In this document: one piece after another, positions 1-55,399 of the stretch
How positions within the stretch are numbered: the first letter of the stretch is position 1
Layout of the letters: every line of letters starts with the position of its first letter
Virus record (IMG/VR): IMGVR_UViG_3300010885_008521
Coordinates: 1 to 55,399 of that record
Reading direction: 5' to 3' (one strand)
Source: a virus
DNA: 55,399 bases
Made by a program: the position numbers and the translations under genes
Notes under the pieces: generated by a model
What the model was told of the DNA's origin: nothing
Database searches by the model: none
Seen by the model: only the letters and a program-made list of their open reading frames with translations

Positions 1-1026
1 CCAGAAAAGCAAAAGGCTGCTTACTTGAATCACTTGGCTGCTAAGAAAAAGAATAAAAATATCAAAGAGCAAGGTGTGGCGGAAGAGTGGAGCCAAAAAT
101 ATAAGAGCAGTATCAACTGTAGTCATCCAAAAGGTTTTAGTCAAAAGGCTCACTGTGCTGGCAAGAAGAAACATAATGAAGATATGACAATGGAAAGTGT
201 ATGTCCTGATTGTGGTATGTGCCAAACACACGGTAATCTTAGCGAGATCAAGAAAGGTGCTAAGGATTCAAACGGTTTTACCAAATGCTGGCCAGGACAC
301 CACGCTGCTGGTACTAAGAAGGGCAAGAATGGTGGACAGGTGCGCAACTGTGTGCCTAATACCAATGAGGCGGCCAATGCTGCACAGCAGGCTGCTATTG
401 CAATCAACATAAAGAAGCAAGGCAAAAAACCTAAACACATGGAAGATCACTCAACAGCAAGCGGTGGGTGGGGACAAGGTGCATATGCCTCTGGCAGTAA
501 AGACACCAGCCGTTACACTGGTGCAGGACACGATGACAGCGTACACGAAAATCCAGATTGGTACAATGACGAAGCCAACGGTATGACTACAAGTCAATTG
601 AAAAGCCTAGTCAAACACGCTGCTAAACTGCGCCGTGCAGTAAAAGCAATGCAGGCACAAGGCGATACATTGGAACCTTGGCAACAAAGCAAAGTCACTA
701 AGGCTGCTGATTACTTAGATGCAGTGTTCAATGCTGTTGACGACGAACACGATATGGGCGAAGATAGTCATCCTGATGAAAAAGAAGATAAGGCACTTAT
801 CCGTAAAATGGTCAAAGCACAGGCATTGAAGCAGGAAGACGGTTATATGGCTGAGTTGCAAGCCAAGCTAGATGAAAAGATTCCTAAGAATGCACCAGTT
901 GATGTTTGGATCAAAGATTTTGAAAAATCCAATGCTCCACAATTCAAGGGCAAGACAAAAGAAAAGCGTCGTCAAATGGCAGTGGCTGCTAGTTATGGTG
1001 CAAAGAATCCTAGTAAGAAAAAGTAA
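1..1026 (+). CDS. Cys/His- and Lys-rich phage protein, 5' end cut by window edge
   Basis: The reading frame is open from base 1, and the first in-frame start-like codon is a TTG at 25, so the real start lies upstream of the window. The visible protein has a Cys-rich part (CSHPKGFSQKAHC, then CPDCGMC, then two more Cys around KCWPGHH and RNCVPN) that could bind zinc. A Gly/Ser/Tyr-rich linker follows, then a helical segment around EPWQQSKVTKAADYLDAVF. The basic tail ends KEKRRQMAVAASYGAKNPSKKK in its last two dozen residues. I recognise these pieces as recurrent in marine T4-like phage proteins of unknown function; no enzyme motif is visible. Its stop overlaps the start of the next gene by one base, suggesting co-transcription. 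It may be a virion-associated or nucleic-acid-binding protein, but that is a guess from charge and Cys content only. Confidence 0.8.
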   Translation, partial: PEKQKAAYLNHLAAKKKNKNIKEQGVAEEWSQKYKSSINCSHPKGFSQKAHCAGKKKHNEDMTMESVCPDCGMCQTHGNLSEIKKGAKDSNGFTKCWPGHHAAGTKKGKNGGQVRNCVPNTNEAANAAQQAAIAINIKKQGKKPKHMEDHSTASGGWGQGAYASGSKDTSRYTGAGHDDSVHENPDWYNDEANGMTTSQLKSLVKHAAKLRRAVKAMQAQGDTLEPWQQSKVTKAADYLDAVFNAVDDEHDMGEDSHPDEKEDKALIRKMVKAQALKQEDGYMAELQAKLDEKIPKNAPVDVWIKDFEKSNAPQFKGKTKEKRRQMAVAASYGAKNPSKKK

Positions 1027-1658
1027 TGAAATTCTCAGAGTTTACTGAAAAAGATTACAAGATACACGGTCGTAAACACCTCGATCAGTATCTTGTAAAA
1101 CTTTGCAGATTGATTTTCGAAGGCAAACAAACTGACCCAGATCAGTATGGAATGGTTGCGGCCTGCATATTAGATCCTGATCATAATGTAGTCTACGGTA
1201 TCAACACCGCCAAGGGTGACGGGACTCGTAGACACGCTGAACGAGTAGCAATGGACAACTATGTTGAACAGTATGGAGAAGTTCCAGAAGGCAGCATTAT
1301 CATTACTACGCTAAGTCCCTGTAATGAAGATGATACTGATATGGCCAATGAACGATATGGAGAAAGTTGTACCGATCTCATCAACAACAGTATGGTTAGA
1401 AAAGTCTACTGCGGATATATTGATCCTAGCCAACACAATGAACATAATGAATATACATTAGAAGAAACTGGCGACGAACGCATTAAGGATATTTGTAAAA
1501 AGTATGCTGATACATTTTTAAAAGATCAACCAATGGAAGATGCATCGGGTGTAATTGCTACTAAAAAGCAAGCTAAAGATCCACGTTATTCAATGAGTTT
1601 GACTAAGGATGTTCGTCCTGGACAAATTGAAAAGAATTTAAAAGCATTCAATTTATGA
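1026..1658 (+). CDS. Cytidine/deoxycytidylate deaminase-like protein
   Basis: A 210-residue protein with the zinc-dependent deaminase signature: HAE at residues 70-72 (RRHAERVAM), then SPC with Cys99, and a second Cys at 115 (GESC). In the family the His and two Cys bind zinc and the Glu moves protons during hydrolytic deamination of cytosine-type or related bases. The PC..C part is unusual. Normal deaminases have PCxxC or a short gap, but here 15 residues separate the two Cys. The substrate therefore cannot be named; dCMP or a pyrimidine of the riboflavin pathway are both possible. The gene starts at the stop of the upstream gene (TAATG) and overlaps the HAD phosphatase by 4 bases, so the two enzymes probably act in the same nucleotide-salvage setting. 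A T4-like phage would use dCMP deamination to feed thymidylate synthase, which is also in this window. Confidence 0.7.
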   Translation: MKFSEFTEKDYKIHGRKHLDQYLVKLCRLIFEGKQTDPDQYGMVAACILDPDHNVVYGINTAKGDGTRRHAERVAMDNYVEQYGEVPEGSIIITTLSPCNEDDTDMANERYGESCTDLINNSMVRKVYCGYIDPSQHNEHNEYTLEETGDERIKDICKKYADTFLKDQPMEDASGVIATKKQAKDPRYSMSLTKDVRPGQIEKNLKAFNL

Positions 1659-2419
1659 GAGCCAATGATTTCCTTCCCAGTAAGTTAGTGATATTCGACA
1701 TTGACGATACACTTGTCCATACACAAACTAAAGTTCACGTGATTCGTGACGGCAAGGTAATCAAAAGTCTCAACAGCCACGACTTCACACATTACAAACT
1801 ACAACCTGGCGAAGAATTTGATTTTGGTGATTTTAGAAGTGCTCAAGAATTCTTTGAAAAATCAAAACCAATCATCCCAATGCTTAATCAACTTAAACAA
1901 GATATTGCTACAGGCAATAAAGTTGTTATGGTAACTGCCCGTGCAGATTTTGATGATCGAGAATTATTTTTAGATACATTCCGTAAGTATGGTGTGGATA
2001 TGAGTAAGGTTCACGTTTACCGTGCTGGCAATATGACTGGCAAAATGCAAACTGAAGAAAAGAAAAAGATCATCATCCGCAATCTTTTGAATCAAGGAAA
2101 ATATACAAAAGCAATTATGTATGACGACGCTAAACCCAATTTAGTTAGTTTTATGGAATTGAAAAAAGAATATCCGCAAACTAAATTTTATGCGTGGCAC
2201 GTTAGTTTAGAAGGCGAAGCCAGTGAATACGGACGCACTAATGAAAACTTCGCTGATGGTAAACATCCTGGACGCAAAGGTCTTGCCAAACGCAGTGGTG
2301 TAAATACCAAAGCTAGTGTCAGTAGTCTACGCAAAACTGCTAAACACAGTTCGGGTGAAAAGCAACGTATGGCACATTGGTTGGCCAATATGAAAGCAGG
2401 AAGGGCAAAGAAAAAATGA
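1655..2419 (+). CDS. HAD-superfamily phosphatase with basic C-terminal tail
   Basis: The N-terminus carries HAD motif I, IFDIDDTL, with the nucleophile and acid/base Asp at residues 15 and 17. A VMVTARAD segment fits motif II, and MYDDAKPN fits motif IV. These place it among Mg-dependent phosphohydrolases such as polynucleotide 3'-phosphatases or nucleotidases. After the catalytic domain (about residues 1-185) comes a basic tail with GRKGLAKRSGV, then a stretch about tag SLRKTAKHSSGEKQRM, ending AGRAKKK. The tail resembles a small module attached to several unrelated phage proteins and might bind nucleic acid or target the protein into virions. The substrate is unknown; T4 PseT-like DNA 3'-phosphatase activity is one option. 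It overlaps both neighbours by 4 bases (ATGA type). Confidence 0.75.
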   Translation: MRANDFLPSKLVIFDIDDTLVHTQTKVHVIRDGKVIKSLNSHDFTHYKLQPGEEFDFGDFRSAQEFFEKSKPIIPMLNQLKQDIATGNKVVMVTARADFDDRELFLDTFRKYGVDMSKVHVYRAGNMTGKMQTEEKKKIIIRNLLNQGKYTKAIMYDDAKPNLVSFMELKKEYPQTKFYAWHVSLEGEASEYGRTNENFADGKHPGRKGLAKRSGVNTKASVSSLRKTAKHSSGEKQRMAHWLANMKAGRAKKK

Positions 2420-2850
2420 GAGCAATTGAATTTATTATTGAAGACACCATTTTAGAAAGTCAATTTGATATAATTGAATCAATGGTAGACTATTGGGCTG
2501 AACAACACGGTGTTGACAGTGATTTAATTTGGGAAGATTTAGAAACTGTAGATGATGAAGAATTACTCAGCGAAGCCGAAGCCTGGCAAAAATCAAGTGG
2601 TAAAAATAAAAACGGTGGCCTAAATAAAAAGGGGGTGGCCAGTTATCGTCGTAGCCATCCTGGTAGCAAATTGAAAACTGCTGTAACTACCAAACCTAGT
2701 AAGTTGAAAAAAGGTAGTAAGGCCAGTAAACGCCGTAAGAGTTTCTGTGCTCGTATGAAAGGTATGAAGAAACATCGTACTGGAGCCAAAACTAAGAGAG
2801 ATCCAAACAGTCGCATAAACAAAAGTCTTCGTAAATGGCATTGCGAGTAA
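2416..2850 (+). CDS. Small basic phage protein with KRRKSFCARMKG motif (DUF6321-like)
   Basis: 144 residues starting at the ATG that overlaps the HAD gene's stop (ATGA). An upstream in-frame ATG at 2377 would overlap the HAD gene by 43 bases and is less likely. The N-terminal 50 residues are acidic (EDTILES, DLETVDDEELLSEAEAW). The rest is strongly basic: GGLNKKGVASYRRSHPGS, KRRKSFCARMKGMKK and RDPNSRINKSLRKW. The second half is a motif set I recognise from many phage proteins of unknown function (called DUF6321-like from memory, not checked). No catalytic residues are apparent. The split charge suggests binding to nucleic acid or to an acidic partner. It closes the first operon; the next gene has its own promoter. 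Confidence 0.7.
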   Translation: MRAIEFIIEDTILESQFDIIESMVDYWAEQHGVDSDLIWEDLETVDDEELLSEAEAWQKSSGKNKNGGLNKKGVASYRRSHPGSKLKTAVTTKPSKLKKGSKASKRRKSFCARMKGMKKHRTGAKTKRDPNSRINKSLRKWHCE

Positions 2851-2857
2851 AATACTT

Positions 2858-2886
2858 TTGACTTATCTCCTTGTACAGTATATACT
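2858..2886 (+). promoter_or_regulatory. Sigma-70 promoter TTGACT-N17-TATACT
   Basis: TTGACT at 2858-2863 and TATACT at 2881-2886 are separated by exactly 17 nt. The site lies just after the stop of the upstream gene and about 20 nt before the DsbA-like gene, whose start is preceded by AAGGAG. It would drive the DsbA-like, membrane protein and DNA polymerase genes. The same hexamers and spacing recur before the clamp and gp47 genes. Confidence 0.8.
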
Positions 2887-2906
2887 TACTGACAAGGAGA
2901 TTTTTT

Positions 2907-3179
2907 ATGAGTAAAGCATTTGGAGCGCCTGAACAGGCCAAAATTAAACAAATTGTTGCAGAAGGTATGACCGTTATGCAAGAGATCAGCGACTTACAAG
3001 AAGGTCTAAACGAAACAATCAAGGCCATTGCTGAAGAATTGGAAGTTAAACCCAGTGTGATTAAAAAAGCAATTCGTATTGCACAAAAAGATCAATGGGA
3101 CAGCGTTTGGAAAGAATTTGACGACTTGGAGACTATTGTGGATATCAGCGGACATTCACATCGTCGTACTGATGAATAA
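2907..3179 (+). CDS. dsbA: DsbA-like double-strand DNA-binding late transcription protein
   Basis: A 90-residue protein. The start at 2907 is chosen because it follows AAGGAG by 6-7 nt; an upstream in-frame TTG at 2871 lies inside the promoter. The sequence is largely helical: AEGMTVMQEISDLQEGLNET, then IAEELEVKPSVIKKAIRIAQ, ending in an acidic and polar tail. Length, helical layout and the EELEVKPSVIKKA segment resemble T4 DsbA, a small dsDNA-binding protein that stimulates late transcription together with gp55, gp33 and gp45. The match is by general pattern, so the name is an inference. The presence of gp55 and the clamp in this window fits. Its last 8 bases overlap the next gene. Confidence 0.6.
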   Translation: MSKAFGAPEQAKIKQIVAEGMTVMQEISDLQEGLNETIKAIAEELEVKPSVIKKAIRIAQKDQWDSVWKEFDDLETIVDISGHSHRRTDE

Positions 3180-3465
3180 TATTGTAACTAATATTCTGAA
3201 ATGGATTAAAGATGACTATAGAGCATACCCTCTTCGGTTTATCATTGAAACTACGGCTTGGGCACTTAGTATCGGATGTGCGATTGCTATGGCGCTCACA
3301 GTTCCAAATCCGCCTCTTATCATACTTTATCCTATTTTTATTTGCCAGTGTGCTATGTACGCTTGGGCTGCTTATAGCCGCAAATCTTTTGGTATGTTGG
3401 CTAATGCCTCTCTGCTAGTTACAATAGACAGTATTGGACTAATTAGGATGCTAAATAATTTATGA
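3172..3465 (+). CDS. Small inner-membrane protein, two to three membrane segments
   Basis: 97 residues starting at the ATG at 3172, which overlaps the end of the DsbA-like gene; a longer frame from 3079 would lie almost wholly within that gene. Hydrophobic stretches cover roughly residues 23-42 (ETTAWALSIGCAIAMALTV), 45-63 (PPLIILYPIFICQCAMYAW) and 72-92 (FGMLANASLLVTIDSIGLI). A short basic N-terminus (KWIKDDYR) precedes the first segment. No cleavable signal peptide or enzyme motif is seen. A membrane protein here, between DsbA-like and DNA polymerase genes, is familiar from T4-like phages of aquatic bacteria. Its role is unknown; superinfection exclusion or membrane anchoring are only guesses. 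Confidence 0.7.
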   Translation: MNNIVTNILKWIKDDYRAYPLRFIIETTAWALSIGCAIAMALTVPNPPLIILYPIFICQCAMYAWAAYSRKSFGMLANASLLVTIDSIGLIRMLNNL

Positions 3466-3515
3466 ATAAGGTTAGATCAGCCACAAATGATCACATTGGT
3501 ATGTGTAAGCCGTAA
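3462..3515 (+). CDS. Possible 17-residue leader peptide before DNA polymerase
   Basis: A short frame starting MNKVRSATNDH and ending at a TAA at 3513-3515. Its ATG overlaps the TGA of the membrane protein gene (ATGA), the usual coupling arrangement in this genome. It may be chance, but it fills most of the otherwise empty gap before DNA polymerase and contains a small hairpin. There is no independent evidence of expression. Confidence 0.25.
   Translation: MNKVRSATNDHIGMCKP
3492..3505 (+). promoter_or_regulatory. Small hairpin upstream of the polymerase ribosome-binding site
   Basis: CACAT, loop TGGT, ATGTG forms a perfect 5-bp stem. It ends about 17 nt before AAGGAGG, the strong ribosome-binding site of gene 43. 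T4 gp43 represses its own translation by binding an RNA hairpin at this location, but the T4 hairpin overlaps the ribosome-binding site and has a longer loop. This is at best a candidate operator. Confidence 0.25.
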
Positions 3516-3535
3516 ATTACATAAGGAGGAAAAAT

Positions 3536-6205
3536 ATGAGTTATGTAGATTCACGATGGGATCGTGAGAAGGACATTATCTATGTCGTTGAAAGAGATCC
3601 TAAAAAGGGTAGACTTTATCAAGAGTACCCAGCAAAGTATATGTTCTATTATCCTGATCAACGGGGTAAGTACAAATCAATTTACGGCGAAAACTTAAAC
3701 AAGGTTACTGCCCGTAGTTGGAAAGAAATCGTTAAAGAACAACGTATTCACTCAAGTCACAAATTATACGAAAGTGATATGAATCCAGTATTCCGTTGTC
3801 TAGAAGAAAACTATCTAGGCAAGGATGCTCCAAAACTAAATGTAGCGTTTTTCGACATTGAGGTGGACTTTGATCCAGAACGTGGCTATAGCACTCCTGA
3901 AGATGCTTTCATGCCAATTACTGCGATTGCGGTTCACCTACAATGGTTAGATACACTTGTATGTATTGCAGTGCCTCCCAAGACACTGACAATGGCGCAA
4001 GCACAGGAACAGATCAAAGATTTCCCCAACACAATATTAGTTGAAACTGAACACGAAATGTTAGATATGTTTTTGGATCTCATACAAGATGCAGACATAT
4101 TAAGTGGTTGGAATAGTGAGGGTTATGATATTCCCTATACAGTAAATCGTATCATTAAAGTTCTAAGCAAAGAAGATACACGCAGAATGTGTTTGTGGAA
4201 TCAATTTCCAAAAAAGAGAGAGTACGAAAAATATGGAAAGAAGGCAGTTACTTATGACCTTATTGGTCGCATTCATTTGGACAGTCTCGAGTTGTACCGC
4301 AAGTATACCTATGAAGAACGACACTCATACAGATTGGATGCTATTGCGGAATATGAATTAGGTGAAACTAAAACAGTTTACGAAGGCACACTGGATCAAC
4401 TGTATAACAATGACTTTAGAAAGTTTATTGAATACAACAGACAGGATACTGCACTTCTAGACAAGTTGGATAAGAAACTTAAATTCATCGACATTGCAAT
4501 TACACTGGCTCACGAAAATACTGTATTGTTGCCAACCATTATGGGAGCGGTAGCAGTTACCGAACAGGCCATTGTTATCGAAGCACATCATAGAGGATTG
4601 ATTGTCCCAAGTCGACCAACCCGTGATGAAGACCTTAACACACAGGCTGCTGGTGCGTATGTTGCATATCCCAAGAAAGGGCTTCACGATTGGATTGGAT
4701 CAATGGACATTAACAGCCTATATCCATCAGTAATTCGAGCACTCAATATGGGTCCAGAAACTATTGTGGGACAATTGCGTCAAACATATACGCAAGAAGA
4801 AATTGATTCCAAGATGGCAAAAAATGGCGGCAAGTTTGCTGAAGCGTGGGAAGGTAAGTTTGGTAGTAACGAATACGAATTCGTTATGAATATGGATCGC
4901 GCTAATGACATTATCATCGATTGGGAAAATGGCGAAACTGATGTTATGAGTGGCGCACAAATATATACTTTGATATTTGATAGCGGCAAGCCTTGGATGC
5001 TAAGTGCAAATGGTACAATCTTTACGCACGAAACAGAAGGTATTATTCCTGGATTACTAAAGCGTTGGTATAGCGAACGTAAAGAAATGCAGGCCAAACT
5101 TAAAGATGCTATTAAAGCGGAGAATAAAATTGAAGAAGAATACTGGGACAAAAGACAGTTGGTTAAGAAGATTAATCTCAATAGTCTATATGGTGCTATA
5201 CTTAACGCTGGCTGTAGGTTTTTCGATAATCGTATTGGTCAGTCAACCACGCTCACAGGACGTGGAATTGCAAGACATATGGCTGCTAAAATCAACGAGG
5301 TAATAACTGGCGATTATGATCACGTGGGTAAGAGTATTATATACGGCGATACTGATAGTGCATATTTTAGTGCATACAGTTCTTTAAAGAATGAAATCAA
5401 TAAGGGACAAATTCCGTGGGATAAAAATACGGTAGTACAACTGTATGATACAATTGCCGATAATGTTAATTCAACATTTCCACAGTATATGGTAGAAGCA
5501 TATCACTGTCCAAAGTCACGTGGAGAAGTTATTAAGGCTGGTCGAGAAATTGTTGCTATCAAAGGCTTGTTCATTACTAAGAAACGTTATGCAGTTTTGT
5601 ATTATGACAAGGAAGGCAAACGCAGTGACATTGATGGAAAGACTGGAAAAATCAAAGCAATGGGTTTGGATTTGAAGCGCAGTGATACTCCAGAATTTAT
5701 GCAAAAGTTTTTAGAAGAAGTTTTAACTAGGGTGCTTAACAACGCCGAGGAAAAAGAGATTCTAGAAATGATTACTGAATTCCGTACTCAGTTCAAATCT
5801 AGACCAGGGTGGGAAAAGGGTAGTCCAAAACGTGCTAACAACATTGCGGAGTACGAGGAAAAAGAAAAGAAAGCAGGCAAGGCTAATATGCCAGGACACG
5901 TTCGTGCTGCTATTAACTGGAATACATTAAAACGTATGAATGGTGACAAATACAGTATGGGCATTGTTGATGGTATGAAAGTTATTGTTTGTAAGGTAAA
6001 GGCAAATCCATTGGGTTATACAAGTATTGCATACCCCGTAGATGAAATGCGATTACCAAAATGGTTTCAAGAATTGCCATTTGACCATGCTGAAATGGAA
6101 GCTGTTATTATCAACAATAAAATTAAAAATCTTATTGGTGTGTTGGACTATGATCTTGACAGTACAACGCAAAGTAACACGTTCAACAATTTATTCAGTT
6201 TTTGA
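3536..6205 (+). CDS. 43: DNA polymerase, family B (T4 gp43-like)
   Basis: 889 residues, close to the T4 gp43 length, preceded by a strong AAGGAGG. The exonuclease domain shows Exo I FFDIEVDF (Asp107, Glu109), Exo II around DADILSGWNSEGYDIP and Exo III EYNRQDTALL. The polymerase domain shows motif A MDINSLYPS (Asp391), motif B with KINLNSLYGA, and motif C YGDTDS with Asp605 and Asp607. All catalytic Asp/Glu residues are present, so both 3'-5' proofreading and polymerase activities should be intact. The last residues, TQSNTFNNLFSF, form an Asn/Phe-rich tail fitting the C-terminal clamp-binding peptide of gp43-type enzymes. It replicates the phage genome together with the clamp encoded next door. 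There is no intein or intron interruption. Confidence 0.98.
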   Translation: MSYVDSRWDREKDIIYVVERDPKKGRLYQEYPAKYMFYYPDQRGKYKSIYGENLNKVTARSWKEIVKEQRIHSSHKLYESDMNPVFRCLEENYLGKDAPKLNVAFFDIEVDFDPERGYSTPEDAFMPITAIAVHLQWLDTLVCIAVPPKTLTMAQAQEQIKDFPNTILVETEHEMLDMFLDLIQDADILSGWNSEGYDIPYTVNRIIKVLSKEDTRRMCLWNQFPKKREYEKYGKKAVTYDLIGRIHLDSLELYRKYTYEERHSYRLDAIAEYELGETKTVYEGTLDQLYNNDFRKFIEYNRQDTALLDKLDKKLKFIDIAITLAHENTVLLPTIMGAVAVTEQAIVIEAHHRGLIVPSRPTRDEDLNTQAAGAYVAYPKKGLHDWIGSMDINSLYPSVIRALNMGPETIVGQLRQTYTQEEIDSKMAKNGGKFAEAWEGKFGSNEYEFVMNMDRANDIIIDWENGETDVMSGAQIYTLIFDSGKPWMLSANGTIFTHETEGIIPGLLKRWYSERKEMQAKLKDAIKAENKIEEEYWDKRQLVKKINLNSLYGAILNAGCRFFDNRIGQSTTLTGRGIARHMAAKINEVITGDYDHVGKSIIYGDTDSAYFSAYSSLKNEINKGQIPWDKNTVVQLYDTIADNVNSTFPQYMVEAYHCPKSRGEVIKAGREIVAIKGLFITKKRYAVLYYDKEGKRSDIDGKTGKIKAMGLDLKRSDTPEFMQKFLEEVLTRVLNNAEEKEILEMITEFRTQFKSRPGWEKGSPKRANNIAEYEEKEKKAGKANMPGHVRAAINWNTLKRMNGDKYSMGIVDGMKVIVCKVKANPLGYTSIAYPVDEMRLPKWFQELPFDHAEMEAVIINNKIKNLIGVLDYDLDSTTQSNTFNNLFSF

Positions 6206-6217
6206 TTAAAATAATCA

Positions 6218-6246
6218 TTGACTATACATCTAGATCTAAATATACT
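6218..6246 (+). promoter_or_regulatory. Sigma-70 promoter TTGACT-N17-TATACT before the clamp gene
   Basis: TTGACT at 6218-6223 and TATACT at 6241-6246, spacer 17 nt, in the 60-nt gap between polymerase and clamp. AAAGGAA lies just before the clamp start. It probably drives the clamp and the long accessory operon behind it. Confidence 0.8.
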
Positions 6247-6265
6247 AATACAAAGGAAATAATTT

Positions 6266-7000
6266 ATGCAAGACTTATTAAAAGACATCGTAGCACACAC
6301 TAACAAACTTGGCTTTCTTAACATTGTTAAGATTACAGGAGAAGTTGACAAAACATTGATTGATTCAATGGCTGAAGACCGAAGCGTTATTATGTATGCG
6401 GAAACTACCAATCCATATCCACAACTAATTGGAACATTTGGTATGCCACAGTTGGAAAAACTACGCTACTTGGTAGAAGGCAAGGAATATCAGGAAGATG
6501 CAAAGATCGACTTAGTTACAGCCAATCGTAATGGAGCAAATGTTCCAGTTGGTTTACATTTTGAAAACAAAGACGGCGATTTTAAAAACGATTATCGTTT
6601 TATGAATAGCGATATCATTAACGAAAAACTTAAGACAGTTAAATTCCGCGGAGTTAATTGGCACGTTGAAGTTGAACCCACTGTTAATGCTGTACAGCGT
6701 TTTCAATTCCAAGCAGGTGCTAATACAGAGCATACAACATTCTTGGCTAAAACTGATAGTGACAAATTGTTGTTTACATTTGGTGACCAAAGTAGCCACG
6801 CAGGTGAATTTGTATTTTCCACGGGCGTCACTGGTAAATTGACTAAGGCTTGGACTTGGCCTGTAAATCCAGTATTGGCTATTCTAAAAATTGCAGATGC
6901 TAACAATGCTAAAATTAGTTTTAGTAATGAAGGTGCTATGCAAATTACTTTGGATAGTGGCATTGCTACCTACAAATATATTATTCCAGCACAAGCATAA
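6266..7000 (+). CDS. 45: Sliding clamp DNA polymerase accessory protein (gp45-like)
   Basis: 244 residues, slightly longer than T4 gp45 (about 228). The fold signature is not a short motif. Recognition rests on length, position directly after gene 43, and pattern: the N-terminal helix LLKDIVAHTNKLGFLNIVKI, a strand-rich middle, and an end ISFSNEGAMQITLDSGIATYKYIIP that is typical of gp45-type clamps. The protein forms a ring on DNA that tethers the polymerase. In T4 it is also the mobile activator of late transcription by gp55. The stop overlaps the next gene by one base (TAATG), so the DpdA-like gene is probably translated from the same message. Confidence 0.88.
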   Translation: MQDLLKDIVAHTNKLGFLNIVKITGEVDKTLIDSMAEDRSVIMYAETTNPYPQLIGTFGMPQLEKLRYLVEGKEYQEDAKIDLVTANRNGANVPVGLHFENKDGDFKNDYRFMNSDIINEKLKTVKFRGVNWHVEVEPTVNAVQRFQFQAGANTEHTTFLAKTDSDKLLFTFGDQSSHAGEFVFSTGVTGKLTKAWTWPVNPVLAILKIADANNAKISFSNEGAMQITLDSGIATYKYIIPAQA

Positions 7001-8568
7001 TGAAAAAGCCACCAGTTAATTTAACCCCATTACAGAAAGATTATTCTGTATACTTACCTGCTATTAGTACTTTTTATAGCACTTATGTGTCTAAACAACG
7101 GCTAGGCGAATATGTACCTAAGGATCGACTGCCTGCAGAATTTGATCGTGGCATTGAAGGTATGAATTTTCTTAATGCAGAAGAAGGGTATTTTACTTAT
7201 AAGTATGGGTTGTATTCAGCCGGTCACGCACAATTGGATCTTACCAAGAGTCTAACACAAGAATCAATGATTCAAGATAGAGATCGCAATAACACTTTGA
7301 TACTAGGCGACTCAGGCGGATTCCAAATTGGTAAAGGTGTTCTTAAATTTGACTGGTTAGACTTTGAAGGTCCTAATGCAAACAAAGTTCGTAAAAGTAT
7401 TTTAGAGTGGTTGGAAGTTACCGCTGACTGGAGTATGATGTTGGACGTTCCCACGTGGGCGTGTGACCATAATCATAGTCCTAAAACTGGACTAAAGACT
7501 TTTGAAGATTGTTTGGACAAAACAAAATTCAACAATGAGTATTTCCTAAAGAACCGTATGGGTCAGACCAAGTTCCTTAATGTGCTACAAGGTGGCGATT
7601 GGGAACGTGCTGAACAGTGGTATCAAGGTGTTAAAGAATTTAGCGATCCCGCAGTGTGGGGCGACAAAGCAGCCGAAGGGTGGGCAATGGGTGGCGCTAA
7701 TATGAGCATGATGGATGTCACACTCAAACGTCTTATGACTATGAGAGACGACGGAATGCTGGAGGGTAAGAACTGGATGCACTTTTTGGGCACTGCTCAA
7801 TTAGACTGGTCTTGCTATTTGACTTTAATTCAACGACAAATTAGGAAACATATTAATGAAGAAATTACCATCTCTTTTGATTGCGCCTCACCGTTTATCG
7901 CAACAGCACACGGACTTGTCTACACAAACCCACAGCACTCAACGAAACGTTGGAGTACTATTATGGAAAAAGCCCCAGACAACAAAGCACTTTCAGGATC
8001 GGACATTCCGTTCCCGTGGACGACTGAATTCGGAAGCCGCTTGACAATGGGAGACATTTGCTGGTACAAGCCAGGAATGTTGAATAAGATTGGTAAAGAG
8101 GGCAAAACTTCCTGGGATAGTTTTAGTTACGCATTAATGATGGGACATAATGTTAACAGTCATATTACAAGTGTACAACGTGCTAATCAATTAATGGATA
8201 TCGAAATTGCTAAGTCAAAAGGTAAAATTAATTGGCGTGCTTGGCGTGCTGTAAAATCTGGCGATAACAGTTTTGATCAATATAGCGATTGGGTTCCACG
8301 TAATATTTTGTATTTTGCTAACTTCATTGAAGATCTGTTCAATACAAAAACAAAGGCAGAAGCATTTGAAATGATTGAAGATGGTATTACATTTATTCGC
8401 GCATTAGAAGGAACACGTAGTCAAGATGGTATGGCACGTAATACATTCTTTAACTTATTTGATACTGAAGAAGTTGTGATAGATAAAAGTGTATCTGATG
8501 TATTCGCTATGCCCTTGTTAGATGAAGATAAACTTACTGATTTAGAAGATACATTAGGAGAAGAATAA
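7000..8568 (+). CDS. dpdA: DpdA-type DNA guanine transglycosylase (TGT superfamily)
   Basis: 522 residues with the two catalytic signatures of tRNA-guanine transglycosylases: GDSGGFQ with Asp104, and ISFDCASPF with Asp294, matching the TGT nucleophile motif FDC(x)xP. A substrate-pocket segment is also clear (LQGGDWERAEQW, then EGWAMGG). The TGT zinc site (CxCxxC plus His) is not seen after the nucleophile, and the length and extra C-terminal region differ from bacterial Tgt. Both are expected of DpdA, the enzyme family that exchanges guanine in DNA for 7-deazaguanines such as preQ0 or its derivatives, protecting phage DNA from restriction. A QueE-like gene and a QueD-like gene lie downstream in the same run. 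Which deazaguanine is inserted cannot be read here. It starts at the clamp stop and ends at the next start (TAATG at both ends). Confidence 0.85.
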   Translation: MKKPPVNLTPLQKDYSVYLPAISTFYSTYVSKQRLGEYVPKDRLPAEFDRGIEGMNFLNAEEGYFTYKYGLYSAGHAQLDLTKSLTQESMIQDRDRNNTLILGDSGGFQIGKGVLKFDWLDFEGPNANKVRKSILEWLEVTADWSMMLDVPTWACDHNHSPKTGLKTFEDCLDKTKFNNEYFLKNRMGQTKFLNVLQGGDWERAEQWYQGVKEFSDPAVWGDKAAEGWAMGGANMSMMDVTLKRLMTMRDDGMLEGKNWMHFLGTAQLDWSCYLTLIQRQIRKHINEEITISFDCASPFIATAHGLVYTNPQHSTKRWSTIMEKAPDNKALSGSDIPFPWTTEFGSRLTMGDICWYKPGMLNKIGKEGKTSWDSFSYALMMGHNVNSHITSVQRANQLMDIEIAKSKGKINWRAWRAVKSGDNSFDQYSDWVPRNILYFANFIEDLFNTKTKAEAFEMIEDGITFIRALEGTRSQDGMARNTFFNLFDTEEVVIDKSVSDVFAMPLLDEDKLTDLEDTLGEE

Positions 8569-8855
8569 TGGCAACTAGAAAAACAAAAACACTAACTGAA
8601 GTGGTTGAGAAACTGCCAGTTAAACGTAAGTCTAAGATTGAAAATCGTACAGAAGAATTGATTACTGAATTCGATCCAAGCGGAGTAGTAAAAGGCAGTC
8701 ATTTAACTGTTACTACATTTTCAGATGGTACTACTAAATTAGATTGGGATGATGAAGCATTATTACGTGATGTTCGTGCAGCGATTCTAAAATCAGAAAG
8801 TTTTCTTCCTGTAATAGAAACCAAACCAAAACGCAAAAAGAAAACAGAGGAATGA
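8568..8855 (+). CDS. Small charged protein of unknown function
   Basis: 95 residues. Basic segments at both ends (ATRKTKTLTE, KPKRKKKTEE) flank a middle with two strands and a helix (SHLTVTTFSDGTTKLDWDDE, then LLRDVRAAILKSE). No known motif is visible. It begins in the stop of the DpdA-like gene and overlaps the exonuclease gene by 4 bases, so it is translationally coupled with both. It may be an accessory subunit of the transglycosylase, by position only. Confidence 0.75.
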   Translation: MATRKTKTLTEVVEKLPVKRKSKIENRTEELITEFDPSGVVKGSHLTVTTFSDGTTKLDWDDEALLRDVRAAILKSESFLPVIETKPKRKKKTEE

Positions 8856-9286
8856 AAAGATTATTTTTAGATACAGAATTTAACGGGTTTGGTGGAAAAT
8901 TGATATCGTTAGCACTTGTTCCAGAAGATCCATCTATTCTCGAATTCTATCGAGAAATTGAAATGAAGGATCAACTGCACCCTTGGGTGAAGGAAAATGT
9001 TATTCCGCATTTGAATACAGTCCCTTGTTTAAATTCTCAGTTTCAAATTGACCTTGCAAACTTCTTGCATAGTGTAGGTGACTGCACTATTATTGCCGAC
9101 TGGCCAGATGACATTAGATATTTCTGTGAGTCACTAATCGTCGGCCCAGGTCAGATGATTAATATCAAATCTAAGATTAGTTTTGAATTAGATTTGCATA
9201 TTGATTATGATTCAGCAGTGCCACACAATGCCCTACACGATGCACGGGCAATTAGAGACACTTACTTAAAAAGATTCCAAGAATGA
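8852..9286 (+). CDS. DnaQ-like 3'-5' exonuclease (DEDDh type)
   Basis: 144 residues with the DEDDh exonuclease pattern: FLDTEFNGF (Asp7, Glu9) as Exo I, IIADWPDDIRYF as Exo II, and HNALHDARAIRDTYL as Exo III, supplying the catalytic His and last Asp. The protein is nearly the minimal exonuclease domain, so it probably acts alone or as a subunit. The substrate may be single-strand DNA, RNA ends or oligonucleotides. It overlaps the dehydrogenase gene by 4 bases. Similar stand-alone exonucleases are frequent in T4-like phages of aquatic bacteria. Confidence 0.85.
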   Translation: MKRLFLDTEFNGFGGKLISLALVPEDPSILEFYREIEMKDQLHPWVKENVIPHLNTVPCLNSQFQIDLANFLHSVGDCTIIADWPDDIRYFCESLIVGPGQMINIKSKISFELDLHIDYDSAVPHNALHDARAIRDTYLKRFQE

Positions 9287-10155
9287 AAAGTTTAATTGTT
9301 GGTATGGGAATAGGACAATTGTACCATTCCGTGTTTTCTAGCCTAGGTTATGATATTGATACAGTGGATGCAAATACTGAAAAGAATGCCACATACACAG
9401 ATGTTAGCGTAGTTACAGGTGAATATGACATCGCTGTAATTTGTACTCCAAATTTTACACACGAATCTATTGCAAGAGCGATTGCTGATAAATGTAAGAT
9501 TGTATTGATTGAAAAGCCAGGTGTTAAGGATAGTCAAAGTTGGTATCAACTGCATAAGGACTTTCCTGACACTCGATTTATGATGGTTAAAAATAATCAA
9601 TATCGAGATACAATTAAGCAATTTCAACTGTTGACAGATCAATCAAATACTGTTACAATTCGTTGGAATAATAAAAATCGTATTCCCAGTCCAGGTAGTT
9701 GGTTTACCAATAAAGAATTATCATTTGGCGGTGTTAGCAGAGACTTGCTGCCACATATGCTAAGTTATTACTGTAGACTAACTGACTTCAAATCTGGTAC
9801 TAAACAAGATGCAGTGGCCATTCAGAATCATTTATTGTCAGAAATAACCAGTACAGATTACGGAACAGTTAATCCCGAAGGGGTGTATGACGTGGATGAT
9901 TATTGTAAAATTGAATTTTTGCAAGGAAAAACTCGTTGGATTTTAACTGCAAATTGGAAAGATGATCTTGTAGATGATTCCAGTATTAGTTTTGATATGA
10001 AAAATAGTGCTGTTAGATTTGAACTAGGTCTATGTCCAGAAGAAGCATATAAAGAAATGGTAGAGACTGCTGTTAAAAACCTAAATAACAACGAGTTTTG
10101 GCTTAGTCAACTTGCACAAGACTTTTGGATACACAAACAAATTGAATCATTATGA
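9283..10155 (+). CDS. Gfo/Idh/MocA-family NAD(P)-dependent oxidoreductase
   Basis: 290 residues. The N-terminal Rossmann fold starts SLIVGMGIGQLYHSVFSSLG. The family segment AVICTPNFTHESIA follows, then IVLIEKPG, the EKP motif whose Lys is a catalytic residue. Further on, FGGVSRDLLPHMLSYY corresponds to the conserved D-x-x-x-H active-site segment. The family oxidises or reduces hydroxyls of sugars, sugar nucleotides or related compounds. The phage version is a little shorter than typical enzymes (about 330 or more), with a compact C-terminal domain. Next to an alcohol-dehydrogenase-like gene and near a glycosyltransferase it probably acts on a sugar, but the substrate is unknown. Overlaps on both sides are 4 bases. 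Confidence 0.8.
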   Translation: MKSLIVGMGIGQLYHSVFSSLGYDIDTVDANTEKNATYTDVSVVTGEYDIAVICTPNFTHESIARAIADKCKIVLIEKPGVKDSQSWYQLHKDFPDTRFMMVKNNQYRDTIKQFQLLTDQSNTVTIRWNNKNRIPSPGSWFTNKELSFGGVSRDLLPHMLSYYCRLTDFKSGTKQDAVAIQNHLLSEITSTDYGTVNPEGVYDVDDYCKIEFLQGKTRWILTANWKDDLVDDSSISFDMKNSAVRFELGLCPEEAYKEMVETAVKNLNNNEFWLSQLAQDFWIHKQIESL

Positions 10156-11039
10156 ATAGAGTATTGCAAACAACAGGTACTGGCGAATTCTTAGAAACTG
10201 AGTATACATTGCCTCCATTAGCAGATGATGAAATCTGTGTGCGTAGTGTTATGACTGGCGTTTGTCGTAGTGACATTGATATGATGAAAGGGGACTTTGG
10301 TCCACTACCACTTCATATGCAAGGACACGAAGGACTCGGTCAAGTTACTGCAATTGGTGCAAATATTAATCACGTTAAAATAGGTGATTATGTTGCCACT
10401 CGTGGTGAACCTGCTTATGCTGATAGTTATAATGTACGTGATAAAGAGTTCGTAGTTGTTCCAGAAGATCACCCACGTTATATTTTAGAGCCAGTTGCGT
10501 GTGGCATTAATGTAGTTAAACAAGCTGATGAAGAACTTGCAAAACGCAAAGGTAAGTTATTAATTCTCGGAAGTGGGTTTTTAGCGTGGGTAGCGTACAA
10601 CACACTAAAGCTAGATTGTTATAATTTTGAAATTGATGTACTCGGAAGTAGTAATCAAGATCTATGGAGTGACAAACTATTAATGGCTCCTAGCGACAGT
10701 TATGATATTGTAATTGATCTTTCTGGAAAATACGAATTAGGTACAGAGATAAACCTAAATAATAATGCATTAATTATTGATGCAGTGGGCAAAGCAGTTA
10801 GTCACAAAGAAGCACAGCAACAACTTTGGAAAGCTGTTACTACTATTAAGCCAAGTCCACGAACTAAGAAGTTTATCAAATGTATGGAGTACGCAAAGTT
10901 TTGGATAGAAAGGGGTCATTTAAATGTTGACAACTTTTGGACTCAAGCGTATAATCGTAATACAGAGTGGCAACAAGCGTTTGCGGATGGTGCGGATCGT
11001 CCAAGCGGTTACAGCCGGGGTTACATTAAATGGGACTAA
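10152..11039 (+). CDS. Medium-chain (zinc-type) alcohol dehydrogenase-like protein
   Basis: 295 residues. The N-terminal GroES-like domain carries catalytic zinc ligands in GVCRSDIDMMKGDFG (Cys) and MQGHEGLGQV (His-Glu), and the third ligand segment ILEPVACGINV (Cys). A NAD(P) loop LILGSGFLAWVAYNTLK follows, with Gly-x-Gly but a weak third Gly. The four-Cys structural zinc loop is absent, and the protein is about 50 residues shorter than usual. The active site therefore looks intact but in a trimmed frame. Resembles sugar-alcohol or inositol-type dehydrogenases of the MDR family. Pairing with the Gfo/Idh/MocA gene suggests a two-step oxidation/reduction of one substrate. Confidence 0.78.
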   Translation: MNRVLQTTGTGEFLETEYTLPPLADDEICVRSVMTGVCRSDIDMMKGDFGPLPLHMQGHEGLGQVTAIGANINHVKIGDYVATRGEPAYADSYNVRDKEFVVVPEDHPRYILEPVACGINVVKQADEELAKRKGKLLILGSGFLAWVAYNTLKLDCYNFEIDVLGSSNQDLWSDKLLMAPSDSYDIVIDLSGKYELGTEINLNNNALIIDAVGKAVSHKEAQQQLWKAVTTIKPSPRTKKFIKCMEYAKFWIERGHLNVDNFWTQAYNRNTEWQQAFADGADRPSGYSRGYIKWD

Positions 11040-11560
11040 ACACTGAACAACGACAAAACGTCGTTTATTTTACAGGTTATGAAGTTGAACATACAGTTTG
11101 TCACGGTATGAAAACTTTATTTGTTGTAGGAACTCCTCCGCTAGAGGAAATTTTGCAACAAGCAAATCGAGATATTGAAATTAAACACATTTACTTTGGA
11201 ACAAGTCAAAGTTTTAATCCAGCACATATTTTGGAATCTAATTGTTATGATTCATACAAACCGTGGGATGAAGTTATCATGGGCTGTTTGAATACAGACT
11301 ATTGGGTCACATTAGACTTTGATATCAAACACATCGAGGGTGTCTTAGAAGGCGGATGGAATGAATATAATAAGTTTGTGCCAATGATTAGTTGCAAACT
11401 TCCATATATTAGACAACTTAACTATAATGCAACACTTAAATTAGACGACCTCACTTGGGGTAAAACTAATTCTGGTGTTTGGACACATCAATTACACGAT
11501 CTAATGAGTAAGGACAAATATACTTACTGGGATCAATATACACAAGATACTACACTATGA
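11030..11560 (+). CDS. Conserved phage protein of unknown function
   Basis: 176 residues, soluble, aromatic-rich. Visible pieces are NVVYFTGYEVEHTVCHGMKT, then IKHIYFGTSQSFNP and DYWVTLDFDIKHIEGVLEGG. No standard catalytic motif is recognised. His and Asp residues in the middle (HIYFG, DFDIKH) could bind metal. I have the impression of homologues in other T4-like aquatic phages, without a known function. It overlaps the dehydrogenase by 10 bases and the MutH-like gene by 4, so it belongs to the same operon and may act in the same modification pathway. Confidence 0.75.
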   Translation: MGLNTEQRQNVVYFTGYEVEHTVCHGMKTLFVVGTPPLEEILQQANRDIEIKHIYFGTSQSFNPAHILESNCYDSYKPWDEVIMGCLNTDYWVTLDFDIKHIEGVLEGGWNEYNKFVPMISCKLPYIRQLNYNATLKLDDLTWGKTNSGVWTHQLHDLMSKDKYTYWDQYTQDTTL

Positions 11561-12141
11561 TTACGCCTACGGAAACACTGCTCCTTAATATTATCAAGCA
11601 CCATTTGCTTGGCAGACAATTGCCAAGCAATCTTGGAGGCGATTCTGGAAGAGCTTGTGAAGATTTATTAGAAGATAAAATTGGCATTTCAATTAACAGA
11701 GGTGCTGGATGCGATATTCCTGAAATTGGTTGGGAAGTTAAATGTCGAAAAGGCACAGCAACTAGTGCACAAACAGTTTCAGCAATGCGTCCAGAAGATA
11801 TTATTTCAACTCCATATCCGCTTTCGCCAATTTTCAAAAAAATTCAAAAACAATTAAGATTTACAACAAATGATAATGATGTTATTATTGCTATAGACTT
11901 ATGTGATTTTGATCAGCCACAAATTCAAGAACTGATTCAAGAAGCATATGAACACGCAAGAATTTTGATTAAAAATAATCCTAGTCTGGAATATACACCA
12001 TACGAGGGCTACTGGGGTTATTTTGAAAAAACGAAAAAAAATCGCCTAGAGCTTGATTTTAGACTAGCTGATGGGCAAATGGAAAAACTACTAGCAATGA
12101 CTAATTCAACCTTTCAAAATTTATTTGCATATGATAATTAA
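11557..12141 (+). CDS. MutH/Sau3AI-like PD-(D/E)XK endonuclease
   Basis: 194 residues. The region from about residue 27 reads GGDSGRACEDLLEDKIG, then GCDIPEIGWEVKCRKG. That gives Glu in the first helix, Asp-x8-Glu-x-Lys, and the Gly-x-x-x-Glu-x-x-Leu pattern found in MutH and Sau3AI (MutH: GQLLE then DFPELGVELKT). A helix with KKIQKQLRF follows, where MutH has KLKRVLWIP. These match the fold and metal-binding residues of Mg-dependent DNA endonucleases. MutH and Sau3AI cut at GATC; the specificity here is unknown, and GATC is common in this window, so it is not avoided. It lies between DNA-modification-type genes, which suggests it could destroy unmodified host DNA. Family placement is by eye. 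Confidence 0.65.
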   Translation: MITPTETLLLNIIKHHLLGRQLPSNLGGDSGRACEDLLEDKIGISINRGAGCDIPEIGWEVKCRKGTATSAQTVSAMRPEDIISTPYPLSPIFKKIQKQLRFTTNDNDVIIAIDLCDFDQPQIQELIQEAYEHARILIKNNPSLEYTPYEGYWGYFEKTKKNRLELDFRLADGQMEKLLAMTNSTFQNLFAYDN

Positions 12142-12508
12142 ACAAGATATTCGACCATCAGAAATGACCTTTATTAAAGTTCGTACAGAATTTGAAGGAT
12201 TTCATTTTTATCCCAATGCAAGTGCTATTGATCCAAGAATTGAATTTTTGGAAAATCTGCATCGTCATATATTTAAAATAGAAGTAAAAATTTCAGTAAC
12301 TCATTTAGATCGTGAACTAGAATTTTTTCTAGTTAAATGGGCTTTGCAAGATTTCATTAAGTCGGGTAATCAGGATCATAAAAGTTGTGAAATGATTGCT
12401 ACAGACATTTTGAAAAATCATCTTTTACCTAAATATGGTGAAAGATATTATGAAGTGACAGTATCTGAGGATGGCGAGTCTGATGGTATTGTTGAATATA
12501 AACCTTAA
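12131..12508 (+). CDS. QueD/PTPS-like T-fold protein without catalytic Cys
   Basis: 125 residues from the ATG at 12131; a TTG two codons upstream is less likely. The pattern follows 6-carboxytetrahydropterin synthase (QueD)/PTPS. An N-terminal strand leads into EGFHFYPNA with one His, then ENLHRHIFKIEVKIS, where QueD has LHGH, giving the two other zinc His. Further on are SCEMIATDIL, where QueD has TSE, and YEVTVSEDGESDGIVEY, where QueD has the substrate-binding Glu. The nucleophilic Cys four residues before LHxH is replaced by Leu, and the LDHxxLN segment is missing. It may be an altered lyase or a binding protein rather than a true QueD. It overlaps the MutH-like gene by 11 bases. Confidence 0.6.
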   Translation: MIIKQDIRPSEMTFIKVRTEFEGFHFYPNASAIDPRIEFLENLHRHIFKIEVKISVTHLDRELEFFLVKWALQDFIKSGNQDHKSCEMIATDILKNHLLPKYGERYYEVTVSEDGESDGIVEYKP

Positions 12509-12535
12509 ATATTTTGTTAAACAACAGGAAACTAT

Positions 12536-12757
12536 ATGGCACAGCCAAATTACATTCAAAAAACTCTTAAAATGAAACCAGAAGTCGAGCGTATTTTCGA
12601 CGACTTGGATCGTTGGTTGGACTATTGCCGATTCAACTTAATCAAATTTGATGAGAAGGATATGTATCGTAGTCCAGACTACCGTCGCTTCCAACAGGAG
12701 CAAGAGTATCTTGAGCGTAAAGCACGTCGGGAATCGCGAGCACGTCAAGAGGCATAA
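12536..12757 (+). CDS. Small helical charged protein
   Basis: 73 residues, preceded by ACAGGAAAC. The sequence is two helices: KMKPEVERIFDDLDRWLDYC, then YRRFQQEQEYLERKARRESR, which is very charged and probably coiled-coil. A conserved-looking core, RFNLIKFDEKDMYRSPDY, lies between. I recognise this as a common short open frame in T4-like aquatic phages without a known role. It abuts the glycosyltransferase gene (stop and start adjacent), so it may be its partner. Confidence 0.75.
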   Translation: MAQPNYIQKTLKMKPEVERIFDDLDRWLDYCRFNLIKFDEKDMYRSPDYRRFQQEQEYLERKARRESRARQEA

Positions 12758-13834
12758 ATGGCAAATATCTTTCTAGTTGACCTAGAAAGTGTTAGCACTA
12801 GGTACACGGGACAATGGAAGTCTCATGTACCTAATCTACTTTCAAAGGCAGGACACAATGTTCGAGTTATTTCAGGACCTGGAGATATTCCTCCAGCAAC
12901 TACGCCAGGAGCTTTTCTCAACTTTGGTGGCACCAATATATACAAGGCTGCTCAAGTTGAACAGATTAGCAGACTTTTTTGCGAGGGATCCATTAATGCT
13001 GGGGATCACTTTTTGTTTACTGATGCGTGGCATCCAGGAATTGTAAATTTAAAGTATATGAGTGAACTGTTGCAGATTCCTGTAACCATTCACGCATTGT
13101 GGCACGCCGGCAGTTATGATCCACAAGACTTTTTGGGACGGCTTGTTGGCAATAAACCTTGGGTTAGACATGCTGAGAAAAGTTTCTTTCATGCTATTGA
13201 TCATAACTACTTTGCTACCGAATTCCATATTGACATGTTCTTTAAGAACTTGTTTGGAGTAGACGGTCCGTCTGAACACTTTCGTGCAATGGGCGTTGAC
13301 AAAGTTGTACTCACAGGCTGGCCAATGGAGTATATGATTGATACATTGGAGAACTATAATACTAATCCCAAGCGTGATCTGATTTTGTTTCCACATCGTA
13401 TTGCACCAGAAAAGCAAGTTGAGATTTTTTGTGATTTGGCCAAACAGTTACCTCAATATGAATTTATTGTTTGTCAAGATACACAATTGGACAAACATGA
13501 ATATCACAAGTTGTTGGGTCGTGCCAAGATTGTATTCAGTGCAAATTTGCAGGAAACACTTGGCATCAGTTGTTATGAAGGTGCATTAGTAGATGCCATT
13601 CCTATGGTACCAGATCGTTTGAGTTATACAGAAATGTATTATGACGGATTTAAATATCCTAGTGAATGGACGGAAAGTTGGGATAGTTATCTAATTCATA
13701 GACAAGAATTGTGTCATCACATTATTGTCACAATGACACACTATGAAAAGAGGCTACCGCAATTACATAAACAAGCACAAGATTTGACAAAACATTTCTT
13801 TAGTGCCACTGAACTATTAAAAAATATTAAATGA
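12758..13834 (+). CDS. GT-B-fold glycosyltransferase (GT4-like)
   Basis: 358 residues. The C-terminal half has the nucleotide-sugar-binding pattern of retaining GT-B enzymes: ILFPHRIAPEKQVEIFCDLA (about 209-228), then SANLQETLGISCYEGALVDA with the E-x7-E pair at Glu266 and Glu274. The N-terminal acceptor domain has a His-rich stretch (TIHALWHAGSYDP). No signal peptide or membrane segment is seen, so it works in the cytoplasm. In T4 and relatives, such enzymes sugar-coat modified DNA bases or virion proteins. Its place in a run with DpdA, QueE-like, dehydrogenase and oxygenase genes makes DNA or a DNA-base precursor a reasonable target, but this is an inference. It overlaps the next gene by 4 bases. 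Confidence 0.82.
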   Translation: MANIFLVDLESVSTRYTGQWKSHVPNLLSKAGHNVRVISGPGDIPPATTPGAFLNFGGTNIYKAAQVEQISRLFCEGSINAGDHFLFTDAWHPGIVNLKYMSELLQIPVTIHALWHAGSYDPQDFLGRLVGNKPWVRHAEKSFFHAIDHNYFATEFHIDMFFKNLFGVDGPSEHFRAMGVDKVVLTGWPMEYMIDTLENYNTNPKRDLILFPHRIAPEKQVEIFCDLAKQLPQYEFIVCQDTQLDKHEYHKLLGRAKIVFSANLQETLGISCYEGALVDAIPMVPDRLSYTEMYYDGFKYPSEWTESWDSYLIHRQELCHHIIVTMTHYEKRLPQLHKQAQDLTKHFFSATELLKNIK

Positions 13835-14598
13835 ACAAATTTATCAATGATCAAAACTGGGGTGAGTTGGCGGCCCAATTTATAAACGCTAAACCATTTA
13901 ACCATATTATCATTGATAATTTTTGGAAAGATGATATTGCAAAACAATTAGTTGCAGATTTTCCAAGTTACGAAAGTACTGTGTGGACTACACATTATCA
14001 AAATCCTATTGAAGATAAGAAAGCGTGTAATCATTGGGATCGATTTCCAGCAGCTACTTATCAAGCATTTACATATTTAAATAGTCAAGAATTTCTTAAT
14101 ATTATTGAACCAGTTGTTGGTGTTTATAATATTAAAACTGACATAGGTCTTCACGGGGGCGGCTGGCACGCTCATCACAAAGGCGGCAAGTTAAATGTAC
14201 ATCTCGACTATAGTATTCATCCTAAACTAAAACTAGAACGTCATTATAATTTGATTGTTTATATGACACCCGATTGGAAGCCTGAATGGAAAGGTGGGTT
14301 GGAACTATGGAGCCATAATGAGATAACCAATCAGCCTTTAGAATGTGTTTATACTGTAGAAAATAAATTTAATCGTGCAGTTCTATTTGATACCACCCAA
14401 CATTCTTGGCACGGGCTACCAGATGACTTGACCTGTCCCGATAACGTATATCGTAGAAGTATGGCAGTATATTATTTGACTGATCCTGCCAAAGGTGTAG
14501 ATACTCGCCCACGTGCATTATTTGCACCAACGCAAGATCAATCAAACGATCCGGCAGTATTAGAACTTATTAAACAACGAAGTAATTTAACAAAATGA
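13831..14598 (+). CDS. 2-oxoglutarate/Fe(II)-dependent dioxygenase
   Basis: 255 residues with the double-stranded beta-helix oxygenase signature. HxD is seen in KLNVHLDYSIHP (His124, Asp126), the distal His in FDTTQHSWHGLP (most likely His194), and the 2-oxoglutarate-binding Arg in YRRSMAVYYL (Arg208 or 209). The layout resembles prolyl 4-hydroxylase-type phage enzymes. These hydroxylate proteins, bases or small molecules using O2, Fe(II) and 2-oxoglutarate. The gene sits between a glycosyltransferase and a cupin gene with 4-base overlaps. That suggests hydroxylation of the same substrate that is glycosylated, though a virion-protein target is equally possible. Confidence 0.85.
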   Translation: MNKFINDQNWGELAAQFINAKPFNHIIIDNFWKDDIAKQLVADFPSYESTVWTTHYQNPIEDKKACNHWDRFPAATYQAFTYLNSQEFLNIIEPVVGVYNIKTDIGLHGGGWHAHHKGGKLNVHLDYSIHPKLKLERHYNLIVYMTPDWKPEWKGGLELWSHNEITNQPLECVYTVENKFNRAVLFDTTQHSWHGLPDDLTCPDNVYRRSMAVYYLTDPAKGVDTRPRALFAPTQDQSNDPAVLELIKQRSNLTK

Positions 14599-15056
14599 AC
14601 TTTTTTTTAAACTTTCTAGATAAAATTGGCCGTAAACGTATCATTATGGACCGACAAAGTAATCAGCCTTTGTTGACTCGTTATTACTTGTTCTTAAAAG
14701 ATCGAGATCGTTTTCCATTTAATGTATTTTTACATAAATTCCATACAGGCGATCCTGGCGATGTTCACGATCATCCTTGGTCCTATGCTACATTTATTTT
14801 AGCAGGTGGATATTATGAATGGATCCCAAAGTTTAATAGCAAAAAAGAAATGATTGGCGAAATTCGTCATTGGCGTGGCCCTGGACATTTTCGTATTTGT
14901 AAACCAACAAGTTATCATCGTATTGAATTAAAAGAAGGTGTTACTCCTTGGACATTGTTTATGCCGGGACCAAAAAAGCGGGAATGGGGATTTCTAGTTA
15001 ATAATAACTGGATTCATAACGAATCATATTTGAAGGCAAAGGCTGGTCGTGAATAA
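14595..15056 (+). CDS. Cupin-type metal-binding protein
   Basis: 153 residues. FHTGDPGDVHDHPWSYATFI carries the first cupin motif (G-D-x-H-D-H, two His), then AGGYYEW. Motif 2 is represented by RICKPTSYHRIEL with the last His. This gives a three-His metal site on a small beta-barrel. Substrate unknown; cupins include isomerases, epimerases and oxygenases of sugars or small acids. Its neighbours are an oxygenase and a HIT-family gene, with a 4-base and an 8-base overlap. The same GDxHDHPW form is common in uncharacterised phage proteins. Confidence 0.75.
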   Translation: MNFFLNFLDKIGRKRIIMDRQSNQPLLTRYYLFLKDRDRFPFNVFLHKFHTGDPGDVHDHPWSYATFILAGGYYEWIPKFNSKKEMIGEIRHWRGPGHFRICKPTSYHRIELKEGVTPWTLFMPGPKKREWGFLVNNNWIHNESYLKAKAGRE

Positions 15057-15444
15057 GATTTTTGATGGTCCAGATCATATTGAATGGGCCAATGTTCCTT
15101 GGACTGATGTATATAGGGACGATTTTCATGTAATAGTATACAAGGACAAATATCCTGTTACTAAAGGTCATTTATTGTTTGTGCCTAAATATAATACAAT
15201 AGGAGTATTAAAAGATGCGTTTGAAGATGCTATTAGCGAAGGTAAAAGAATGGTGGAAGCCGGAGAATGGGACGGTTACAATATTGGCATTAATCAAGGC
15301 CAAGCTGCTGGTCAAACTATCAACTGGCCTCATATCCATCTTATACCACGTAAGTTGGGTGACGTCGAAGATCCAATCGGCGGCATTAGGAATACAATAC
15401 CGGGCAAAGGCAACTATAAGTCTCCGAACTACAGAAAAGATTAA
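15049..15444 (+). CDS. HIT-family nucleotide hydrolase/transferase
   Basis: 131 residues. The N-terminal half has DDFHVIVYKDKYPVTKGHLL, typical for the HIT fold. The C-terminal half has GINQGQAAGQTINWPHIHLI, corresponding to the Q-T-x-x-H-x-H-x-H motif. The catalytic middle His and the last His are kept, while the first His is replaced by Trp. HIT proteins bind nucleoside phosphates and cleave alpha-phosphate bonds such as Ap4A, adenylylated or guanylylated compounds. The Trp change may alter substrate but should leave the nucleophile. The reading frame ends at 15444, 37 bases before the next plausible start. Confidence 0.82.
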   Translation: MNKIFDGPDHIEWANVPWTDVYRDDFHVIVYKDKYPVTKGHLLFVPKYNTIGVLKDAFEDAISEGKRMVEAGEWDGYNIGINQGQAAGQTINWPHIHLIPRKLGDVEDPIGGIRNTIPGKGNYKSPNYRKD

Positions 15445-15481
15445 ACCTGTTAAGTTTGATTGGGCAAGCGATACACAACTA

Positions 15482-15889
15482 ATGGGTTTTGGTGCACAAT
15501 CAGTTGCAGCATATAATATTACTTCTGGATCTTATAACACTGCTATAGGATATCAAGCAGGACGATTTGTTCCAAACAACAGTATACAATTCAATTCTGC
15601 AAAGGATAACGCGGTGTTGACTATTACAGCAGATGGTGATGTTATTTGGAATGGTAAGCCAAGTGAAGCCTCAAAGATTTTAGTAAACAATTTTCAAATG
15701 GCAGTAGAAGATGCCAAGGGTGTTACTAAAGCCGCTAAACGTAGATACTATGCATTGGCTTGTAGAAATTTATTAAAGGCCGCCGAGCAAATGGAGTCAG
15801 AAGAATTCCTTGCGTTTCTTAATAGAGAAGTGTATAATAGAGAACATAGAGTCATTATGGATTCATTAAAAGGTGAATATGGACAGTAA
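15482..15889 (+). CDS. Small protein with tail-fibre-type GSYNTAIGYQAG repeat
   Basis: 135 residues from the ATG at 15482. The same frame is open back to 15215 inside the HIT gene, and no good ribosome-binding site is seen before 15482, so the start is uncertain. The N-terminal part, AAYNITSGSYNTAIGYQAG, is a single unit of the beta-roll repeat used in trimeric adhesins and phage fibres. The rest, VLTITADGDVIWNGKPSEAS followed by a helical region with AKRRYYALACRNLLKAAEQM, looks like a separate small domain I associate with other phage proteins. The combination suggests a remnant of a fibre gene or a small structural/chaperone protein in an otherwise enzymatic operon. Confidence 0.55.
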   Translation: MGFGAQSVAAYNITSGSYNTAIGYQAGRFVPNNSIQFNSAKDNAVLTITADGDVIWNGKPSEASKILVNNFQMAVEDAKGVTKAAKRRYYALACRNLLKAAEQMESEEFLAFLNREVYNREHRVIMDSLKGEYGQ

Positions 15890-16157
15890 AACAAAAGAAG
15901 TAATGGACATTCTACAAGAAGAATGTGCAGAGGTTATTCAAGCAGTTAGCAAAATTAGTCGATTTGGTATGGACAATCATAAGTTTGGCGAAGTACAAAC
16001 TAATTTAGAACATCTAGAAGAAGAACTGGGCGATGTACTGGCAATGATTGATATCTTATTGGAACAAGGTATTGTGAAATCTAAAAACTTAGACGAAGCA
16101 AAACAAAATAAAAAATACAAACTTAAGAAATGGTCTAACATTTATGAGCAAAATTAA
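15879..16157 (+). CDS. MazG-like nucleotide pyrophosphohydrolase
   Basis: 92 residues from the ATG at 15879; a GTG two codons upstream is an alternative. The helical metal-binding pattern is EECAEVIQAVSKISRFG, then EEELGDVLAMIDIL, i.e. E-E-x-x-E followed by E-x-x-D. This is the signature of MazG and related all-alpha NTP pyrophosphatases. Such enzymes hydrolyse (d)NTPs or modified nucleotides to monophosphates. The phage type is thought to clean up or adjust nucleotide pools. It overlaps both neighbours and precedes the QueE-like gene, so it could also act on deazaguanine-pathway nucleotides, which is speculative. Confidence 0.82.
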   Translation: MDSKTKEVMDILQEECAEVIQAVSKISRFGMDNHKFGEVQTNLEHLEEELGDVLAMIDILLEQGIVKSKNLDEAKQNKKYKLKKWSNIYEQN

Positions 16158-17007
16158 AATTGCAGAACTTTTCTACTCTATACAAGGAGAGGGAAAATAT
16201 ATGGGAGTGCCCAGTGTGTTTCTACGCACATTTGGATGTAACTTTACCTGTCAAGGTTTTGGTATGCCGCGTGGCGAATTAAGCGACGAAGCAGACAAAC
16301 TTGCATTACTACAAACATCACATGAAACTATAGCGTTTAAAAAATACGAAGACCTGCCTTTGGTCAGTACAGGTTGCGATAGTTATGCTAGTTGGCATCC
16401 TAGTTTTAAAGACCTTAGTCCTATGCTCACTAGTGATGCTATTGCCGATCGTATTATGGAAATTCTTCCGCAAGATCATTGGAAAGATGAACACCTTGTT
16501 ATCACAGGTGGCGAACCGTTGCTAGGTTGGCAAAAAGCATATCCAGATTTGTTAAACAATCCCAAAATGTCAGGTTTAAAAGAAATTACTTTTGAAACAA
16601 ATGGCACAATGCGTTTAACAAAAGACTTTAAAGAATTCTTACGCAGTTGGACAGATATAGATCCTAAAAGAGAAATTACATTTAGTGTAAGTGCTAAACT
16701 ACCGTGTTCAGGCGAACCATGGGATGATGCTATTAAACCAGAACGTGTTTGTGAATATGAAGAATACGGAACTGCATATTTGAAGTTTGTTATTGCTACT
16801 GAACAAGACTTTGCTGATGCTGAATGTGCTATTGGTGCATATCGTCAAGCAGGATTTAAAGGTTACGTTTACCTAATGCCAGTAGGTGGAGTTGAAAGTG
16901 TGTATGTAATGAATAATAAGAATGTAGCATTGTTGGCAATGAAACACGGACTTAGATACAGTGATCGATTGCAAGTGCCGTTGTTTAAAAATGAGTGGGG
17001 CACTTGA
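16144..17007 (+). CDS. queE: QueE-like 7-carboxy-7-deazaguanine synthase (radical SAM)
   Basis: 287 residues. It starts ELFYSIQGEGKYMGVPSVFL, the QueE hallmark. GCNFTC follows, with Cys32 and Cys36. The third cluster Cys appears only at residue 78 in STGCDSYASW, the equivalent of the usual WCDTxYAW segment. About 40 residues are therefore inserted inside the iron-sulfur loop (CX3C-X41-C instead of CX3CX2C). ITGGEPLL (SAM-binding GGE) and TFETNGTM are intact. QueE converts carboxytetrahydropterin to 7-carboxy-7-deazaguanine, precursor of preQ0, which DpdA can place in DNA. QueC and GTP cyclohydrolase are not in the window and would come from the host or elsewhere in the phage. It overlaps the MazG-like gene by 14 bases. 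Confidence 0.88.
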   Translation: MSKIKIAELFYSIQGEGKYMGVPSVFLRTFGCNFTCQGFGMPRGELSDEADKLALLQTSHETIAFKKYEDLPLVSTGCDSYASWHPSFKDLSPMLTSDAIADRIMEILPQDHWKDEHLVITGGEPLLGWQKAYPDLLNNPKMSGLKEITFETNGTMRLTKDFKEFLRSWTDIDPKREITFSVSAKLPCSGEPWDDAIKPERVCEYEEYGTAYLKFVIATEQDFADAECAIGAYRQAGFKGYVYLMPVGGVESVYVMNNKNVALLAMKHGLRYSDRLQVPLFKNEWGT

Positions 17008-17054
17008 TGGGAATATTAGATCAATCTCTATTGATACAGCCTAAAGGAAACAAA

Positions 17055-17480
17055 ATGAAAAACTTTATAAAAAAAATATTGGGTATTGATAAAATTGAAG
17101 AAGACGCAAAAAATGCCAGAGAAACAGCAGACTTCTTTGCACAGAGATATAAAGATGCTGAAGCCAAACTTAATGAAGTTTTAAAAACTCCTAAAGAAAT
17201 TGCTACAGAGAAAAAAGAACCCTGGGTTGCAGTATTAGATACTCACGTTAATAAAGATAACATTCGAAACGGATTTTTTGAACTTGACTGGAATGAATAC
17301 TTTGTGCTACAATTACGTACAGCAGGCTACACTGGTGATACAGACGAAGAAGTTGTAGACAAGTGGTTTAGTGAACTATGCCGCAATTTAGGCGGAGAAG
17401 AAGGTATTGATATGAGCCGTAGAGGCGCAGGCTATATCAATGTAAACAATTTAGGCGACGGTAGAACGGAAATCAGTTAA
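17055..17480 (+). CDS. Conserved phage protein with N-terminal coiled coil
   Basis: 141 residues from the ATG at 17055, chosen because AAAGGAAAC precedes it; a longer frame from 16995 would overlap the QueE-like gene. Residues 1-50 are basic, then helical (KNFIKKILGIDKIEEDAKNA, QRYKDAEAKLNEVLK), probably a coiled coil. The conserved-looking part is EPWVAVLDTHVNKDNIRNGF, then ELDWNEYFVLQLRTAGYTG. Homologues with this segment are common in T4-like aquatic phages. Function unknown. Confidence 0.78.
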   Translation: MKNFIKKILGIDKIEEDAKNARETADFFAQRYKDAEAKLNEVLKTPKEIATEKKEPWVAVLDTHVNKDNIRNGFFELDWNEYFVLQLRTAGYTGDTDEEVVDKWFSELCRNLGGEEGIDMSRRGAGYINVNNLGDGRTEIS

Positions 17481-17481
17481 T

Positions 17482-18096
17482 ATGAATAGATTAGAAATAG
17501 ATAGTACTGATTACGATATATTATATCGTGCTGCGGCATCGATTAAAGATATTAGTGGTACGGTATGCGAGATTGGTACTAGATTAGGCGGTAGTACACA
17601 ATATATTATCGAAGGACTACTTTCTGTTGATGATTTAAATAGAAACATAATTTGTTTAGATCCATATGGGAATATAGATTTTTATGATAATGAAAATAAC
17701 TTAGCAAAATCAGATTATACAAATGATATGCGTAATACTGCGGTATCAAGTTTATATGAATATGCAAAAGGTAAAGCTGTTAATCTAGTATTTTTATGTT
17801 TAGAAGATACTGAATTTTTTAATAGATTTCAAGACGGTGTGCCATTTTATCAAGAATTTAAAACAGTTGTTAATCAATACAGTCTTGTATTCTTCGACGG
17901 CCCACACCAAAGTAATGCCGTATTTGATGAAGTTCAATTTTTTTATCCTAGATCAGTAATTGGAACTAAATTTGTATTTGATGACACAAACAAATACAAC
18001 CATCAAATTGTACACGATGACTTAATTAAAAATAATTTTGAACTTGTGGAAATTGGTTCAAATAATGTTAAAATCTGTTACGTTAAAATAAAGTAA
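17482..18096 (+). CDS. Class I SAM-dependent methyltransferase-like protein
   Basis: 204 residues. The segment GTVCEIGTRLGGSTQYIIEG resembles methyltransferase motif I (E-x-G-x-x-x-G-x-S), and IICLDPYGNID the acidic motif II. SLVFFDGPHQSNAVFDEVQF matches the D-G-x-H segment of the Methyltransf_24 / cephalosporin-hydroxylase-like group. The usual targets of this group are small molecules or sugars. No DNA methylase motif (DPPY or PC) is present. It follows the previous gene by one base and ends the accessory run before RNase H. Catalysis is likely but the substrate is unknown. Confidence 0.7.
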   Translation: MNRLEIDSTDYDILYRAAASIKDISGTVCEIGTRLGGSTQYIIEGLLSVDDLNRNIICLDPYGNIDFYDNENNLAKSDYTNDMRNTAVSSLYEYAKGKAVNLVFLCLEDTEFFNRFQDGVPFYQEFKTVVNQYSLVFFDGPHQSNAVFDEVQFFYPRSVIGTKFVFDDTNKYNHQIVHDDLIKNNFELVEIGSNNVKICYVKIK

Positions 18097-18100
18097 ATTA

Positions 18101-19090
18101 ATGAATAAAACATATATCATTGTTGATACAGCAAATACATTCTTTAGAGCACGTCACGTTATTCGTGGTGATCTAAATGACAAGATTGGTATGAGTATTC
18201 AAACTGTATTAGGCAGTGTAAGAAAAGCGTGGCGCGATTTCAAAGGCGATCACGTGGTGTTCTGTTTAGAGGGAAGAAGCTGGCGCAAAGACTATTACGC
18301 ACCATATAAGGCACAACGTGCCGCTGGCCGGGCTGCACATAGCCCAAAAGAAGCAGAAGAAGAACGAGTGTTTTGGGAAACATTTGATCAGTTTAAAGAT
18401 TTCATTACAGAAAAAACTAATACAACTGTACTACAACATCCGCAACTTGAAGCAGATGATTTGATTGCAGGGTTTATTCAATCTCATCCCGATGACAATC
18501 ATGTTATCATCTCCACAGATGGCGATTTTGCACAACTGATTGCACCAAACGTAAGTCAATATAATGGCATAATGGAAGTAACTGTAAAGCATACCGGTTA
18601 TTATGATGCCAAAGGCAAGTATGTTATTGACAAGAAAACTAAATTGCCAAAGAGTCCCCCTGAACCTGAATGGCAACTATTTGAAAAATGTATGCGCGGC
18701 GATACAAGCGATAATATCTTTAGTGCTTATCCAGGTGTGCGTGAAAAAGGTACAAAGAATAAAGTTGGTTTGAGAGAAGCCTTTGCTGATCGTAATTCAA
18801 AAGGCTACAATTGGAACAATATGATGTTGCAGCGTTGGTCTGACCACGAAGGTGTCGAACATCGTGTGTTAGATGATTACTCCCGTAATGTGATATTGTG
18901 CGACTTGACTGCACAACCAGATGATATTAAAGTATTAATTAAAGAAACTATTAATACGGCTATGACAGCAGAGAAGAATATTTCACAGGTTGGCATTAGA
19001 TTGCTAAAATTCTGTGCTGAATTTGATTTACAAAAAGTAAGTGAACAAGTTCAAAGTTATAGCGAACCATTAAATGCGAGGTATGTATAA
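18101..19090 (+). CDS. rnh: FEN-type ribonuclease H / 5'-3' exonuclease (T4 Rnh-like)
   Basis: 329 residues with the flap-nuclease acidic motifs: YIIVDTANTFFRARHV (first Asp), PQLEADDLIAGFI (Glu-Ala-Asp-Asp), IISTDGDFAQLI (two Asp) and RGDTSDNIF (Asp cluster before the helix-hairpin-helix). The arch region KDYYAPYKAQRAAGR is basic. The length is close to the T4 enzyme (305). It removes RNA primers and 5' flaps from lagging-strand fragments during phage replication. The start is 4 nt after the preceding stop, and its stop overlaps the next gene by one base. Confidence 0.92.
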   Translation: MNKTYIIVDTANTFFRARHVIRGDLNDKIGMSIQTVLGSVRKAWRDFKGDHVVFCLEGRSWRKDYYAPYKAQRAAGRAAHSPKEAEEERVFWETFDQFKDFITEKTNTTVLQHPQLEADDLIAGFIQSHPDDNHVIISTDGDFAQLIAPNVSQYNGIMEVTVKHTGYYDAKGKYVIDKKTKLPKSPPEPEWQLFEKCMRGDTSDNIFSAYPGVREKGTKNKVGLREAFADRNSKGYNWNNMMLQRWSDHEGVEHRVLDDYSRNVILCDLTAQPDDIKVLIKETINTAMTAEKNISQVGIRLLKFCAEFDLQKVSEQVQSYSEPLNARYV

Positions 19091-19581
19091 TGACAGCAAA
19101 TGCTAAAGTATTGATCCCAGAAAAAGAATGGTTAATCAAAGACGGATCAAAAAAGATTGGCAGTATTGCCAAAATTAAACGTGGATATATGGTATTACAA
19201 AAAGGCAAAGTATCTACATACAAAGATTTGGCTGAAATTAAAAATGCAATCGGAGTTGCCTTCTTCGAAGAGACCATTAAAAAAGTTAAAAAAGAAGCAA
19301 CTGAACCCCAAACGTATAGTATCTACGATTATCCCTGTAAAACTAAACCATTTGAACCCTTATACAATGTACAAAAAAAGTTGCCATTGTATACTAAACG
19401 GGCTAAAAGTAAAAGTCAGCACTGTGCAGGACATTATATTATTAAATTCCGAAAAGGTTGGGTTAAAAGTTTTTGCCCTAAATTAATTACTTTGGAACGA
19501 TATCCATTTCAGGGTCCTTGGAAAACTGAAGAAGAATCAAAAATAGAATTACGCAAGGCCAATCAATTATGCGACAATTAA
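19090..19581 (+). CDS. Conserved basic phage protein of unknown function
   Basis: 163 residues, Lys-rich. Two parts can be seen: residues 1-65 with KIGSIAKIKRGYMVLQKGKV, and a C-terminal part with YDYPCKTKPFEPLYNVQKKL, KSKSQHCAGHYIIKFRKGWV and KSFCPKLITLERYPFQGPW. Three Cys and several His in the second part could bind metal. The C-terminal block looks strongly patterned, as conserved families do. No catalytic motif is recognised. Coupled to the RNase H gene by a one-base overlap, it may be a replication accessory protein. Confidence 0.75.
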   Translation: MTANAKVLIPEKEWLIKDGSKKIGSIAKIKRGYMVLQKGKVSTYKDLAEIKNAIGVAFFEETIKKVKKEATEPQTYSIYDYPCKTKPFEPLYNVQKKLPLYTKRAKSKSQHCAGHYIIKFRKGWVKSFCPKLITLERYPFQGPWKTEEESKIELRKANQLCDN

Positions 19582-19787
19582 ACATATTGCCAATAGAAGA
19601 TTTTTTAGATAAAGCACGAATTGCCAAAAAAAGCAGTCAGAAAACACTTACATTGACTGCAAAAGAATATACCGATCTGTTTGATAGTCTTGCATCAGTA
19701 ATGACTAGGCTAACTGGTATTGCGGATCAAACTGCATCAACTAAATCTAATGATGGGTCTGTTAAGTTAGATGGCGGTGGATTTTAA
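19569..19787 (+). CDS. Small protein of unknown function
   Basis: 72 residues: a helical N-terminal part (LPIEDFLDKARIAKKSSQKT, then LTAKEYTDLFDSLASVMTRL) and a short Gly-rich end (VKLDGGGF). It overlaps the previous gene by 13 bases. No recognised family. Confidence 0.7.
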   Translation: MRQLNILPIEDFLDKARIAKKSSQKTLTLTAKEYTDLFDSLASVMTRLTGIADQTASTKSNDGSVKLDGGGF

Positions 19788-19793
19788 TATTTT

Positions 19794-19802
19794 GAATAAA
19801 TA
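19794..19802 (+). promoter_or_regulatory. Late-promoter-like AATAAATA motif
   Basis: GAATAAATA followed by TATACG lies about 25 nt before the next start codon. It resembles the T4 late promoter TATAAATA and similar motifs before virion genes in this window. It is weak evidence on its own in AT-rich DNA. Confidence 0.35.
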
Positions 19803-19826
19803 TATACGCACATATGGAGCGTATAA

Positions 19827-20126
19827 ATGTCAAGGCCTAAACCAAAAGTATTGTTAGAAATAACCAATAAAAAAACGTATAAAACTGAACAAGTTTTGGA
19901 TGCCGAAGCCATTTGGGCAGTATTTTATCAAGACAAACCAATTAATCTAAAGACTGGCAGTATAGTAGCACACGATATTGGTCCAAAATATAAAAAAGTA
20001 TCTTTTTCAAATGCTGGACACGCTCATAATCTTGCCGAAAAACTTAATAAACTCTTTAACACTGAAGACTTTTCCGTCTATAAATTGGTTTCTGGCGAGA
20101 AGTTAACCAATGAATCAAAAGACTGA
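19827..20126 (+). CDS. Conserved small phage protein
   Basis: 99 residues, start preceded by TGGAG. The pattern is MSRPKPKVLLEITNKKTYKT, then AEAIWAVFYQDKPINLKT, GPKYKKVSFSNAGHAHNLAE and KLNKLFNTEDFSVYKL. It looks like a compact alpha/beta protein with a basic middle, seen repeatedly in T4-like aquatic phages. Function unknown. It overlaps the next gene by 17 bases. Confidence 0.75.
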   Translation: MSRPKPKVLLEITNKKTYKTEQVLDAEAIWAVFYQDKPINLKTGSIVAHDIGPKYKKVSFSNAGHAHNLAEKLNKLFNTEDFSVYKLVSGEKLTNESKD

Positions 20127-20493
20127 TATAACCAAATATGTGATGAACCACTTGAATGTGGAAATTACAGACAAATCATTTAAAAAATATATTGGAATAC
20201 TTTGGCAAAATATACGCCAAAAGAAAGTTGGCGGGTTACGACTAACTGAACAAGGATTCAAATCGTTAGTTGATGCAGATATCAAAGCACACAAGGTGCT
20301 ATTTCAGGAACAAATTGATTTCAATAATCAATTGATCATATGGTTAGACAACTTTATTGACTGCCCTTGGTACATAACACATAAAGAAATATTTGTATTC
20401 AACGAAAAGATGGCAATACAGTTGGTGTTGTTTTCGGGCAATATTGCAAGATTTAGTGCCGCAAAAGCAAAGATTCCTAAGCCGGCTGCTTGA
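20110..20493 (+). CDS. Conserved small phage protein
   Basis: 127 residues. Segments KSFKKYIGILWQNIRQKKVG, GLRLTEQGFKSLVDADIKAH and ITHKEIFVFNEKMAIQLVLF are visible. It is mainly helical with no catalytic motif, no signal peptide and no obvious membrane segment. The stop codon TGA lies inside the TTGACA of the next promoter, so transcription of the MoxR gene is separated from this gene. Confidence 0.75.
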   Translation: MNQKTDITKYVMNHLNVEITDKSFKKYIGILWQNIRQKKVGGLRLTEQGFKSLVDADIKAHKVLFQEQIDFNNQLIIWLDNFIDCPWYITHKEIFVFNEKMAIQLVLFSGNIARFSAAKAKIPKPAA

Positions 20494-20518
20494 CAAACGC
20501 CTAGATCTTCTGTATAAT
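20490..20518 (+). promoter_or_regulatory. Perfect sigma-70 promoter TTGACA-N17-TATAAT before the MoxR gene
   Basis: TTGACA at 20490-20495 and TATAAT at 20513-20518, spacer 17 nt: full consensus. The preceding gene's stop codon is embedded in the -35 box. The untranslated leader to the MoxR start is about 50 nt. Confidence 0.88.
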
Positions 20519-20577
20519 TAATACATACTGAAGCACAATGCATTTAGTATTTTTAAACAATTTACAGAAAGTATTTT

Positions 20578-21657
20578 ATGGCAGAGCAAATTAGCACTAA
20601 CCGCACCGTTACTCCTAACGAAGCCAAACGTAGCATTGAAAAATGCATCAAAATACAGCGTCCCGTGTTTATGTGGGGCCCGCCTGGCATTGGCAAAAGT
20701 GATATCGTTAAACAAATTGGCGACAAGCAAGGTCGAGAAGTTATCGACGTTCGTTTGAGTCTTTGGGAACCCACTGACATTAAAGGTATCCCTTATTACA
20801 ACAGTACTGAGAATACAATGACTTGGGCTCCTCCTGCAGAACTGCCCACTGATCCCAACTCTACTGCTATCCTGTTCTTGGATGAATTGAACTCTGCGGC
20901 TCCTGCTACACAGGCAGCGGCGTTCCAGTTGGTGTTGAATCGTCGTGTTGGTACTTATATCCTTCCAAAAGGCGTTAGTATTGTAGCGGCTGGTAACCGT
21001 GATGGTGACAAAGGTGTTACTTATCGTATGCCTGCTCCGTTGGCTAATCGTTTCGTACACATTGAATTGAAGAGTGACTTCGAGGATTGGCAAGAATGGG
21101 CTGTTACTAACAAGGTTCACGAACAAGTTGTTGGTTATGTTGGTTTTGCTAAACAAGACTTGTATGACTTTGATCCACGTAGTTCAAGCCGTGCATTCGC
21201 TACCCCGCGTAGTTGGAGTTTTGTTAGCGACTTGCTTAAAGATGACGATTTGCCAGAAGGCACATTGACCGATTTGGTCGCAGGTGCTATTGGTGAAGGA
21301 TTGGCTGTTAAGTTTATGGCACACCGCCGTGTTGCAAAGCAGATGCCTAACCCCACTGATATTTTGAGTGGTAAAGTTGTTAAGTGCGACATCAAAGAAA
21401 TCTCTGCGATGTATTCATTGACTGTGTCAATGTGCTACGAATTGCAAACTGCCGATCAAAAGAAGGCCAAAGATTGGGATGCTCAAGCAGACTGCTTCTT
21501 TGCATTTATGATGGATAATTTTCCAACTGAATTGGTTGTGATGGGTGCAAAGGTTGCGTTGACATCTTATCAACTGCCGTTTGATGCAAGTAAGTTGAAA
21601 CACTTTGATCGCTTCCACGAAAAGTACGGCAAGTACATTATCCAGGCAATGGAATAA
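20578..21657 (+). CDS. MoxR-type AAA+ ATPase
   Basis: 359 residues. Walker A GPPGIGKS is at 34-41, Walker B AILFLDELN at 97-105 (Asp102, Glu103), the sensor-like Asn in IVAAGNRDGDKG, and the Arg-containing PAPLANRFVHIEL box. The pattern is that of MoxR/RavA-type ATPases, which remodel or insert cofactors into partner proteins, usually ones with a von Willebrand A domain. Such a partner is encoded by the next gene. The gene has its own perfect promoter and is followed by a hairpin terminator. A role as chaperone in virion assembly, in takeover of a host complex, or in counter-defence is possible; none is shown by sequence. Confidence 0.9.
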   Translation: MAEQISTNRTVTPNEAKRSIEKCIKIQRPVFMWGPPGIGKSDIVKQIGDKQGREVIDVRLSLWEPTDIKGIPYYNSTENTMTWAPPAELPTDPNSTAILFLDELNSAAPATQAAAFQLVLNRRVGTYILPKGVSIVAAGNRDGDKGVTYRMPAPLANRFVHIELKSDFEDWQEWAVTNKVHEQVVGYVGFAKQDLYDFDPRSSSRAFATPRSWSFVSDLLKDDDLPEGTLTDLVAGAIGEGLAVKFMAHRRVAKQMPNPTDILSGKVVKCDIKEISAMYSLTVSMCYELQTADQKKAKDWDAQADCFFAFMMDNFPTELVVMGAKVALTSYQLPFDASKLKHFDRFHEKYGKYIIQAME

Positions 21658-21661
21658 AATT

Positions 21662-21681
21662 GGGGCTTAGGCCCCTTTTTT
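21662..21681 (+). terminator. Rho-independent terminator after the MoxR gene
   Basis: GGGGC, loop TTAG, GCCCC, then six T. It lies 4 nt after the MoxR stop and directly before the next promoter, so the MoxR and vWA genes are separate transcription units, with possible read-through. Confidence 0.85.
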
Positions 21682-21682
21682 A

Positions 21683-21711
21683 TTGACAAGTTAAATAAAA
21701 TAGTGTATAAT
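21683..21711 (+). promoter_or_regulatory. Perfect sigma-70 promoter TTGACA-N17-TATAAT before the vWA gene
   Basis: TTGACA at 21683-21688 and TATAAT at 21706-21711, spacer 17 nt. It begins within a few bases of the T-tract of the preceding terminator. AACAGGAG follows before the ATG at 21734. Confidence 0.88.
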
Positions 21712-21733
21712 ATAATTTTAAACAGGAGTAGTT

Positions 21734-22996
21734 ATGTCTGCTAAAACATCAACAGCAAATAAAAAATACAAAGCACAAGAAAAACGTGCATTTTCTCAAA
21801 CAGAAAAGAATAAGATTGTCGAAAAGCTAATCACTGCTCGCATTGGCTTGCTGTTGCGTCATCCGTTTTTTGGCAATATGGCTACTCGTATGAAACTAAT
21901 TGATGCATCTGAATGGTGTAGTACATTAGCCACCGATGGTCGAAACTTTTATTACAGCAACGATTTCGTTGATCAATTGACTCCTAAACAATACGAGTTT
22001 GGCTTTGCTCACGAAGTACTGCACAATGTATTTGACCATATGGGTCGACGTGATGGTCGTGATCCACAGTTGAGCAACTTTGCCGCTGACTATGCCGTTA
22101 ATCAAATTTGCAAGGACGAGCGCATTGGCGAATTTCCATCCTGCATCAAAGTATTCCAAGACGACAAGTATCGTGGTTTGAGTTACGAACAGATTTATGA
22201 TGAACTGTATCAAAAGGCTAAAAAGATTGATATTAGCACATTGGGTGAACTGTTAGACGAACACTTGGACGGTGATGATGACGGTGACGGCGATGAAAAC
22301 GAAGACAGCACTCAAGACGGTTCCGGCAAGCGTCCAACGTTGACTCCAGAAGAAAAGAAAGCAATTAAAGACGAAATCAAAGAAGCAATGGTTGCGGCTG
22401 CACAGGCAGCAGGTGCTGGTAAAGTTCCTGCAGGTGTTGCACGTTTGATTACTGACTTTACTGAGCCTAAGATGGACTGGCGTCAAATGTTGCGTATGAA
22501 TATCCAAAGTATTCTGAAAAGCAATTTTAGTTTCAGTCGTCCTAACCGCAAGAGTCAACACTGTGGTGCTATCTTGCCAGGTATGATGAACGAAGAAACT
22601 ATTGATGTGTCAGTGGCAATTGATATGTCTGGAAGTATTAGTGACTCTATGGCAATGGACTTCTTGTCAGAAGTCAAAGGCATTATGGACGAATACAAGG
22701 ACTTTAAATTGGACTTGTGGACATTTGATACAGAAGTTTATGGCTATCAACGTTTTACTGGTGATACTGCCGAAGACATTATGTCCTACAAATGTCAAGG
22801 TGGTGGCGGTACTGACTTTGATGTAAACTTTGAGTTCATGAAGAATGAAGACATTGTTCCAAAGCGTTTCATTATGTTTACTGACGGATACCCTTGTGGT
22901 AGTTGGGGTGATGAAGACTATTGTGAAAGTTTATTCATTATTCACGGCAATGAAAGCATCGTTGCCCCGTTTGGACAAACTGCATATTATAAATAA
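21734..22996 (+). CDS. Metallopeptidase-like / von Willebrand A domain protein (DUF2201-like)
   Basis: 420 residues. The N-terminal half has the zinc-peptidase motif FAHEVLHNVFDHMGRR (His93, Glu94, His97, with His102 near). A very acidic linker of Asp, Gly and Glu follows at about 175-196. The C-terminal half is a vWA domain with DMSGSIS (Asp297, a metal-ion-dependent adhesion site), GGGGTDFDVNF supplying the Thr, and FTDGYP. This is the VWA-like putative metallopeptidase architecture known as the partner of MoxR ATPases. The protease part may be active or only structural. It has its own promoter but clearly pairs with the upstream AAA+ gene. The substrate is unknown. Confidence 0.85.
   Translation: MSAKTSTANKKYKAQEKRAFSQTEKNKIVEKLITARIGLLLRHPFFGNMATRMKLIDASEWCSTLATDGRNFYYSNDFVDQLTPKQYEFGFAHEVLHNVFDHMGRRDGRDPQLSNFAADYAVNQICKDERIGEFPSCIKVFQDDKYRGLSYEQIYDELYQKAKKIDISTLGELLDEHLDGDDDGDGDENEDSTQDGSGKRPTLTPEEKKAIKDEIKEAMVAAAQAAGAGKVPAGVARLITDFTEPKMDWRQMLRMNIQSILKSNFSFSRPNRKSQHCGAILPGMMNEETIDVSVAIDMSGSISDSMAMDFLSEVKGIMDEYKDFKLDLWTFDTEVYGYQRFTGDTAEDIMSYKCQGGGGTDFDVNFEFMKNEDIVPKRFIMFTDGYPCGSWGDEDYCESLFIIHGNESIVAPFGQTAYYK
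22988..22995 (+). promoter_or_regulatory. TATAAATA, exact T4 late-promoter core
   Basis: TATAAATA overlaps the stop codon of the vWA gene and lies 12 nt before the next ATG. If used, transcription would begin almost at the start codon, leaving no room for a ribosome-binding site, so it may be coincidence. Confidence 0.3.
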
Positions 22997-23007
22997 GTAG
23001 GTAGTTA

Positions 23008-23292
23008 ATGTCACTCAGTAGAGGTAGTGTTTCGCCGCTAAGTGTTCTAAAGATGAGACGGTTAAGTTTCATACCAGAACACTTTGCACGTATCACAATT
23101 AAAGACGTAGATCGAGATATCAAGATATTAGATCAGTGGATAAACTACAACTTAAATAGTAGGTATGCAATTAGAAAGACTATTGCTATTGATGACAATA
23201 ACCGTATGATTGAATCAATAGAAATTGGTTTGGAAGATCCAATGGAACTTACGATGCTAACTCTAGGTTGCACCTATTTACATAACACATAA
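23008..23292 (+). CDS. Conserved small phage protein
   Basis: 94 residues. FIPEHFARITIKDVDRDIKI, LDQWINYNLNSRYAIRKTIA, then an acidic strand segment ESIEIGLEDPMELTMLTLGC. It looks like a compact mixed alpha/beta protein. Not recognised with a function. It is 11 nt after the vWA gene and 11 nt before the next gene. Confidence 0.72.
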   Translation: MSLSRGSVSPLSVLKMRRLSFIPEHFARITIKDVDRDIKILDQWINYNLNSRYAIRKTIAIDDNNRMIESIEIGLEDPMELTMLTLGCTYLHNT

Positions 23293-23303
23293 AGGAAAAT
23301 AAA

Positions 23304-23531
23304 ATGGAAGAAAATCAAACTCAAGCTCAAGAACAACAGGGCCCACAATTAAGCATTGCAGATTTGCAAAATCTACGTTCTGTCGTTGATTTGGCTGTTC
23401 GCCGTGGTGCGTTTAGCGCTGCCGAAGCTAGTTCAGTTGGTGCAGTATTTGATCGCGTTAATGCGTTCTTGAATGCTGTTGCCCCAGCAACGCCAGCAGA
23501 CGACAGTACTGCGGCTACTGAAGCACAATAA
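23304..23531 (+). CDS. Small acidic Gln/Ala-rich protein
   Basis: 75 residues, preceded by AAAGGAAAAT. The middle LSIADLQNLRSVVDLAVRRG, then FSAAEASSVGAVFDRVNAFL is a conserved-looking helical hairpin. The ends are low-complexity (NQTQAQEQQG; APATPADDSTAATEAQ). It resembles short open frames widespread in T4-like aquatic phages without assigned role. It overlaps the next gene by one base. Confidence 0.75.
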   Translation: MEENQTQAQEQQGPQLSIADLQNLRSVVDLAVRRGAFSAAEASSVGAVFDRVNAFLNAVAPATPADDSTAATEAQ

Positions 23532-24172
23532 TGGCAACTAAAATGAAGCACATAGGTAAAATGCAAAACAACGGTGCCAAAGTCGTTGTTGCCTATAGAA
23601 CATTGCCTGGCGATTCCAGCAGCGCATTGGTCATTGGTACAAATAGTCTGTCAGACTCTTGGCACGATGCTCTAATGAATTTAGTTCAGGAAACCAGCGG
23701 ACAACAGGCTAACGAATTAGCCGACTTATTGGCAGTTCGCAAATTTCCTGATGGACAGAATATGTTAGCGGCGTTACATCAACGTGGCCAACTTAAGAAA
23801 GTTCCTACTACTGGTGTCATTATGACACCCAGTTCCAGTGCATCAATCCCATTGAACGAATTAAACGAATTAATTGCCCAACAAAAAGGCATTAAGGTTG
23901 ACGAGTTAGCTGTTACTGATGGTAAAAGAGCTAATCCAAAGACTCAAGTCAAAGATGATCCAACTAAGACCTCGAGTACAACAGTTAATGCTGGAGAAGA
24001 AATTATTGTTGACGAGCCAGCAGTTCCGCTTGTCGCTGACGAAGACTTGTCCCCAGCGAAACTACGCTCGAAGGCAGATGCATTGTTTAAGCAGGCTCAA
24101 ATGCTGCGTAAACAAGCTGACGAAGTTGATCCTCCAAAGAGTCGTAAAAAGAAAGACGTAGTGGTTGATTAA
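23531..24172 (+). CDS. Conserved phage protein with structured N-terminus and charged tail
   Basis: 213 residues. The N-terminal 110 residues (KVVVAYRTLPGDSSSALVIG, SDSWHDALMNLVQE, FPDGQNMLAALHQRGQLKKV) look folded and conserved. The rest is low-complexity: Thr/Asp-rich, then a predicted coiled helix KLRSKADALFKQAQMLRKQA, and a basic end SRKKKDVVVD. No enzyme motif. One-base overlaps on both sides link it to the small acidic protein and thymidylate synthase. Confidence 0.75.
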   Translation: MATKMKHIGKMQNNGAKVVVAYRTLPGDSSSALVIGTNSLSDSWHDALMNLVQETSGQQANELADLLAVRKFPDGQNMLAALHQRGQLKKVPTTGVIMTPSSSASIPLNELNELIAQQKGIKVDELAVTDGKRANPKTQVKDDPTKTSSTTVNAGEEIIVDEPAVPLVADEDLSPAKLRSKADALFKQAQMLRKQADEVDPPKSRKKKDVVVD

Positions 24173-25059
24173 TGAACAAAACGTCCGAGTCAGTATACTT
24201 AGATGCCCTTAAAGACATCTTAGAAAATGGTGACGATAGGCCAGACCGTACAGGTGTTGGTACTCGTAGCATTTTCGGGATGCAACTTAGATTTGATCTA
24301 TCCGAAGGGTTCCCTGCGGTAACAACTAAAAAGTTAGCGTGGAAAAGTGTTGTTAGTGAACTACTTTGGTTCATCGAAGGCAGTAACGACGAACGCCGTT
24401 TGAAGGAGATTTTACACGGCAGTCGTGAAAGTACCAAGTCTACTATTTGGACTGATAACGCCAATGCACCATATTGGGTTAACAAGAAAACAAAACGTAG
24501 CGCGGGTGACTTGGGACGCATTTACGGTGTACAATGGCGTCGTTGGCGTAAACTTTTAATTCGTATCAACAAAGTTGTATTGCAAAATCACGACCAATTG
24601 ATTGAATTGATTGCAGGTATTAAAGAAGATCCTTACGGTCGTCGACATATCATTAGTGCTTGGAATCCTGGTGAACTTGAATTGATGGCGTTACCTCCCT
24701 GTCACATTATGAGTCAGTTTTATGTTAGCAATGGCCGATTGAGTTGCCATATGTATCAGCGTAGTGCAGATATGTTCTTAGGCGTACCATTCAACATTGC
24801 ATCATATGCATTGTTTACACATATGATTGCACAAGTTTGTAATTTAGATGTGGGCGATTTGATTATTTCGTTTGGAGATGCGCACATCTACAATACGCAT
24901 TTTGATCAAGTACGTGAACAACTTAGTCGTGAACCATTGCCGTTGGCAACACTACAATTGAATCCTTCAGTACAGGTTATTACAGACTTTGAAATGAACG
25001 ATATTGAATTAGTTCATTATGAACACCACGATGCTATTACAGCACCAATGGCTGTTTAA
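24172..25059 (+). CDS. thyA: Thymidylate synthase (ThyA type)
   Basis: 295 residues with all family signatures: RPDRTGVGTRSIFGMQLRF at the start (phosphate-binding Arg), the active site LPPCHIMSQFYV with the nucleophile Cys177, RSADMFLGVPFNIASYA, and GDAHIYNTHFDQVREQL. It makes dTMP from dUMP with methylene-tetrahydrofolate, supplying thymidine for phage DNA. The deaminase-like gene and the MazG-like gene in the window belong to the same nucleotide economy. Insertions around the SAGDLGRIYGVQWRRW region are ordinary. Its stop overlaps the stop of the convergent virion gene by 3 bases. Confidence 0.96.
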   Translation: MNKTSESVYLDALKDILENGDDRPDRTGVGTRSIFGMQLRFDLSEGFPAVTTKKLAWKSVVSELLWFIEGSNDERRLKEILHGSRESTKSTIWTDNANAPYWVNKKTKRSAGDLGRIYGVQWRRWRKLLIRINKVVLQNHDQLIELIAGIKEDPYGRRHIISAWNPGELELMALPPCHIMSQFYVSNGRLSCHMYQRSADMFLGVPFNIASYALFTHMIAQVCNLDVGDLIISFGDAHIYNTHFDQVREQLSREPLPLATLQLNPSVQVITDFEMNDIELVHYEHHDAITAPMAV

Positions 25060-26309
25060 ACTACTAAAACTTCAATAACCCCAAAGCCCTGTGAGTTACC
25101 TTGCAGGGCTTTTCCAATTACTGCACCTGCACTTATTGACTTAGCGGCAGCAGCATATCCAGGATGTGCACTAGTTACTAGTAGGTCACCTTTCTCAATA
25201 AAGCCCACAACTTTGCAAGGAACACGGCCTTTTAAGGCAATATAAGGGTGAGTTTCATCACTTCCAGCGTCAGAATTCATCATATATGCAGGGTTTTTAG
25301 ACACTATGCCCGCTACTCTTGTATCAGCAAATTGATCAGTAACAGTAACTTCTTTTGTGCCGCCAATTACTAATACAGTTCCAACTTCGTACTCAGTGTC
25401 GGCTTCATAACGCTCGGCTAAGTCAGCATAGTATGCCGCAGTAGCAGTAGCATTTAACACTCCTGTACTTGGTTCATAAGAAAAAGTAGAAGTTGTTAAT
25501 AACGATGTTGCACCTAAAGTTGTTCCAGCAAACGGAATGAAACACGTATTAAAATTGGTAGTAGTAGTTAATTCAACTGTTACAGTAGCTAATGACTCAG
25601 CCGAGGTTCCCCAAAAGTAATATCCAGAATCAATACTAGACCCTGGAACTAAAATGGTTGAATTACTAGGAACAGTAGTAGATGTGTTTGCACCCCTTAA
25701 TGTAATTCCACGTTGTATTGAATTAAAATAGGGTGCATAATCTGACCCCATAACACTATCAGGCGTGTATGAGGGCACTGCTGGATTAGAAAAAACAACC
25801 ATTGGCTCAAGACCAGATGACCCTTGCAAGCTACCAACTATTGCTGGATATTGTTGATTGCCAGTGTTACTATCACTTGTAATTCGGCCAATAGTCCAAG
25901 AAGCATACGTACTGGCACTGTATGGACCAATAGTAATATACGAAGATCCGTCGTATGCAATTAAACTAGATAAATTTGAATCCCAAAACAAATCACCTTC
26001 AGTAGGGGTTAAATTTACAGTAGATGTAGATCCTACTGATATACTACCTACACCTTTCCAATTTAATCCATTGCTAGAAATATTCAATTGTTGAGTTGAT
26101 GTGTTGAACCACAACTGTCCCGAAATTGGGTTAGATGGTGATGAACTATTGGCAAAGTTTTCTAATAACTTTACAAAATTTTCTTCAATAGCTTGCCCGT
26201 ACCCAGTAAAATTTTTGCCCAAAAATGTTAAACTGTAGGCATTATTAACCGTAGCATCTTCAACTGTAGTAAGCAGTGTTCCGTTAGTTTTGTTTAAGAT
26301 ATATGGCAT
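25056..26309 (-). CDS. Tail-fibre-type virion protein with processing-type C-terminus
   Basis: 417 residues from the ATG at 26309; a longer frame from 26372 would overlap the preceding gene. Residues 1-80 follow a module shared with the gene just upstream: NKTNGTLLTTVEDATVNNAY, LGKNFTGYGQAIEENFVKLL, then PISGQLWFNTSTQQL. The middle is Ser/Thr-rich with fibre-like low complexity. The C-terminal 130 residues (YYADLAERYEADTEYEVGTV, then the end GVIEVLVV) resemble the C-terminal domain of phage fibre and receptor proteins that act as a cap or chaperone. It is probably an adhesin or fibre part, one of two paralogues in tandem. Confidence 0.75.
   Translation of the reverse strand: MPYILNKTNGTLLTTVEDATVNNAYSLTFLGKNFTGYGQAIEENFVKLLENFANSSSPSNPISGQLWFNTSTQQLNISSNGLNWKGVGSISVGSTSTVNLTPTEGDLFWDSNLSSLIAYDGSSYITIGPYSASTYASWTIGRITSDSNTGNQQYPAIVGSLQGSSGLEPMVVFSNPAVPSYTPDSVMGSDYAPYFNSIQRGITLRGANTSTTVPSNSTILVPGSSIDSGYYFWGTSAESLATVTVELTTTTNFNTCFIPFAGTTLGATSLLTTSTFSYEPSTGVLNATATAAYYADLAERYEADTEYEVGTVLVIGGTKEVTVTDQFADTRVAGIVSKNPAYMMNSDAGSDETHPYIALKGRVPCKVVGFIEKGDLLVTSAHPGYAAAAKSISAGAVIGKALQGNSQGFGVIEVLVV
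25083..25113 (+). terminator. Terminator-like hairpin for thyA inside the opposing virion gene
   Basis: AAAGCCCTG, loop of 12 nt, CAGGGCTTT, then one more T and CC. The stem is a perfect 9 bp with a GC core and A/T flanks. It starts 24 nt after the thyA stop but lies within the 3' coding end of the minus-strand gene, so the same bases encode protein on one strand and probably end transcription on the other. Confidence 0.6.
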
Positions 26310-26317
26310 ATTGTTTA

Positions 26318-27070
26318 TTATTGATATAATGGTACATAGTAATTGGCACCACCAACTACCATTTTCAACCACTTTGCAGGTGTTGATGTATTGGTAGGTG
26401 TGCCGGTAGTTGATGCAGTATGTATAGTACCACCCACAGTAACATCTCCCGTAGTTTGTATTCCGCCAAATATGTTCAATCCTTGAACAATATTGGTAGT
26501 AATTTGGCCAGAAGCAGTTAGGTACAATTGAGTAGCATCAGCATTAGCGACAAAACTACTATCACTTAATACACCAACAGCAGATGATGGATCTACATTG
26601 AATAGTAATGTTACATTAGGATGACTAACATTGGAAGTGTCAATAATGGTAACTGTTGGATTGACCCACCCCACAGTATCTGCTACTGGGAAGGATGATA
26701 ATGATATAGTCCCGTTAGGACTAAAGAAATTTAATACAGCCCTTGCACTATCGTACCAAAAATCTCCAAGACTTGGCGCAATAGGGTATGTATCGGATAT
26801 TGTAGCAGCCCCGATATTTTTAAAAGCATTATCGTAAATTTTTAACTGCCCAGTTAAAGTATCGTACCAAAGTTCACCTTGAATTGGGTAAGTTGGCGGT
26901 GAGTCCTTTGCAGAATTGGACAATAATGTTACAAGATTTTCATTGTAATATTGACCATATCCAGTAAAGTCCCTACCAAGAAGAGTTACACTGGTTGCAG
27001 TACTATTAATTGAACCGTCTGCTACCCTTGTTAGAAATTCCCCGTTAGTTTTTAAAATAGTATAAGCCAT
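26318..27070 (-). CDS. Tail-fibre-type virion protein, shorter paralogue
   Basis: 250 residues. The N-terminal 80 residues repeat the module of the downstream gene: KTNGEFLTRVADGSINSTAT, LLGRDFTGYGQYYNENLVTL, then PIQGELWYDTLTGQLKIYD. A second GDFWYDS copy follows about 45 residues later. The C-terminal half is Thr-rich and ends AKWLKMVVGGANYYVPLYQ. Tandem duplication explains the pair. Role: fibre or adhesin; not identified with a T4 gene. Confidence 0.72.
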   Translation of the reverse strand: MAYTILKTNGEFLTRVADGSINSTATSVTLLGRDFTGYGQYYNENLVTLLSNSAKDSPPTYPIQGELWYDTLTGQLKIYDNAFKNIGAATISDTYPIAPSLGDFWYDSARAVLNFFSPNGTISLSSFPVADTVGWVNPTVTIIDTSNVSHPNVTLLFNVDPSSAVGVLSDSSFVANADATQLYLTASGQITTNIVQGLNIFGGIQTTGDVTVGGTIHTASTTGTPTNTSTPAKWLKMVVGGANYYVPLYQ

Positions 27071-27076
27071 AAAATA

Positions 27077-27700
27077 TCAAACCCTCACACTTAAACTTTG
27101 TACACGAATTGTATAATCAATTTGAATCATACGATTTAAACTTTTTTGTACAGGATGAAAAATAACGTGGGTTAGTAAGGGACCTGTTCCAGGACCGTCG
27201 GGACTGTATGCACGCAGTCCTAATTCATCAAAAACATATGTACCATCACTGTTAGTAGCATTATCAAATGCTTGCTGACCGCCTGGTTCGCCAAAATCTA
27301 ATAAACAACTAACTAATATATCACTATAAAATGCACCAGCTACGTGACGAACTTCCATAAAATTTCGAGAAGGATCTAAATCATATACTTGTTTTGCATC
27401 AACTACTTTGTAATAAGTTTGATTATAAAGTGCTGCGGTGGCGCCAATGACATTTGGTGTCAAATACGTAATAATACCCGTATTATCAACTCTAGTCCCG
27501 CCATTACCAAATGACATATTTTCAATCATTCCGCGGCCTTGATTACTTACACCCTGGGCAAGGCTCAAACTAAAATTTTCATAATTGATAGCATTATCCT
27601 TGTCAATAAAAATTTCACCGGTAGTGGGATCAGAGATCTTAATGTGTCCTTTAAGTAGGATATTGCCTTGTTCATTGGGTTTGTTGTCTGTTGGTTTCAT
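27077..27700 (-). CDS. Virion-associated protein of unknown role
   Basis: 207 residues. GNILLKGHIKISDPTTGEIF, FSLSLAQGVSNQGRGMIENM, SFGNGGTRVDNTG, and a C-terminal strand segment KSLNRMIQIDYTIRVQSLSV. Gene position between the giant protein and the fibre-like genes, and the pattern, suggest a baseplate- or fibre-associated protein conserved in T4-like aquatic phages. No catalytic motif. Six nt separate it from the next gene. Confidence 0.7.
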   Translation of the reverse strand: MKPTDNKPNEQGNILLKGHIKISDPTTGEIFIDKDNAINYENFSLSLAQGVSNQGRGMIENMSFGNGGTRVDNTGIITYLTPNVIGATAALYNQTYYKVVDAKQVYDLDPSRNFMEVRHVAGAFYSDILVSCLLDFGEPGGQQAFDNATNSDGTYVFDELGLRAYSPDGPGTGPLLTHVIFHPVQKSLNRMIQIDYTIRVQSLSVRV

Positions 27701-27705
27701 AACGA

Positions 27706-27712
27706 TATTTAT
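27706..27712 (-). promoter_or_regulatory. Late-promoter-like ATAAATA before the 207-residue virion gene
   Basis: Read on the minus strand: GCATAAATATCG, 5-6 nt before the start codon. Comparable motifs stand before gp25 and gp6. The closeness to the ATG would require a very short leader. Confidence 0.3.
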
Positions 27713-27743
27713 GCTGTTAAAAGATTAGGATCTATTCTACAGT

Positions 27744-30700
27744 TTATTTTCCTCCGTAGAAGTAGCTATTTGGCAATTTGCCAGGTGAATCTTGTAGGAA
27801 TGTAGCAATAGTTCCCGTACTATTTAATAAAGAAACAGTACTAGTATTTGATATAACATCATTCCAACTTTGTGACATAGAATACTGTTTTTTGACTAAT
27901 GTCAATTGAACATTATCTTGAATAGGCACGTTTAATTTTACCGAGTATTGGGGGCTAGTACCAATAATAGTAAAATCTGGTGCTACATATCTCAGTCCAG
28001 AATCCACATATCCAAATGTAGCCGTTGCAACATATCCAGTCCCAGTTGACCAATATACTATATTTTGTGTCGTATCAAGATAAGTAGTACCAGTAGTTGA
28101 ATTGTCCAATCCAGTAATGGTCGATGTTGTGCCATTTATTGCTATTTCTGAACGGTTGCCTACATAGACCCAAACTTGATTAGTTGCAGTAATCAAATAA
28201 GCAGTGCCAAGAGCAATAGTACTAGTTGTTGGAAGTTGAGCGACAGTAGCAGTAGTGCCAACAATTTGATTTTCTAAAATGCTATCATAATTTACAGTAG
28301 TATCATGATAATAGTGTCCATTTTTCTTTAATAATTGACCACCATAATATATTTCTAATTGATCTTTTGGTAAAATGCTAGATGTGGAAACAGTATACAC
28401 TATTGAAGATCCGGATGTAGAATATTTAATTTTGCCCGTTGTAATATCAATTGGAAATTTACCCGGAGTTGTCATTAATATAATACCATCACTTGTTATT
28501 GTTGTAGATGTATTTGGATACGTGATGAGGCTACTTACTGTATTAATTGAATATGTATTAGTTGAAACATTGGTAAAAGTATTTTGTACTAATACTGAAT
28601 CAGAATATGAAATAGTTTGATAACTTCCTTGATCAATAACAATTGTGCCCGCTATTAAATGATCAGATGGGCTAGTTCCCAATGTTGCGCGGCGCAGGTG
28701 TGTTAGCGTGTTACTATCGGATATAGTAAAAAACTCAATACGCTCGCCGTCAACAAGTATCACACCTGGAATATTTTGATTTACATCTGGCGGTGTCAGT
28801 ACTGATGCATCGGCTACACAAATTTCAGTATGAGTAAATGCTAGAGGTTTTGTTAGATATGTTGAATTTCTATCAGATAATCTAGTAAAAGAAGATCCAC
28901 CTAATAAATCTTTAAATTGTCTATATGCTAACACGTTGCTTGCCGATTTATTATTTCCAAAACTCATTATAATTACAGTTTGATTTGAAGTCACCGGGTA
29001 TTGATCGCTAAGTTTAACAGTGATATTATCATCTAATACTTGATAATCAATTCCGCTAGTCAGTGCAGTTACAGTTGAGGAAGTTGCAATAGTTACCCAT
29101 ACATAATTGACATTTAAAACTGGGCGTGACATTTTATAAGTTCCAGCAGGGTTACCTAAAAACTTTTGAGTTTCTAATAATAAACTATCTTGATTTGAAA
29201 ATGTTATAACTTTTAATTTATCTAAAGGATGCGGTTGTGTTATATTAGATGTTAGATATAATTTTCCTGAATTATCAATAACATAATCATATGTATAATT
29301 ATTGGAAGATGCTCTAGTAATATCAGAGTTATTAAATGCTTCAACAGAAACTGTATCACCAACATTAAGCGTAACACTGTTAGAAATTACTATCTGGTTA
29401 CCACTAAATGTATATGAGGATGTTGTTAATATACTGCCATTCAAATATACATTTGTATTGGTATTTGATGTATTAAATGTTACACCAGATGCCGCTAATA
29501 CTACACGGTATGATTTAATGCTTGGATCAATTACTGTGTAATATGAAACATCAGGTGGGAGCAATCTTCTTTTAATACCGTTACTATAGATGTATTCTAC
29601 AATAACTTGAGTACTGGGCGATCCAGAAGTACTATTAGATACAAAATTAGTTAATGTATATACGGAAGATACTACAGGGAATACTTGTTCTTGAATCACA
29701 TTAAATTTATCTTGTGATGATGCAAAGAACCAGGCTTGAACAGCGTATTGTTTATCAAGCTGAAGATTTTTTACAGTTGCGGCAGCTCGGTTACTGGTAG
29801 TACTTGCAGAATTTAAAGAATAATAAATGTTATTTCCAGAATCTATCTGTGTAATTGGCGCACCATTGACAGTGACATATGAATGTGTGATATCATGAAT
29901 ATTTGCCAAACTTACAATACTCTTAGTTTGAGTGTTAGCAGCATATGCAATTCCGTTATCAATTAAACCATTTCCATTTGTTGAACTGTCGCCAACACCA
30001 ATAATCGTATAACCTAACAATCCATTTGAAAATTGTGCAGGGATAGAAATAGTGGACTTATACCAATCAATAGAAAATTGTGCACTATTTGTAAAAGGCG
30101 AATCAGTGTAATCAAATTCAATACCATTGAAATTTACAAATATACTATCAATTGTTGTTGGTAATATACTTAAACCATATGTGGTAGAATTGATAATTTC
30201 AGTAACAACAGTTTGAGTACTGCCAGTTTTGGTAGTAGGTTGAATAACAGTAGTTTTAATAGTAGATGTGGATTTTGATGCATTAACATTGAACGACCCA
30301 CTTATTATTGTAGGTGATACTAATTTGTTGGATTTGGTATAAACATCTATGCCCAATGTATCAATAGTAAAACCTGGGATAAGTTCTTCAGGGCCATATG
30401 CAGAACTGGTTGTTACAAATCCGTATTCGCCATTGATTGTTAAATCAGTAGGATTAATACCCAAAGCATTGATTAATTTTCCATTATAAAAAAGACCAGC
30501 ATCAATAGATGTATCTGCAACTGTACCACCAAATCTATTTCCAAAATTAGTTCCCTCATATTGACCGCCAATGGATTTTCTAGGATCAGTAACGCCGTCC
30601 ATTAATAAATTTAAATCATTACCAGGCATTCCTGGTGTTGGGTCGTAAAAATTAATAATGCGATCCGTTGCATCCATTAACTCAATACTCTTATTATAAG

Positions 30701-33700
30701 TTATCATAATTCGAGAATTTTGAGATGGCGATTGATTTAAAAATTTTAAATTACTGAATTGTTTTTGGTAACCATTAGATTTAGCACTATAATATCTTAC
30801 TGTATAATCAGATTGTAAAACATACGTGTCATCAATAGTTACAGTTAGTTGTGATTTATTAGGATGTGCTACCCAGCTCAATACGAATTCCCTGGTACCA
30901 CCATCACCAATAAACGTGTCAGTTACAGGTAATGTACCAATAGTGGGCATAGTGGATACACGATCAAACAAAATACTGCCAGTAACTGCACGGAACGGTA
31001 CAATTATTTGATCAGTACCAGTGTAAATACCTTCAAAATCAGTTAATGATGTATTAATAGTATCGGTGGAAGAATACTCAGTTGTGAATTCTCTTATTTG
31101 CGTATGATAAGGTTTGACTTCATTTAAGTAATTTTCGTAAAACGCATTGTCTTGTAATTTATAAACAGCTGGTTGGTTTAATTCGCCTGCATAGTTTATT
31201 GCACTAATAAAGGAGGTTTTAAATGCCCAATCAATAGTTTGGGTTTCAGTAAACGCATATTTTATTGCTTTAAAGAATAACAAATTCCAATTAGATTTTA
31301 AATCATTAATGAATATATCATCTTTTAATGCCTGCAGGATTTGCTGAAGTTCGTAATCAGGAGTCCTATTCCAAGCTGTTTGATCAAATGAATATGTCTC
31401 ATCCCAGCCATATGGGGAATCCCATAAGTCTTTAGATAACTGAATAGTTCCGTTTTGAATATAAACTAAATCAAAATCATTATTAAAATTTCCAATCGTA
31501 TTAACTTTTTCAACAATGATATAATTTCCATCTCCCCTATTGTTAACTTTGACATATTGGCCAGCAACTAACGATAGCAACGATAATTCATATGTATTGG
31601 CCACTGTGGCAGACAAAATTTTATATTGATCATAATCAGAACTTACCCAATCTGTGTAATTCCAATACAATGTAGTATTAAAAGTTTGAGTTTGATATCT
31701 AACCCATTGTTGTATATTAGAATTATATTTGAATACTGTCCAACTACCATCGTAAGTGTTATCTGATAAAACAGTAACAATCATTCCATCTGTAGGAATA
31801 ATCATATCCAATGCATTGTTATCTTCAACTACGTTATATGATGTGGGAGCCAATTGTTGAGAATTTAATCGATCAAAATTGTAATTTCCTGTTATTTGAA
31901 GATTAATTAATACACTATTGGCAAATTCAACTATTGTTCTCACGGCCTGCAACCGATCATTAAACAATGTTTGTTGTGGCCTAAAACCAATGCCAAATTT
32001 TTCTCTAGAAGATAGTGTAGGATCTGGAACAGGTGCACCAGCATTGGTAGAAGTGCTAATGGTATGTCCTAAAAGACTTTCTATCATTTTTCTTTCTAAA
32101 ATGGGTGGCGGGACGGAATCGTGAGATCCTTCTTGCATTAATACCCATTCAGTATGGCGGGGGATTTTACTGTTAGCAGTATCAAGAGAAATATTTAAAC
32201 TGATATTATCAGATACTAATTGTGTTGCAACATTGCCAAGCATCAAAGCATTTGAACTTATAATTGCTGCGTATTGAACTCCTGCTGCTGCTGGATTAAA
32301 AATTATATTAGCCACAGATTGTGCACTAATTCTTCGATTTTTAACATTGGGCACTACAACTTTATTAAGGACCCAATAGTAATAATAATTGGTAAATGAT
32401 CCAGTTACAGTGTCGTAAACTTGACTAACACTCACGGTGCTATTATCAACAAATTTTGGCTGTCCGCTAATTCCAGATGTTAAGCCAGAATTAGTATCTG
32501 CTTGAGCTGCCCACTCGCTAGGCAATAACTGTGATCCCACCCATTCATATACATCAATACTAGCACCTGGGAATAATTTACCCCATTTATTTCTACGATA
32601 TTCTAAATCGCCTTGCTCATACCAGATAAATTTAGCAGTACTTAAATCCCACCATAATTCTCCCACGTGGTCATCCAACCAACTAGTATTGACGTTCACA
32701 TTAACGGTACTAGTGCCAGTACTATAGATTGCAGGATCAGTGGCTGTTTTATAAGTTAATTCTTCTTCAGCAATACCAAGTATTTTACCTTTTAGTGGAT
32801 CATGATAATCATAATAATTAACTATACTATCAGTAATAGTATCAATTAATTTAATTTCTCTAATAGTATCCAGTACTACTAAATCATCTTGTACTCTTAA
32901 CGGATTCCATCCTGTATACGTAGAATTAATTTGATTAAATTGATGAACACTACTAGACCCGTTACTAGTAATTGCTGGTGCACCAACTAATACCACCCCA
33001 GTATCAACGGCCACGCTTGTTCCATAATCAGTTCCTTGAACAGTAGTAATATCACTAGATGTCAATTCATTTGCATACACGTAACGATGGGCTCGCCTTT
33101 CATATAGATAAACTGAACCAGATCCTGGTTCATCGGCAGTAAAATAAGTAGTCTTCTTATCAAATGTGGTACTACCTTTATCAAATGTAGTTAGAGTTGT
33201 TGATGCGGTGCCCAATGAACTAATTATTAAAATATCAGTTTCAGCATTGAAATCCATTGCATATCCAAAATGCAAACTGCCACCATATATGTTTGTATTA
33301 ACTGGATTATATAAAATCTGATCTAATATATATGTACTATTAGTCAATGTATATACTGCAACCGCACCTAAACTATTATTAGCATTGATATAATTTGGAG
33401 CACTAATAGCCAAATAATTGCCACTAGTACTCATTGCCATTGAATGACCAAACCCACTACCAGAACCAAATGGACTTGTGATTAGTTCATAATTTGATGT
33501 CCAAACAGTGCCACTATTGTTGTCAAATCCAGGAGCACCAATTGCATAGATACTAGCATTGTCAGAACCAACGATAGAATGCCCCCATCGGGTAGATGTT
33601 GATAACCAAAGTGTACCCGAAGTTGAAGCGGTTACAGTTTTTGGTTGATTAATTTGTATCGTATTAGTGGCAGTAATTGTATATGAATATACGCTTCCTC

Positions 33701-36700
33701 CATTTTCTGGAGCACCAATTAATACTAGCTTGGTACTGGTATTTCTTTGAACAAATATACTAGATCCAAACCTGCCATATGTATTACTAGGATTGTCAAT
33801 AGTAATTTCTGGTTGTTGTTGTAAAGAATTGGCATTAATACTACTAATTTTAATAGTACCACTAGAATTGTAAGCACCTGGTGCTCCAGCAAATATTAAT
33901 CCATAGGTAGTGAGATTAAATTCAATATCGTCATAAATTACACTGTATCCAAATTCTGTATTGGGTAACGGTGTATTTGATAATGGATAGTTTAATAGGA
34001 ATTGTAGATTGTTACCATTTTTAGTGTACAATGATACCCTACCAGAATTTCCAGAAGTATCGTTGTAAGTAGGAAGTCCTGCCACTACTACATTATTTCC
34101 TTTTCGTTTGCTTATACTATATCCCAATGCTTGGTTAGAAGATAATGCAGAAGTAGTTCCAAAACTATTGACTTTGGTTTTATAATAATTATTTACTTTT
34201 TCGTAAACTGCCCATCCGTTGTTATCTGTTAGATTACCAGAATCAATCCAAATAGTTGTTCCTGGAGGATACTGGAATAATTCTTGATCTGAGGGCATAT
34301 TATCATATGATGAAAATCTAGAACTTTTAAATGTAAACAATGTTCCTGGAGTTGTTGGAAATATAAAATTGACAGACGATAATGAACTAGACACTGTAAA
34401 TTGAGTGTTACCAATAACTGATACAACTTGATATATGCCATTAACTGAACTATCAATATTAGTTATGGATACTAGATCAGTTGCTTTTAATCCGTGAGAC
34501 CCAGCAGTAGTAAAGATGATAGAACTGTATGCAACTTCAACGGCCACATTGGTAATTCCAGCAGGGACAAATGCATATCTATATATATCCCAATCACCTG
34601 TATTAGTAGAACTTACCCAAACTGTATCGCCAACATTCAATGCAGTATTATTGGCCAATGTAATTAAACTATTGGTATTGAATGCTGTATTAGTAACGTC
34701 ATCCAATTGTGCATATCCTGCATTTAATAATTTAAACGAACTAGCACTGGAACTTGTGGTGACAAAACTTGGCAATGTACCTTTTCCAATAGTCAATTTG
34801 TCAGGTGTTACATAATAAACTAAATCTTTAAATAATTCAGGTACGGTGTTAACGAAACTGATAATCTGAGGATTTTCTGCAAACTTACCTTCAACTAGAG
34901 GAGTTTCAAATTCTTTATAAGTAGTGAATGACCCGTATTGTCCAACACGGAACGCCCATTCTTCATTAAAATCAATTTTACTGTTTAAATTATTAATGCT
35001 AGCCTTGGATAATTTATTGATAGGATTTTTAGTGCCTTTCTCTTTAATGTATCCTTGATAGAATTTATATTGACTAATAGGATCAGTAAAGATATTGTTT
35101 AAGTAGTCGCGAGGAACATAACCAGTTAACTGTTGGGCAGTACGTTGTTGAGCAGCATCAAAACTGTCAATGTCTAAACTATAGAAATCGTTAAATGCAC
35201 GAATTTTATAATCAAAGTTAGGAATTAATCCTGCAACAGGCTTTGATCCCAACAAAGTCCATTTGGTATGATCAAATATCTTACTACCTTCTAAACTCAT
35301 CTTGGCACTATAGAATTGACCATTAAACTGTACAACATCACTAGCCGTGTAATAGGTATTAGGGGCCCAAGTTACAATTTTAGCTTGGTCATAAACAAAG
35401 CCTGGTGCAAAAAAGTCACCGTTCCAGTTAGCAGTTCTAAATCCCACTAATTTCATACGGTGTTGGCGCTGACCTGTTTCAATATCATAAATCACATCAC
35501 TATATGCTGTAGTGTTGTCAAATATCATTCCGTGTTCTTTTTGTACTGAATTCAATCGCGCATAGTAAATTCCGTCACCAGTATTAATAGTATTAATTGT
35601 GAACTGGCCACTTTCTCTAGCAATGAACAAATTCTTTTTAGGAAACGGTGTACCATCTGAACGATATATGCTGTAATCATAAAAACTATCAAAAACATTG
35701 TCAACAACTGAATCACTGTATTGATAAGTCAACTGATCAGCAAATGGACTGATGGAAATAATACTGTTGTTGATCCAATTTTGTGTGCTCCAGTACAAGA
35801 ATTCGCGAGCACTTAAATTCCAATCCACTACTGAGTTTAATGTAGTATTGAATTCGTTAAAAACAAATCCTTGATCTGCTAACCAAGCCCCGTACCCTAT
35901 AATAAGATCATAAACTTCTTGTATGGTGTTGTATGTTTGGCCATAAGGTGCATAACTTGGTGTTGAGTTAAATTTAGATGCAGTTTGCACAGTTGCACCG
36001 CCAGTTGTTGGTAATACGGTTAGTAATTGATACAGGCTTGAATTAAATGCAGTTTCTGCTTGATGGCTTACTTGTACTCTATAGTAATTGTTACCATAAC
36101 GAACAATTTGCCCTTGTTGGTAAAATACAGTTGTTGGAGCAGACACAGCGGATGTTATGTCAGCAGAAGTTAATCCACGTGAGCCAACTGTGGCAGCAGG
36201 TGCCCAATTAACATATTCTGCACTAACGCCACCAACAGTAATAGTAGGTGTATTAGCATTTCTTATAGGAGTATAGTATGTAAAATATGGATCTTGTCGA
36301 TCGTATCCAGTAACTACAAATGCGCCGTTAATACGTTGAATAATCAATCCGCTAATGCCAATGCTTCGAATAGGATTGCTGGTATTCAAAATTAATTTAT
36401 AATTTTGTTTAGGTAATATGGCACCGGCATCCATAGTAGTTGGCTCGTATGCATCAAGTATAATTTGTAGGGTATCTGGATTTACAAATCCACCAACTTT
36501 GTGAAATAATTGAAAATTAACGTATGTCAAATCTTGACGTAAATCTGCAATATAATTTTTTGTACGCTGTTGACCAATTTCACTAACAAAAACACTATAG
36601 CCAGTTGTTGCAATTCCATTCTCACCGTGAATTGGCATAGATGCCAATTGTGGCAAAGTATGGTTAGCACCATAACTCCATTGACCAGCGAGATCAACAT

Positions 36701-39700
36701 TCATATTGAATGGATCATACATTAGGGTGCAGTAATTTGCAGGACGAGTTAATGCTAATAATCGTTGGACAACAAATGGCCAAAAACTACTACGACGCCA
36801 TACCGTTTCAGCAGGACCTTGATCTCCAATAATCCAGCTTTGTCTAATGTTATACGGGGTAGTATTAACAATTAATGGAACTGTGGTAGGGTCTAATTGA
36901 TTACCGTTTGAATCTACGGGTAGTATGGAACTCAATCCAGGACGAGCATAGAATTGATTCACAACTCCATTAATTCGACCTGCTTCAATGTCACCCCACA
37001 TGAGTGTGTTACCAGATGTATAGGGAGCAGGTCCATACAAATCTGTCCACCAAGTAGGTTCAGATACTAATCCTAACATTTCCCAAGGATGTGTTGCGGG
37101 ACGATCAGTATCATAAAAATATTTAAAAATTGAGCGCCAAGATCCGTTTACTGACACATTTAATAATGTGTTGAGAGATCCTGTATAGTTCCAAGTACGT
37201 GGTTCAGCATTGTTAAACGTAGGATTGCTAACGTAATCAATTCCATATATGCCGCTCCAACGAATAAAATCTTGTTCTACAATTTTAGTAATTTCATCAA
37301 GACTATAATCAGTATTTCTAAATGCACCTGGAGTAACGCTATTAATATCAAATAGTTCAGGACGATACTTTACTTTAATATTATTGTAAACACGTAGCTC
37401 ATACTCTAAAATAATTGCATCACGGTAATCGTTAAATGCAACCATAATACTACCATCGTGACCTTGTATAACTTTTGTTGGTGTTACATATGTGTAATCT
37501 ACATACATTGACGGGACAGATACAGGATACAATCCCAACTTGCTAGGCGTAGGAGGGACAAAACTTCCATTGGTGTTGTTGTACTCGTTAATGGTTAAAA
37601 CATCGCCCAAAGATAACGCAGTTAACATAACTACCATATTGTCAATTACGTCAAATATATAATCAACGCCGAATGTTAATTGTTTTTCATTTAGGTAAAC
37701 TAACACACTACGAGTATTAGGAGCAGATAAGTCAAACGTTGAAGATATGGAATAACTAGTTCGTGTTAAGTTGTTTACAGTATAAGTAATAACTTTTTTA
37801 TCAACGCCAAATGCCAACATATCTGACAAATAATAAGGACTTGTTGAAGTTTTACTGGAGTTGATTATAGTTAAAATTTCATCTAATGCAGATACAGGAT
37901 CAGTTAGACTGTTGATGTTAGCAGCCTGTGTTAGCAATGAGAATTTAAATTGATTGTATGCATCTGCAGATTTTGTAATAGCATCTATGACACTATTTTC
38001 AATTTTGCCTTCAAACATCATAGCAAATGCAACGGGATTGTAACTAGCAATTAATCTATTCTTAGCAGCGGCGTGTTCAGTTAAATCTGATAATGTTAAA
38101 TTTGATAGTCCACTGTTTAATGGATTATTAGTTAAACTTAATGGAACATCGTAATAGCCCGCACTTGTAATTTCAATAGGGGGCGCAGTTCTTGATCCCC
38201 AAGTATTAAAATATTCATTGCCAACTTTAAAATAGGTTGCACTTGTTGGGATAGATCTAATAGTTTGATTTGGCTCTGTTACAACAATAGAGCCATTGGC
38301 AAAATAATTGTAAAACAATGAATTGGTGATGCCTGTCTTATATCCAAATATTTTATTACCACCCCAATTACTGGTATAATAATTTTTGTTTGAATAACTT
38401 TGCCCCAAATCATCAAATAAATCAAACAGTGGTGCCTCATTTAAATGAGTGCGCTGTTGAGAATATACCCAAGCAGTACCGTTAAAGTACCAACTAGTGC
38501 CTGCATTAACTGTGCCCTTGGTAACTACCACAGATGAACCAGCGGCGATTTGATTAGATGAAGGCACCAATATTAATGTAGGCGTTCCATTAATGTTTAC
38601 AATATCTACAGAATAAATTGTACTACTTACTACTGGATTTTTGTCAGCAGAAAATATGATGCGTTGACCGTATTCTAATGCAATGCCATCAATTTGTATA
38701 GAAGATTCATTAATAGTTGCAAATGAAGTAGATCCTTCAATTGTTGTAAATGCATCAACTGTTGTTGTATCAATTATATCAACAGAGCCAATAGATATAG
38801 ACCCAAAGTTAAACAATTGAATATCTGCGTTGAATTCAACAATGGGGGATTTTGCACGGTGCTTAGTAGGATATGTAATTGGTCGACCATTTGCTAACTC
38901 GCTAGATTCAATTACATTAGAACTGAACCAGCGATTATACCTTGACCAAGGATTTGAATCTTTGCTAGATCTATTAATTGTTACATACTCAGGCACAAAC
39001 GGAAGTCGGCCAGGCCATATACTAAATCCATATGTATCAAAAGTTTCATCTGCAGGGGCTGCTACTGATTCGGGAGTGATTAAAGAATTTAGTGGCAACA
39101 ATGTAATTGACGTGCCAGTACCTTCTACAATAAATTCTTGATATTTGTATGCAGGTGATACATTATGTCCACTAAAACTAATCAACATACCATTTAACAA
39201 AGAAAATGTAGCAGTAGAGTTAGTAACAGTAAATGTATAAGATGTATTCCCAATAATATCATTATCAACATCAATGTTATCAGAGGAGATATCAATTAAT
39301 GCCGGACCAGTTGGCAACCAATAGTAATTTTGATAGTTGGTTAATTTATCCCAATCAATTTTAGGATCAAAAGAATAAACATCACTTCTAAATAGTCTGT
39401 CAAAATTATCAGCAATGCCGCCCTTAATTGTAATTTCGTTTGCTAAATCATCAATTGATACAACAGTAGTCACATTTAAATTTTTGTCGTATGCAATTAA
39501 TGCAGGTTCCAATTGATACGCTTGCCTTAAATCGCTGGATTCTTTTATATAAGTATCGCCCAATTTCCAAGTTGGTAATTTTGAAATATCAACATAGGTA
39601 GAAGTACTAGTAATATAATTATTTTTAGTAGTAAGAATATACGTTTGAGTATTGGAAATTAAAATACCTTGTTTTGCAAACGGGTCAAAACTTCCTGGTC

Positions 39701-40589
39701 CAGAATAATACCATTTGCCCCCATTTTGTGTGCTATAAAACACGTGACTAGTATTATTTGGAACACTCTGGGAAGGAAGAATAAGAGGAGTAGTGGGTGG
39801 TATGCTGTTTTGTGGGTTAGCAATTCCAAACACTGCCCCAATATCATTAGTGCCCAATCCGTGAACAGTACTTGGGATCATCTCGTAAATGTTTTCTACA
39901 TATTGGTTAACACCGTCAGAGTACAATGTACATTCGTAATCATATGCAGGAATAACGGGAGTTTGATTTCTCTGGATATAATGCGATCCTTGAAAACGCA
40001 TTCTAAAATATTTAAAATTTCCAATAGACCCAGTAGCATACCTAATTCCTGGAGTTTCGCCAGTCGATAATGGCTGACCAGACGGACCGTAACCTTCCCA
40101 TAAATCAGTATATTCTACATATATAGCAGGATACTTTAGTGCTCCAACTGTTAAAGGTGTATACTTTACGTCGCCACCTCCAAATGTCAAATACCCGTTA
40201 GTACCAATATATACTTGATTATATATTGTACCAAACATATTCCAATCAAACCCCAAATTATATGGTCCTTGGAAAGCATCGTCAGCATTAAATTGTGCAA
40301 TTTGTGAAAATTGCCCCTCTTTTCTAGGTGCAACTAATTCTGTTGAAAAATAAGTTCCAGCAATATCTGCTGGTTTAAGCAATGCAACTAATTCATACGA
40401 AGAAGTCGTAACAGTTTGAGTAGTAACAACAGATATTACAGGCGGCTCGTATCCAATATAAGAATTCAATTTCTCCAATTGTGGAGGTTGAATCAATTGA
40501 TCAATCGTACTTGCTAAAAACTTAGAGTTTTTACTAGTTTGAAGATATGAGGGTAGTAAATTTACTGTTTGAATTGTAGCAGTTGACAT
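27744..40589 (-). CDS. Giant virion structural protein (4281 residues) with adhesin-like domains
   Basis: One uninterrupted frame of 12.8 kb. The first 50 residues (NLLPSYLQTSKNSKFLASTI, then IQPPQLEKLNSYIG) match the start of very large tail/baseplate proteins of T4-like cyanophages. Residues about 95-285 resemble a nidogen-like beta domain (PYNLGFDWNMFGTIYNQVYI). A region around 2150-2545 carries at least five GAP-type repeats (IFAGAPGAYNSSG, VLIGAPENGGS, AIGAPGFDNNSG, AISAPNYINANNS, LVGAPAITSNGSS), as in FG-GAP/integrin-type beta-propellers. Around 3940-3985 is a segment VDGERIEFFTI, then HLRRATLGTSPSDH. The rest is Ser/Thr/Asn-rich beta-type sequence. It is very likely a baseplate-attached fibre or adhesin reaching for the host. 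Two nt separate it from gp6. Confidence 0.85.
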   Translation of the reverse strand: MSTATIQTVNLLPSYLQTSKNSKFLASTIDQLIQPPQLEKLNSYIGYEPPVISVVTTQTVTTSSYELVALLKPADIAGTYFSTELVAPRKEGQFSQIAQFNADDAFQGPYNLGFDWNMFGTIYNQVYIGTNGYLTFGGGDVKYTPLTVGALKYPAIYVEYTDLWEGYGPSGQPLSTGETPGIRYATGSIGNFKYFRMRFQGSHYIQRNQTPVIPAYDYECTLYSDGVNQYVENIYEMIPSTVHGLGTNDIGAVFGIANPQNSIPPTTPLILPSQSVPNNTSHVFYSTQNGGKWYYSGPGSFDPFAKQGILISNTQTYILTTKNNYITSTSTYVDISKLPTWKLGDTYIKESSDLRQAYQLEPALIAYDKNLNVTTVVSIDDLANEITIKGGIADNFDRLFRSDVYSFDPKIDWDKLTNYQNYYWLPTGPALIDISSDNIDVDNDIIGNTSYTFTVTNSTATFSLLNGMLISFSGHNVSPAYKYQEFIVEGTGTSITLLPLNSLITPESVAAPADETFDTYGFSIWPGRLPFVPEYVTINRSSKDSNPWSRYNRWFSSNVIESSELANGRPITYPTKHRAKSPIVEFNADIQLFNFGSISIGSVDIIDTTTVDAFTTIEGSTSFATINESSIQIDGIALEYGQRIIFSADKNPVVSSTIYSVDIVNINGTPTLILVPSSNQIAAGSSVVVTKGTVNAGTSWYFNGTAWVYSQQRTHLNEAPLFDLFDDLGQSYSNKNYYTSNWGGNKIFGYKTGITNSLFYNYFANGSIVVTEPNQTIRSIPTSATYFKVGNEYFNTWGSRTAPPIEITSAGYYDVPLSLTNNPLNSGLSNLTLSDLTEHAAAKNRLIASYNPVAFAMMFEGKIENSVIDAITKSADAYNQFKFSLLTQAANINSLTDPVSALDEILTIINSSKTSTSPYYLSDMLAFGVDKKVITYTVNNLTRTSYSISSTFDLSAPNTRSVLVYLNEKQLTFGVDYIFDVIDNMVVMLTALSLGDVLTINEYNNTNGSFVPPTPSKLGLYPVSVPSMYVDYTYVTPTKVIQGHDGSIMVAFNDYRDAIILEYELRVYNNIKVKYRPELFDINSVTPGAFRNTDYSLDEITKIVEQDFIRWSGIYGIDYVSNPTFNNAEPRTWNYTGSLNTLLNVSVNGSWRSIFKYFYDTDRPATHPWEMLGLVSEPTWWTDLYGPAPYTSGNTLMWGDIEAGRINGVVNQFYARPGLSSILPVDSNGNQLDPTTVPLIVNTTPYNIRQSWIIGDQGPAETVWRRSSFWPFVVQRLLALTRPANYCTLMYDPFNMNVDLAGQWSYGANHTLPQLASMPIHGENGIATTGYSVFVSEIGQQRTKNYIADLRQDLTYVNFQLFHKVGGFVNPDTLQIILDAYEPTTMDAGAILPKQNYKLILNTSNPIRSIGISGLIIQRINGAFVVTGYDRQDPYFTYYTPIRNANTPTITVGGVSAEYVNWAPAATVGSRGLTSADITSAVSAPTTVFYQQGQIVRYGNNYYRVQVSHQAETAFNSSLYQLLTVLPTTGGATVQTASKFNSTPSYAPYGQTYNTIQEVYDLIIGYGAWLADQGFVFNEFNTTLNSVVDWNLSAREFLYWSTQNWINNSIISISPFADQLTYQYSDSVVDNVFDSFYDYSIYRSDGTPFPKKNLFIARESGQFTINTINTGDGIYYARLNSVQKEHGMIFDNTTAYSDVIYDIETGQRQHRMKLVGFRTANWNGDFFAPGFVYDQAKIVTWAPNTYYTASDVVQFNGQFYSAKMSLEGSKIFDHTKWTLLGSKPVAGLIPNFDYKIRAFNDFYSLDIDSFDAAQQRTAQQLTGYVPRDYLNNIFTDPISQYKFYQGYIKEKGTKNPINKLSKASINNLNSKIDFNEEWAFRVGQYGSFTTYKEFETPLVEGKFAENPQIISFVNTVPELFKDLVYYVTPDKLTIGKGTLPSFVTTSSSASSFKLLNAGYAQLDDVTNTAFNTNSLITLANNTALNVGDTVWVSSTNTGDWDIYRYAFVPAGITNVAVEVAYSSIIFTTAGSHGLKATDLVSITNIDSSVNGIYQVVSVIGNTQFTVSSSLSSVNFIFPTTPGTLFTFKSSRFSSYDNMPSDQELFQYPPGTTIWIDSGNLTDNNGWAVYEKVNNYYKTKVNSFGTTSALSSNQALGYSISKRKGNNVVVAGLPTYNDTSGNSGRVSLYTKNGNNLQFLLNYPLSNTPLPNTEFGYSVIYDDIEFNLTTYGLIFAGAPGAYNSSGTIKISSINANSLQQQPEITIDNPSNTYGRFGSSIFVQRNTSTKLVLIGAPENGGSVYSYTITATNTIQINQPKTVTASTSGTLWLSTSTRWGHSIVGSDNASIYAIGAPGFDNNSGTVWTSNYELITSPFGSGSGFGHSMAMSTSGNYLAISAPNYINANNSLGAVAVYTLTNSTYILDQILYNPVNTNIYGGSLHFGYAMDFNAETDILIISSLGTASTTLTTFDKGSTTFDKKTTYFTADEPGSGSVYLYERRAHRYVYANELTSSDITTVQGTDYGTSVAVDTGVVLVGAPAITSNGSSSVHQFNQINSTYTGWNPLRVQDDLVVLDTIREIKLIDTITDSIVNYYDYHDPLKGKILGIAEEELTYKTATDPAIYSTGTSTVNVNVNTSWLDDHVGELWWDLSTAKFIWYEQGDLEYRRNKWGKLFPGASIDVYEWVGSQLLPSEWAAQADTNSGLTSGISGQPKFVDNSTVSVSQVYDTVTGSFTNYYYYWVLNKVVVPNVKNRRISAQSVANIIFNPAAAGVQYAAIISSNALMLGNVATQLVSDNISLNISLDTANSKIPRHTEWVLMQEGSHDSVPPPILERKMIESLLGHTISTSTNAGAPVPDPTLSSREKFGIGFRPQQTLFNDRLQAVRTIVEFANSVLINLQITGNYNFDRLNSQQLAPTSYNVVEDNNALDMIIPTDGMIVTVLSDNTYDGSWTVFKYNSNIQQWVRYQTQTFNTTLYWNYTDWVSSDYDQYKILSATVANTYELSLLSLVAGQYVKVNNRGDGNYIIVEKVNTIGNFNNDFDLVYIQNGTIQLSKDLWDSPYGWDETYSFDQTAWNRTPDYELQQILQALKDDIFINDLKSNWNLLFFKAIKYAFTETQTIDWAFKTSFISAINYAGELNQPAVYKLQDNAFYENYLNEVKPYHTQIREFTTEYSSTDTINTSLTDFEGIYTGTDQIIVPFRAVTGSILFDRVSTMPTIGTLPVTDTFIGDGGTREFVLSWVAHPNKSQLTVTIDDTYVLQSDYTVRYYSAKSNGYQKQFSNLKFLNQSPSQNSRIMITYNKSIELMDATDRIINFYDPTPGMPGNDLNLLMDGVTDPRKSIGGQYEGTNFGNRFGGTVADTSIDAGLFYNGKLINALGINPTDLTINGEYGFVTTSSAYGPEELIPGFTIDTLGIDVYTKSNKLVSPTIISGSFNVNASKSTSTIKTTVIQPTTKTGSTQTVVTEIINSTTYGLSILPTTIDSIFVNFNGIEFDYTDSPFTNSAQFSIDWYKSTISIPAQFSNGLLGYTIIGVGDSSTNGNGLIDNGIAYAANTQTKSIVSLANIHDITHSYVTVNGAPITQIDSGNNIYYSLNSASTTSNRAAATVKNLQLDKQYAVQAWFFASSQDKFNVIQEQVFPVVSSVYTLTNFVSNSTSGSPSTQVIVEYIYSNGIKRRLLPPDVSYYTVIDPSIKSYRVVLAASGVTFNTSNTNTNVYLNGSILTTSSYTFSGNQIVISNSVTLNVGDTVSVEAFNNSDITRASSNNYTYDYVIDNSGKLYLTSNITQPHPLDKLKVITFSNQDSLLLETQKFLGNPAGTYKMSRPVLNVNYVWVTIATSSTVTALTSGIDYQVLDDNITVKLSDQYPVTSNQTVIIMSFGNNKSASNVLAYRQFKDLLGGSSFTRLSDRNSTYLTKPLAFTHTEICVADASVLTPPDVNQNIPGVILVDGERIEFFTISDSNTLTHLRRATLGTSPSDHLIAGTIVIDQGSYQTISYSDSVLVQNTFTNVSTNTYSINTVSSLITYPNTSTTITSDGIILMTTPGKFPIDITTGKIKYSTSGSSIVYTVSTSSILPKDQLEIYYGGQLLKKNGHYYHDTTVNYDSILENQIVGTTATVAQLPTTSTIALGTAYLITATNQVWVYVGNRSEIAINGTTSTITGLDNSTTGTTYLDTTQNIVYWSTGTGYVATATFGYVDSGLRYVAPDFTIIGTSPQYSVKLNVPIQDNVQLTLVKKQYSMSQSWNDVISNTSTVSLLNSTGTIATFLQDSPGKLPNSYFYGGK

Positions 40590-40591
40590 TA

Positions 40592-43500
40592 TTATTTTCC
40601 AGCACTAATATTTAATTGTGCGGCAGTTGCAGCAGAAATAACTTGTATGTTATCTGCCGTAGCACCACTTATGAAAATTTCATTGCTTTGGCAAGTTACT
40701 TCGTACAAATTACCAAATCCACTGCTGGCTGGAACAATTACAAAGTTAGTAATATTGGGCGTTAGTAAATTCATTATGTATGTTGACAGCTCGCTAAAAT
40801 AGAAACTTTTTCCAAAATCCCAATTACTCAATATAAAGAAATTATTAATACCGTTTAATATTTGATTGGTAATATCAGTGTTACTTAAAATGGTGTTGTT
40901 ACTTACAACTGCTTTAAAAGTTGCTTGTAAATTCTTGTCAGCAGTGGGGCCAAATAAAATTTTATACTGAGCAGGTTGATATATAATTTGATCACTTACT
41001 GCTTTGATAGGTTCCAAATCTGCTGCGTAATTACTTTCAAGAGCAAAACTAGTTGGTGGTATTGGTTTAGATCCAACCCCAGTTAGTAGCCAAGTTCTAA
41101 ATGCATTATCATAATCTGTTGTTAACATATAAACATCAATAATATTGCTCTTGGCAGGATCAATTCTAACTTCTTTACTTGGATTGTGTTGATATTGGAA
41201 TTTTAATCCACTGCGGCCTGGATATGTATTACCGTTAATAACAACAGTACTGCCAGTGCCAACAATATTATTAAATGCATCTGGATGAGCAATTTGGCTA
41301 AACTTACTACTATCCAAATGATTATAAGGGCTCACAAACACAATGGAAGGATCCACATACCCATCTGCTTCAACATCAGCAGAATCAATTTGCCAAGTGT
41401 AGTCAATGCCCATAGGCCCATTATTAGGATACAAACTACTAGGGTTTGAATTTACTGATAATACCGTAATTTTATCTTTGACTACCACATTGTTAACATA
41501 ATCAAAATTTGTATTGGAAGTGTCTACATAAAATCCAGTCTCATTGGCACTTTGAAAAATATATTGAGTATTTTTCACAGATACAGAATAGGATTGATTT
41601 GATGGTTCCCACGTAAACAATACTAACCAACTGGCGTCTAATTGTTTATTTGTACCGTCGCCCTCGTAGGTAAAAATATTACCAGCAACTGCTTGACTAT
41701 TAAGATTTGAATTTTGAATTATAATCCAAGAACGTAGTGTTGAATCAAATCTCAGCCCAAAAGTCTGTTGATTAGCACATAGGTTAACTATGCTAGATTC
41801 AAAATTATAATTTAAAATGTTGCTAAAAGGTGGAATAATTTCTACAGGTACTGCGCCATTAGGAACTGAATTGGTGAGTACAATGGGGCCAGAGCCGTCG
41901 TTTAATGCCCCAAGGCCGTTATTAGAACCAGAACCAATTACCTGTTGGACAGTGGACCAAATATAACTTATAGTATTATATGCAGGGACTGTAGTAATAG
42001 TACCGTCTGGTAAGAAGTACTGAGTTGCTCCGTTTACTGTTTTTGGAGCAGTAAATTTGATTAATGTCCCAGGGCCAATATAATATAAAGAATTAGGCAA
42101 TGAAGAATATTCTGTCCCCACTGCACTTGGCGCGCCAGCTAGGTTAACAAAATATCCTTGACTTTGGCTAGAAATAGTTTTAACAGTTGTCCAAATAAAA
42201 TTTAAATCAGATGTAACTGGGGCGTATTTTCTAAAAATATCCAAATAGTATGATTTTAATTCAGGACTGCTAATATATGGTTCTAATTTAGTTTTAACTG
42301 CGGCCCAAATATCATTTATTGTATTAAATCTAAATGTAAATCCGTGTGTAGTTGTATTCTTTGCTAAAATACCATCGTCACAAAAAATGTTTGTACTAGA
42401 ATATTTTCCGCTGACATCACTTAAATCAAAATATTTGCTAATACCGCTACTGATTCTATTAACACTTTTAATTTTAACCACGTTACTGGTATAAGTTAGC
42501 GGAGCAATATTATAATCTTCAGCGGTAATCATACGATTTTGCGTATAATATTGCTGAGGTGCATTTTGTCTAATGCTGGCAATTGATTCGGTGCCAGCAC
42601 TATTACTGACGGTATATTCTAAACTTAATATTAATGTTAAAGATTGATTCAATCCAGATTTGTCAACATATGGTATAGATACAACTACACTGGCCATTTG
42701 ATTGGGTTTAATGGTATAAGTTAATCCATTACTTTGGCGATAGAAAAACTGGAACCTACCATTGGGCAAATTACCAAAACTACCATCTGCAAAGTTTAAA
42801 TCAACTTGATCATTGGCCCGTGTAGTAACACTATATACATTACGCAAATTTTGATTTAAACTATTATAGATAACATTATTTCCAGCAATACTTGGTGCTT
42901 GAGACCATAGAGAAGTATATCTAAAATTAGAAGACAACTGCCACAACCAAGTATCAGTGTTATTAATACCGTCAACATTGATGCCAACAACTTCGTTAGG
43001 TACAGGATTGGTTATGTTAAATCCGCTGGCCGACATTGACCCCTGTTTGAATAACGCAAAAAATCCAGTGTTAGCACTGCCTGCACCTTGATTATCATCC
43101 TGATACAGCATTTTAAAATTAGTGCCAGGAATTGGCGTATCTTCATAGACATAATTTTGTCCCTGGAACGTAGCAGGAACTATTTCAAAGTTCATACTGG
43201 TTCCATTAATATTCTTTGAAAAACTGTAAATTGGAACGTCTGTATTAGAACTGTTAACAACATACTGCTGAGTAACAATGCCGCCAATAACCGCAGATGC
43301 TGACGGTGTTCCATAGGTCATACCGCCTGGCATTGCAGAATTGATAATTGATAAAAATTGTTGATACCAATTGGGATTTGTAGCATCATTCCAAGAAATA
43401 GTGGTATTAGATAAGTTAACACCTGTGGAATCAAATACATTAGCAGTAGTTGAAATAGAGGATACCTTTAATAAACCACTAGCTGGTATATTTCTCTTGG

Positions 43501-43822
43501 GTTTGTAACTAATTAAGTTTGCTAGATTTAGTATGCTATCACGACGTTGTGCAGTTGATATAAAATTTTCACGGGCATTTAAATCAATACGGAAACTTAA
43601 ATTCTGTCCAATGTATGCAATCAATTCAACTAGTGCAATATACTCACTACTTTCAATAAAGTCATTGAAATCTTCGCGATAGTTTTCTTTTAGATAAGAA
43701 ATTAATACACGACGAATTGTATTAAAGTCATAACTCTGAAGTTCTGCGTAAGGGAAAGACTGATAAATTTTTACCCAGTCTTGAGTTATAAGTAGTTTTG
43801 AATTTGTTGCTGGAATAGTCAT
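40592..43822 (-). CDS. 6: Baseplate wedge subunit (gp6-like)
   Basis: 1076 residues, longer than T4 gp6 (660). The N-terminal region YDFNTIRRVLISYLKENYRE, then EYIALVELIAYIGQNLSFRI, DLNARENFISTAQRRDSILN and LANLISYKPKRNIPASG is the classical gp6 / baseplate J-like signature of T4-type phages. The extra length is mostly in the middle, with insertions rich in Asn/Ser. The protein forms the inner ring of the baseplate that holds the wedges together. It is preceded by an AATAAATA motif 18 nt before the start and follows gp25, the same order as in many T4-like genomes. Confidence 0.9.
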   Translation of the reverse strand: MTIPATNSKLLITQDWVKIYQSFPYAELQSYDFNTIRRVLISYLKENYREDFNDFIESSEYIALVELIAYIGQNLSFRIDLNARENFISTAQRRDSILNLANLISYKPKRNIPASGLLKVSSISTTANVFDSTGVNLSNTTISWNDATNPNWYQQFLSIINSAMPGGMTYGTPSASAVIGGIVTQQYVVNSSNTDVPIYSFSKNINGTSMNFEIVPATFQGQNYVYEDTPIPGTNFKMLYQDDNQGAGSANTGFFALFKQGSMSASGFNITNPVPNEVVGINVDGINNTDTWLWQLSSNFRYTSLWSQAPSIAGNNVIYNSLNQNLRNVYSVTTRANDQVDLNFADGSFGNLPNGRFQFFYRQSNGLTYTIKPNQMASVVVSIPYVDKSGLNQSLTLILSLEYTVSNSAGTESIASIRQNAPQQYYTQNRMITAEDYNIAPLTYTSNVVKIKSVNRISSGISKYFDLSDVSGKYSSTNIFCDDGILAKNTTTHGFTFRFNTINDIWAAVKTKLEPYISSPELKSYYLDIFRKYAPVTSDLNFIWTTVKTISSQSQGYFVNLAGAPSAVGTEYSSLPNSLYYIGPGTLIKFTAPKTVNGATQYFLPDGTITTVPAYNTISYIWSTVQQVIGSGSNNGLGALNDGSGPIVLTNSVPNGAVPVEIIPPFSNILNYNFESSIVNLCANQQTFGLRFDSTLRSWIIIQNSNLNSQAVAGNIFTYEGDGTNKQLDASWLVLFTWEPSNQSYSVSVKNTQYIFQSANETGFYVDTSNTNFDYVNNVVVKDKITVLSVNSNPSSLYPNNGPMGIDYTWQIDSADVEADGYVDPSIVFVSPYNHLDSSKFSQIAHPDAFNNIVGTGSTVVINGNTYPGRSGLKFQYQHNPSKEVRIDPAKSNIIDVYMLTTDYDNAFRTWLLTGVGSKPIPPTSFALESNYAADLEPIKAVSDQIIYQPAQYKILFGPTADKNLQATFKAVVSNNTILSNTDITNQILNGINNFFILSNWDFGKSFYFSELSTYIMNLLTPNITNFVIVPASSGFGNLYEVTCQSNEIFISGATADNIQVISAATAAQLNISAGK

Positions 43823-43840
43823 ATTATTTTATCTATACCG

Positions 43841-43850
43841 TATTTATTAC
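43841..43850 (-). promoter_or_regulatory. Late-promoter-like TAATAAATAC before gp6
   Basis: Minus strand reads GTAATAAATA then CGGTATAG, 18 nt before the gp6 start. The flanks form a small hairpin (CCGTA, loop ATAAA, TACGG), placing the motif in the loop. The gap of about 46 nt contains nothing else. Confidence 0.4.
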
Positions 43851-43868
43851 GGCTATAAACCGTGTACA

Positions 43869-44306
43869 TTATTGTACTGAAAGGCCAACTTGCTGATCAA
43901 AAGTCAATGACATATTTGTGGATTGATCGCTTCCAACTAGTTGTATGGTTAATTCAATTAAAAATCCAGCAGTGAAATCAGTAACTTTGATTAGGGTTGG
44001 GACTATTCTAGGATCACTATTACAAATTGTCGTTAGGTCTTGTTCAATAATATCATGAATCTCGTCAGTTAACGGCTCCATTATAATATCCCAAATTATT
44101 GAACCAAATGCAGGATTCATTAATCGTTCGCCCTTGCGAGTATTAAATTGATTGATTAGATCTTGTTTGATCAAATCTAAATCATATAATTTGGAATTGG
44201 TGTTGGCGATATCCACACTGCTAAAACCTACATAAAAATGACCAGTTTTAGGAGGTTGTTTGTATACTGCACGGGCGTTGGTAATTTCGATTGATTTGTA
44301 TGCCAT
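43869..44306 (-). CDS. 25: Baseplate wedge subunit gp25 (GPW/gp25 family)
   Basis: 145 residues, close to T4 gp25 (132). Family pattern: LYDLDLIKQDLINQFNTRKG, then ERLMNPAFGSIIWDIIMEPL, and EIHDIIEQDLTTICNSDPRI. This protein is the conserved core of the contractile-tail baseplate, also in type VI secretion (TssE), where it joins wedge to sheath. There is no sign of enzyme activity; the old label lysozyme-like is historical. It lies between gp5 and gp6 with short gaps. Confidence 0.95.
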   Translation of the reverse strand: MAYKSIEITNARAVYKQPPKTGHFYVGFSSVDIANTNSKLYDLDLIKQDLINQFNTRKGERLMNPAFGSIIWDIIMEPLTDEIHDIIEQDLTTICNSDPRIVPTLIKVTDFTAGFLIELTIQLVGSDQSTNMSLTFDQQVGLSVQ

Positions 44307-44310
44307 AATG

Positions 44311-44320
44311 TATTTATTAG
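44311..44320 (-). promoter_or_regulatory. Late-promoter-like TAATAAATAC before gp25
   Basis: Minus strand CTAATAAATA then CATTATGG; the start codon follows 5 nt after the motif. It shares the ten bases TAATAAATAC with the motif before gp6. The distance to the ATG would give a nearly leaderless message. Confidence 0.35.
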
Positions 44321-44321
44321 G

Positions 44322-46481
44322 TTATGCAAGCGCGATTCCGCCGGCCTGTTTATATAACGCTAATGCTGTTCCAATATCTTTTGGATGCTGATTATACGGA
44401 CTACCTGGTAAACTTGCCCATATTCTATTACATTTATTGACAGCACTCGTAAAATTTCCAGTTTCAATATCATCAATTGCACGGCGACGCTTCAGCAAAT
44501 ATAAACAGGCTTTGTCTTGACTCAATGGGGTGAAGTCTGGGAGATTTAATGCTGCTTGGCATTCTTTCCAAGTTGAATATAAGAACGCATACGCACCTGC
44601 GGCAGTTGATATGACTGGCTTACCACTAATTGGTGCAACTATAGGAAGGTTTGGATGATCTTTCCATTGATATGCCTTGTTAGGTTGTCCATCAAAAGAT
44701 TTATCATATTTGTTTGTTGATACATATGTCGGACTTTCAGGATCAAAAGTTGCCCCAGTCCACATTGTCCTATATCCTAGTGGGCCACTAGTGCCTTCAC
44801 AACTACGAATCATCCACAAAAATGCTGACAAATTATCAATTTTGGTATCTCCAGTTGACGTTGGTGGATTACCTTGAACATTGGGCGCTTTTGAGTAATC
44901 TATAGATGATGCGACGCCCGGTCTAGAAGTTGTACCAAATCCACTACGATTGGTCACATCAGTTGCAGCAGCACTAAACTGAACAGGGTTAATATTTTCA
45001 TGCTGGCTCCAAGGCTCGTGCATTGGTACACGATTCATTATAGAATCAATATTTTTACCCTTGTAAAAATTACTGTTAGTCCAAGGATAGTCCACAGATG
45101 TTCCTGGCAATTCTTGTGTAGGTATTGCAGAAGCAATAGCAGCAGAAGAGGCTTTGGTACCCTCAGTGCCTGGAGCAGAATTAACACTTATAATTACTGC
45201 ATTTTGAATAATGTTTTCAGTAGCAAGCACATTGATGTCAGTTGACGCAGTTTGATACATTGTAGTTCCTGCTACCAAATTTAAATCTTGTTGAGATGTT
45301 ATATATAAACTAGTACCTGACAAATGAACAGGACTAGCCGAATCCATTATTAAAGTGCCTTCTGAATGTATATCAGTGTCACCACTAAATGTTAGTGTGC
45401 CGTCTCGACCGGCATTTACAATAAAATTATTAGTGACGTCAACTTGCCAGTCACCGCCAGCAGCAATATTAATGTTCCTACCGGCTTCTAAATTAATATC
45501 TCGTTCGGCGCGAAAATTAAAATCTGCTTCACTATGTATACTAACACTATCAGCCGCATATATGTCAATTTTCCCACTGCTAGTCATTTCTAACCAGGCA
45601 GTGCCGGCCGCGTTGGCGATATAGATTAAATCTTGACTATTATGTAATAAAATTTGATGGCCAGTTCTAGTTCTTATTCTAACTAATTCGTTATTACCGT
45701 TTTCATCACCGTCATCCATGACAAATGTGCTACCACCCAATCTACTAATTGGTATCTCCCTACCCTTGCCAGATCCAACAATTCCTTTTCTGCCATTTAG
45801 ATCAACTGGGCCAGGTGTGCTAATACCGAATGCTGAATTTGCATAAAAAACATCTTTTGGTATAGGTCGACGAGCGCTACTTGATGTAACACCACGAATG
45901 TTATCTAGTAACAGGCCCTGTGCCAATAATCTATCTGCAAATGGATGAATTGGTCTAAGAATTTTATCAACATCTGTATTTTTAAGTTTTTCCGTTTTCT
46001 TGTTATATTCCGCAACTGGTAAAATTTTTGTGCCGTATTTGTTGACCTGCTCTGATGTCATATTGGTAAGTTCAGATGCAGCAATGCCTGGTACCATATG
46101 ATTTTGATTTCGATCAGGCACGCAACCTATCCAATAACATTGATTGTAGTTGTTTGCAACAAATATAACCATAACGGTTGTGCCAACATCTGGCGGCACA
46201 AACCACATACCATAACTCTTCTGAACATCATTATAATCTTTGGCATTATTGCCTTCATATCTTACAGATGTTGAACCGTAAAAAGGACTCAAGTAGTGTG
46301 CTACAATTCTTGCACCAGGATCATTGATATCAGGTGTTGTGCCTCGGAGCAATACTACTTCGAGGCTTCCCATATGTGTGTTGTCAATTACATTGACCAC
46401 TTCTGCAAGATATGGTCCAGTACTTTGTTTACTAGTTGGACTGCCTGCTATTAAACTAGAAGGAATTTTTCCAATTGCCAT
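44322..46481 (-). CDS. 5: Baseplate central spike (gp5/VgrG-like) with lambda-R-type lytic domain
   Basis: 719 residues. The N-terminal OB-fold (YLAEVVNVIDNTHMGSLEVV, then GMWFVPPDVGTTVMVIFVAN) is typical of gp5/VgrG. A beta-helix-like run follows from about 255 to 430 (RIRTRTGHQILLHNSQDLIY, INLEAGRNINIAAGGDW, DLNLVAGTTMYQTAS). The C-terminal 165 residues resemble the lambda R transglycosylase: LSAFLWMIRSCEGTSGPLGY with the putative catalytic Glu562, AAGAYAFLYSTWKECQ, FTPLSQDKACLYLLKRR, and CNRIWASLPGSPYNQ. T4 gp5 instead has a T4-lysozyme domain between OB-fold and beta-helix. The spike would pierce the outer membrane and its tip domain cut peptidoglycan during entry. No cleavage site was identified. 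Confidence 0.88.
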   Translation of the reverse strand: MAIGKIPSSLIAGSPTSKQSTGPYLAEVVNVIDNTHMGSLEVVLLRGTTPDINDPGARIVAHYLSPFYGSTSVRYEGNNAKDYNDVQKSYGMWFVPPDVGTTVMVIFVANNYNQCYWIGCVPDRNQNHMVPGIAASELTNMTSEQVNKYGTKILPVAEYNKKTEKLKNTDVDKILRPIHPFADRLLAQGLLLDNIRGVTSSSARRPIPKDVFYANSAFGISTPGPVDLNGRKGIVGSGKGREIPISRLGGSTFVMDDGDENGNNELVRIRTRTGHQILLHNSQDLIYIANAAGTAWLEMTSSGKIDIYAADSVSIHSEADFNFRAERDINLEAGRNINIAAGGDWQVDVTNNFIVNAGRDGTLTFSGDTDIHSEGTLIMDSASPVHLSGTSLYITSQQDLNLVAGTTMYQTASTDINVLATENIIQNAVIISVNSAPGTEGTKASSAAIASAIPTQELPGTSVDYPWTNSNFYKGKNIDSIMNRVPMHEPWSQHENINPVQFSAAATDVTNRSGFGTTSRPGVASSIDYSKAPNVQGNPPTSTGDTKIDNLSAFLWMIRSCEGTSGPLGYRTMWTGATFDPESPTYVSTNKYDKSFDGQPNKAYQWKDHPNLPIVAPISGKPVISTAAGAYAFLYSTWKECQAALNLPDFTPLSQDKACLYLLKRRRAIDDIETGNFTSAVNKCNRIWASLPGSPYNQHPKDIGTALALYKQAGGIALA

Positions 46482-46493
46482 ATTTGATTACCT

Positions 46494-49337
46494 TTAACCT
46501 TTTTGTATAATATTAGATAACGGGCCAGTAACTGTAGCCACCTTGGCGGAAATTGCGCCCGTTACTTGATTTTCTGCAGAACGTATTGCACCAGTTATTT
46601 GATTTCCTGCAGAATTGACTGTTGTTTGTAAATCTGTTACGGCTGCTTGCACTTGAGCAAATGGATTTTTAAGGCCAGCTGCCAAATTAGCATAATCAAT
46701 AGTTGCTTTAGATATTGGATTGCCGCCTGCTGTAAATCCTTGATATAATGCTGTTTTATCTTGTGGTGCCTGAGGTGGTTTATTCTCAGAGGAAGTAGGC
46801 GTGATTACAACACCATCTGATGAGGTTGCTGGATGTGCAGCAGGCGGAGATGAATCATCTCCACGTACATTTAACGGAGCAACAGTACTACTTAGGCCAA
46901 CTTTAGATCCAGATTTGATGTAGTCGTCAATTGGAGTAGGTACACGAACATATTGTAGTACTTGAGTAAATGCTCCGTTTTTAAATACGTTGTTTACTTC
47001 AATGATTTGAAATATACCACTAAAACCAGTCAGTTGTTTATCAATTACTCCCTTAGCCCCAATATCCCCAGGATTGTAAAAATTCAATTGAACATACACA
47101 TCGCCAGCTAGTGCTGCGGCTTCGCCGTTGCCTGCATATTGTCCTTGTATACTATTGGGCAATATGTAATTATTAGATCCCCCACTAATAAGAAAATAAG
47201 GATCTCCTAAAATAGTTATTTCTCCCTCAACTAATGATGTAGGCGAATCCATTAAATTTTGATGAAATATATTCACGTTTGCTAGTATAGCATCACCTGG
47301 TGTGGGCGCTGCTTTTGGATTTTCCTCCAATACATATGGCGGGCTTCTCCAGGGTGCAAATGGAATTGCACGAAGGCCAGCTTTAGTTGGAGCTTTGCTA
47401 AAAGGTAATTTTGGATTAGTGTTGCCAGTTGCAGCATCGCCCTGCTGAGAACCAGGTTGTTGATCAGCGCCAAGTGTTGGATTTATTACAGAATAATATG
47501 CAAAATTAAGATTAATTTTAAAATCTAATACATCAGTATTCAAACCTGTATAGATATAATCGTATTTTGTTAATACAAGTGGTTTAATATCATCTATACT
47601 TGTAATATTATTATATTGGCCTGGTACTCTATGGTAAGCAGTTCGAGTAGGAATAACTTGATAAGTCCAAATGACTGAATGACGTCCAGTTAACCAATTT
47701 ATTTTATCCTTATCCACTGTTTTTTTCAATACTACTCTAAACAGTTTGGCTTGGCGGGCGGCATTGACAAAACTGTCAATGTTTCCTCCATCGTATGATG
47801 CTTTAATTAAATCGGTTATATATTTGCTTTTAAAAATTATAGCTTCAATTTTTTCTTTAGTGGGAATTGATGGATCAGATGGTGAAACAAACAGGCGACG
47901 AGGGTCTGTTGCAGCCAGTTGTTCAATTTCCTGTGGTTTCATGCTATCAGTACTAAATGTGGGGTCAAATTCATAGGCTGCAATTTCATTGTCAACATTT
48001 TCAGAAACTGTACCATTTTCTGCAATAGTTGGAAATTCTACTTTATAAGTATCCCAATTTGGATTACCAATTTGTATAGCAGCGTTTTTGGCCGCTAGGG
48101 TCATTTTTTGCATTAAATCTGTTAATTGTGCCTTAACGTTACTGCCCTCTGGGCTCATAGATGTTTTAGCAGTTTCCTCCTCAGTAATTGCACCATATGC
48201 GCTGGGAACTGATTTGCAAATATATTTGGTTCCCTCGTGAGTAATTGTTGTTTGTACGTCAAAAATAGTAATAGGAAAAAACCGAATTGCTGGTTGATTG
48301 ACTGAAGGATCTATAATTGGTACAGGTTTACCTCCCGTATCATCATCTTTATATCCTATAAAATCTACTGCTAACACAAAGTTGCAATCTAAATAACTGT
48401 AATAACCCGCCGCTAGGGCCGATGCCTGTAACGCCTCAAAAAAACCAAATGAACTATAGGGCTCAATAACAGTAAAATTAATTTCGTAACCAATGGCAGT
48501 GGTAGTTTGTTGATTACTAGCAATTACTGCTTTGATTTCAACATCGTCAATGAACATATCAAATCTGCCAGAACTATTTTTATTATATTCCTGTATGACT
48601 TCACTAGTGGTAACAGGTACATAAGACGTCCCAGTTTCTTTTTCTACGGCCTGTTGGGCTGCGTATACTGCTTTTGATTGATCTATTACAATTTGATTAA
48701 TAGATTCACCAATGGCTTTGGCCAACTTGGGGTTGTTATCTGCAATAGCGGCTGCTTGGGCAGCTCTTTGTGATTGTAAGACTGCATCAAAAGCAGTTAT
48801 ATCTGCACTTGTTGGCGCATTAAGCACCTTATTTTCAGAGTCTTGAACTACATTGTTTGCTTCGGGCCTATTTTTTCCTTTGGAAGACAACACTACATAT
48901 TTTAAATCGTCAGTGTTTTCAATTTTGTAATTTGCAAAATTATTAAATTGATCAAAAGTTAGAGATGCAATTGTAAAATTATAATTAAATGATCTATATT
49001 TGTTCAATACATTTGTGCCAAGTTTAGCTGGGCCAGCTCCCGATGGTGCCGAATTTTCTTGTAAAAACTTGTCTCTATTACCAATTGCAAGTGCCTGTGC
49101 AGCCTTTTCATCTTCAATTCTTTTTTGTTCTTCAGGACCCTGTGGCAAAGTTTTTGCAAGAAGTTGGCGCTGCTGGACACTATCCCTTTTATTCAAATTG
49201 GTGTTGGCAACTGCTTGTTGTGCTGCGTCATAAGACATTTTGGATATTTCGAGAGGTGTTGAAGTACCTGGTGGAGTATTATAATAATGTATCTTACCAG
49301 ATGAATCGGTACTTACGGATAAATTAGGACCAGCCAT
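46494..49337 (-). CDS. Putative baseplate hub protein (gp27-type role)
   Basis: 947 residues. The N-terminus is Gln/Ala/Lys-rich and helical to about residue 95. The middle has FDMFIDDVEIKAVIASNQQT and INFTVIEPYSSFGFFEALQA, a pattern I associate with large baseplate proteins of T4-like aquatic phages. The C-terminal part has ITILGDPYFLISGGS, VYVQLNFYNPGDIG and GFSGIFQIIEVNNVFKNGAF followed by TQVLQYVRVP, which resembles hub proteins of the gp27/late-control-D type. The end is an Ala/Thr/Gln-rich helical tail. It sits immediately before gp5, where the hub that carries the spike is expected. The hub role is inferred from position and weak pattern. Confidence 0.7.
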   Translation of the reverse strand: MAGPNLSVSTDSSGKIHYYNTPPGTSTPLEISKMSYDAAQQAVANTNLNKRDSVQQRQLLAKTLPQGPEEQKRIEDEKAAQALAIGNRDKFLQENSAPSGAGPAKLGTNVLNKYRSFNYNFTIASLTFDQFNNFANYKIENTDDLKYVVLSSKGKNRPEANNVVQDSENKVLNAPTSADITAFDAVLQSQRAAQAAAIADNNPKLAKAIGESINQIVIDQSKAVYAAQQAVEKETGTSYVPVTTSEVIQEYNKNSSGRFDMFIDDVEIKAVIASNQQTTTAIGYEINFTVIEPYSSFGFFEALQASALAAGYYSYLDCNFVLAVDFIGYKDDDTGGKPVPIIDPSVNQPAIRFFPITIFDVQTTITHEGTKYICKSVPSAYGAITEEETAKTSMSPEGSNVKAQLTDLMQKMTLAAKNAAIQIGNPNWDTYKVEFPTIAENGTVSENVDNEIAAYEFDPTFSTDSMKPQEIEQLAATDPRRLFVSPSDPSIPTKEKIEAIIFKSKYITDLIKASYDGGNIDSFVNAARQAKLFRVVLKKTVDKDKINWLTGRHSVIWTYQVIPTRTAYHRVPGQYNNITSIDDIKPLVLTKYDYIYTGLNTDVLDFKINLNFAYYSVINPTLGADQQPGSQQGDAATGNTNPKLPFSKAPTKAGLRAIPFAPWRSPPYVLEENPKAAPTPGDAILANVNIFHQNLMDSPTSLVEGEITILGDPYFLISGGSNNYILPNSIQGQYAGNGEAAALAGDVYVQLNFYNPGDIGAKGVIDKQLTGFSGIFQIIEVNNVFKNGAFTQVLQYVRVPTPIDDYIKSGSKVGLSSTVAPLNVRGDDSSPPAAHPATSSDGVVITPTSSENKPPQAPQDKTALYQGFTAGGNPISKATIDYANLAAGLKNPFAQVQAAVTDLQTTVNSAGNQITGAIRSAENQVTGAISAKVATVTGPLSNIIQKG

Positions 49338-49338
49338 C

Positions 49339-49638
49339 TTATATTCCTAAACTTGTTTTCATTAGTGTCAACTGAGGCAAGTAAATCTGAACGCCCACAA
49401 TCATATCAAATACAGGATCTTGTAGTATTGTTGGATTCCTGGCCGAAAATACCCACCATAATTCAACATCATTGTATAGGTGATAGGCCAATAAGTCGGG
49501 TCTAAATTCATAAATTTTAGGAATTGTGTATAGTATATCATCAGTTGAAGTAGGCACAGGTCGATAATTTATAACATCAAGATATCCTAGACCTGCTGAT
49601 GTGGAATAATATGGACTTTTTGAACTGTATTGAGCCAT
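49339..49638 (-). CDS. 53: Baseplate wedge subunit gp53
   Basis: 99 residues from the ATG at 49638, which overlaps the gp48 stop (TAATG). A frame 13 codons longer would overlap gp48 further and is unlikely. SPYYSTSAGLGYLDVINYRP, then LYTIPKIYEFRPDLLAYHLY and ELWWVFSARNPTILQDPVFD fit the gp53 family, including the conserved Trp pair and the end VGVQIYLP, a LysM-like strand. T4 gp53 (196 residues) is longer; the short version is usual in aquatic T4-like phages. It joins neighbouring wedges in the baseplate. Confidence 0.85.
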   Translation of the reverse strand: MAQYSSKSPYYSTSAGLGYLDVINYRPVPTSTDDILYTIPKIYEFRPDLLAYHLYNDVELWWVFSARNPTILQDPVFDMIVGVQIYLPQLTLMKTSLGI

Positions 49639-50480
49639 TATAGAAGACCTCGTTTGCGGGTTTCGCCGCCGAACCATTTGGGAACGGTGGCACTAAGCAT
49701 CTCTTCCCTACTATACATTATTTTACAATTTACAATGATAGTGCTTTTGATAGGAACTAAAGCCTCACCAAAAACATTATCTTGAGCATTTTTTGATAAG
49801 GGGTAGTAATCCACATCAGTTGGTAAATCATGCCTGAAACTTGCAATAGAAACAGGAACATTATCCAACATATAATCACCATAAGCTAATAATCTGCAAA
49901 TTGGCGGCGGAGCACCTCTCAATTCATCACTAAAACCAAATCTTCCTTTAGTCAAAGCCCGTAATAAATGTATGGTGGATAGCAATGCCAATGCATCTCG
50001 ATCGTTCTGTACTGTAAAAACACCTTGGATACCAATATCACTGATTGAACTGTTTTTGTAAAAATTAAATGTATAATTACTGTGCAAGGGATTTTGAGAA
50101 GAATATTCAGCCTTGTATTCAATGCTAATTTGTGGTGTATAAGGAAATATAATTCCCCGTTGTGCCTTACCAGCATTGGTATCAGAATGTTGATAAGACG
50201 TTGGAACTTTTATTCTAACTCGTAAATCTTTTTTTCGATTTGATATTATAAAATTAGTATCGAGATTTTTTGCGGGATTGGCCCCTGCGGATACTTTCCC
50301 ATCAGCGGTTCCCCCACCGCCCACAATACTATTATTAGTACTAGCAGATTGCGAAAAATTCAACGCTGCTGCATCTCCCAATACTGAATTGGCAAAATTG
50401 TCCGCATATGCACCCACTACTGGAGCGTTTTCATATTGTTTGGCAATATATTCTTGATATGCACTGGGTTTGAGAGCCAT
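49638..50480 (-). CDS. 48: Baseplate tail-tube cap / tube initiator (gp48-like)
   Basis: 280 residues. The N-terminal 80 residues are Ala/Asn-rich. The core KKDLRVRIKVPTSYQ, IIFPYTPQISIEYKAEYSSQ, NPLHSNYTFNFYKNSSISDI and ALALLSTIHLLRALTKGRFG, then PPPICRLLAYGDYMLDNVPV fits the tube-like fold of gp48/gp54, on which the tail tube is built. T4 gp48 is 364 residues. It is the first gene of the leftward virion block; SD-like AAGGA lies before its start. Confidence 0.82.
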   Translation of the reverse strand: MALKPSAYQEYIAKQYENAPVVGAYADNFANSVLGDAAALNFSQSASTNNSIVGGGGTADGKVSAGANPAKNLDTNFIISNRKKDLRVRIKVPTSYQHSDTNAGKAQRGIIFPYTPQISIEYKAEYSSQNPLHSNYTFNFYKNSSISDIGIQGVFTVQNDRDALALLSTIHLLRALTKGRFGFSDELRGAPPPICRLLAYGDYMLDNVPVSIASFRHDLPTDVDYYPLSKNAQDNVFGEALVPIKSTIIVNCKIMYSREEMLSATVPKWFGGETRKRGLL

Positions 50481-50601
50481 AAATAATTATTCCTTGATAC
50501 ACTATTTAACCTATAAATAATGTGCTAAGATAATAAGATTTGGTTGACACTTGCCAATTCTGTGCTATACTTAAAGACATAGGGAAAATAAAAACAACAA
50601 T
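50481..50601. promoter_or_regulatory. Divergent control region between virion block and gp55
   Basis: 121 nt between the leftward gp48 and rightward gp55 genes. Leftward: TTAAATA (minus strand, 50503-50509) about 25 nt before gp48, a poor late-promoter candidate. Rightward: TATAAATA at 50512-50519, the exact T4 late core, and a separate sigma-70 promoter at 50544-50571. It is the probable switch point between early and late transcription. Confidence 0.5.
50544..50571 (+). promoter_or_regulatory. Sigma-70 promoter TTGACA-N16-TATACT before gp55
   Basis: TTGACA at 50544-50549 and TATACT at 50566-50571, spacer 16 nt. AGGGAAA follows about 12-18 nt before the gp55 ATG. Confidence 0.8.
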
Positions 50602-51519
50602 ATGACTACAATATCCATCGCACCATCTGGTAGAAAGGTAAAATACTTAAACAATAAAGACTTGTTAGCAGAAATACATCGTAGCAAATGTTCATTCTCA
50701 AGTTTTACTCAGCCAGAATATCAACAACACGATATTATTTTATCCAGTTTAGATAAGATTAACATTAGAACAATAGCAGATGCTAAAAGGGCTCAAGCCA
50801 AAAGATTAGGCCTACTGGCATTTGCAGCAGCAAGAGCAAGTGGTGACAAGAAAATCAAACTTGCAGAATGTACAGCAGACTATAAAACAATTGCCAAAAC
50901 GGATATAGTGATCCGTATTATGACATTTGACCATATACCACTTGCTCCAGGGCGTAAGAAAACTGTTAAAAATACTGCCGACAGTCACGACAAAGTAAAC
51001 TTTCCTCCTTTCCAACATTGGAAGTTTAATGATCAGGACGAATTGATATGCGTGGGCAAGAGTCATTGGAAAGGTTCAGTAGACAAAGGGCACTTTAGCA
51101 AGGATCACGGACGCATTACAGAAAATCTTGGCAAGATGTTTATCAAACTAAGTGAACGATATGCCCAACGTAGTAACTGGCGCGGTTATACTTATGTTGA
51201 TGAAATGAAAGGACAGGCTATCCTACAACTAAGCCACATTGGATTACAGTTTGATGAATCCAAATCAGAAAATCCATTTGCATATTACACAGCGGCAGTG
51301 ACCAACTCCTTTACTCGTATTCTTAATATTGAGAAAAAGAGTCAAAATATCCGTGATGACTTGTTAGAAGAAGCAGGCTTGACTCCAAGTTTAACTCGTC
51401 AAAACAGTCAAGGGTACGCAGAAGAAATTGCTCGACAGGCAGAACTATATAAAAATATGCGTAGACCTAAGAGCGAAACAGTATCTGAAGAAGAAGAAAT
51501 AGAAAACGAAGATATTTAA
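50602..51519 (+). CDS. 55: Late-transcription sigma factor (gp55-like)
   Basis: 305 residues, longer than T4 gp55 (185). The recognisable sigma region-2-like core is in the second half: SERYAQRSNWRGYTYVDEMK, then ILQLSHIGLQFDESKSENPF, AYYTAAVTNSFTRILNIEKK and QNIRDDLLEEAGLTPS. The N-terminal 160 residues are basic and less familiar (IAPSGRKVKYLNNKDLLAEI, FPPFQHWKFNDQDELICVGK). The tail is very acidic (EEEEIENEDI). gp55 directs host RNA polymerase to late promoters of TATAAATA type, with the clamp as activator. The acidic tail could contact the co-activator or clamp. It has its own sigma-70 promoter, as expected for a factor made before late genes. Confidence 0.88.
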   Translation: MTTISIAPSGRKVKYLNNKDLLAEIHRSKCSFSSFTQPEYQQHDIILSSLDKINIRTIADAKRAQAKRLGLLAFAAARASGDKKIKLAECTADYKTIAKTDIVIRIMTFDHIPLAPGRKKTVKNTADSHDKVNFPPFQHWKFNDQDELICVGKSHWKGSVDKGHFSKDHGRITENLGKMFIKLSERYAQRSNWRGYTYVDEMKGQAILQLSHIGLQFDESKSENPFAYYTAAVTNSFTRILNIEKKSQNIRDDLLEEAGLTPSLTRQNSQGYAEEIARQAELYKNMRRPKSETVSEEEEIENEDI

Positions 51520-51520
51520 T

Positions 51521-51549
51521 TTGACTTCTGTAATACAGACCGCTATACT
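51521..51549 (+). promoter_or_regulatory. Sigma-70 promoter TTGACT-N17-TATACT before gp47
   Basis: TTGACT at 51521-51526 and TATACT at 51544-51549, spacer 17 nt, directly after the gp55 stop. TAGGAGA follows before the gp47 ATG at 51570. Confidence 0.82.
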
Positions 51550-51569
51550 TAAAATAGGAGAATTTATTA

Positions 51570-52583
51570 ATGAGCCTATTTAAAAAGGTAGCGGTTTTTA
51601 CCGACCTTCACGTTGGACTTAAATCCAATTCAACAACACATTTAAGAGATTGTGAAGAATTTGTAGACTGGTTTATCAGCGAGGCTAAAAAAGCCAATTG
51701 CGAAACTTGTATTTTTATGGGCGACTGGTCGCACAATAGAAATAGTCTCAACTTATTCACCCTCAATACATCAATTAGCCTATTAGAAAAATTAGGCGCA
51801 GCATTTGAACAGTTCTTTTGGTTCCCAGGTAACCACGATCTGTTCTACAAAGACAAGCGTGACATTCATTCCAGTGCCTTTGGTCGGCACATTCCAGGTG
51901 TCACAATCGTAGATAGTGTTACAACACTTGATGATGTCACCCTTGTACCTTGGCTAGTGGGCGAGGAATGGAAGAATTTAGGTAAAATCAAAAGCAAATA
52001 TATGTTTGGGCATTTTGAATTGCCCTTATTCTATATGAATGCTATGGTGCAAATGCCCGATCACGGCGAACTAAGCCCGGGACACTTTGTACATCAGGAC
52101 TATGTGTTTAGTGGACACTTCCACAAACGTCAAAACAAAGAACGAATTTGGTATATTGGCAATGCCTTCCCGCATAATTTTGCAGATTCGTGGGACGATG
52201 ACCGTGGTATGATGATTTTAGAATGGGGAGGCGAGCCACAATTTGTTAATTGGCCCAACTGTCCCAAGTTCCGTACACTTAAATTAAGCCAACTACTCGA
52301 TGATACAGACAATATTATGAAGGGTAAGATGCACTTAAAGGTAAATCTGGACATTGATATTACCTTTGAAGAAGCCAACTTCCTAAAAGAAAAGTTTGTG
52401 CAAGACTATGATATTAGAGAGATTAGTCTAATCCAAGATAAAGTTAACTTGGATGGTACTGTAGATGAAAACCCCGACAGCCTATTTGAAAGCGTTGATC
52501 AAATTGTCACTGACAGTTTAGTTAACTTAGAGAATGGCCAATTTGACAAAAACACACTTTTACAAATTTACAACGACCTATAA
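51570..52583 (+). CDS. 47: Recombination endonuclease subunit gp47 (Mre11-like)
   Basis: 337 residues, same size as T4 gp47. Metallophosphoesterase motifs in order: VAVFTDLHVGL (Asp, His), CIFMGDWSHNR (Gly-Asp), FFWFPGNHDLFY (Gly-Asn-His-Asp), KYMFGHFELP and YVFSGHFHKRQ (Gly-His-x-His). All metal ligands are present. With gp46 it forms the nuclease/ATPase complex that resects DNA ends for recombination-dependent replication and degrades host DNA. The next gene starts 1 nt after its stop. Confidence 0.95.
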   Translation: MSLFKKVAVFTDLHVGLKSNSTTHLRDCEEFVDWFISEAKKANCETCIFMGDWSHNRNSLNLFTLNTSISLLEKLGAAFEQFFWFPGNHDLFYKDKRDIHSSAFGRHIPGVTIVDSVTTLDDVTLVPWLVGEEWKNLGKIKSKYMFGHFELPLFYMNAMVQMPDHGELSPGHFVHQDYVFSGHFHKRQNKERIWYIGNAFPHNFADSWDDDRGMMILEWGGEPQFVNWPNCPKFRTLKLSQLLDDTDNIMKGKMHLKVNLDIDITFEEANFLKEKFVQDYDIREISLIQDKVNLDGTVDENPDSLFESVDQIVTDSLVNLENGQFDKNTLLQIYNDL

Positions 52584-52584
52584 G

Positions 52585-54351
52585 ATGTTTGATATCAATA
52601 ATTTAACCGTAAAGAATTTTATGAGCGTGGGTGCGCAAACCCAAGCCGTGGATTTTAAACAAGAACAACTAACTTTAGTACTGGGCGCCAACTTGGATTT
52701 AGGTGGCGACGATACTGGATCACGTAATGGAACAGGTAAAACTACAATTATCAATGCACTAAGTTATGCATTGTATGGACAAGCACTGACTAATATCAAG
52801 AAAGAAAACTTGATTAACAAGACTAACGGTAAAAATATGTTAGTCACAGTGGAGTTTGAAAAGAATGGTAACAAATATCGTATTGAGCGCGGGCGTAAAC
52901 CCAATGTACTTAAACTGTTTGTAAACGATAACCAACTAAAAACTGAAGATTCGGAGGACGACAGTCAGGGAGATAGCCGTGAAACACAAAAGGCCATTGA
53001 ACAGATGTTGGAAATGTCACATACAATGTTCAAACATCTTGTGGCATTAAACACTTATACCGAGCCGTTCCTAAGTATGCGGGCTGCTGATCAGCGTGAA
53101 GTTATCGAGCAACTGCTGGGTATTACATTGCTGAGTGAAAAGGCAGAGATACTAAAAGCATCTGTTAAAACTACAAAAGATAGTATTGTAGAAGAAACTG
53201 CTAGGATCGATGCTACCAAACGTGCCAATGATAACATTCAAATCAGCATTAATTCACTTGAATTAAAGAGTAAAGCGTGGGAAAGCAAGAAGGAAACTGA
53301 CTTGACGTCACTTGTAAACAGTATACAAACCCTAGTTACAGTTGACATTGAACAAGAATTGGCAGCACACGCTCAGTTAAAGGTGTGGGAAGAAAACAAT
53401 ACTAAGATTAATAATCTTAATAAACAAAAATCTACGCTAGAGTCCGCAGTTAGTCAGGCTGACAAAACTGTTAAGAAGTATCAAAAGGAACTGGCCAGTT
53501 TAGGTAATAAGACTTGTCACGCTTGTGAACAGGAACTGCACGATCATAAACACGAAGAAATGACTGCAACTGCCAATCAACACTTGGCTGATGCATTAAC
53601 TTACTTTGATAAAGTCAGTGGAGATTATCTTAAAGTTGTAGAAGAACTGGGTACAGGTGATCAACCTCGCAGACCCATAACATTCTACGACACAGAAGCA
53701 GAAGCACTGGGACACAAAAATAATTTAGACAGTTTAGAACGCAAGTTAACTGAGAGAGCAGATGATGTAAACCCATATGCTGAACAAGTTGACGAACTTA
53801 AAAAGTCTGCAATACAAGAAATCATTTGGGACACAATTAATAATCTAACAAGTCTTAAGGATCATCAAGAATTCTTGTTGAAACTGTTGACTAACAAAGA
53901 TAGTTTTGTCCGTAAAAAGATTATTGATCAGAATTTAAGTTACTTGAACAAGCGACTGGGCTACTATATTGACAAGTTGGGTCTACCACATCGTGTTATA
54001 TTCCAAAACGATTTGAATGTAGAGATTACACAGTTGGGACAAGACTTAGACTTTGATAATTTGTCACGTGGTGAACGTAATCGATTGATTTTGAGTATGA
54101 GTTTTGCATTCCGTGATGTATGGGAAGGCCTGTATCAAAGTATTAACTTGCTGTTTATTGATGAATTAGTTGATGCTGGTATGGATAGTGCTGGTGTAGA
54201 AAGTGCACTGGCAGTATTAAAGAAAATGGCTCGCGAACGAAACAAGAACATTTACCTAATCTCCCACAAGGACGAGTTGGTAGGTCGTGTTAACAATGTA
54301 CTTAGGGTAGTAAAAGAAAATGGTTTCACCTCATACTCCACAAGTGAATGA
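52585..54351 (+). CDS. 46: Recombination endonuclease subunit gp46 (Rad50-like)
   Basis: 588 residues from the ATG at 52585, directly after gp47; a frame from 52534 would overlap gp47 by 50 bases. Walker A GSRNGTGKTTIIN with Lys52; long coiled coils on both sides of a zinc hook TCHACEQ (Cys311, Cys314); the signature NLSRGERNRLILSMS; Walker B INLLFIDELVDAGMD; and the H-loop YLISHKDEL. Complete SMC/Rad50 architecture, T4 gp46 length 560. It powers and clamps the gp47 nuclease on DNA ends. Confidence 0.95.
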   Translation: MFDINNLTVKNFMSVGAQTQAVDFKQEQLTLVLGANLDLGGDDTGSRNGTGKTTIINALSYALYGQALTNIKKENLINKTNGKNMLVTVEFEKNGNKYRIERGRKPNVLKLFVNDNQLKTEDSEDDSQGDSRETQKAIEQMLEMSHTMFKHLVALNTYTEPFLSMRAADQREVIEQLLGITLLSEKAEILKASVKTTKDSIVEETARIDATKRANDNIQISINSLELKSKAWESKKETDLTSLVNSIQTLVTVDIEQELAAHAQLKVWEENNTKINNLNKQKSTLESAVSQADKTVKKYQKELASLGNKTCHACEQELHDHKHEEMTATANQHLADALTYFDKVSGDYLKVVEELGTGDQPRRPITFYDTEAEALGHKNNLDSLERKLTERADDVNPYAEQVDELKKSAIQEIIWDTINNLTSLKDHQEFLLKLLTNKDSFVRKKIIDQNLSYLNKRLGYYIDKLGLPHRVIFQNDLNVEITQLGQDLDFDNLSRGERNRLILSMSFAFRDVWEGLYQSINLLFIDELVDAGMDSAGVESALAVLKKMARERNKNIYLISHKDELVGRVNNVLRVVKENGFTSYSTSE

Positions 54352-54658
54352 AGAATTGGAACAGTATAAGAAATTATACTCAGAATTTTTAGGCCTAATG
54401 ATTGAATTGCATAACTACCATACAACGTTCTTGTCTTTTAAAAAGATAAGAAATAACCCTGGTGGTTTATTACGTAGACATATGAGAAGAATGCGTTCCA
54501 TACAATATGAAATGATTCGTTTGTCAAAACTGGCCGAAGAGACACAACATATTATATCTCCGGCTCCGTTAGGTAGGCCACCTGGTGAGAAAAAACCAAA
54601 ACCAGTAAAACAGAATGTGGACGTACCAGGATCAAATAGTAAACGAACTTCCCGATGA
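54320..54658 (+). CDS. Small helical basic protein of unknown function
   Basis: 112 residues from the ATG at 54320, or 104 from a GTG at 54344 that would overlap the gp46 stop by only 8 bases and fits this genome's usual coupling better. NEELEQYKKLYSEFLGLMIE, NYHTTFLSFKKIRNNPGGLL and MRSIQYEMIRLSKLAEETQ are three helices. The tail is Pro/Lys-rich and disordered (GRPPGEKKPKPVKQ). Position after gp46 suggests a recombination accessory protein, but it does not look like UvsY. Confidence 0.7.
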   Translation: MVSPHTPQVNEELEQYKKLYSEFLGLMIELHNYHTTFLSFKKIRNNPGGLLRRHMRRMRSIQYEMIRLSKLAEETQHIISPAPLGRPPGEKKPKPVKQNVDVPGSNSKRTSR

Positions 54659-55037
54659 TTGCGCGGGGTTTGTCTATTTGATTACAAATTTGACAAATGG
54701 CAGAAAATATATAGGAAAGAAACTCGCAAAGTTTGCGAAGACCACATATAAGACTGTAACATTAAAGAATGGCACAAAGAAAAAGAAGAAAATTCGAAGC
54801 AAAATCGAATCTGACTGGCAGGAATATTACGGGTCCAGTCTAGAGTTAACAGCAGATATAGCAAAAATAGGCAAAGAAAATTTCAAAAGAGAGATATTAT
54901 ATTACTGCAAAAGTAAAAGTGAATGTAGTTACATTGAGGCCCGTGAACAATTCGACCGCAAAGTACTTGAATCTACAGACTACTACAATGGACAAATCTC
55001 GGTCCGCGTTCATGGCTCCCACATTTTAAAAAAGTAA
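54615..55037 (+). CDS. GIY-YIG nuclease-like protein (SegE-type)
   Basis: 140 residues. GFVYLITNLTNGRKYIGKKL at 18-37 is a GIY-YIG core in variant form (GFVY then YIG). KKIRSKIESDWQEYYGSS, the helix ENFKREILYYCKSKSECSYI with Arg, and EAREQFDRKVLESTDYYNGQ with the C-terminal Glu and Asn follow. This fits small phage GIY-YIG endonucleases related to SegE. Such enzymes act as free-standing homing endonucleases or as DNA-repair-type nucleases. The start at 54615 overlaps the previous gene by 44 bases; no better start is seen. What follows is a gene-free structured stretch. Confidence 0.78.
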   Translation: MWTYQDQIVNELPDDCAGFVYLITNLTNGRKYIGKKLAKFAKTTYKTVTLKNGTKKKKKIRSKIESDWQEYYGSSLELTADIAKIGKENFKREILYYCKSKSECSYIEAREQFDRKVLESTDYYNGQISVRVHGSHILKK

Positions 55038-55399
55038 TTCAGGATTGGCTCGCACCGGCTTAGCACGGGTGCCTAGTGACAACCGGATAATAACGGGGAC
55101 GGAAGACTCACCGCTGAAGTGAGCACTCATCTACTATCCTTAACAGGACGAAGATCGCAAATGCTTGCGGTTTAGATGTTTGAAGATAAAGAATAAGCAA
55201 AATGAAGGGATAGTATTCCCTACGTTTATGTATATGTTAGTGTATATACATAAGCCGCCGTCGTATAAAGACGCTGCTCGAGGTACCGGATGACCGCCTC
55301 TGTAATGCAGTAACACTAAGTGACATGGTTCAACTCGGATAATGTTTCTTTGCCCTTGTCTGGGCAAAGTGTGAGCGATTAATCTGGATAATATTATTA
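55038..55399. ncRNA. Candidate structured RNA, not a known family
   Basis: 362 bases with no convincing protein gene up to the window end. Perfect inverted repeats follow each other. GCACC/GGTGC spans 55052-55072. CTCAC/GTGAG with a 7-nt loop is at 55107-55123. CGCAA/TTGCG with loop ATGC is at 55156-55169. AGGGA/TCCCT is at 55206-55221. TTATGTATAT/ATATACATAA, 10 bp, is at 55226-55253. CGTC/GACG is at 55259-55273. A compound hairpin GAGG-tac-CGG-atga-CCG-CCTC is at 55280-55300. CTTTGCCC/GGGCAAAG, 8 bp, is at 55348-55369. The first 100 bases look much richer in G and C than the genes. GGATAAT occurs three times. The strand is unknown; the plus strand is favoured by the neighbouring gene. Confidence 0.55.

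Follow-up and report, generated by a model that had tools for sequence, protein, structure and literature searches.

We propose that the locus at positions 7000-18096 of the analysed stretch of viral DNA (55,399 nt in full, hereafter the window) makes a sugar-decorated 7-deazaguanine and installs it in the phage's own DNA, a reading to which we give a probability of a little under 60%. A first-pass annotation had described a deazaguanine hypermodification operon here, which holds insofar as DpdA stands at the centre of the locus, with a glycosyltransferase and redox enzymes linked to it, but not for every gene present. ORF calling on the window returned 18 genes at 7000-18096, all on the plus strand, bearing out the eighteen co-directed genes of that annotation; most junctions do overlap as it had stated, but by 1-17 rather than 1-14 bases and with exceptions, namely a gap of 27 bases (12508/12536), an exact join (12757/12758) and a gap of 1 base (17480/17482). 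The start of the ORF at 15215-15889 is uncertain, because its first 230 bases lie inside the conserved frame of the HIT gene, and the match to its counterpart in locus L007 starts at the equivalent place. Upstream, the locus is flanked by a gene (6266-7000) matching phrog_12062, to which PHROGs assigns no function, with 33% identity to a Phosso gene annotated as sliding clamp, and downstream by a 5'-3' exonuclease gene (18101-19090).

The gene families named in the first-pass annotation were recovered by Pfam and PHROG searches, and DpdA by tblastn, motifs and profile comparison. Comparison among relatives, at the level of sequence, separates a conserved module from what appears to be local cargo. 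The gene order dpdA, g176, PTPS-like gene, glycosyltransferase, queE and g161 was identical in 36/36 complete intervals, a set in which the window itself, its almost identical twin (L004) and several near-duplicates are counted, and these ORFs are therefore not chance. The core found in all 36 intervals consists of a DpdA-type transglycosylase, g176, a PTPS-fold protein, a GT4 glycosyltransferase and QueE, while a cupin (33/36) and a Gfo/Idh-MDR dehydrogenase pair (7/36) are less constant members. The recurring set is also present in the cultured phages PA5oct, Phosso, ACP17, X1 and BUCT-ZZ01, the last carrying a distant version of the module compared to PA5oct/Paride and ACP17. Within one phage clade, part of this linkage reflects shared ancestry.

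The first gene of the module (7000..8568) encodes a predicted DpdA-type DNA guanine transglycosylase of a subfamily common to PA5oct/Paride, Vibrio phage 2.275 and Phosso, with 41% identity to the PA5oct-like phages by tblastn and no match in Pfam, PHROGs or NCBIfam. Residues D104, S105, G106, G107, Q109 and D294 were invariant in an alignment of 17 rows, giving the DSGGFQ motif and a second Asp, and we take D104 and D294 to be the catalytic residues from the roles known in DpdA/TGT enzymes. Profile comparison with E. coli Tgt gave E=0.0016 at a probability of only 16%, with DSGGFQ, QG, GG and FDC..P in register, and comparison with a KVP40-type transglycosylase profile gave E=6e-7 (probability 92%), whereas no similarity to the DpdA of 9g was detected by profile comparison. 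Motifs and profiles thus place the protein in the DpdA/TGT superfamily, and insertion of a deazaguanine is predicted. In Vibrio phage 2.275, the same subfamily stands beside QueC, QueF, FolE and a QueD-family gene.

The QueE-type radical SAM enzyme of the module (16144..17007) matches the PHROG QueE family phrog_2076 over nearly its full length (3.9e-50), and scores below the cut-offs of the five NCBIfam QueE models listed. The three radical SAM cysteines are present and invariant (C32, C36 and C78; 13 rows), with an insertion that leaves 41 residues between the second and third cysteine instead of the compact CX3CX2C (or CX14CX2C) spacing. At locus L052 a canonical QueE occupies the slot of the window-type enzyme, so that QueE activity seems to be the thing kept, and a QueE was present in 10/10 named lineages with the PTPS-like gene. 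In contrast, none of these ten lineages contained a full QueC: no match was found in PA5oct, Phosso, ACP17, BUCT-ZZ01, RHph_I1_18, Ahp1, Bakedbeans or MA9V-3, the matches in X1 and D479 each lacked one of the two QueC motifs, and the three comparators having a full QueC lie outside the PTPS-like records. Of 50 IMG/VR contigs tested, most of them fragments, six encoded a divergent member of PF06508 in which SGGxDS and CxxCxxC were both present, so a QueC-like step is possible in some relatives. Since no full QueC was found in the cultured phages with the recurring set, the gene content points to 7-carboxy-7-deazaguanine (CDG) as the precursor.

The first-pass annotation had listed a QueD-like protein, and the gene at 12125..12508 indeed encodes a PTPS-family paralogue, but not QueD. 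The window protein alone gave a marginal Pfam PTPS score (0.032, below cut-off), whereas its family aligned with canonical phage QueD by hhalign (E=4e-5, probability 69%), and the three zinc-binding histidines were invariant (12 rows). Canonical phage QueD proteins kept C28 in 5/5 aligned, while 0/82 PTPS-like members checked had a cysteine within the six residues preceding HxHxF, and a CPH4 synthase function was rejected on this ground. Other PTPS-family genes above the Pfam cut-off occur elsewhere in the record in 14/30 and 20/28 records searched, two named phages being in both sets.

The PTPS-like gene is, as judged from its distribution, not tied to the rest of the module. In the IMG/VR scan for it, which returned at least ~600 matches, a glycosyltransferase was present at 66/80 loci (36/39 of those ≥15 kb) and dpdA at 62/80 (34/39), among the matches listed, and in five of the ten named lineages (RHph_I1_18, Ahp1_CNU-2021, Bakedbeans, D479 and MA9V-3) the glycosyltransferase was not found, nor was either of the two DpdA types tested. 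A more conventional 7-deazaguanine phage, whose base would be dCDG, 7-deazaguanine itself or some other derivative already known, with the PTPS-like protein as CDG modifier and the glycosyltransferase acting elsewhere, would fit this pattern. DpdA with QueE and no canonical QueC is consistent with a sugar-free CDG-derived base, the five named phages combine the PTPS-like gene with FolE and QueE, and three PTPS-like loci of ≥15 kb (L381, L419 and L445) had no glycosyltransferase among the IMG/VR matches listed. Cui and co-workers reportedly described in 2023 further deazaguanine derivatives, DpdA subfamilies, the enzymes DpdL, DpdM and DpdN, and CDG-derived bases made without QueC; DpdL is said to be a decarboxylase, an example of what a CDG-modifying PTPS-like protein might do. 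To our knowledge none of these derivatives is glycosylated. We nevertheless regard a sugar-free base as unlikely in view of the linkage between the glycosyltransferase and dpdA, which, as far as sequence goes, is the strongest evidence for the module.

The glycosyltransferase (12758..13834) has the GT-B fold and is predicted to be a retaining enzyme of GT4 type. Its Pfam match was weak (0.0052, under the cut-off for Glycos_transf_1), whereas the AF2 model (pLDDT 78.6) found BshA as best Foldseek hit (5e-9) and gave structural matches (VIA) of Z 21-23 to sucrose-phosphate synthase, BshA and MshA. EX7E is the motif of GT4 retaining glycosyltransferases, and E266-x7-E274 was invariant in 24 rows. 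The enzyme shares fold and EX7E with BshA, MshA and the tetrahydrobiopterin glucosyltransferases at 9-14% identity in structural alignments, but differs from them in genetic context. A scan of IMG/VR led by the ACP17 sequence, with relatives 35-44% identical to the ACP17 enzyme, again returned at least ~600 matches, and the module occurs widely among large aquatic phages. Among the matches listed, dpdA was nearby at 73/80 loci, the seven without it all being shorter than 13.4 kb, and at 51/51 loci of ≥15 kb (ACP17 itself counted), of which 50 had the PTPS-like gene and 46 QueE; both genes lay on the same strand in 73/73 cases at a median distance of 2.7 kb. This very tight linkage persisted after clustering at 70% identity, with dpdA in 26/27 clusters, the exception being Phosso, where the glycosyltransferase lies near FolE and QueE and dpdA elsewhere in the genome. 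The two genes adjoin in PA5oct, Paride, ACP17, X1 and BUCT-ZZ01, and the linkage involves two DpdA types, one of PA5oct and one of ACP17, X1 and BUCT-ZZ01; the 51/51 count and the two DpdA types argue against a glycosyltransferase acting apart from the deazaguanine. Of 20 INPHARED records with the glycosyltransferase, 16 had a clear DpdA and two a partial match (1.8e-6), the other two lying outside the one-by-one check.

GT4 enzymes use many small-molecule acceptors, and cyanobacterial tetrahydrobiopterin glucosyltransferase glycosylates a pterin. Where FolE, the PTPS-fold protein and the GT4 enzyme occur together, the first two could accordingly feed a pteridine glycoside unrelated to DNA. 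The structural matches include tetrahydrobiopterin glucosyltransferases (5zes, Z 19.0; 9v0l, Z 19.1), and a 16.7-kb locus in a Flavobacterium MAG (L456; glycosyltransferase 29% identity) carries the PTPS-like gene, QueD and QueE but no dpdA by the profiles used, which also counts against the DNA reading. However, the scores of other GT4 enzymes are slightly higher, no catalytic cysteine is present in the PTPS-like protein and DpdA is the usual partner, so that we consider a pterin acceptor very improbable.

Downstream of dpdA lies a cassette of a Gfo/Idh/MocA-type dehydrogenase (9283..10155; PF01408, 4.7e-7; 33% identity to PA5oct gp123), an MDR protein of the zinc alcohol dehydrogenase type (10152..11039; PF08240 (ADH_N), 2.4e-11) and the orphan alpha/beta protein g176 (176 aa; 11030..11560). 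In the complete intervals Gfo/Idh is always found with MDR, and MDR loci contained Gfo/Idh in 78/80, g176 in 79/80 and dpdA in 73/80 cases (36/36 of those ≥15 kb). The order of the three genes is kept in PA5oct, ~28 kb from dpdA, and in a second clade with a divergent dpdA, and a UDP-glucose-dehydrogenase-like (UGD) gene is also present in relatives. g176 occurred in 11 INPHARED records, all PA5oct-like and all with the window-type DpdA, and is 27% identical to ACP17 gp122; B. subtilis QueE was the top-ranked structural match (VIA) of its AF2 model (pLDDT 78) at Z 6.4, Foldseek at 0.001 gave no match, and hhalign to QueE gave a probability of 0.6%.

A probable accessory member is the cupin-type protein (14595..15056; phrog_4786, 5.3e-34), for which the PHROG annotation of cysteine dioxygenase was taken as cupin, with dpdA at 46/80 of its loci (38/40 of those ≥15 kb). 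A small gene between the PTPS-like gene and the glycosyltransferase (g73, 12536..12757) is conserved in 31/36 intervals, a MazG-like pyrophosphohydrolase (15873..16157; PF03819, 5.4e-7) is a frequent neighbour (28/36), the HIT protein (15049..15444; PF01230, 1.5e-10) is occasional (6/80 loci, L004-L083), and g161 (16995..17480; phrog_13349, 4e-17) is found in all 36 intervals. Of the two small genes at 8568..9286, g95 (95 aa) occurs in 20/36 intervals, and the RNase H-like gene (phrog_2259) in 2/36, as do g194 and the Methyltransf_24 protein (17482..18096; 2.1e-7), in each case the window and its twin. Loci homologous to the latter had dpdA in 4/12 cases (4/5 of those ≥15 kb), and twins of the window account for some of them. 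The 2OG-Fe(II) oxygenase (13831..14598; 2OG-FeII_Oxy_3, 2.7e-13) was found in 3/36 intervals, and dpdA was near its relatives at 2/11 loci, one being the window's own twin. Judged by distribution, four genes (2OG oxygenase, RNase H, g194 and methyltransferase) are best regarded as local cargo, a part for the methyltransferase in the module being unproven. The single pathway of the first-pass annotation thus retains the glycosyltransferase, MDR and cupin, all linked to dpdA, and loses these four; carriage independent of dpdA, which that annotation had named as counting against it, removes the 2OG gene and spares the glycosyltransferase, MDR and cupin.

Because the strain-specific 2OG gene scores as independent cargo, the linkage test discriminates, which bears on the earlier suggestion that some enzymes serve virion glycosylation. 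The glycosyltransferase and dehydrogenases could act on glycans of the virion or the host surface and be incidental companions of dpdA in one operon, as GT4, UGD, Gfo/Idh and MDR families are frequent in glycan synthesis and g161 carries an annotation as virion structural protein. For the module glycosyltransferase, linkage and strand conserved over two DpdA types and several phage lineages disfavour such a role, and we consider it improbable.

For the sugar-decorated deazaguanine we outline a scheme. The comparisons establish gene families, motif conservation, gene order and very close linkage, whereas we infer from sequence what the glycosyltransferase modifies, what the PTPS-like protein, g176 and the dehydrogenases do, and how the finished base is built. 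FolE and canonical QueD, encoded elsewhere in the phage or by the host, would with QueE produce CDG, and DpdA would replace guanine in DNA by CDG or something derived from it. In place of the QueC step, g176 and the PTPS-fold protein without the cysteine may act on or hold the CDG-derived base, and the retaining GT4 enzyme would add a sugar, most likely once the base is in the DNA. Either this sugar or the side chain of the base would be tailored by the cupin and the Gfo/Idh-MDR pair, joined in relatives by the UGD-like gene. A narrower version, to which we give somewhat less than even odds, has the glycosylated base built from CDG without QueC, with Gfo/Idh-MDR-g176 (or UGD) as a swappable cassette altering the sugar.

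According to the parts of Hutinet 2019 (PMC6884629) available to us, 7-deazaguanine modification in 9g, CAjan and nt-1 involves DpdA with FolE, QueD, QueE, QueC and amidotransferases, and Mycobacterium phage Bipper, lacking only QueC, was already noted as a possible CDG user. The present module resembles these systems in its DpdA-type transglycosylase, QueE, the FolE and QueD of relatives and the expected evasion of restriction, but differs in the absence of a full QueC from the named phages and in the additional GT4 enzyme, cysteine-less PTPS paralogue, g176 and Gfo/Idh-MDR pair; neither 'glycosyl' nor 'ACP17' appears in the main text of PMC6884629. The Schizotequatrovirus que clusters, as described in the accessible text of PMC12028318, have a core of FolE, QueD, QueE, QueC and DpdA, with dPreQ1 demonstrated by mass spectrometry in one phage; QueC is thus present, and the glycosyltransferase mentioned there lies in an exchanged island with lipid A genes and not in the que cluster. 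Menderavirus Ps15, in the corresponding portion of PMC9025141, has FolE, QueC and QueE, unlike the named phages here in having QueC, and its ORF numbering places an inositol-1-phosphate synthase between FolE and QueC; no such synthase scored over the cut-off in the 28 records searched, with one sub-threshold match. T4-type DNA glucosylation (PMC13216743, in part) follows the same principle of a sugar on a modified base, whereas base and handle differ, the comparison being by description and not by the T4 enzyme.

As far as covered by the available text of Hutinet 2019 (PMC6884629) and PMC12028318, the position-7 substituents of deazaguanine bases in phage DNA are small groups, and a sugar-decorated deazaguanine disguise seems not to have been described previously. 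In a jumbo-phage review, some members of this group are said to be predicted to incorporate deazaguanine, and MIJ3 is listed with phages showing unusual features, of which hypermodified DNA is one among several; deaza(guanine) and queuosine are absent from the papers on Paride and PA5oct, as are queuosine and QueE from the MIJ3 paper. The module, which also suggests roles for several gene families now annotated as hypothetical, can be tested in phages available in culture, such as the Paride/PA5oct group known from work on the killing of dormant or clinical Pseudomonas. If true, a sugar on deazaguanine would be hypermodification of a new class and would bear on restriction, CRISPR, Type IV defences and the sequencing of native phage DNA.

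Between positions 7000 and 18096 of the 55,399-base IMG/VR virus record, 18 plus-strand open reading frames were confirmed, flanked by a clamp-like gene and an exonuclease, and most of the gene families named for them in the first-pass annotation were recovered by Pfam, PHROG and NCBIfam scans. Elsewhere in the window, we read by eye a MoxR-VWA-like pair (20578-22996), in which the ATPase-like protein comes first and the VWA-like protein second, and, on the minus strand, a single 4281-aa open reading frame amid tail-like genes (27744-40589).

The 522-aa DpdA (7000-8568) had no match in the three libraries, and a sequence search of solved structures returned nothing for DpdA, the glycosyltransferase or the PTPS-like protein. 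Using tblastn, relatives of DpdA were found in 13 INPHARED records, namely 11 PA5oct/Paride-like Pseudomonas phages (41% identity), Vibrio phage 2.275 (32%) and Sinorhizobium phage Phosso (31%). Within 15 kb past dpdA, Vibrio phage 2.275 carries an annotated 7-cyano-7-deazaguanine reductase (QueF), a transporter, a queuosine biosynthesis protein that matches the QueC model (1.7e-51), FolE and a QueD-family protein. The DSGG-Q motif and a second Asp were kept across a 17-row DpdA alignment, and profile comparison with E. coli Tgt gave the right register (E 0.0016), yet a probability of just 16%; against KVP40-type transglycosylases the value was 6e-7, and the DpdA of phage 9g gave no detectable match. 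The window protein is thus taken as a predicted DpdA subfamily.

To separate core genes from cargo, we used 80 IMG/VR loci fetched by dpdA together with the window, of which 36, including the near-identical twin of the window and several near-duplicates, span the complete dpdA-exonuclease interval. All 36 hold dpdA, g176 (11030-11560), the PTPS-like gene (12125-12508), the glycosyltransferase (12758-13834), QueE (16144-17007) and g161, while the cupin was present in 33, g73 in 31, MazG in 28 and g95 in 20. The Gfo/Idh (9283-10155) and MDR (10152-11039) dehydrogenases occurred in seven intervals and never apart, and a UDP-glucose-dehydrogenase-like gene was paired with FolE in six. The order Gfo/Idh-MDR-g176 is kept in PA5oct about 28 kb from dpdA (identities 33%, 37% and 43%), as well as in another large clade with a dpdA of just about 38% identity, and among 80 MDR loci Gfo/Idh was present in 78 and g176 in 79. 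The window-type 2OG-Fe(II) oxygenase (13831-14598) was found in three of the 36 intervals, and g194, the methyltransferase MT24 (17482-18096) and RNase H in two each, these being the window and its twin; g194 and RNase H were rejected as module members because they are strain-specific. As side observations, other 2OG-oxygenase-like proteins were seen by eye in variable slots of four loci (L005, L012, L015 and L075), and a sulphate-transporter-like gene (F32) in three intervals (L006, L059 and L060). Two loci (L012 and L019) have an IMPDH/GMP-reductase-like gene (F45, family read by eye) between the cupin and QueE, the product of which could alter guanine nucleotide supply.

Among loci of at least 15 kb, dpdA accompanied MDR in 36/36 (73/80 overall), the cupin in 38/40 (46/80), the PTPS-like gene in 34/39 (62/80), MT24 in 4/5 (4/12; window twins included) and the 2OG oxygenase in 1/6 (2/11). 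Both the oxygenase and a methyltransferase had been proposed as parts of the modification pathway; the former occurs independently of dpdA and the latter is strain-specific, and neither proposal was upheld. Since the oxygenase behaves as cargo, the linkage test appears able to discriminate.

The families, motifs, order and linkage of the module genes were observed directly, and the explanation we favour, with a probability of roughly 0.6, is that the locus makes and installs a sugar-decorated 7-deazaguanine in phage DNA. In this pathway, 7-carboxy-7-deazaguanine (CDG) would be made by FolE, QueD and QueE and altered or held by the PTPS-like protein and g176, DpdA would insert the base, the GT4 enzyme would glycosylate it, and the dehydrogenases and cupin may tailor the sugar or side chain. 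For g176, an AlphaFold2 model (pLDDT 78) had B. subtilis QueE as the top two of 1000 structural matches, with Z scores of 6.4 and 6.0 that lie below the meaningful level of the tool, and sequence profiles disagree with this match; no clear fold emerged, and g176 might at most be a base-binding protein of degenerate QueE-like type.

The protein encoded by 12125-12508 had been described as QueD-like, and an identity as QueD was rejected for lack of the catalytic Cys. Five canonical phage QueD proteins retain C28, H32, D71-H72 and E139; the PTPS-like family keeps three histidines, none of 82 members has a Cys within six residues before HxHxF, and 78/82 have an SCE motif. Profiles of the two groups matched each other with an E of 4e-5 and a probability of 69%. 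PTPS genes above the Pfam cut-off were present in 14/30 records and in 20/28 of a second set, including every named phage in either set, two of which are common to both. PTPS-like genes were detected in 21 INPHARED records of ten lineages, in five of which searches for the glycosyltransferase and for two types of DpdA (PA5oct and KVP40) were negative, though all five have QueE with an annotated FolE nearby. In these five lineages, cultured Rhizobium, Aeromonas, Vibrio, Vibrio and Chryseobacterium phages (L092, L093, L094, L096 and L097, respectively) carry a Cys-less PTPS-like gene, FolE and QueE, with no full QueC and no DpdA of these two types. A strict partnership of PTPS-like with DpdA did not hold in five named phages for the two DpdA types tested, indicating that PTPS-like belongs to a wider CDG-type pathway and not to the module alone. 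The lack of a second-type DpdA in the five phages without the glycosyltransferase favours a rival explanation, which we consider rather unlikely, that the module belongs to a conventional 7-deazaguanine phage in which PTPS-like modifies CDG and the glycosyltransferase acts elsewhere.

QueE was present in 13/13 named records searched, and in one relative (L052) a canonical QueE fills the QueE slot, which supports selection for QueE activity. The window QueE has 41 residues between its second and third cluster cysteines, a long stretch also seen in PA5oct and X1 and absent in ACP17 and L052. Among named records, full QueC was found in Vibrio phage 2.275, 9g and PhiXhv-12 only, all outside the PTPS-like records, and 8/10 PTPS-like lineages had no QueC match; the matches in X1 and D479 each miss one of the QueC motifs described in PMC13329287. 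Both motifs do occur, in a divergent QueC-like protein, in 6/50 IMG/VR contigs, which weakens the absence of QueC as a strict rule. As QueC is scarce in PTPS-like lineages, CDG would be the usual branch point, and these six contigs make this a tendency and not a rule. An inositol-phosphate synthase, a link suggested by the Ps15 paper, was not found above the cut-off in 28 records.

The glycosyltransferase was modelled by AlphaFold2 as a GT-B protein (pLDDT 78.6), with BshA as the top Foldseek match (5e-9) and VIA Z scores up to 22.8, and E266-x7-E274 is invariant across 24 rows. A likeness to the queuosine mannosyltransferase QTMAN, considered on the basis of a motif, was not supported, as there was no such Pfam match and none among the structural matches listed. 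The gene adjoins dpdA in PA5oct and Paride, lies in ACP17 between a KVP40-type DpdA and PTPS-like-QueE, adjoins in X1 a KVP40-type DpdA annotated as queuine tRNA-ribosyltransferase and in BUCT-ZZ01 both PTPS-like and DpdA, and is near FolE and QueE in Phosso. Distant copies (24%) lie in a region common to PhiXhv-12 and Ep032 (93-97% DNA identity), each with just a partial DpdA match (1.8e-6) elsewhere in its genome. In PhiXhv-12 (7669-10903), a Gat-QueC-like fusion, an annotated GlcNAc-malate deacetylase and the distant copy follow in a row, possibly forming a related, QueC-using sugar modification.

A scan from the ACP17 enzyme gave at least 492 relatives, and among the best 80 of these (35-44% identity, ACP17 itself apart) dpdA was present in 73, PTPS-like in 74, QueE in 60 and g176 in 44. 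Restricted to the 51 of these best 80 loci that reach 15 kb, the counts were 51, 50, 46 and 31, respectively; the seven without dpdA were 5.7-13.4 kb long, and glycosyltransferase and dpdA shared a strand in 73/73 at a median distance of 2.7 kb. Bacterial genomes yielded five glycosyltransferase loci, all in MAGs, of which L454 and L457 are short and L453 and L455, with the order dpdA-g176-PTPS-like-glycosyltransferase-QueE, are probably viral contigs binned into MAGs. The fifth, L456 from a Flavobacterium MAG, has PTPS-like-glycosyltransferase-QueD-QueE (29% identity for the glycosyltransferase) and no dpdA by two profiles, which counts against the linkage. Because of L456 and the five phages without a second-type DpdA, we slightly lowered our confidence in a sugar-decorated 7-deazaguanine and slightly raised that in a conventional base.

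In the parts consulted, a deazaguanine-linked glycosyltransferase is not reported in the T4 glucosyltransferase, vibrio phage, Durham phage and BASEL papers (PMC13216743, PMC12028318, PMC13390438 and PMC11990801). Likewise, no glycosylated deazaguanine is reported in the consulted portions of these four papers, Hutinet 2019, the QueC family and carboxymethylcytosine papers, those on Paride, MIJ3, PA5oct, Acidovorax and Ps15, or the jumbo-phage review.

Between g176 and PTPS-like lies g194 (11557-12141, 194 aa), which had no library match. Although strain-specific among the complete intervals, it has relatives (35-36%) in four MDR-type loci (L150, L151, L153 and L154), where they adjoin g176. 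Its sequence resembles a PD-(D/E)XK nuclease core and, if g194 is a nuclease, its place within a locus for DNA modification suggests that it might act against DNA lacking the modification.
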